Below are positions 1-20,349 of a DNA stretch of 20,349 bases, one piece after another. The notes beneath the pieces were generated by a model, which was not told where the DNA came from, did not search any database, and was given only the letters and a program-made list of their open reading frames with translations. The DNA is from a virus. Positions within the stretch are counted from its first letter, which is position 1, and every line of letters begins with the position of its first letter. The position numbers and the translations under genes were made by a program. Location of the stretch: IMG/VR virus record IMGVR_UViG_3300028573_000071, positions 1 through 20,349 of that record; one strand, given 5' to 3'.

Positions 1-2
1 TT

Positions 3-36
3 TGCGCGCTAGCATCTCTGCTGGCGCGCATCCTTT
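3..36 (+). terminator. Terminator-like hairpin before the connector gene
   Basis: Arms TGCGCGCTAGC (3-13) and GCTGGCGCGCA (20-30) pair over 11 bp with one G-U wobble around a 6-nt loop, followed by TCCTTTTC. This resembles an intrinsic terminator, though the T-run is interrupted. It lies directly before the connector gene, and no promoter fits between it and that gene. It may therefore attenuate read-through from capsid genes or act as an mRNA processing or stability hairpin. The structure is seen; its role is inferred. Confidence 0.55.
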
Positions 37-52
37 TCTATACAGGTGATGA

Positions 53-898
53 ATGAAGGGTGATCTTGTTCTTCTGGATGACGTGAAGGCGTGGGTCTAC
101 AAGACCCCCGCTGGCGCTGGCGCAGGCGCCAATGACGCCCTCCTGAAAAGCATGATCACGCGGTTCTCGCAGCTTTGCGTGACCTACGTGAACCGCGTTC
201 CGTTTTATAAATCAACCGTCACCGAAACGCGCAACGGTTACGGTTCGCACAAGATGATACTGCGCGAATGGCCGGTGCTGTCTGTCACATCGGTCTACGT
301 GGACAACCAGCCTGTGTCGCCCGGCAGCAGCGTACCCGGCAGCGGATCGGGTTGGTCTGACGGCTACTATCTTGAAAGCTGGGACGGCACTGTGCCGGGC
401 AATCCGCAAGGCGTGACGCTCTACGGGTCGTGCTTCCCGCAAGGCGAGATGCGCACGCAGATCAGCTACGTCACCGGCTACACGGTGCTGAACGAACTTC
501 AGACCATCCCCGCAGCGAACGGTGTGGTCACGGTCACGACGCAGCCGACATGGGTCTACGATGAAGGTGTTACCTTCGCTGCGACTGGCGTTGCGCTGAC
601 ATTGGTGAACAGTGAGACACCGGCCAGCGGCCAGTACGCGCTTGGACCGGCTGGTGGCCAGTACATCTTCTCTGCTGCCGATGTCGGTCTGGGCGTGAAG
701 ATCAGCTACGACTTCGTGCCGGTCGATCTTCAGCAGGCGCTGATCGAATGGATCGCTGACCGCTACGCCTACATGACGCGTGTCGGCGTCAACTCGCAAA
801 CGGTCGGCGGGCAGATGACGACATCCTATTCGGTCAAGGCGGTGCCTGACTTCGTGAAGATGATACTGCAACAGTACCAGCGCGTGATCATGGTATGA
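53..898 (+). CDS. Head-tail connector (gp6/phiE125 gp8-like)
   Basis: Probable head-tail connector (adaptor) that docks on the portal ring and joins the DNA-filled head to the tail. The N-terminal half has the helical start and the 'REWPVLSVTSVYVD' segment typical of gp6/phiE125 gp8-like connectors. The C-terminus has the helical 'LQQALIEWIADRY' stretch usual in this family. At 281 aa it is longer than most members. The extra length is a beta-rich insertion at about residues 160-221, with a TWVYDEGV start and a QYIFSAADVG core, and this segment resembles one in the tail tube proteins downstream. The start has AGGTGA four bases upstream. Its stop overlaps the next start as ATGA. The family call rests on sequence pattern and on position as the first gene of the connector-neck-terminator-tube series. 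Confidence 0.8.
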   Translation: MKGDLVLLDDVKAWVYKTPAGAGAGANDALLKSMITRFSQLCVTYVNRVPFYKSTVTETRNGYGSHKMILREWPVLSVTSVYVDNQPVSPGSSVPGSGSGWSDGYYLESWDGTVPGNPQGVTLYGSCFPQGEMRTQISYVTGYTVLNELQTIPAANGVVTVTTQPTWVYDEGVTFAATGVALTLVNSETPASGQYALGPAGGQYIFSAADVGLGVKISYDFVPVDLQQALIEWIADRYAYMTRVGVNSQTVGGQMTTSYSVKAVPDFVKMILQQYQRVIMV

Positions 899-1404
899 GC
901 GACACGGAAATCACCGTGATCGTGGACTACCAGACCGCACTGGACACGATGACGAAGCGCGGCAAAGACCTTTACACCAAGGTTCGCAACGCGGTCATCC
1001 AGCAGCAACAGGCGCTGTATACGTTGATCCAGCAAAAGCTGGATGGTCAGGTGCTGAACGTTCGCACCGGCAAACTTCGCCGCAGCATTCAACGATCCAG
1101 TATCCTTGAAGGCTATGGAGTGATCGCAGGTTACGTCTATTCGGACAGTTCCGTCCGCTACGGCGCGATCCATGAGTTCGGCGGCACCATCCACCATCCC
1201 GGTGGCACCGCGTACTGGATCGACGCCAGCGGCATGATGCGCTTCGTCAGCAACGACATGGCGTCGCGCGTTCACTCTGGCGAATTCCCGCGCACACGGC
1301 CACACGACATTGTCATGCCGGAACGGTCCTTCATGCGATCCGCACTGCGCGAACGCGAAGCCGACATCCGCGCAGCACTCGCAGAAGCGGTGAAACCAGA
1401 ATGA
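895..1404 (+). CDS. HK97 gp10-like neck / minor tail protein
   Basis: Likely neck or head-closure protein of the HK97-gp10-like family. The 169-aa product has the family hallmark of an N-terminal helix followed by 'LNVRTGKLRRSI', a strand pair, and 'YGAIHEFGGTI' (VRTGxLRxSI ... YGxxHEFGG). It sits between the connector and the tail terminator-like gene, the usual place for this family. An insertion of about 20 residues after the HEFGG motif carries the 'HHPGGTAYWIDASG' segment seen in many members, and 'MPERSFMRSAL' is the expected C-terminal helix. It overlaps both neighbours by ATGA, so all three neck genes look translationally coupled. Confidence 0.85.
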   Translation: MSDTEITVIVDYQTALDTMTKRGKDLYTKVRNAVIQQQQALYTLIQQKLDGQVLNVRTGKLRRSIQRSSILEGYGVIAGYVYSDSSVRYGAIHEFGGTIHHPGGTAYWIDASGMMRFVSNDMASRVHSGEFPRTRPHDIVMPERSFMRSALREREADIRAALAEAVKPE

Positions 1405-1880
1405 GTTTTTACAGCAACCCTGAAACAGTGTTCGCCGCCTTGTGGGCGTTGGTGGCAGGCAACCCCGCCTTCGCCTACACATCGCGCCGCTGGCAGATAT
1501 GGACGGAACTGCGTCCTGATCAGCAGCCTGCGATCTTTCAGGTGCAGGTGCCGCAACGCACGATCCAATTCGACTACAGCAGCAAGTCGATGCCCATCGT
1601 CAGGTACATGGCGGAATGGATCATCTACAGCCGCACGGAAGACACGCAGCAGGGCATCCCGTCCACCAACATCAACAACCTTGTCGGTATCGCGACGGCA
1701 TTGCTGGAACCTGTGAACTTCGCGATGCAGGGGCCGGTCCAGAAGCCGCTGTTTGACGCGACTGGAAACCAGATCGCATACAACGTGAAGGTCACAGAGA
1801 TAAACATAGTTGAAGGCGTGGGTGGCGATAACGCCCAAAGCCTTGCCTACATCCCGCTTGAAATCACACGTCCAGTCTAA
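1401..1880 (+). CDS. Tail terminator / tail completion protein
   Basis: Probable tail terminator (gpU/gp17-like), which caps the finished tail tube and joins it to the neck. The 159-aa protein starts with a helix containing 'ETVFAALWALVAG', then alternating strands that include 'QPAIFQVQVPQRT', 'RYMAEWIIYSR' and a final 'LAYIPLEITRPV'. This is the alpha/beta layout of phage tail terminator proteins. No single catalytic or binding motif identifies it, so the call depends strongly on its place directly before the tail tube genes. It starts within the stop of the gp10-like gene (ATGA). Confidence 0.7.
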   Translation: MSFYSNPETVFAALWALVAGNPAFAYTSRRWQIWTELRPDQQPAIFQVQVPQRTIQFDYSSKSMPIVRYMAEWIIYSRTEDTQQGIPSTNINNLVGIATALLEPVNFAMQGPVQKPLFDATGNQIAYNVKVTEINIVEGVGGDNAQSLAYIPLEITRPV

Positions 1881-1892
1881 AAGGAGTTTGAA

Positions 1893-2639
1893 ATGCAACT
1901 TAACTTCGGTGTCGGCACTGCTGTCGCAAAGCGCACGGACGTGGCCAACAACAAGCCGGTCCTGCTGGGTGTCTTGCAGGATTTGGAAATCGACTTCAGC
2001 CAGTCGGTGAAAGAACTGATCGGCCAGTACAAGCTGCCGGTCGATGTGGCACCTGCTGCCTTGAAGATCACAGGCAAGGCGAAGTTCGCCCGCATGCAGA
2101 TCGACATGTTCAACGCACTGATGTTCGGAAACACGCTGACCGCTGCATCGGGCACCGATCTGATCGTCAACGAAGCGCACACGATGGCGGCGACGACATA
2201 TACTGTCGCATTCGGCGCGACGTTCATTGAAGATCAGGGTGTGTTCTACCAGAACACCGGCATTCAGCTTCAGCCTATCTCTGCTGCGCCGGGTCTTGGT
2301 CAGTATATTCCGGGCGCAGTCGGCGTCGGAACGTACACCGTCAGCGCGGGCGACAACACTGCTGCGTTGTACTTCAACTACACGCGCACCGTCACCACGC
2401 TGATCAGCATGGCTGGCGCCAATGCGCTGATGGGTTCGGGACCGCAGTTCGAACTGCTGGCGTCGAACACCTACACCGTTCAAGGCGTCGTGAAGACGAT
2501 GTACGTCAAGCTGAACGCTTGCCGCGCCACCAAGATGAACACGCCTTTCAAGAACACGGACTACACCATCGTGGACTTCGAATTTCAGGCGTTCATGGAC
2601 GCGTCGCTGAACTGGGGCACACTCGCGCTGTCTGAATAA
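1893..2639 (+). CDS. Major tail tube protein, copy 1
   Basis: Tail tube subunit that would stack as rings around the tape measure protein. The 248-aa sequence opens with MQLNFG and continues with 'LGVLQDLEIDFSQS', 'ELIGQYKLPVDVAP' and 'LKITGKAKFARMQ', a pattern of phage tail tube proteins. It ends in a 'TDYTIVDFEFQAF' strand. Residues about 104-164 form a beta module (TFIEDQGV ... QYIPG ... YTVSAGDN) resembling one in the connector. A good AAGGAG (1881-1886) stands six bases before the ATG. The next gene encodes a protein of the same length; ungapped alignment by eye gives 157 of 248 identical residues (63%). Which copy forms the tube cannot be told from sequence. Confidence 0.88.
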   Translation: MQLNFGVGTAVAKRTDVANNKPVLLGVLQDLEIDFSQSVKELIGQYKLPVDVAPAALKITGKAKFARMQIDMFNALMFGNTLTAASGTDLIVNEAHTMAATTYTVAFGATFIEDQGVFYQNTGIQLQPISAAPGLGQYIPGAVGVGTYTVSAGDNTAALYFNYTRTVTTLISMAGANALMGSGPQFELLASNTYTVQGVVKTMYVKLNACRATKMNTPFKNTDYTIVDFEFQAFMDASLNWGTLALSE

Positions 2640-2669
2640 GCTGGCGATCAACTAAACGGAGATAATTCA

Positions 2670-3416
2670 ATGCAACTCAATTTCGGTTCAGGCAACGCAA
2701 TCGCCAAGCGCACAGACGTTCTGTACAATCGTCCTGTCGTCCTTGGCGTCTTGCAGGATATTGAAATCGACTTCAGCCAGTCGATCAAGGAACTGATCGG
2801 CCAGTACAAGATGCCGGTGGACATCGCACCTGCCGAACTCAAGATCACCGGCAAAGCGAAGTACGCCCGCATTCAGGCTGACGGGTTCAATGCGCTGCTG
2901 CTGGGCATGACGGAGACTGTCAACGCAGGTTCGACAATCTCAGTGGCCGAAGCGCACACACCTGCGGCGGGCACGGCGACGATGGCCAACACCGCGACGT
3001 TCGTTGAAGACCTTGGTGTCTATTACGTCAGCACCGGGCTTCAGCTTCAGCCTGCTGCGTCGGCCTCTGGCGCTGGCATCTATGTCGCGCCTGCGGCTGG
3101 TTCCGGCGTCTACACCCACAACGCCGCCGACAACACCATACCGTTGCTCTACACCTACAGCTACACCGTCTCGACGCTGCTGAACGTCGCTGGCACATCG
3201 GCGCTGATGGGTACAGGTCCGCAGTTCCAGTTGATCCTTGAACAGAACTACACCGTTCAGGGAACGACCAAGACGTTGTTCATGAAGTTTAACGCATGTC
3301 GCGCGACCAAGATGAACATGCCGATGAAGAACACGGACTACACCATCAACGACTTTGAGTTCCAAGCGTTCGCGGACGGTTCGAACAACTGGGGCAGCAT
3401 CGTGACATCGGAGTAA
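2670..3416 (+). CDS. Tail tube protein, copy 2 (paralogue)
   Basis: Second tail tube protein, 248 aa, aligning without gaps to the gene just upstream at about 63% identity. The N-terminal 70 residues and the last 45 (RATKMN, KNTDYTI, DFEFQAF) are nearly the same in both. Residues 81-190 diverge most. The start has CGGAG (2657-2661) eight bases upstream, so it is translated independently. Neither copy shows a frameshift, missing motif or internal stop, so both look functional. Possible roles are mixed tube rings, a distinct segment near one tail end, or dosage. Copy 2 has the more divergent middle beta module (TFVEDLGV ... AADNT). Confidence 0.88.
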   Translation: MQLNFGSGNAIAKRTDVLYNRPVVLGVLQDIEIDFSQSIKELIGQYKMPVDIAPAELKITGKAKYARIQADGFNALLLGMTETVNAGSTISVAEAHTPAAGTATMANTATFVEDLGVYYVSTGLQLQPAASASGAGIYVAPAAGSGVYTHNAADNTIPLLYTYSYTVSTLLNVAGTSALMGTGPQFQLILEQNYTVQGTTKTLFMKFNACRATKMNMPMKNTDYTINDFEFQAFADGSNNWGSIVTSE

Positions 3417-3421
3417 GTTGA

Positions 3422-3610
3422 ATGAAACGCATGCGGGGCAAGCAAGGCTTCGCCGTTCAAAATTCGGTCTACGCACCGGATGAGAACGGCGAAGTCCTCG
3501 TATCTGACCATCACGTCGAAACAGCGAAGGCACACGGATATGCCGAAGTCGAACCCGCTTCACCCGTTGATGCAGGACCGGCTGAAGCCGAACCGGAAGC
3601 TTCTGATTGA
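3422..3610 (+). CDS. Small acidic-tailed tail-region protein
   Basis: Hypothetical protein of 62 aa. It reads MKRMRGKQGFAV, then 'VYAPDENGEVLVSDHHVE' and 'AKAHGYAEVE', followed by an Ala/Pro/Glu-rich tail. Small proteins with a similar G-F-x-V, Y-x-P-D-x-x-G-x-V and HGF/Y pattern occur among phage structural genes, but I know of no function. GGAG lies about seven bases before the ATG, and the gene begins just after the second tube gene's stop. Its 3' end overlaps the following chaperone frame by at least 41 bp. A +1 shift at the terminal GAT-TGA would fuse it to that gene. Confidence 0.65.
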   Translation: MKRMRGKQGFAVQNSVYAPDENGEVLVSDHHVETAKAHGYAEVEPASPVDAGPAEAEPEASD

Positions 3611-4169
3611 ATACCCATCAATCGTAGTTGCCGGGCTGGCGTGGCCCATTCCACCGTTTGCGCCGCGCCAGCTTCGCTTCATCCTTCCTGCCATGGACCG
3701 CCTGCAAGCCAACAGCTACGACGCGCTGGTGGACATCGTGTTCATGGCGCTGACGCGCGGACATCCTGACATCGACAAGGATGACTTCGAAGACTGGCCA
3801 GTCTCCACCACCGAACTGCGCGAAGCGGTTCCGGTCATCATGCGCCAGACCGGCCTGCGTGACGACAAGAAGAAACCCGGCCCGCTATCGGTCAAACCTG
3901 AGTGGCCGGACTGGGACGCGGTGATCGCAGAGTTCTGCAACTTCCTGCCGGGCACCACGCCTGACTACTGGGAAGACGCGCTGACGGTCGCGCGCATGAA
4001 CGCCCAGTACGCAGCATGGAAGAAGTACCCGCCGCTGCCAGTCGTGGCTGCTGGCTATCTGAAATATAAACCTGACGCAGAAGTTCAGGACGACATCGAA
4101 CCGATGGACGCCAGCACCGTTGACCGGCTGCTGAACATGTTCCCTGAAGGCGATATAAAAATAAACTGA
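3570..4169 (+). CDS. Tail assembly chaperone, long form
   Basis: Putative tail assembly chaperone, the role played by the lambda G/GT proteins, which keeps the tape measure soluble and recruits tube subunits. Residues about 15-100 match the short protein downstream: 'IVVAGLAWPIPPFAPRQ', 'DIVFMALTRGHPDID' and 'DDFEDWPV' against TITIGDQDWPLPKLGPKQ, EIVFTALTRGSPDLT and EEFDDLPL. After that comes a further 100 residues with 'LPGTTPDYWEDALTVARMN', absent from the short form. The start is uncertain. ATG 3570 gives 199 aa with a 41-bp overlap and matches the paralogue's start. ATG 3540 or 3480 would overlap the 62-aa gene further. No strong SD precedes any of them, so coupling or a +1 frameshift is possible. 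Confidence 0.7.
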   Translation: MQDRLKPNRKLLIEYPSIVVAGLAWPIPPFAPRQLRFILPAMDRLQANSYDALVDIVFMALTRGHPDIDKDDFEDWPVSTTELREAVPVIMRQTGLRDDKKKPGPLSVKPEWPDWDAVIAEFCNFLPGTTPDYWEDALTVARMNAQYAAWKKYPPLPVVAAGYLKYKPDAEVQDDIEPMDASTVDRLLNMFPEGDIKIN

Positions 4170-4180
4170 AGGAGAAGAAG

Positions 4181-4564
4181 ATGAGCGTTGCGCATTCGAA
4201 GCCTGCTGACGCGGGCACGACTACGATCACCATTGGCGATCAAGACTGGCCGCTGCCGAAGCTTGGTCCCAAGCAGAACCGCATAATCGTTCCGAAACTG
4301 ACAGTCATCCTACCCCACATCCTCGCCAGCGCGAAGGTTGAAGGCGGCAGCATGGACAAGCTCGCGTCGTACCTGTCACAGGACCACTACGACACGATGC
4401 TGGAAATCGTCTTCACCGCGCTGACACGCGGATCGCCCGATCTTACGCGCGAAGAATTTGACGATCTTCCGCTTGGAACATTGGAGATGATCAACGCGCT
4501 GACGCCGATTGCACGTGCGGCTGGGTTGCTTGATACCCCTGTGATCGTTGCCAAGAAGGACTGA
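4181..4564 (+). CDS. Tail assembly chaperone, short form
   Basis: Short paralogue (127 aa) of the preceding chaperone domain. It has 'TITIGDQDWPLPKLGPKQ', 'YDTMLEIVFTALTRGSPD' and 'EEFDDLPLGTLEMINALTP', then ends soon after 'ARAAGLL'. It lacks the C-terminal extension of its neighbour, and between the two shared blocks it has about 20 extra residues. It has its own strong AAGGAG (4169-4174) six bases before the ATG. The stop is followed within six bases by the tape measure start, and I see no overlapping reading frame that could serve as a frameshifted T-like extension. It therefore looks like the G-equivalent encoded by a separate gene. Confidence 0.72.
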   Translation: MSVAHSKPADAGTTTITIGDQDWPLPKLGPKQNRIIVPKLTVILPHILASAKVEGGSMDKLASYLSQDHYDTMLEIVFTALTRGSPDLTREEFDDLPLGTLEMINALTPIARAAGLLDTPVIVAKKD

Positions 4565-4569
4565 CGTGA

Positions 4570-7377
4570 ATGGCCGATGGCGACATCAACGTCCAGATCA
4601 CTGCGACCATCACCGATCTGCTGGACAAGATGCAGCAGGCGCAGAATGCTATTCGGCAAGCCGCCGATGGCATGAAAGACGGCATGAGCGATGCCGGGGA
4701 CGCCGCCAAGGGTCTTGGTGACGAACTCAGCAAAGCGTTCATGGTTGCTGAAATCACTATCGCCTACGAAGCGATCAAGCAAGTCACCGAAGCGATCTAC
4801 GGCTTCGCTTCGGCAATGGCCGACCTTGGAGACAAGGCCGGTATTATGTCCAAAGAACTGGGCATGTCCGTCGAAGAAGTCACGGCGTTCGCATACGCCG
4901 CTGGCTTGGTGGATGTAAGCGGCGAAGGTGCCGCGCGCATGCTGGAACGTCTTGAACGCAACATGACGGCTGCCCAGTCAGGCACCGGCATGCAGGCGGC
5001 AGCGTTCCGTTCGCTCGGCATCACCACGGACGAACTGAAGAACAAGTACACGTCGCTGGACAGCTTGCTGCCTGTGATCGCAGACAAGTTCGCTGCGACC
5101 GCAGATGGTCCTGCCAAGACCGCCATCGCCATATCACTGTTCGGTCGCGCTGGCGCGGACATGATACCGATACTGGATCAGGGCGCTGCTGGTCTTGATC
5201 AGTTGAAACAGCACGCCACCGATCTGGGCGTGGTACTGGATGGGCCGACCGCCGCCGCGATGACGGAAGTCCACGACAAGCTGTATGACATCGGTCAGGC
5301 CATCGAAGGCGGTGCGATCACTGCCTTTATGAAGATGAAACCAACCATCGTCGCGCTGATCGATGACTTCACGGCGTTCGTGCAGCAGGTGAAGGCGACA
5401 GTCACCAGCACCGAAGCTGTCGAACAGGTGTGGAACCCGCTGATCGCTATCGGCACCGCGCTGTGGAACGCAGTCACCACCGTGTGGACGGCACTTGAAA
5501 AAGTCGCCACATCGCTGGGCGTCACATCGACGGCCAGCAGCACGCTGTCCGGGGCGTTCGAACTTCTTCTGGATGTCCTGAAGCTGGTCGCCACTGCCAT
5601 CGATGCGACCGCTGCATGGATCGGCATTCTGGGCGATGACATCAAGACGTTCGTAGATGAAAGCGAAATCCTGATCCACGCACTGGGGCAGGCGTTCATC
5701 GATGTCGCGTCGCTGGACATGTCGAAAGCCGCCGCCGACTGGGACGACGCGCTTCAGAAGATCGAAGACAGCGAAAAGACCCACGCTGCAAATGTGCTGG
5801 CTATTGAAACCAAGCTGCACAATGACGTGAAGGCGATGCGTGACAGCACGGACATCCCGTCTGTGACCATTACGCCGAAGGTGAAAGAACCCGACTTTAA
5901 GCCGCAGCTTGACGCACCTGTCACGGAGAAGAAGAACAGCGCCGCGCAGAAGGCTGCCGAAGAACTGGCGACCATCGAAGAAAAGGCTGCCGCCGAACGC
6001 ATCAAGCGCGAACAGCAGACCGATGACACGCTGCTGAAGCTGGGTCTTGAAACGTATCAAGACTACGAAAACAACACGATCAAGCATGAAAACGAACTCT
6101 ACAACATCCAGATGCAGGCCATCGACCGCAAGGAAAAAGCGGACGCTGGCGACAAGGCGAAGCTTGCACAGGATGAAGCTGAACGCGAAGTCCTGACACA
6201 GCAGCATCTGGCGCGTCTTGAGAAGATCACCGATGACGCGATGGTTCACGCGCAGAAGGTGCGTGACGAAGATTTGAAATCCTTCATCAACGATCAGGAA
6301 GCCGAACTAAGCGCCGCGTTGAAGGGTATCGATGACGAATACAAGGCGCATGAAATCAGCGCCCAAGATCGTCGCGATATGGAAGTCGCGCTGACGCGCG
6401 ATATTGAAGCGCAGGTGCTTGCACGTTTCGACGCCGACCACGCCAGTCTTGTGAAGGGCACGGACGAATGGCGCAAAGCCATGACGGAACGCGAAGCCCT
6501 TGTCCGCAAGTTCAACGCCGATGTGATCAAGGCCGACACGGAACTGCGTCAGGAAGAACAGGCGCAGTGGACGACGCTGACGAACTCGATTGAAAATTCG
6601 TTCAAGTCGGCCATCGACGGCATGCTGTTCCAAGGCAAGACCTTCGCCCAAGGGATGCAGCAGATCGCCAGCGGCATCCTTCAGTCCTTTGTCGATCTTG
6701 GCATGAAGATGCTGACGGACTGGATCAAGACGCTTGCGCTGGAACTGTTGCACCACAACACGACGCAGGCTGCCAAGACCGCTTCGACCGTCGCTGCCAA
6801 CACCGCCCAGACAACTGCCGTCACTGCTGGGCAGGTCGCACAGACGACAGCCGTGGGCGCAGCGCAGGCCGCGCAGACCACGGCTGTCGCCACGGCACAG
6901 GTGGCGCAGGCCGCAGCGTTGATCGCTAGTTCGACGCTGGCCATGCAGGCCGCTGTCGCCTTGGCCGGTGCGAACGGCGTGGCGTCCTTTGCGCTGGCAC
7001 CGTGGCCCATCGATGTCGGTGCGCCAGAATTCGGCGCGTCCATGGCAGCCGCAGCGGGTGCGTTCGCCTTCGCTGGCGGCGCAGGCTTCGCGCAAGGTGC
7101 ATGGGACATTCCCGGCGACATGAACGCTCGCATCCACCAAGGCGAGATGATCCTGCCCAAACCGTTCGCTGAAGACTTCCGCAACAAGGCTTCGGCCAAT
7201 GGCGGGGGCGGGTCGCTGGGCGGCGGCGGTGACACCGTCCACGTTCACATCACGGCGATGGACGCCCAGTCTGTGCAGCGCCTGTTCGACAATAACAGCA
7301 GCGCGCTGGTGACGGCGTTCGCGAAAGCCAAGCGCAACAACCATGGTGCCTTCACCAAGATGGCGAACCCGACATGA
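4570..7377 (+). CDS. Tail tape measure protein
   Basis: Tape measure protein (935 aa), which sets tail length and is threaded inside the tube. Residues 80-240 contain the family segment 'MSKELGMSVEEVTAFAYAAG', 'LFGRAGADMIPIL' and 'LGVVLDGPTAAAMTEVHDKL'. Residues about 440-690 are rich in Glu, Lys and Ala and probably coiled coil. An Ala/Thr-rich hydrophobic part follows (about 735-845) with an 11-residue tandem repeat. The end carries the common 'FAQGAWDIPGDMNARIHQGE' motif. From the usual 0.15 nm per residue, the tail would be near 140 nm long (inference). AAGGA about nine bases upstream supports the start, and the stop overlaps the DUF2460 start as ATGA. Confidence 0.95.
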   Translation: MADGDINVQITATITDLLDKMQQAQNAIRQAADGMKDGMSDAGDAAKGLGDELSKAFMVAEITIAYEAIKQVTEAIYGFASAMADLGDKAGIMSKELGMSVEEVTAFAYAAGLVDVSGEGAARMLERLERNMTAAQSGTGMQAAAFRSLGITTDELKNKYTSLDSLLPVIADKFAATADGPAKTAIAISLFGRAGADMIPILDQGAAGLDQLKQHATDLGVVLDGPTAAAMTEVHDKLYDIGQAIEGGAITAFMKMKPTIVALIDDFTAFVQQVKATVTSTEAVEQVWNPLIAIGTALWNAVTTVWTALEKVATSLGVTSTASSTLSGAFELLLDVLKLVATAIDATAAWIGILGDDIKTFVDESEILIHALGQAFIDVASLDMSKAAADWDDALQKIEDSEKTHAANVLAIETKLHNDVKAMRDSTDIPSVTITPKVKEPDFKPQLDAPVTEKKNSAAQKAAEELATIEEKAAAERIKREQQTDDTLLKLGLETYQDYENNTIKHENELYNIQMQAIDRKEKADAGDKAKLAQDEAEREVLTQQHLARLEKITDDAMVHAQKVRDEDLKSFINDQEAELSAALKGIDDEYKAHEISAQDRRDMEVALTRDIEAQVLARFDADHASLVKGTDEWRKAMTEREALVRKFNADVIKADTELRQEEQAQWTTLTNSIENSFKSAIDGMLFQGKTFAQGMQQIASGILQSFVDLGMKMLTDWIKTLALELLHHNTTQAAKTASTVAANTAQTTAVTAGQVAQTTAVGAAQAAQTTAVATAQVAQAAALIASSTLAMQAAVALAGANGVASFALAPWPIDVGAPEFGASMAAAAGAFAFAGGAGFAQGAWDIPGDMNARIHQGEMILPKPFAEDFRNKASANGGGGSLGGGGDTVHVHITAMDAQSVQRLFDNNSSALVTAFAKAKRNNHGAFTKMANPT
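6805..6936 (+). repeat. 33-bp tandem repeat inside the tape measure gene
   Basis: Three consecutive 33-bp units (6805-6837, 6838-6870, 6871-6903) plus a degenerate fourth encode AQTTAVTAGQV, AQTTAVGAAQA, AQTTAVATAQV and AQAAALIASST. The 11-residue (hendecad) period suits a straight helical bundle within the tape measure. The units differ at synonymous positions, so the repeat is not a very recent slippage product. Confidence 0.85.
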
Positions 7378-8000
7378 GCGTATCCGTTCTTCCAGCGATG
7401 CCGATCTTGGCGTGGCCAGCTATTCGTTCACCGATCTGGAAGACGCGCGTGCAGACTTCTGTCAGCGGCAAGGAAGTGCGCATTGCTGACTGGTCGTATC
7501 CACGGTACAAATGGCAGCTTGCATTCAACGGTCTTCGTCAAGGTGGCATCGGCGCGTCCACGGAGTTCCAGCAGATGCTGGCGTTCTTCAACACGTTGCA
7601 AGGTGGCTGGGACAGCTTCTTGTACACGGACGTGGATGACAACAACGTCGCGAACCAGTTAATCGGAACAGGTGCCGGTGTCGTCACCACGTTCCAGTTG
7701 GTCAAGCTTTTCGGCGGGTACGCGGAACCCGTCACTGCGCCGAACCTGATCGGCGGCGGCACGAATTTCATCCTGAAGGTTGCTGGCGTCACAAAGGTGT
7801 ACGGCACCGACTACACGGTCAGCGACTGGTCATCATCGACACCGGGTGTCGTGACATTCACCGCAGCGCCGACCGGCGCGATCACGGTGACGTTCAACTA
7901 CTACTATCCGTGCCGCTTCGATGACGACACAATCGACTTCAGCAAATTCCTTTCTTACGTCTACGAACTCAAGAAGCTTTCCTTCACGAGTATAAAGTGA
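7374..8000 (+). CDS. DUF2460 distal tail protein
   Basis: DUF2460-family protein (208 aa), the first of the tail-tip series that in gene transfer agents and related phages forms the distal tail ring below the tape measure. Family marks are 'WKTRVQTSVSGKEVRI' and 'YPRYKWQLAFNGLR' near the N-terminus, 'FNTLQGGWDSFLYTD' in the middle, and the C-terminal 'NYYYPCRFDDDTIDFSKF' followed by a short strand. A glycine-rich beta part (about 95-180) includes 'TTFQLVKLFGGYAEPV' and 'GVVTFTAAPTGAITVTF'. It starts inside the tape measure stop (ATGA). Confidence 0.9.
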   Translation: MSVSVLPAMPILAWPAIRSPIWKTRVQTSVSGKEVRIADWSYPRYKWQLAFNGLRQGGIGASTEFQQMLAFFNTLQGGWDSFLYTDVDDNNVANQLIGTGAGVVTTFQLVKLFGGYAEPVTAPNLIGGGTNFILKVAGVTKVYGTDYTVSDWSSSTPGVVTFTAAPTGAITVTFNYYYPCRFDDDTIDFSKFLSYVYELKKLSFTSIK

Positions 8001-8242
8001 AACTCTGGCTGTTCATCTTCACCCAACCTGATCGCAAATTTGTCTCCGCACGTGTCGCTGCCGACACGCGCGATGAAGCTTGTTCGATCATGGGGGAAGC
8101 CTTGCAGCGCATACTGGTCGCACAGGAAAACGTGCATCCTGAACCCGGCACGATCCTGACGATGATAGGCAACGAACCTGCTGATCATGCCGGTCTTGTC
8201 CACCTGCGCGATCTGAACAACGAACTGTGGGTGCCAGCGTGA
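7997..8242 (+). CDS. Small hypothetical protein in the tail-tip operon
   Basis: I do not recognise this 81-aa protein. It starts at GTG 7997, overlapping the DUF2460 stop as GTGA, and its own stop is overlapped as GTGA by the DUF2163 gene. This exact fit in the coupled gene chain argues that it is real. The sequence predicts beta-alpha-beta ('LWLFIFTQPDRKFVSARVAA', 'DTRDEACSIMGEALQRILVA') and ends in 'VHLRDLNNELWVPA'. There is no signal peptide or membrane segment. It may be a small tail-tip accessory or an inserted gene. Confidence 0.72.
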   Translation: MKLWLFIFTQPDRKFVSARVAADTRDEACSIMGEALQRILVAQENVHPEPGTILTMIGNEPADHAGLVHLRDLNNELWVPA

Positions 8243-9147
8243 GCAAGCCAGTCTCCGCGCAGTTCCAGACCCTGATGGGTACGCGCCAGTTCTACGCAGC
8301 CGATCTGTGGACGGTGAACTTGGCGAACGGCGCGGGTACGCTGTACTATTGCAGCGGCGATCAGAACATCAACGCGAACGGCAACACCTATCTGTGTGGT
8401 GGCACGACAGGTCCATACTGGGACCGCACCGGCAGCAAGGCGAAGTTCCACTGGTCAACCGGCACCAGCGTCGATGAATTACAGGTCGATGTCATACCCG
8501 GTTCATCGACCGTACTTGGTCTGGCGTTCCTGAACGCCGTGCGTCGCGGCGTGTTCGATGGCGCAGAAGTTATTCTGGAACGCGCGCTGATGCCGACCTA
8601 CGGCGACACGTCGCGGGGTCTTGTCCGCGTCTTCATTGGCCGCATGGCACCTGTTGTCGCCGGTCGTTCGCTGATCACGTTCAGCATCAACAGTCATCTC
8701 GAACTTCTGAACCTTCAGTTCCCCCGCAATCTTGCGCAGTCCACCTGCATGAACAACTGGGGCGACACCCAGTGCGGCATCGTCCAGTCCAGCTATCGCG
8801 GCAGCGGAACGCTGACAGGCACCCCAACGGTCGCGCAGTTCACGACAAGCACGCTGGGCGGGACGTTCGCAACGGGCACGTTCGACCATGGCAAGATCGT
8901 CTTCACCAGCGGCGTGCTGAACGGTTATCAGGCTACGATCAAGCAAGCGACGCTTTCCGGTTCGCCGTCTTCAGCGACAGTTTTCCTTGCGGGGTATCTC
9001 CCGGTCGCACCTTCAGCCGGTGACAGTTTCTTCATCTACTACGGCTGCAACAAGAGTTACACCGACGCGAACGGCTGCCCGAAGTTCAGCAACACCGCAC
9101 GCTTCCGTGGAATGCCTTTCACACCGCAACCCGCGACGGCAGTTTGA
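8239..9147 (+). CDS. DUF2163 / BR0599-type tail-tip protein
   Basis: DUF2163-family (phage BR0599-like) tail-tip protein, one of the hub components between the distal ring and the J-like protein. The start is taken as GTG 8239 (302 aa), which overlaps the previous stop by four bases; GTG 8227 would add four residues. The N-terminal half has 'YAADLWTVNLANG', 'LYYCSGDQNI' and 'VDELQVDVIPGSS'. The C-terminal half has the family's Cys pattern: 'STCMNNWGDTQCG' near residue 170 and 'YYGCNKSYTDANGCPKFSN' near 270, ending in FRGMPF. These cysteines are a likely metal or disulfide site by family resemblance. It overlaps the peptidase gene by one base. Confidence 0.9.
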   Translation: MSKPVSAQFQTLMGTRQFYAADLWTVNLANGAGTLYYCSGDQNINANGNTYLCGGTTGPYWDRTGSKAKFHWSTGTSVDELQVDVIPGSSTVLGLAFLNAVRRGVFDGAEVILERALMPTYGDTSRGLVRVFIGRMAPVVAGRSLITFSINSHLELLNLQFPRNLAQSTCMNNWGDTQCGIVQSSYRGSGTLTGTPTVAQFTTSTLGGTFATGTFDHGKIVFTSGVLNGYQATIKQATLSGSPSSATVFLAGYLPVAPSAGDSFFIYYGCNKSYTDANGCPKFSNTARFRGMPFTPQPATAV

Positions 9148-9641
9148 TGGACAATGAAAAGCGCAGGCAGGATGTCATCGATGAAGCGTTGACGTGGGTG
9201 GGGACACCTTACGTGTCGAACGCGCGCGTCAAGGGGCGCAACGGCGGTGTCGATTGCCTGACGTTTGTCGCTGGCGTGTACGAACATGCAGGCGTCATCG
9301 ACCGTCTGGACATTCCGCACTATCCGCCAGACTGGCATCTTAATCAGGAAGCCGAACTGTATTTGATCGGCAAGGACACGACGCCGGGCATGCTGCACTT
9401 CTGCCGGGAAATCTTCACCCCGCCGCAGAAGGCTGACATCGTCCTGTGGAGGTTCGGACACTGCTACGCGCACGCTGCCATCGTTGTCGAATGGCCTACT
9501 GTCATTCATGCGTGGGCAGAACGTGCCGTCGCCATGGAAGACGCCACTGGCTACTACACACTGAACAAGATCGTTGAAGAAGCCGGTCGTCACCGCGAAG
9601 ATCGCCCGCGCAAGACCTTCGAAGTGAAGGACTGGCGCTGA
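9147..9641 (+). CDS. NlpC/P60-type tail-associated peptidase
   Basis: Putative phage cell-wall peptidase of the NlpC/P60 family, which sits at the tail tip and could open peptidoglycan during DNA entry. The 164-aa protein has 'WVGTPYVSNARVKGRNGGVD' leading to the likely nucleophile Cys37 in 'VDCLTFVAGVYEHAG'. His109 in 'CYAHAAIVVEWP' and His121 in 'VIHAWAE' fit the other two catalytic positions. Only peptide-bond hydrolysis is predicted; which bond is cut cannot be told. The start is ATG 9147 in a TGATG junction; the upstream TTG 9144 is less likely. The gene order DUF2460, DUF2163, NlpC/P60, J is that of gene-transfer-agent-like tails. Confidence 0.92.
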   Translation: MDNEKRRQDVIDEALTWVGTPYVSNARVKGRNGGVDCLTFVAGVYEHAGVIDRLDIPHYPPDWHLNQEAELYLIGKDTTPGMLHFCREIFTPPQKADIVLWRFGHCYAHAAIVVEWPTVIHAWAERAVAMEDATGYYTLNKIVEEAGRHREDRPRKTFEVKDWR

Positions 9642-12600
9642 TGGCTTTCTTCTTCGGTGGTGGTGGAAAGACCAACGCAGCCAGCACGCCGAACTACACC
9701 GGCATGCAGTTGCAATCATCTGCCTACGGTCTGGTCGTTCCAGTCGTCTATGGAACGACGCGCATCGGCTGGAACCTGCTGGACTACGTGAACTTCAAGA
9801 CGGTCACGACACCGTCCAGCAGCGGCGGTAAGGGCGGCATCGTCGGCGGTGGTGGTGGCAAAGGTTCGTCATCCAGCACGACTAGTTACACCGCCACGGT
9901 CGCTGGTGTTCTGTGCGAAGGCCCGATCCATGGCGTCTACAGTTCATGGTCAAGCCAGACACCGCTTGCGGGTTATCCGAACTTCACGGTGTTCACAGGC
10001 GCGCTGGCACAAACAGTGTGGTCGTGGTGGGCGGCGAACGGTTTTGGTTCACACGCTGTCAACTACAGCGGCTTCGCCTACGCGGCGGCTGCAAACTACA
10101 ATCTTGGATCGTCGGCCAACTTCCCGAACATGAACTGGGAAGTGCAAGCGTTGTTGTGGAACACTGCCCCCGGAACCTACGGCGGCAACGGCTGCGCCAC
10201 AGGCGGCGACGCCGATCCAAGTCAGATCATTCCCGACATCCTAACAAATACCAAGTATGGCGTGGGCTTTCCTTCTGCACGTGTCGGTCAAGTCAACTTC
10301 TGGAACGAAGCGCACAGCGGCGCGACATCTATCACTGTCACGCACGCTTCGACGTTCAACTACAACGTCAGCGTTTACGACGCGAACCTTAGCATCAGCC
10401 TGACATGTGTCGCAGGAACGCCTGCGGCCAACCAGTACAGCTTCACGACTGCTGGCGCGTACACCTTCAACGCCGCGCAGAATGGCCACGCGTTGACGAT
10501 CAACTACGTCACCGTCGATGCGATGACGAACTACCAGAACTTCACGATGGCCTCCGGCCTGTGGATGTCACCTGCCTACACATCGCAGTCGCAGGCATCC
10601 TCCGTTCTGGACGACATCGCCAAGGCAACCTATTCGGAAGTGCTGTGGTCAAGCGGTGTTCTTCAGATGGTGCCGCGCGGAACGCAGAACATCACCGCGA
10701 ATGGCTTCACCTTCACGGCCAACATCACGCCAGTGTACGCGCTTGGCCCTGACGACTTCCTTGACGGAACGACCGGCAATGCGTCGGACCCGGTCACGAT
10801 CACGCGCAACCGCAAGGCTGATCAGCTTAACGTCATCAAGATCGAAGCACTGGATCGCGCCAACCAGTATGCGCCCGCTGTCATAGAGATGACCGACCAA
10901 GCGCAGATCGACCAGTACGGTCGCCGCGCTGCGGCCAGCCAGTCGCTGCATCACTTCTGCGATCTACAAGCGGCCAAGACGTGCGCCGCGCTTCAGCTTC
11001 AGGACACATACATTCTGAACCAGTACGCGTTCAACGTCGATGAACGCTACATCGTGCTTGATCCGATGGACATCGTCACGCTGACTGACCCATCGTATCC
11101 GGGTCTGACAAATATCGGCGTGCGCATCATCGACATGACGGAGAACGATGATGGTACGATCAGCATCATCGCTGAAGAATTTCCCGGCACCATCGGAACG
11201 GTGCCGACCTATCACATCGACCCCGGCAGCGGCACGATCCAGAACTTCAACGCGGACCCCGGCAACGCTGCCGCGCCTGCGGTGTTCGACGTTCCTGTGC
11301 AGCTTGCGAATGCGACAAACCTTGAAACGTGGCTGGCGACGTGTTCCGCCACCGGCAACGCCAACTGGGGCGGCTGCGATGTCTATCTGAGCGCGGACAA
11401 CACCACCTTCGTCAAGAAGGGCACGCTGTTCGCACCGTCGCGCATGGGCGTCACGACAGCGACCTTCGCCATCGGTAGCGACCCCGACACGGTCAACACC
11501 CTGAGTGTCGATCTAACCAATTCCTTTGGCGCGCTGCTGGGCGGCACGCAGGCCGACGCCGATCAGGACAACACACTTTGCTTCGTCTGCAACACGGACG
11601 GCACGAACGGCGAATATGTTTCGTACCAGCAGGCCACGCTGACAGCGACCTACAAGTACGATCTGGGTAAGTCCGGCGCATCGCCCGGCTACCTGCGTCG
11701 CGGCCAGTGGGGTACGTCGCCTGTCGCGCATCCGTCCGGCTCATTGTTCGTGCGTCTGGACGACAACATCTTCACGATGCCGTACACGCCTGCCGATGTC
11801 GGCAAGACCCTCTACATCAAGCTGGTCAGCTTCAACATCTGGGGCGCGGGCTATCAGTCACTGGGCAGCGTCACGTCTTACGCGCACACCATTGCTGGTC
11901 CGCCTATTCCGCCACTGGTGCAGAACTTCACTGCCGCGCAGAACGGCAATGCTATCGCGCTGGCGTGGACCGATCTGACGACCGCAGGTATCAAGGGTTA
12001 CGACATTCTGTTTGGTCCTGTTGGCGGAACGGTCGCGACCGCGACGTTGCTGTCTGAAGCTTCGCGCCAGACTGCTGAAACAACGGTTGGTGTGCCGCCC
12101 GGCACATGGGTGATGTATATCCGTGGGCGCAACATTGCGAACCAGTATGGTCCTGCAAGCAGTTCAACGGTAACAGTTTCGAACACGAACATCACCATCG
12201 GTTCGTTCAAGCAGGAACCGGATTGGCTCGGCACATTGAGCGGCTATGTGCTGCACTACACAGGCGTGCTGGTGCCGGTCAGCCAGACACTTGCGAGCGC
12301 ATGCACCTATGCGCAGTTAGCTTGCGGGTTCAATCCTGTCGCGAACCCGACATACACCGCGCCGACATACGATGAAGGGTTCAATTCTTCATCGCGCATC
12401 TTCTATACTATCTCTGGCCGTGCGGCTGGCGCGTCAGGTCTTGCACCATCGCTGGCGTCGTATCTGGATTACTGGCTGTCAGGATTTAGCGATCCGAACA
12501 CCTACATTCCGTGGACTGTCGGTTCAGTTCTTTCGCGTTACAATAATTTCCGCGTCATCGATCAGGCACCAGCGCCGCAAGTGCTGACACAGTTCGACAT

Positions 12601-12853
12601 CACAGTCGATGCGCCGCTTCAGGATTACGTGATCAATGGTTTCGCAGTTTCTAGCCTTGGCACTGTGCTGAACTTCGCAGCCAACAATATCGGGCCGTTC
12701 CATAATACGCCGAACGTCCAAGTGACACCTGTTGATGGTGTCGGAACCGGCGGCGGTGCGTCACCGATCAGCGCAACACAAGCAACCATCACAGAATACC
12801 AAGGTGTGGCTGCCATCAACGGCACCGTCAACCTTCGCATCTCAGGAAACTAA
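9641..12853 (+). CDS. Large tail-tip / host-specificity protein (J-like)
   Basis: Central tail-tip protein (1070 aa), which likely forms the base of the tip and carries host-binding parts. It opens with MAFFFGGGG and 'YGLVVPVVYGTTRIGWNLLD', followed by a Gly/Ser spacer (about 50-75). Residues about 230-290 hold the beta module also seen in the tail tubes. Residues 380-530 resemble the Phage-tail_3 domain ('RKADQLNVIKIEALDRANQY', 'HFCDLQAAKTCAALQLQ', 'LDPMDIVTLTDPSYPG'). An FN3-like domain is at about 752-855 ('AIALAWTDL', 'GYDILFGPV', 'WVMYIRGRN'). The C-terminal 200 residues are beta-rich and unassigned. It starts in a TGATG junction with the peptidase gene. Confidence 0.88.
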   Translation: MAFFFGGGGKTNAASTPNYTGMQLQSSAYGLVVPVVYGTTRIGWNLLDYVNFKTVTTPSSSGGKGGIVGGGGGKGSSSSTTSYTATVAGVLCEGPIHGVYSSWSSQTPLAGYPNFTVFTGALAQTVWSWWAANGFGSHAVNYSGFAYAAAANYNLGSSANFPNMNWEVQALLWNTAPGTYGGNGCATGGDADPSQIIPDILTNTKYGVGFPSARVGQVNFWNEAHSGATSITVTHASTFNYNVSVYDANLSISLTCVAGTPAANQYSFTTAGAYTFNAAQNGHALTINYVTVDAMTNYQNFTMASGLWMSPAYTSQSQASSVLDDIAKATYSEVLWSSGVLQMVPRGTQNITANGFTFTANITPVYALGPDDFLDGTTGNASDPVTITRNRKADQLNVIKIEALDRANQYAPAVIEMTDQAQIDQYGRRAAASQSLHHFCDLQAAKTCAALQLQDTYILNQYAFNVDERYIVLDPMDIVTLTDPSYPGLTNIGVRIIDMTENDDGTISIIAEEFPGTIGTVPTYHIDPGSGTIQNFNADPGNAAAPAVFDVPVQLANATNLETWLATCSATGNANWGGCDVYLSADNTTFVKKGTLFAPSRMGVTTATFAIGSDPDTVNTLSVDLTNSFGALLGGTQADADQDNTLCFVCNTDGTNGEYVSYQQATLTATYKYDLGKSGASPGYLRRGQWGTSPVAHPSGSLFVRLDDNIFTMPYTPADVGKTLYIKLVSFNIWGAGYQSLGSVTSYAHTIAGPPIPPLVQNFTAAQNGNAIALAWTDLTTAGIKGYDILFGPVGGTVATATLLSEASRQTAETTVGVPPGTWVMYIRGRNIANQYGPASSSTVTVSNTNITIGSFKQEPDWLGTLSGYVLHYTGVLVPVSQTLASACTYAQLACGFNPVANPTYTAPTYDEGFNSSSRIFYTISGRAAGASGLAPSLASYLDYWLSGFSDPNTYIPWTVGSVLSRYNNFRVIDQAPAPQVLTQFDITVDAPLQDYVINGFAVSSLGTVLNFAANNIGPFHNTPNVQVTPVDGVGTGGGASPISATQATITEYQGVAAINGTVNLRISGN

Positions 12854-12855
12854 GC

Positions 12856-14400
12856 ATGTCAATTTTCCCGTCCGCACTGATCGTCCCGACCAACAACACT
12901 GCCGACAACGTTGGTGCGTGGCTGAACCGCGTCGATGCCGACTTCGCTGCGTTCCTGCGTGCTGCCGGGCAATGGGCACCGCGTTCCGCGCCAGTCACGC
13001 CGAACATGACGATGTGGATCGACCCCGGCACGAACATTCTGGGCACGACCGAAACGGAACTGGGCAACTGGTGTACTGGCAACAGCCACACCACCACGAC
13101 CATCGACGGTGTGAGCATCACGGAAGGCATCACCCAAGGCGCGCCAGTTCAAGGCTGGTACTACAACGCTGGTACGCTTACTGCGCTGTTCCCTGCGAAC
13201 ACCTACATCGCGACCGTCACTGCTGGCGCGCTGAACGCTGGTTCATTCACCACGAACAACGCCGCTGTCACAACAACGACCGGCGCGATCATCTTGGTTG
13301 GCCAAGGCTTGGGCGGCATCGTCAACGCCAACACGCACAGCAATACGACCATCGATGGTTTCCCGGCTGGCTGGTTGACCGCGAACAACATCCAAGCTGG
13401 AATGAATATCGTCGCGTCCGGTCTGGTGCTGACCACTGTGGCGTCAACGCCTGCGTCCGGCGCAACATCACTGACCACGACCGGCAGCGCAACAACGACA
13501 CTGACCGGCACGCCAATCACTATCACCATCGGCGCACCGGCTTCCAATCCGCGCATCGACCGCATCACGCGCAGCGCAACCAACGGCACCATCACATGGA
13601 CAAAGGGCACAGAAGCAGCAGTTCCGGCTGCTCCTGCGCTGCCCGGCAACCAAATTCCAATCGCCAATCTTTATCTGGCGACCAGCACAACCGCGATCAC
13701 CAACACCAGCGTGATCGCTGACAAGCGTTTCGTTGGCGGTGGCGGTGGTGGCGGTGCAGGGCAGGTGGCGAACCTTGCCATCGCAGCGAACACTGCGGAC
13801 CTTGGAACGATCACGTCCAACAACGTGAACATCAACAGCGGTTCAGGCCCGATCAATTCGTTCGGATCATCCGCACAAGTCACCAATCCGTTCTTCATGG
13901 TGCAGATGGGCGTTGCTGTCGTCCTGACGTACAATGCGACATCGATGATTTTGCCCGGTGGCAAGAACATCACGACCGCTGTTGGCGACTTTCTGACTGC
14001 CCAGTATCTTGGATCGGGCAACTGGCAGGTTGTTGACTATCAACCTGTCGGCTGGCGCGCAGGCCCAGACATCGTTCCGCCGATTGGTGGCGCAGCGATG
14101 ACAACCAGCCATTCTCTGGTGATGGCTGACATCGGATACAACGCACTGTTCAACGCCACGACGCTGACGTTGACTATCCCTGCGAACTCATCTGTTCCAT
14201 TCCCGATTGGCACAGTCATTCCGTTCGACAATATCTTCGCGGGCAACCTGACGGTCGCGATCACGACCGACAGCATGTTCATCGCGGGCAGCACGACTGG
14301 CGGCGCTGGTGTATCGCGCACAGTCGGGCAGAACGGCAGCGGTACAATCAAGAAGGTCGCCGCGACTATGTGGCTGATCCAAGGCGCGGGTGTCTCGTGA
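12856..14400 (+). CDS. Tail fibre / receptor-binding-type protein
   Basis: Putative fibre-like virion protein of 514 aa, following the J-like gene by two bases and with AGGAA about eight bases upstream. Residues 1-110 are a mixed domain ('NVGAWLNRVDADFAAFLRAA'). Residues 110-225 are a Thr/Ala/Gly-rich beta stretch. Residues 232-293 contain 'RIDRITRSATNGTITWTKG', 'LPGNQIPIANLYLA' and a D-K-R end, a module I associate with phage tail fibres. A glycine hinge (about 294-302) follows. The C-terminal part has 'HSLVMADIGYNALFN', 'TLTIPANSSVPFPIGTVIP' and 'TMWLIQGAG', a beta repeat common at fibre ends. It probably contributes to host binding. Confidence 0.7.
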   Translation: MSIFPSALIVPTNNTADNVGAWLNRVDADFAAFLRAAGQWAPRSAPVTPNMTMWIDPGTNILGTTETELGNWCTGNSHTTTTIDGVSITEGITQGAPVQGWYYNAGTLTALFPANTYIATVTAGALNAGSFTTNNAAVTTTTGAIILVGQGLGGIVNANTHSNTTIDGFPAGWLTANNIQAGMNIVASGLVLTTVASTPASGATSLTTTGSATTTLTGTPITITIGAPASNPRIDRITRSATNGTITWTKGTEAAVPAAPALPGNQIPIANLYLATSTTAITNTSVIADKRFVGGGGGGGAGQVANLAIAANTADLGTITSNNVNINSGSGPINSFGSSAQVTNPFFMVQMGVAVVLTYNATSMILPGGKNITTAVGDFLTAQYLGSGNWQVVDYQPVGWRAGPDIVPPIGGAAMTTSHSLVMADIGYNALFNATTLTLTIPANSSVPFPIGTVIPFDNIFAGNLTVAITTDSMFIAGSTTGGAGVSRTVGQNGSGTIKKVAATMWLIQGAGVS

Positions 14401-15173
14401 TCGTCAAGCCCAAGTTGATCCTGCCGAAGCGTTACGCGCCCGCGATCATTCAGCGCGCAGGCGATCCTGAGTGGCGCAAGATCGACGCCACAGAGTTTCA
14501 AGACTGGTTGAAAGCGCAACCGGATCGCATCATGGCGATGGCCGGTGTCACCGCTGCGCTGCTGGGTGACGGGTTCACCCCGCAATCGTCGGGCATGCAA
14601 ACGTCTGGCACGTCATGGGCTATTCCCATCGGCGCGGCCAACATGCGCATCCGTCTCTATGGCGGTGGTGCTGCGGGCGGCTGCGCGACTGCGTGCCCCG
14701 GCGCTGGTGGTGGTGGCAGCGGATCATTGAGCGATTGGACGAAAGCCCTGACTGGCACAAACTGGGGCCAGACAGTTGGATATGCGCTCGCCGCATCAGT
14801 GGCTGGACGTTCAACAGCAGGCACTGGGGCTGCGGGCAACTCATCGACATGCGGTGCAACAGGCACCTTCAGCATGTCCACTGCTACATGTCCCGGTGGC
14901 AGTGGTGGCGTATCGGGTCCGGTGCAAGGCGCTGGCGGAACAACGCCGACAAATGCAAACAGCGGCGCAACGAACACAGTAGGCAATGGTGGCACCGCGA
15001 GTGCCAGCGGCGCAAATGCACCCGGCACGCTCGGCGGTACGGGTGGCGCATCTGGTGGCAGCACAAGCAGCGGCGGTCCCGGCAATCCCCCCGGTGCTGG
15101 CGGCGGTGCAAGCGTACCCGGACATACATCAGGCAATGGCGGCGCGGGCGGCGTTCAGTTGGACTTCACATGA
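14397..15173 (+). CDS. Glycine-rich tail adhesin-like protein
   Basis: Glycine-rich protein of 258 aa starting at GTG 14397, overlapping the fibre gene's stop as GTGA. ATG 14370 is possible but would overlap further. Residues 1-60 form a small charged domain ('YAPAIIQRAGDPEWRKIDA', 'EFQDWLKAQPDRIMAMAG'). Then comes 'SGTSWAIPIGAANMRIRLYG', the strand pair that opens glycine-rich domains in phage fibre and tail-tip proteins. From about residue 88 to the end the sequence is dominated by Gly, Ala, Ser and Thr, with several GGxGG runs and a few Cys. Such glycine-rich regions can stack as polyglycine-II sheets in T4-type gp38 adhesins (known). That this one does is inferred. Confidence 0.75.
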   Translation: MIVKPKLILPKRYAPAIIQRAGDPEWRKIDATEFQDWLKAQPDRIMAMAGVTAALLGDGFTPQSSGMQTSGTSWAIPIGAANMRIRLYGGGAAGGCATACPGAGGGGSGSLSDWTKALTGTNWGQTVGYALAASVAGRSTAGTGAAGNSSTCGATGTFSMSTATCPGGSGGVSGPVQGAGGTTPTNANSGATNTVGNGGTASASGANAPGTLGGTGGASGGSTSSGGPGNPPGAGGGASVPGHTSGNGGAGGVQLDFT

Positions 15174-15493
15174 CCACATACAGACGCATCGAACAATATG
15201 GACCCGTCATTGCAATCCGCTTTCGCTTTGAGAAGGCTGCGGGTCGTTTACCGATGCACACGCATGAAGCTGACCAGCAGCACATCACAATCGTGACGCG
15301 CGGGTCTGCGCATTTGTTCGGTGATGGTTGGTCAAAGACCGCGACTATCGGTGAGACAGTGGAATTTCATGGAGAAGAAAACACCCATGAAATAGTCGCG
15401 CTGGAAGACGACACGGAAATTCTGAACATCTGCAAGTACACGGCACCAACCAGTGCTGATCAAAAGAGTGAATGGGAAAGGATACTGACATGA
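15170..15493 (+). CDS. Small cupin-fold protein
   Basis: Single-domain cupin candidate of 107 aa, starting at ATG 15170 inside the previous stop (ATGA). Cupin motif 1 is visible as G25, then H30-T-H32, then H38 at the place of the usual Glu/Gln, six residues before G45. Motif 2 appears as G61 to H73 ('GEENTHEIVAL'). These histidines could bind a metal. The usual motif 1 Glu is not at its standard spacing, so metal binding is not certain. There is no signal peptide. The substrate is unknown: cupins range from sugar-modifying enzymes to plain binding proteins. The position between adhesin and lysis genes suggests a virion or late role. Confidence 0.75.
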   Translation: MTTYRRIEQYGPVIAIRFRFEKAAGRLPMHTHEADQQHITIVTRGSAHLFGDGWSKTATIGETVEFHGEENTHEIVALEDDTEILNICKYTAPTSADQKSEWERILT

Positions 15494-15621
15494 CTGGCTT
15501 GATCGTTGGCGGCGTCGTGATCGCTGCAATCGTTGTGTTCCTGATTGTCCGCAGTAAGGCATCGTCTGGCAGCGCAAGCTCTGGCGGTGGCAGCAACAGT
15601 CCCAAGAAGCCTGTGGCATGA
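15490..15621 (+). CDS. 43-aa single-span membrane peptide
   Basis: Short gene of 43 codons that begins MTGLIVGGVVIAAIVVFLIV, a clear membrane helix (about residues 3-20), followed by R-S-K and a Ser/Gly-rich tail ending SPKKPVA. It starts in the cupin stop (ATGA), and its stop contains the start of the endolysin gene (ATGA). The tight coupling and its place directly before an endolysin without signal peptide make it a candidate holin, antiholin or small lysis regulator. It could equally be an unrelated small membrane protein. Confidence 0.7.
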   Translation: MTGLIVGGVVIAAIVVFLIVRSKASSGSASSGGGSNSPKKPVA

Positions 15622-16223
15622 TCACTGCTGATCAGCTTGTCCGGCTTGCCGGGCAGCATGCGCCTCTGGCGGAACAGCTTGCGCCGGAATTAGCTTCGCA
15701 ACTCAACAACTGGGCGCCGTTGCGCGTGGCGCACTTCCTTGCGCAATGCTGCTATGAGTCCGCGTTCTATTCAAAGCTGCAAGAGAATTTGAACTACAGC
15801 GCAGGGCGCATCGAGCAAGTATGGCCACGCCTCGTCGGGCGCGGAGAAGAACTTCAGCACAACCCACAGGCGCTGGCGAACGCAGTCTATGCCAACAAGT
15901 ATGGCAATGGCGATGAAGCATCTGGCGATGGCTGGAAGTATCGCGGCCAAGGCTTAATCCAGATCACGTTCAAGTGGAACTACACAGCAGTGATGGCGCA
16001 TCTCGATCCGCTTCATCCGCTGGACATTGTGACTAATCCAACGCTGGCCACCACGCCTGCTGGCGCTGTCGCATCCGCCATTGCCTTTTGGAAGATGCGC
16101 GGATGCGACAGCATAGCAGACAATGACAATGTTGTTGGCGTAACGAAACTGATCAATCCTGCGCTGGAAGGTTTGACAGATCGTAAAATTCTCACTGTAA
16201 GAGCGAAAGGAATTTTCACATGA
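15618..16223 (+). CDS. GH19 chitinase-like endolysin
   Basis: Endolysin of glycoside hydrolase family 19 (201 aa), expected to cut the glycan chain of peptidoglycan from the cytoplasmic side at the end of infection. It has 'VAHFLAQCCYESAFYSKL' followed by 'ENLNYSAGRI'; Glu47 and Glu56 are the likely catalytic pair. The substrate-site motif 'WKYRGQGLIQITFKWNY' is at 106-122, and 'SAIAFWKMRGCD' follows. The usual His before the first catalytic Glu (HES) is Tyr46 here. There is no signal peptide or membrane anchor, so export would depend on a holin. It is coupled to membrane protein genes on both sides by ATGA. Confidence 0.93.
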   Translation: MITADQLVRLAGQHAPLAEQLAPELASQLNNWAPLRVAHFLAQCCYESAFYSKLQENLNYSAGRIEQVWPRLVGRGEELQHNPQALANAVYANKYGNGDEASGDGWKYRGQGLIQITFKWNYTAVMAHLDPLHPLDIVTNPTLATTPAGAVASAIAFWKMRGCDSIADNDNVVGVTKLINPALEGLTDRKILTVRAKGIFT

Positions 16224-16372
16224 CAAACAATACATGGATGACGATTGAAGCGCAGATCAAGCAGGAATGGAATTGGTTCTATGCATCGGTCGCATTGCAC
16301 CCGCATCTCTGGCTAGTCGCAGCACTGTTTGTCAGCAGCTTGACCACGCACTTCATCGACAAGGTGCTGTGA
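16220..16372 (+). CDS. 50-aa small membrane protein, holin candidate
   Basis: Gene of 50 codons starting in the endolysin stop (ATGA). The product begins MTNNTWMTIEAQIKQEWNWF, an amphipathic helix rich in Trp, and continues with a hydrophobic stretch at about residues 22-42 ('HLWLVAALFVSS') and the end THFIDKVL. One membrane span is predicted. Its place right after the endolysin and before a two-span protein suits a holin/antiholin pair, but no family signature is recognised. Its stop overlaps the next start by one base. Confidence 0.68.
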   Translation: MTNNTWMTIEAQIKQEWNWFYASVALHPHLWLVAALFVSSLTTHFIDKVL

Positions 16373-16695
16373 TGGTTGGTGAGGGTATCAACCCTGCCAA
16401 TCCTGCCGGTCGCGTTCCGATAACCGCAGCGGCACATGCCGCTGCCAGCGATGCGCATCGTCTCAAGTTCGAACAGCGCGCCACCGCGCTGATTGTCGGT
16501 GTGTTGGCGATTGCACTGCTGCTTTGCTTCATTGCGATCATCATTGAACGCGACTGGGCCGAACATATCGGCAAGCAGATCACTGCCATGCGCGACAACA
16601 TCACCTATTTCGTTGGCATGATCGGCGCGACGCTCGGTCTGTCATGGGGCCGTGGCGCGCTCAACCAGCGCAAAGACAATGATGGAGAACACTGA
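16372..16695 (+). CDS. 107-aa two-span membrane protein, holin candidate
   Basis: Membrane protein of 107 aa starting at ATG 16372 (TGATG junction); reading the frame further upstream would overlap the 50-aa gene. A cytoplasmic N-terminus of about 38 residues is rich in Ala and Pro. A first span follows at 38-59 ('ALIVGVLAIALLLCFIAIII') and a second, shorter one at about 77-93 ('YFVGMIGATLGLSW'). It ends in a charged tail, RGALNQRKDNDGEH. Two spans, small size and a charged end fit class II holins, and among the small membrane proteins here it is my first choice for the holin. The call is by topology and position only. Confidence 0.7.
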   Translation: MVGEGINPANPAGRVPITAAAHAAASDAHRLKFEQRATALIVGVLAIALLLCFIAIIIERDWAEHIGKQITAMRDNITYFVGMIGATLGLSWGRGALNQRKDNDGEH

Positions 16696-17264
16696 TGCCC
16701 ACACAACTGATCGCCTATCTTGCCGGTGCGCTGATGCTGCTGGGTATCGGCGGCTATGGCGGATACCAAGTCACCGCATGGGCGAAAGACGAAACGATCA
16801 ACACGATCAAGCTGGCCGACGCCACGGCGCAGAAGCAGGCTGCCGATCTGTCCGCAGCGAACCAGCGCAACGCCGATCTGCTGGACAAGGACAGGGCAGT
16901 GAAAGATGCCGCCGCGCAGCAGCATCTGCAAGATTTGGCAAACCTAATACCAACTCAGGTGACGCATTATGTCTCGAATAAAGTTCCTTGCATTAGCGTT
17001 GGCTTTGTCCGCGTGCTCGACGCCGCCGTCATCGGCACCGACCCCGCCAACCTACCCCTTGCCAGCGGGCAGTCTAATGACACCTGCGCGGCCATTGACA
17101 ACACTACTCTGGCCGCGTCCATCGCCCGCAACTACATCACCAGCGGACAAAACGCACAGCAACTGAACGATCTGATCGACAACGTCACGGCCATCCATGA
17201 CCAAGTCGTGGGGGGACAGGCGCAAGCGAAGCCTTCTTGGTGGGGGCGCAACTTTGGAAAATGA
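16695..17264 (+). CDS. Rz-like inner-membrane spanin subunit
   Basis: Probable i-spanin (189 aa), which joins with the lipoprotein Rz1 to bridge the envelope and disrupt the outer membrane in the last step of lysis. An N-terminal signal anchor at about 5-24 ('LIAYLAGALMLLGIGGYG') is followed by a long helical, coiled-coil-like stretch (30-85) rich in Ala, Asp, Gln and Lys. Next come 'SVGFVRVLDAAVIG' and a helical C-terminus; the GFVRVxDAA pattern recurs in Rz-like proteins. The main support is that an Rz1-type lipoprotein gene lies entirely inside this gene in another frame. The start is in a TGATG junction. Confidence 0.85.
   Translation: MPTQLIAYLAGALMLLGIGGYGGYQVTAWAKDETINTIKLADATAQKQAADLSAANQRNADLLDKDRAVKDAAAQQHLQDLANLIPTQVTHYVSNKVPCISVGFVRVLDAAVIGTDPANLPLASGQSNDTCAAIDNTTLAASIARNYITSGQNAQQLNDLIDNVTAIHDQVVGGQAQAKPSWWGRNFGK
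16957..16962 (+). promoter_or_regulatory. Ribosome binding site of the embedded Rz1 gene
   Basis: AGGTGA lies six bases before ATG 16969, inside the Rz coding sequence. It is a good Shine-Dalgarno match and supports separate initiation of the embedded lipoprotein gene. Confidence 0.7.
16969..17166 (+). CDS. Rz1-like outer-membrane spanin lipoprotein
   Basis: o-Spanin candidate of 65 aa encoded wholly within the Rz gene in a different frame. The N-terminus MSRIKFLALALALSAC is a lipoprotein signal with lipobox L13-S14-A15-C16. Ser follows the Cys, which favours the outer membrane. The mature part of 50 residues is Pro-rich (13 prolines), as in Rz1 proteins. A Shine-Dalgarno stands six bases upstream. 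Embedded Rz1 is known from lambda. A chance open frame is unlikely to combine a lipobox, prolines, a ribosome site and this location. Confidence 0.85.
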   Translation: MSRIKFLALALALSACSTPPSSAPTPPTYPLPAGSLMTPARPLTTLLWPRPSPATTSPADKTHSN

Positions 17265-17538
17265 TCGCAAGTTCGAAGACGAACGCTGGATGCTGCACGC
17301 GAAGGTTCACGAAGTCGCGGAAAAGAACGTGGACCGTCGCCTGCATGAGATGAACGAGTTCCGTGCGCAGATCAACACGGAACGCGGGCAATACGTCACG
17401 CGCACCAACTACGACCTCCAGCACGAAACCCTGCGCACGGCCATCGATGATCTTCGCAAGACCGTCTGGATGGCGACAGGCGGTGTGCTGGTCATCAGTT
17501 TTGTTGTGACACTTCTCATTCATTTTGGGGGCAAATGA
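17254..17538 (+). CDS. Tail-anchored coiled-coil membrane protein
   Basis: Hypothetical membrane protein, 94 aa if started at TTG 17254, which overlaps the Rz stop. ATG 17197 would add 19 residues read through the Rz gene that look like shadow sequence (RRKRSLLGGG). The helix at 1-65 is highly charged ('DERWMLHAKVHEVAEKN', 'RRLHEMNEFRAQINTERGQY'), then 'YDLQHETLRTAIDDLRKT' suggests coiled coil. A C-terminal span of about 18 residues ('GGVLVISFVVTLLIHF') follows, with only GGK outside. Helix-plus-C-terminal-anchor proteins of this kind often lie in phage lysis regions, but their function is unclear. Confidence 0.78.
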   Translation: MENDRKFEDERWMLHAKVHEVAEKNVDRRLHEMNEFRAQINTERGQYVTRTNYDLQHETLRTAIDDLRKTVWMATGGVLVISFVVTLLIHFGGK

Positions 17539-17541
17539 AAA

Positions 17542-18030
17542 ATGGTCTTCGATCCTTTGAAAGAAACCGGGCAACGTCTGGCGGCAAATCTAGTCCCACC
17601 GGGCACGCCATCCAACCAGAGGTGGAAATATGACGCGACCGTGTCAGTTCTGTTGGTGGTTCTCTTGACGCACATGGCGTGGGCGTGCGGGCTGTTCATC
17701 TATGTCGGGCTGCATGGCTTCGTCACCACGGACGTTGCCTATGCCCAAGCGCAGGCGCTTCAGAACCAGATCAACACGACCGCGCAGCGCGCCGACAGCG
17801 CGCGGCGTTCGCTGGAAATAAACCAGAACCAGATACAACTTCTCATCGTGAAAGCCAGTCTTAAAAATACGATGAAGGATTTGTGTAACGCCCAGCGCAG
17901 CGGAAATCAGGCCGCGCTGGACGCCGCGAACGGGGACATTGACAGCCTTGAAGATCAGTATCACACCTTGACCGGCTGGACCTTCCAACGCCCACCTTGT
18001 GACGTGGTTCTGGTAGGCCCTGCAAAATAA
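17542..18030 (+). CDS. Signal-anchor coiled-coil membrane protein
   Basis: Unrecognised protein of 162 aa. A cytoplasmic N-terminus of about 30 residues is followed by one span at about 35-60 ('ATVSVLLVVLLTHMAWACGL'). Beyond it lies a long helical region (68-140, 'AQALQNQINTTAQRADSARR', 'QNQIQLLIVKASLKNTM') with heptad-like spacing. A Cys-containing tail ends in 'FQRPPCDVVLVGPAK'. The topology, N-in with a long extracytoplasmic helix, is that of an i-spanin, but Rz is already present upstream and there is no lipoprotein next to this gene. It may help lysis or remodel the membrane. It starts three bases after the previous stop. Confidence 0.75.
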   Translation: MVFDPLKETGQRLAANLVPPGTPSNQRWKYDATVSVLLVVLLTHMAWACGLFIYVGLHGFVTTDVAYAQAQALQNQINTTAQRADSARRSLEINQNQIQLLIVKASLKNTMKDLCNAQRSGNQAALDAANGDIDSLEDQYHTLTGWTFQRPPCDVVLVGPAK

Positions 18031-18041
18031 AGGAACCCGCC

Positions 18042-18488
18042 GTGATCGACTTGCACTTCAAGACGCTGCACGAATTCGCAGAGTTCCTTCATCTCTTTGG
18101 CCGCTGCCGCAAGCCCCACCGACAGAAGCCGCTTATCATTGTGGGGCAAGGAAAGGTTGAAATCGACATGTTTAACATCTCTGCTGGCCAGACCAAGACC
18201 ATCACTTCAGTCTTCAAGGATACGAACAGCGTAGAACATGCGTTGGCCGCTATCCCGACAGCGGTCGATGATCAGAACGTTCTGGTCTTTACGCCCTTCA
18301 CACAGTCTGCCGATCCGGCGCATCCGGGCACATACACGTGTTCGGTCACGCTGCCTGCTGGCGCAACGGCTACTGGCGGCAACGTCACGGTCGATGGCGT
18401 CAACGCGGACGGCACGCACGACACTGGTGTCGATCCGTACACCGTGGTCGCGCTGGACGACACTCTCGTTGACATTACTGTCACGTAA
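18042..18488 (+). CDS. Beta-rich hypothetical protein
   Basis: Hypothetical protein of 148 aa, started at GTG 18042 with AAAGGAA seven bases upstream; ATG 18168 is an internal alternative that would give only the beta part. Residues 1-45 form a short helical segment ('LHFKTLHEFAEFLHLFGRC') and a basic patch. Residues about 45-148 are beta-rich and Ig-like in look: 'SAGQTKTITSVFKDTNS', 'HPGTYTCSVTLPAGA' and 'TVVALDDTLVDITVT'. No signal peptide, membrane span or family is recognised. It stands between the lysis membrane proteins and the protease-like gene and may be functionally tied to the latter, which also carries beta-rich sequence. Confidence 0.72.
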   Translation: MIDLHFKTLHEFAEFLHLFGRCRKPHRQKPLIIVGQGKVEIDMFNISAGQTKTITSVFKDTNSVEHALAAIPTAVDDQNVLVFTPFTQSADPAHPGTYTCSVTLPAGATATGGNVTVDGVNADGTHDTGVDPYTVVALDDTLVDITVT

Positions 18489-18560
18489 GGTCGTCTTGGC
18501 AAGCATAGTGATGGCGGTGCTGGTGATCAGCGCCGCCATTGCCTTATCTGGGAGGAAGTC

Positions 18561-19841
18561 ATGTCTGACGTGATCCATCAACTCGGCAGGAACAAGACCC
18601 CGCACGATCCGCGCAACCTGCGCTTCGCCAAGTATGTCGGCGCGGCCATCGCTGCCGGTGCGCTGCCTGCACCGCCTGATGCTCTCAACTGGAACAAGGG
18701 CAGCATCCCATGGGGGATGATGAAGAACGATAGCCTTGGCGACTGCTGCATCGCAGGTGTAGGCCACATCGTTCTGGAAGACTTGTTCACCACGACCGGC
18801 ACGGCGACGCGCCCGAACGACAACCAGATCGTGGACATGTATTGCCGCGCCTGCGCGTATGTTCGCGGCAACGCCAAGACCGATCAAGGCTGCGGCCTTC
18901 AGCCGGTGCTGAACTACTGGCGCAACTTCGGTATCGCTATCGGCAACGATCCTGTCGTCTACAAGGGCACGCTGATCAGCGGCGCGTTCAAGGCAGGTGA
19001 AAACCTGATCTGCCAGACTGCCGATCCGCACACGGCCAAGCTTCTGGTTCTGGATCAGAACGGCCAGCCGATGAACCCCACGCAAATTCCGGCATGGTCG
19101 TTCAGCGGCACCGCGCCGACCTTCAAGAACATCTTATCTGCCGACAAGCAAAGCGCGCAGGTGAACGGCCCTGAAGGGTCGAACGAACAAGTCACCGTCA
19201 AGGACGGTGCCTTGTCCACATCGACGGTCATCAGCTTCGTCAAGGACACCGGCATTCTCGTTTCCCAGAGCGGTGGCGTACTGACGCTGACTTCAGAACT
19301 CTATCCGTTCCAGCCGGGCGATGTCATCGTCGGCGTCAGCAGTGGCGCGCAGTTCAAGGTCGCCGCCGACAACGTGTCGGTTTTCCCGACCATGCACAAA
19401 ATTCATTCCTACGTTCAGCTAGGGACCGCCTTCGGTTTCAATCCTAATGTTGTGCCCGCTGCGCAGGCGCATCTGGAACTGAAGCTGGCGATCCAGTTGT
19501 TCGGCGCGGCGTACTGCGCGGTCGAGTTGCCGAAGTATTCGCAGTCAGGATGGGCGTCGAAAGTTTGGGACGTTCCGCCGACCGGCCTGACGGGAAACGG
19601 CGCGCGCGATAGCTGGGGCGGTCATTGCGTTCCGATCATCGGCTACGATGCGGTCGGCCCGTACTTCGTCACGTGGAGCAAGGTCTGCCACATGACATGG
19701 GCGTACTACGACACCTATTTCGATGAAGCCTATGCGCCGCTATCGACAGACTGGATCAACAACGCGACCAAGCTGTCGGCGTCCGGCTTCGACTTCGCGA
19801 CCCTGCTGTCCGATCTGGGGCAACTCCCCAAGGCAGCCTGA
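18561..19841 (+). CDS. Papain-like cysteine protease candidate with inserted beta domain
   Basis: Protein of 426 aa. Its ends read like a papain-fold cysteine peptidase: Cys62 in 'NDSLGDCCIAGVGH' is the likely nucleophile, and His355 in 'SWGGHCVPIIGYD' the likely base. A Trp-rich 'FVTWSKVCHMTW' and 'YFDEAYAPLSTDWI' follow. Between 'LNYWRNFGIAIG' (to residue 128) and 'MHKIHSYVQLG' (from 278) about 150 residues of beta-rich sequence are inserted, and part of it resembles the beta module of the tail tubes. There is no signal peptide. A strong GGGAGGA precedes the ATG. It is the last gene of the rightward run. Role unknown: virion maturation, host wall or protein cleavage, or an inactive binding protein. 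Activity is inferred from motifs only. Confidence 0.72.
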   Translation: MSDVIHQLGRNKTPHDPRNLRFAKYVGAAIAAGALPAPPDALNWNKGSIPWGMMKNDSLGDCCIAGVGHIVLEDLFTTTGTATRPNDNQIVDMYCRACAYVRGNAKTDQGCGLQPVLNYWRNFGIAIGNDPVVYKGTLISGAFKAGENLICQTADPHTAKLLVLDQNGQPMNPTQIPAWSFSGTAPTFKNILSADKQSAQVNGPEGSNEQVTVKDGALSTSTVISFVKDTGILVSQSGGVLTLTSELYPFQPGDVIVGVSSGAQFKVAADNVSVFPTMHKIHSYVQLGTAFGFNPNVVPAAQAHLELKLAIQLFGAAYCAVELPKYSQSGWASKVWDVPPTGLTGNGARDSWGGHCVPIIGYDAVGPYFVTWSKVCHMTWAYYDTYFDEAYAPLSTDWINNATKLSASGFDFATLLSDLGQLPKAA

Positions 19842-19902
19842 CCGGATCGCAGGCGCTTTCTTCTTCCCGCCCTGCGCACCTTGGCCCCCGCCCGTTCGGT
19901 GG

Positions 19903-19935
19903 CCCGCCCGGTCATGGCCGGACGGGGGTCTTTTT
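19903..19935 (+). terminator. Rho-independent terminator of the late operon
   Basis: Arms CCCGCCCGG (19903-19911) and CCGGACGGG (19918-19926) pair with one mismatch around a 6-nt loop. GGTCTTTTT follows, giving a five-T run. It sits about 60 bases after the last rightward stop. Confidence 0.85.
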
Positions 19936-19938
19936 ACT

Positions 19939-20001
19939 GCCCGCTGGCGGGCGATCCTGCCGGGCGGTCCTGACAGACGCTGACCGGGCAGATCGCCGCC
20001 C
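19939..20001. other. GC-rich structured spacer between convergent terminators
   Basis: GCCCGC-TG-GCGGGC (19939-19952) is a perfect inverted repeat. A larger imperfect inverted repeat pairs GCGGGCGATCCTGCC (from 19947) with GGGCAGATCGCCGCC (to 20000), with an inner CGGTC/GACCG stem. No gene is visible on either strand between 19842 and 20075. The spacer could reinforce termination, or be a binding or attachment site, but nothing in the sequence decides this. Confidence 0.45.
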
Positions 20002-20030
20002 AGCGAAGCCCTACGGCCCGCCCAGACAAC

Positions 20031-20065
20031 AAAAAACCCCCGCTGGCGGTCACTGCCAGCGGGGG
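20031..20065 (-). terminator. Terminator of the leftward genes
   Basis: A perfect 11-bp stem, CCCCCGCTGGC (20037-20047) with GCCAGCGGGGG (20055-20065), has a 7-nt loop. It is flanked on the left by six A, which read as T on the minus strand. Orientation therefore fits leftward transcription; on the plus strand no T-run follows the stem. It lies 10 bases beyond the leftward stop codon at 20076-20078. Confidence 0.9.
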
Positions 20066-20075
20066 TGCGGTAGCG

Positions 20076-20261
20076 TCAGGTTAAGATCGCGACGATCAGG
20101 CCGACCGTCAGGACCGCCCCACAGGCGACAGCCAAGACCGTGTCCAGCGACAGGGGCCGGATCGGCGGGCGGCTGGGCACCAGCGGCACCCATGGGGTGG
20201 CTGTCTGCCGGGGTGCGAAATAGTCTTCCCGGCAGTAGTCGCGCTTCGAACAGATGATCAT
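20076..20261 (-). CDS. 61-aa membrane protein, leftward
   Basis: Leftward gene encoding 61 aa. An N-terminal polar part (MIICSKRDYCREDYFAPRQ, then Pro-rich) is followed by one C-terminal span, 'LDTVLAVACGAVLTVGLIVA', and the end ILT. AAGGAG stands six bases before the ATG on the minus strand, the start overlaps the upstream gene's stop as ATGA, and a good terminator follows. These three signs make it a real gene although its function is unknown. It is probably part of a separate, non-late transcription unit. Confidence 0.75.
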   Translation of the reverse strand: MIICSKRDYCREDYFAPRQTATPWVPLVPSRPPIRPLSLDTVLAVACGAVLTVGLIVAILT

Positions 20262-20349
20262 CTCAGTCTCCTTTTCAGCCAGTACAACAAACGCAGGCGC
20301 GCGATCGTATGCAGCGGTCGCGTGCGGTAGACATCCAGTTCCGCTTCGG
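20258..20349 (-). CDS. Partial leftward gene, C-terminal end only
   Basis: The minus strand is open in the frame ending at the stop at 20258-20260, and the gene runs off the right edge. The visible 29 residues end in 'LHTIARLRLLYWLKRRLR', a basic helical end. The stop overlaps the start of the 61-aa gene (ATGA), which argues for coupled expression. Too little is present for a family call. Confidence 0.55.
   Translation of the reverse strand, partial: EAELDVYRTRPLHTIARLRLLYWLKRRLR
20269..20274 (-). promoter_or_regulatory. Ribosome binding site of the 61-aa leftward gene
   Basis: On the minus strand AAGGAG is followed after a short spacer by ATG at 20261. It lies inside the end of the partial upstream gene and supports this start over the longer frame that continues to the window edge. 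Confidence 0.75.

Follow-up and report, generated by a model that had tools for sequence, protein, structure and literature searches.

Fraser et al. are said to have described, in 2006, promiscuous Ig-like domains of phages (Big_2, I-set and FN3). The major tail protein gp44 of phage JBD30 has a decoration domain at residues 88-175 (PDB 8rk3; PMC11445458). This domain is Ig-like and lies outside the tube; it interrupts a single-domain tube protein after the peripheral helix, ahead of the last strands. The tail tube protein of YSD1/chi (PDB 6xgr) contains an inserted beta-sandwich, domain 2, which was solved as a latch on the neighboring subunit (PMC7385642). An extra Ig-like attachment domain outside the known Ig Pfam families is present on the head-tail adaptor of roseophage R4C (PMC10276861), and within one phage group, the lactococcal 936 phages, carbohydrate-binding modules occur in the neck, the tail tube and Dit (PMC6669499).

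Here, a small domain of beta strands, about 65 residues long (the module), is found inside four ring-forming proteins of one phage, and the four copies are homologous. The window is the whole stretch analysed, 20,349 nucleotides (positions 1 to 20,349 of IMG/VR record IMGVR_UViG_3300028573_000071), and belongs to an uncultured tailed phage. Its relevant features are as follows.

53..898, + strand: head-tail connector (gp6-like adaptor), 281 aa, module host; phrog_442 head-tail adaptor 3.6e-13, Foldseek matches, pLDDT 88.5.
524..721, + strand: connector module copy, residues ~158-223, flanked by the last gp6 strand and helix 224-239; held-out profile E 8.5e-22, homologues with an empty site.
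1893..2639, + strand: tail tube 1, 248 aa, module host; phrog_8234 2e-33, Foldseek matches to solved tubes.
2190..2393, + strand: tail tube 1 module copy, residues ~100-167; held-out profile E 3.4e-15.
2670..3416, + strand: tail tube 2, in tandem with its paralogue tail tube 1, module host; phrog_8234 9.5e-37.
2967..3173, + strand: tail tube 2 module copy, residues ~100-168; held-out profile E 3.0e-15.
7755..7910, + strand: DUF2460 protein, native element (residues ~128-179) at the site that holds the module in relatives; possible remote relative, unconfirmed as a copy (profile-profile comparison, alignment).
9641..12853, + strand: J-like tail hub protein, 1070 aa, module host; Phage-tail_3 3.8e-23 at residues 314-490, phrog_1101 tail protein 2.3e-70.
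10322..10516, + strand: J-like module copy, residues ~228-292, flanked by the N-terminal region and the Phage-tail_3 domain; held-out profile E 2.4e-17.

A profile of the module built without any window sequence (the held-out profile) was run on the 175 ORFs of the window. It identified the connector (residues 159-223, E 8.5e-22), the J-like protein (2.4e-17) and the two tail tubes (3.0e-15 and 3.4e-15); the next window ORF came out at 0.055, and among 175 reversed ORFs none was better than 3.7. Comparison of all window proteins against each other with phmmer paired the connector, tail tube 1 and the J-like protein at 1e-5 to 1e-7, and tail tube 1 as query on the window's own record found the J-like protein at 8.7e-7 and the connector at 8.6e-6. 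The real segments scored 63.7-77.7 bits, compared to at most 15.8 bits for the best of about 1000 shuffles per segment. Profile-profile comparison between the modules of different host families gave probabilities of 99.5-99.7%, with controls mostly under 2%. Convergence or shared composition, that is, a chance resemblance among beta-rich phage proteins, might be suspected, since the motifs Y-T-F and A-A-D-x-G are simple and a comparable pattern occurs in the native DUF2460 element. For the four window copies this is refuted by the held-out profile (1e-15 to 1e-22, reversed ORFs 3.7), the shuffles and the profile-profile probabilities of at least 99.5%; together with the identical strand order in the connector and tail-tube models this leaves chance a hardly credible explanation. 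The native DUF2460 element itself reached 9-35% probability in profile-profile comparison (pair E 4e-4 to 4e-3), and other non-module regions 2% or less.

The original prediction of a beta module in four or five virion and late proteins holds for four copies, which lie far above chance with the held-out profile, but not for the fifth. This fifth copy, proposed in a protease-like ORF (19233-19385), has a profile E of 1.8, and its 6.9 bits are reached by 3 of 965 shuffles of the segment; DUF2460 and DUF2163 segments have similar scores. The proposed start of the module-bearing span, position 640, is too late: the connector copy already spans about 524-721, and the J-like copy about 10322-10516. 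A fibre-like ORF (12856-14400) matches part of the module above shuffles at residues ~187-211. It was not counted as a copy, because its held-out profile E is only 0.055 and less than half of the module is covered.

The connector is identified as a gp6-like head-tail connector by profile (phrog_442) and by fold, a Foldseek search matching the RcGTA and T5 adaptors. The tail tubes match PHROG 8234, which we take to be a tail-tube family (its function is listed as unknown in PHROGs), over residues 1-237 (tail tube 1) and 1-240 (tail tube 2) in a profile search. On the connector and the J-like protein the match to this family is confined to the module and its surroundings; thus, it is the shared module that makes a tail-tube profile match connectors and hub proteins. 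Tail tube 2 is 63% identical to tail tube 1 over the full length. The two are whole-gene duplicates and therefore represent one module acquisition, not two.

The original prediction had suggested comparing the segments by profile and the parent proteins by predicted structure. Connector and tail tube gave a profile-profile probability of 99.7%, and AlphaFold models of both, with rows from phage records left out of the inputs, give the module the same strand order. A beta unit common to different virion proteins is thus borne out by models and profiles. The tail tube module has strands at 87-97, 102-104, 111-119, 125-128, 137-139 and 147-150, a short helix and a strand at 158-167; the connector module has strands at 144-151, 158-160, 167-175, 183-185, 194-197 and 203-206, a short helix and a strand at 214-221. 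The pLDDT is about 95-97 over most of residues ~100-167 of tail tube 1; the connector model has 88.5 and is high over the module. The strand order comes from these two models, and the homology of the J-like copy from its sequence.

The whole tail tube chain matches the solved tail tubes 8xkn, 8rk3 (JBD30) and 6xgr (YSD1) in Foldseek, and the TM-scores to the JBD30 and YSD1 tubes are moderate, about 0.5. In the model, helix 70-78 is followed by the module and then by strands 186-246, an insertion after the peripheral helix of the JBD30/YSD1 type. Going by predicted fold and position, the module occupies the site in the tail tube that the Ig-like decoration domain has in JBD30 and YSD1. The number of strands in the insert fits an Ig-like domain; the Foldseek alignments covering the insert are whole-chain alignments. 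Neither the module nor the tail-tube profile had a sequence match among solved structures, and the connector profile matched adaptors but not through the whole module.

The module shares its place in the tube with the JBD30 and YSD1 domains but has no detectable sequence similarity to either. YSD1 domain 2 is described as distinctive of chi-like phages and only in the tube protein, and the accessible account of JBD30 describes the domain in the tail protein only, whereas the module is present in several kinds of protein. The latter it has in common with the phage Ig-like domains, as later papers describe them: one small beta domain occurs in different virion proteins. However, the module matches none of those families above cut-off, and its copies are mostly internal insertions, the neck connector included. 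The R4C adaptor is likened here by description; its attachment domain is N-terminal (1-106), while the module lies between the last strand and a helix. For the 936 phages host-cell binding is known by experiment, whereas the module is known from sequence and models. Pfam has no model for it, and a scan of 15 copies gave no match to Big_2, I-set or FN3 above the curated cut-off; weak single hits below cut-off were DUF11 (0.051), YDG (0.076) and Ig_3 (0.1).

In related viral loci all tail-tube ORFs but one, a 95-aa fragment, carry the module (57 of 58). It is also present in 27 of 44 connectors, 17 of 44 J-like proteins, 6 of 52 DUF2460 proteins and 1 of 45 DUF2163 proteins, plus three DUF2163 proteins in bacterial genomes; these frequencies are inflated, that of the tail tube most, because the module itself served to retrieve the majority of the loci. 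It was found in none of 54 tape measures and none of 42 NlpC peptidases of these loci. In the loci fetched via another protein family, all 14 tail tubes carry it. Among connectors without a module, 11 aligned ones have a clean empty site, and J-like relatives without it have no residues at the module site in the alignment. J-like proteins can carry the module at differing sites and also in tandem pairs. That the unit moves between protein families, as originally proposed, agrees with these empty and variable sites, the tandem pairs and the DUF2460 and DUF2163 copies. The module is best described as a promiscuous decoration domain that is constitutive in the tube and optional in its other hosts.

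The module had also been proposed to have spread through one genome. Four proteins of one genome do carry it, as a recent duplication within this genome would predict. However, the cross-protein identity of modules is 0.375 within and 0.377 between genomes, and 1910 of 2000 permutations were at or above the observed value. Copies are no more alike within than between genomes; therefore, spread through one genome is not supported. In addition, the module tree groups copies mainly by host protein (18 changes compared to 51 with shuffled labels; with only 66 columns the tree is poorly resolved, leaving the number and direction of transfers uncertain), the tail-tube pair arose by duplication of the whole gene, and the fifth copy does not hold up. 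A recent duplication is very improbable.

We propose instead that phages insert one homologous beta domain of ~65 residues into loops that face outward on ring-forming proteins of the neck and tail. Copies from a domain pool would have been captured on several separate, old occasions by connector, J-like hub, DUF2460 and DUF2163 proteins. In these the domain is optional and most likely an extra outward-facing decoration, serving ring stabilization and/or weak cell-surface contact; in the tail tube it might act as a latch. We give this reading, with one homologous domain, outward loops, separate old acquisitions and a decoration role, a probability of about 0.8. The position outside the virion and the latch contact are suggested by analogy; a role in adhesion, if any, and the direction of transfer are inferred.

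The module might mainly serve adhesion, as a scaffold with variable loops that binds host surface glycans weakly along the tail. Binding modules of 936 phages occur in the neck, major tail protein and Dit (PMC6669499), and Ig-like domains of mycobacteriophage Douge bind host glycans (PMC13033339). The module is optional in connector, J-like, DUF2460 and DUF2163 proteins and absent from tape measure and peptidase; across 112 copies conservation falls mostly on hydrophobic or turn positions and the loops vary. Yet no candidate ligand site is conserved across these 112 copies, no carbohydrate-binding Pfam family matched above cut-off (best noted CBM_X2, 0.046, in one divergent protein), and its almost invariable occurrence in the tube points to a structural need. 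A mainly adhesive role is possible but doubtful. A ring clamp that packs on the neighboring subunit, making tube, neck and hub stiffer and playing no part in host contact, is a real possibility, if somewhat short of even odds. YSD1 domain 2 latches onto its neighbor and buries 950 square angstroms (PMC7385642), the 14 tail tubes fetched via other families all have the module, and the host families can all be taken as ring-formers (12-mer, hexamer or trimer), judging from known virions. But many related connectors, J-like, DUF2460 and DUF2163 proteins lack the module, which is therefore not needed to form those rings, and in J-like proteins it sits at different sites and in tandem pairs.

In the proposed decoration reading, phages seem to employ a single surface part repeatedly over the full length of the tail. 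A broader version is rather unlikely: the module would be a general plug-in for virion rings along the whole siphovirus tail axis (neck connector, tube, DUF2460 distal-tail protein, hub), in each case placed in an outward loop, with the native DUF2460 beta element as an ancient worn copy and the tail machine partly built by repeated capture.

The module represents a domain family that is absent from Pfam and links five kinds of tail or neck protein. With orthologues that have or lack it at a clean site, what optional virion decorations do can be tested directly. Among 50,697 records of cultured phages the consensus module turned up in only 7, whereas uncultured viral contigs yielded it easily; it has probably been overlooked for this reason. 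Cultured siphoviruses with copies in several proteins include the Brevundimonas phages Polewnik and Strzyga, which grow on B. pondensis LVF1. A scan of genome contigs with a consensus module found at least one locus. A reverse-strand ORF in locus L065 also matches the module.

The window covers a siphovirus late region in a 20.3 kb virus record. Its gene content is as follows; the names of the tape measure, the chaperone and the peptidase are taken from position and the look of the sequence and not from a profile match.

Head-tail connector
Neck proteins
1893-2639 and 2670-3416, two tandem tail tubes
3480-4169 and 4181-4564, two related small ORFs at the position of the tail assembly chaperone
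Tape measure (935 residues)
7374-8000, DUF2460 protein
DUF2163 protein
NlpC-like peptidase
J-like hub protein
Fibre-like proteins, including ORF 12856-14400
Lysis genes

The original prediction of a small beta module in the connector, both tail tubes and the J-like protein was confirmed. Comparison of all window proteins with each other (phmmer) gave matches limited to the module between connector and tail tube 1 (1.3e-6), connector and J (6.6e-6) and tail tube 1 and J (9.7e-7), with weaker ones for tail tube 2. In addition, PHROG tail-tube family 8234 matches connector residues 123-221 (6e-8) and J residues 227-302 (3.9e-6). Module relatives were gathered from viral contigs, phage records and bacterial genomes, and a profile of 108 copies from outside the window detected the four window copies with 8.5e-22, 2.4e-17, 3.0e-15 and 3.4e-15, compared to 0.055 for the next-best window ORF and 3.7 for the top reversed ORF. 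With a profile that included the window copies, three real segments scored 64-78 bits and their shuffles never above 16. The HMM-HMM comparison suggested with the original prediction yielded 99.7% for tail tube and connector, 99.6% for tail tube and J and 99.5% for connector and J, and at most 2% for the remaining parts of these phage proteins, DUF2460 excepted; these family alignments were gathered via one shared profile, which biases them toward similarity, a bias from which the phmmer result is free and the held-out profile free only in part.

A fifth copy had been proposed in the protease-like ORF 18561-19841, but this segment scored at background in the shuffle test and with the held-out profile and is ruled out. 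The ORF contains a beta-rich insertion (residues ~200-285), its C-terminal part is matched by phrog_19005, and relatives are absent from all collected loci. The fibre-like ORF 12856-14400 shows a half-length module match at residues ~187-211 (12.9 bits, above all 999 shuffles; held-out profile E only 0.055).

AlphaFold models of the tail tube (from 44 aligned sequences) and the connector (from 37) have mean pLDDT values of 86.8 and 88.5, with the module mostly above 93 and a block at connector residues 161-170 at 77. Strand order and spacing of the module are identical in these two models, at an offset of ~57 residues, and in both a short helical turn precedes the last module strand; for tail tube and connector, the strand order agrees with a common module. 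Foldseek matches the tail tube over its whole length to solved tail tubes, including those of JBD30 (8rk3) and YSD1 (6xgr). The JBD30 decoration domain (residues 88-175) follows the peripheral helix and is Ig-like in fold (PMC11445458). In the window tail-tube model, a helix at 70-78 is followed by the module at ~100-167, at the same site as in JBD30.

The connector matches the RcGTA and T5 adaptors, which are ~90-110 residues shorter. In connectors without module, the last strand (Y-T-A-G) joins the next helix start directly, while those with module have ~75-90 additional residues here. The window and the related locus L067 have their J copies between the N-terminal region and Phage-tail_3, at a point where relatives have no residues; in other J proteins the module follows the core or occurs in tandem pairs. 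In DUF2460 relatives it is inserted immediately before a native beta element, which in the window protein (residues ~128-179) resembles the module weakly (9-35% in profile-profile comparison); this makes kinship of the two a lead at most.

Among the collected loci, 57 of 58 tail-tube ORFs carry the module (a 95-residue fragment is the sole exception), as do 27/44 connectors, 17/44 J-like ORFs, 6/52 DUF2460 and 1/45 DUF2163 ORFs; all 54 tape measures and 42 NlpC peptidases lack it. Three further DUF2163 cases come from bacterial genomes. Since these loci were mostly retrieved by the module itself, a second count was restricted to loci that another protein family had retrieved; there the module is in 14/14 tail tubes, 4/19 connectors, 9/20 J, 1/35 DUF2460 and 1/33 DUF2163 proteins. 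Tail tubes thus still stand apart from the other proteins once the retrieval bias is taken into account. Brevundimonas phage Polewnik encodes an 856 aa protein (L017, 26346-28913) with a glycine-rich domain fused to DUF2460 and the module near the C-terminus. Divergent copies in annotated virion structural proteins of PHROG 2729 and 16710 (ORFs ~9670-10430 of loci L068, L070 and L071) point to a wider superfamily. A module-like stretch (49% identity to the consensus) is found in Neisseria gonorrhoeae entries of a plasmid collection (NZ_CP119140.1, H17; NZ_CP119142.1, H18) at a site without annotated gene, possibly a prophage tail gene.

The proposed spread of the module through one genome is not supported by the cross-protein identity of copies, which is 0.375 within and 0.377 between genomes (mean 0.389 when genomes are permuted within families). 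Copies find their nearest counterpart from another genome within their own protein family in 53/53 cases for tail tubes, 21/27 for connectors and 16/21 for J. In the module tree, 50 of the 53 tail-tube copies form one supported group, and the host-protein label changes 18 times compared to 51 in shuffles. The copies are therefore of old date and move together with the proteins that carry them. Several separate acquisitions are likely. The copies nearest to the DUF2460 and DUF2163 modules are from tail tube, connector or J; the short module alignment does not separate donor from recipient.

The best reading is that the module would be an outward-facing decoration domain, constant in the tube and optional elsewhere. 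Tape measures span about 1.5 angstroms per residue as a rule of thumb. Given the 935 residues of the window tape measure and the JBD30 ring rise of ~43 angstroms (PMC11445458), a virion is predicted to have roughly 200 copies in its tube, versus 12 in the connector and 3 in the hub. The conserved motifs (D-x-G-V, P-x-x-G-Q-Y, G-x-Y-T-F-x-A-A-D-x-G and V-x-I-x-Y-x-Y) involve mostly hydrophobic and turn positions, and no common polar patch is apparent in the conservation across copies, as expected of a scaffold. By analogy, such a decoration domain might act as a clamp, like the inserted domain 2 of YSD1, an Ig-like variant that latches onto the neighbouring subunit (PMC7385642), or, about equally probably, bind glycans, with precedents in 936 phages (PMC6669499) and Douge (PMC13033339).

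Fraser et al. (2006), as related in citing papers (PMC10684548, PMC13033339), described promiscuous Ig-like domains in the virion proteins of phages, and an Ig-like domain is already known from the R4C adaptor (PMC10276861). The module family has no model in Pfam, a limited search of the open-access literature found no paper describing it, and its consensus is rare in phage records (7/50,697).

The tandem tail-tube genes of the window are 63% identical over their full length; both proteins may make up the tube; alternatively, one of them would be a minor variant. Locus L036 also has such a pair (9671-10423 and 10427-11188). The two adjacent ORFs upstream of the tape measure have a 55-residue segment in common (phmmer 2.3e-13), are both matched by phrog_7947 and look like a duplicated pair.
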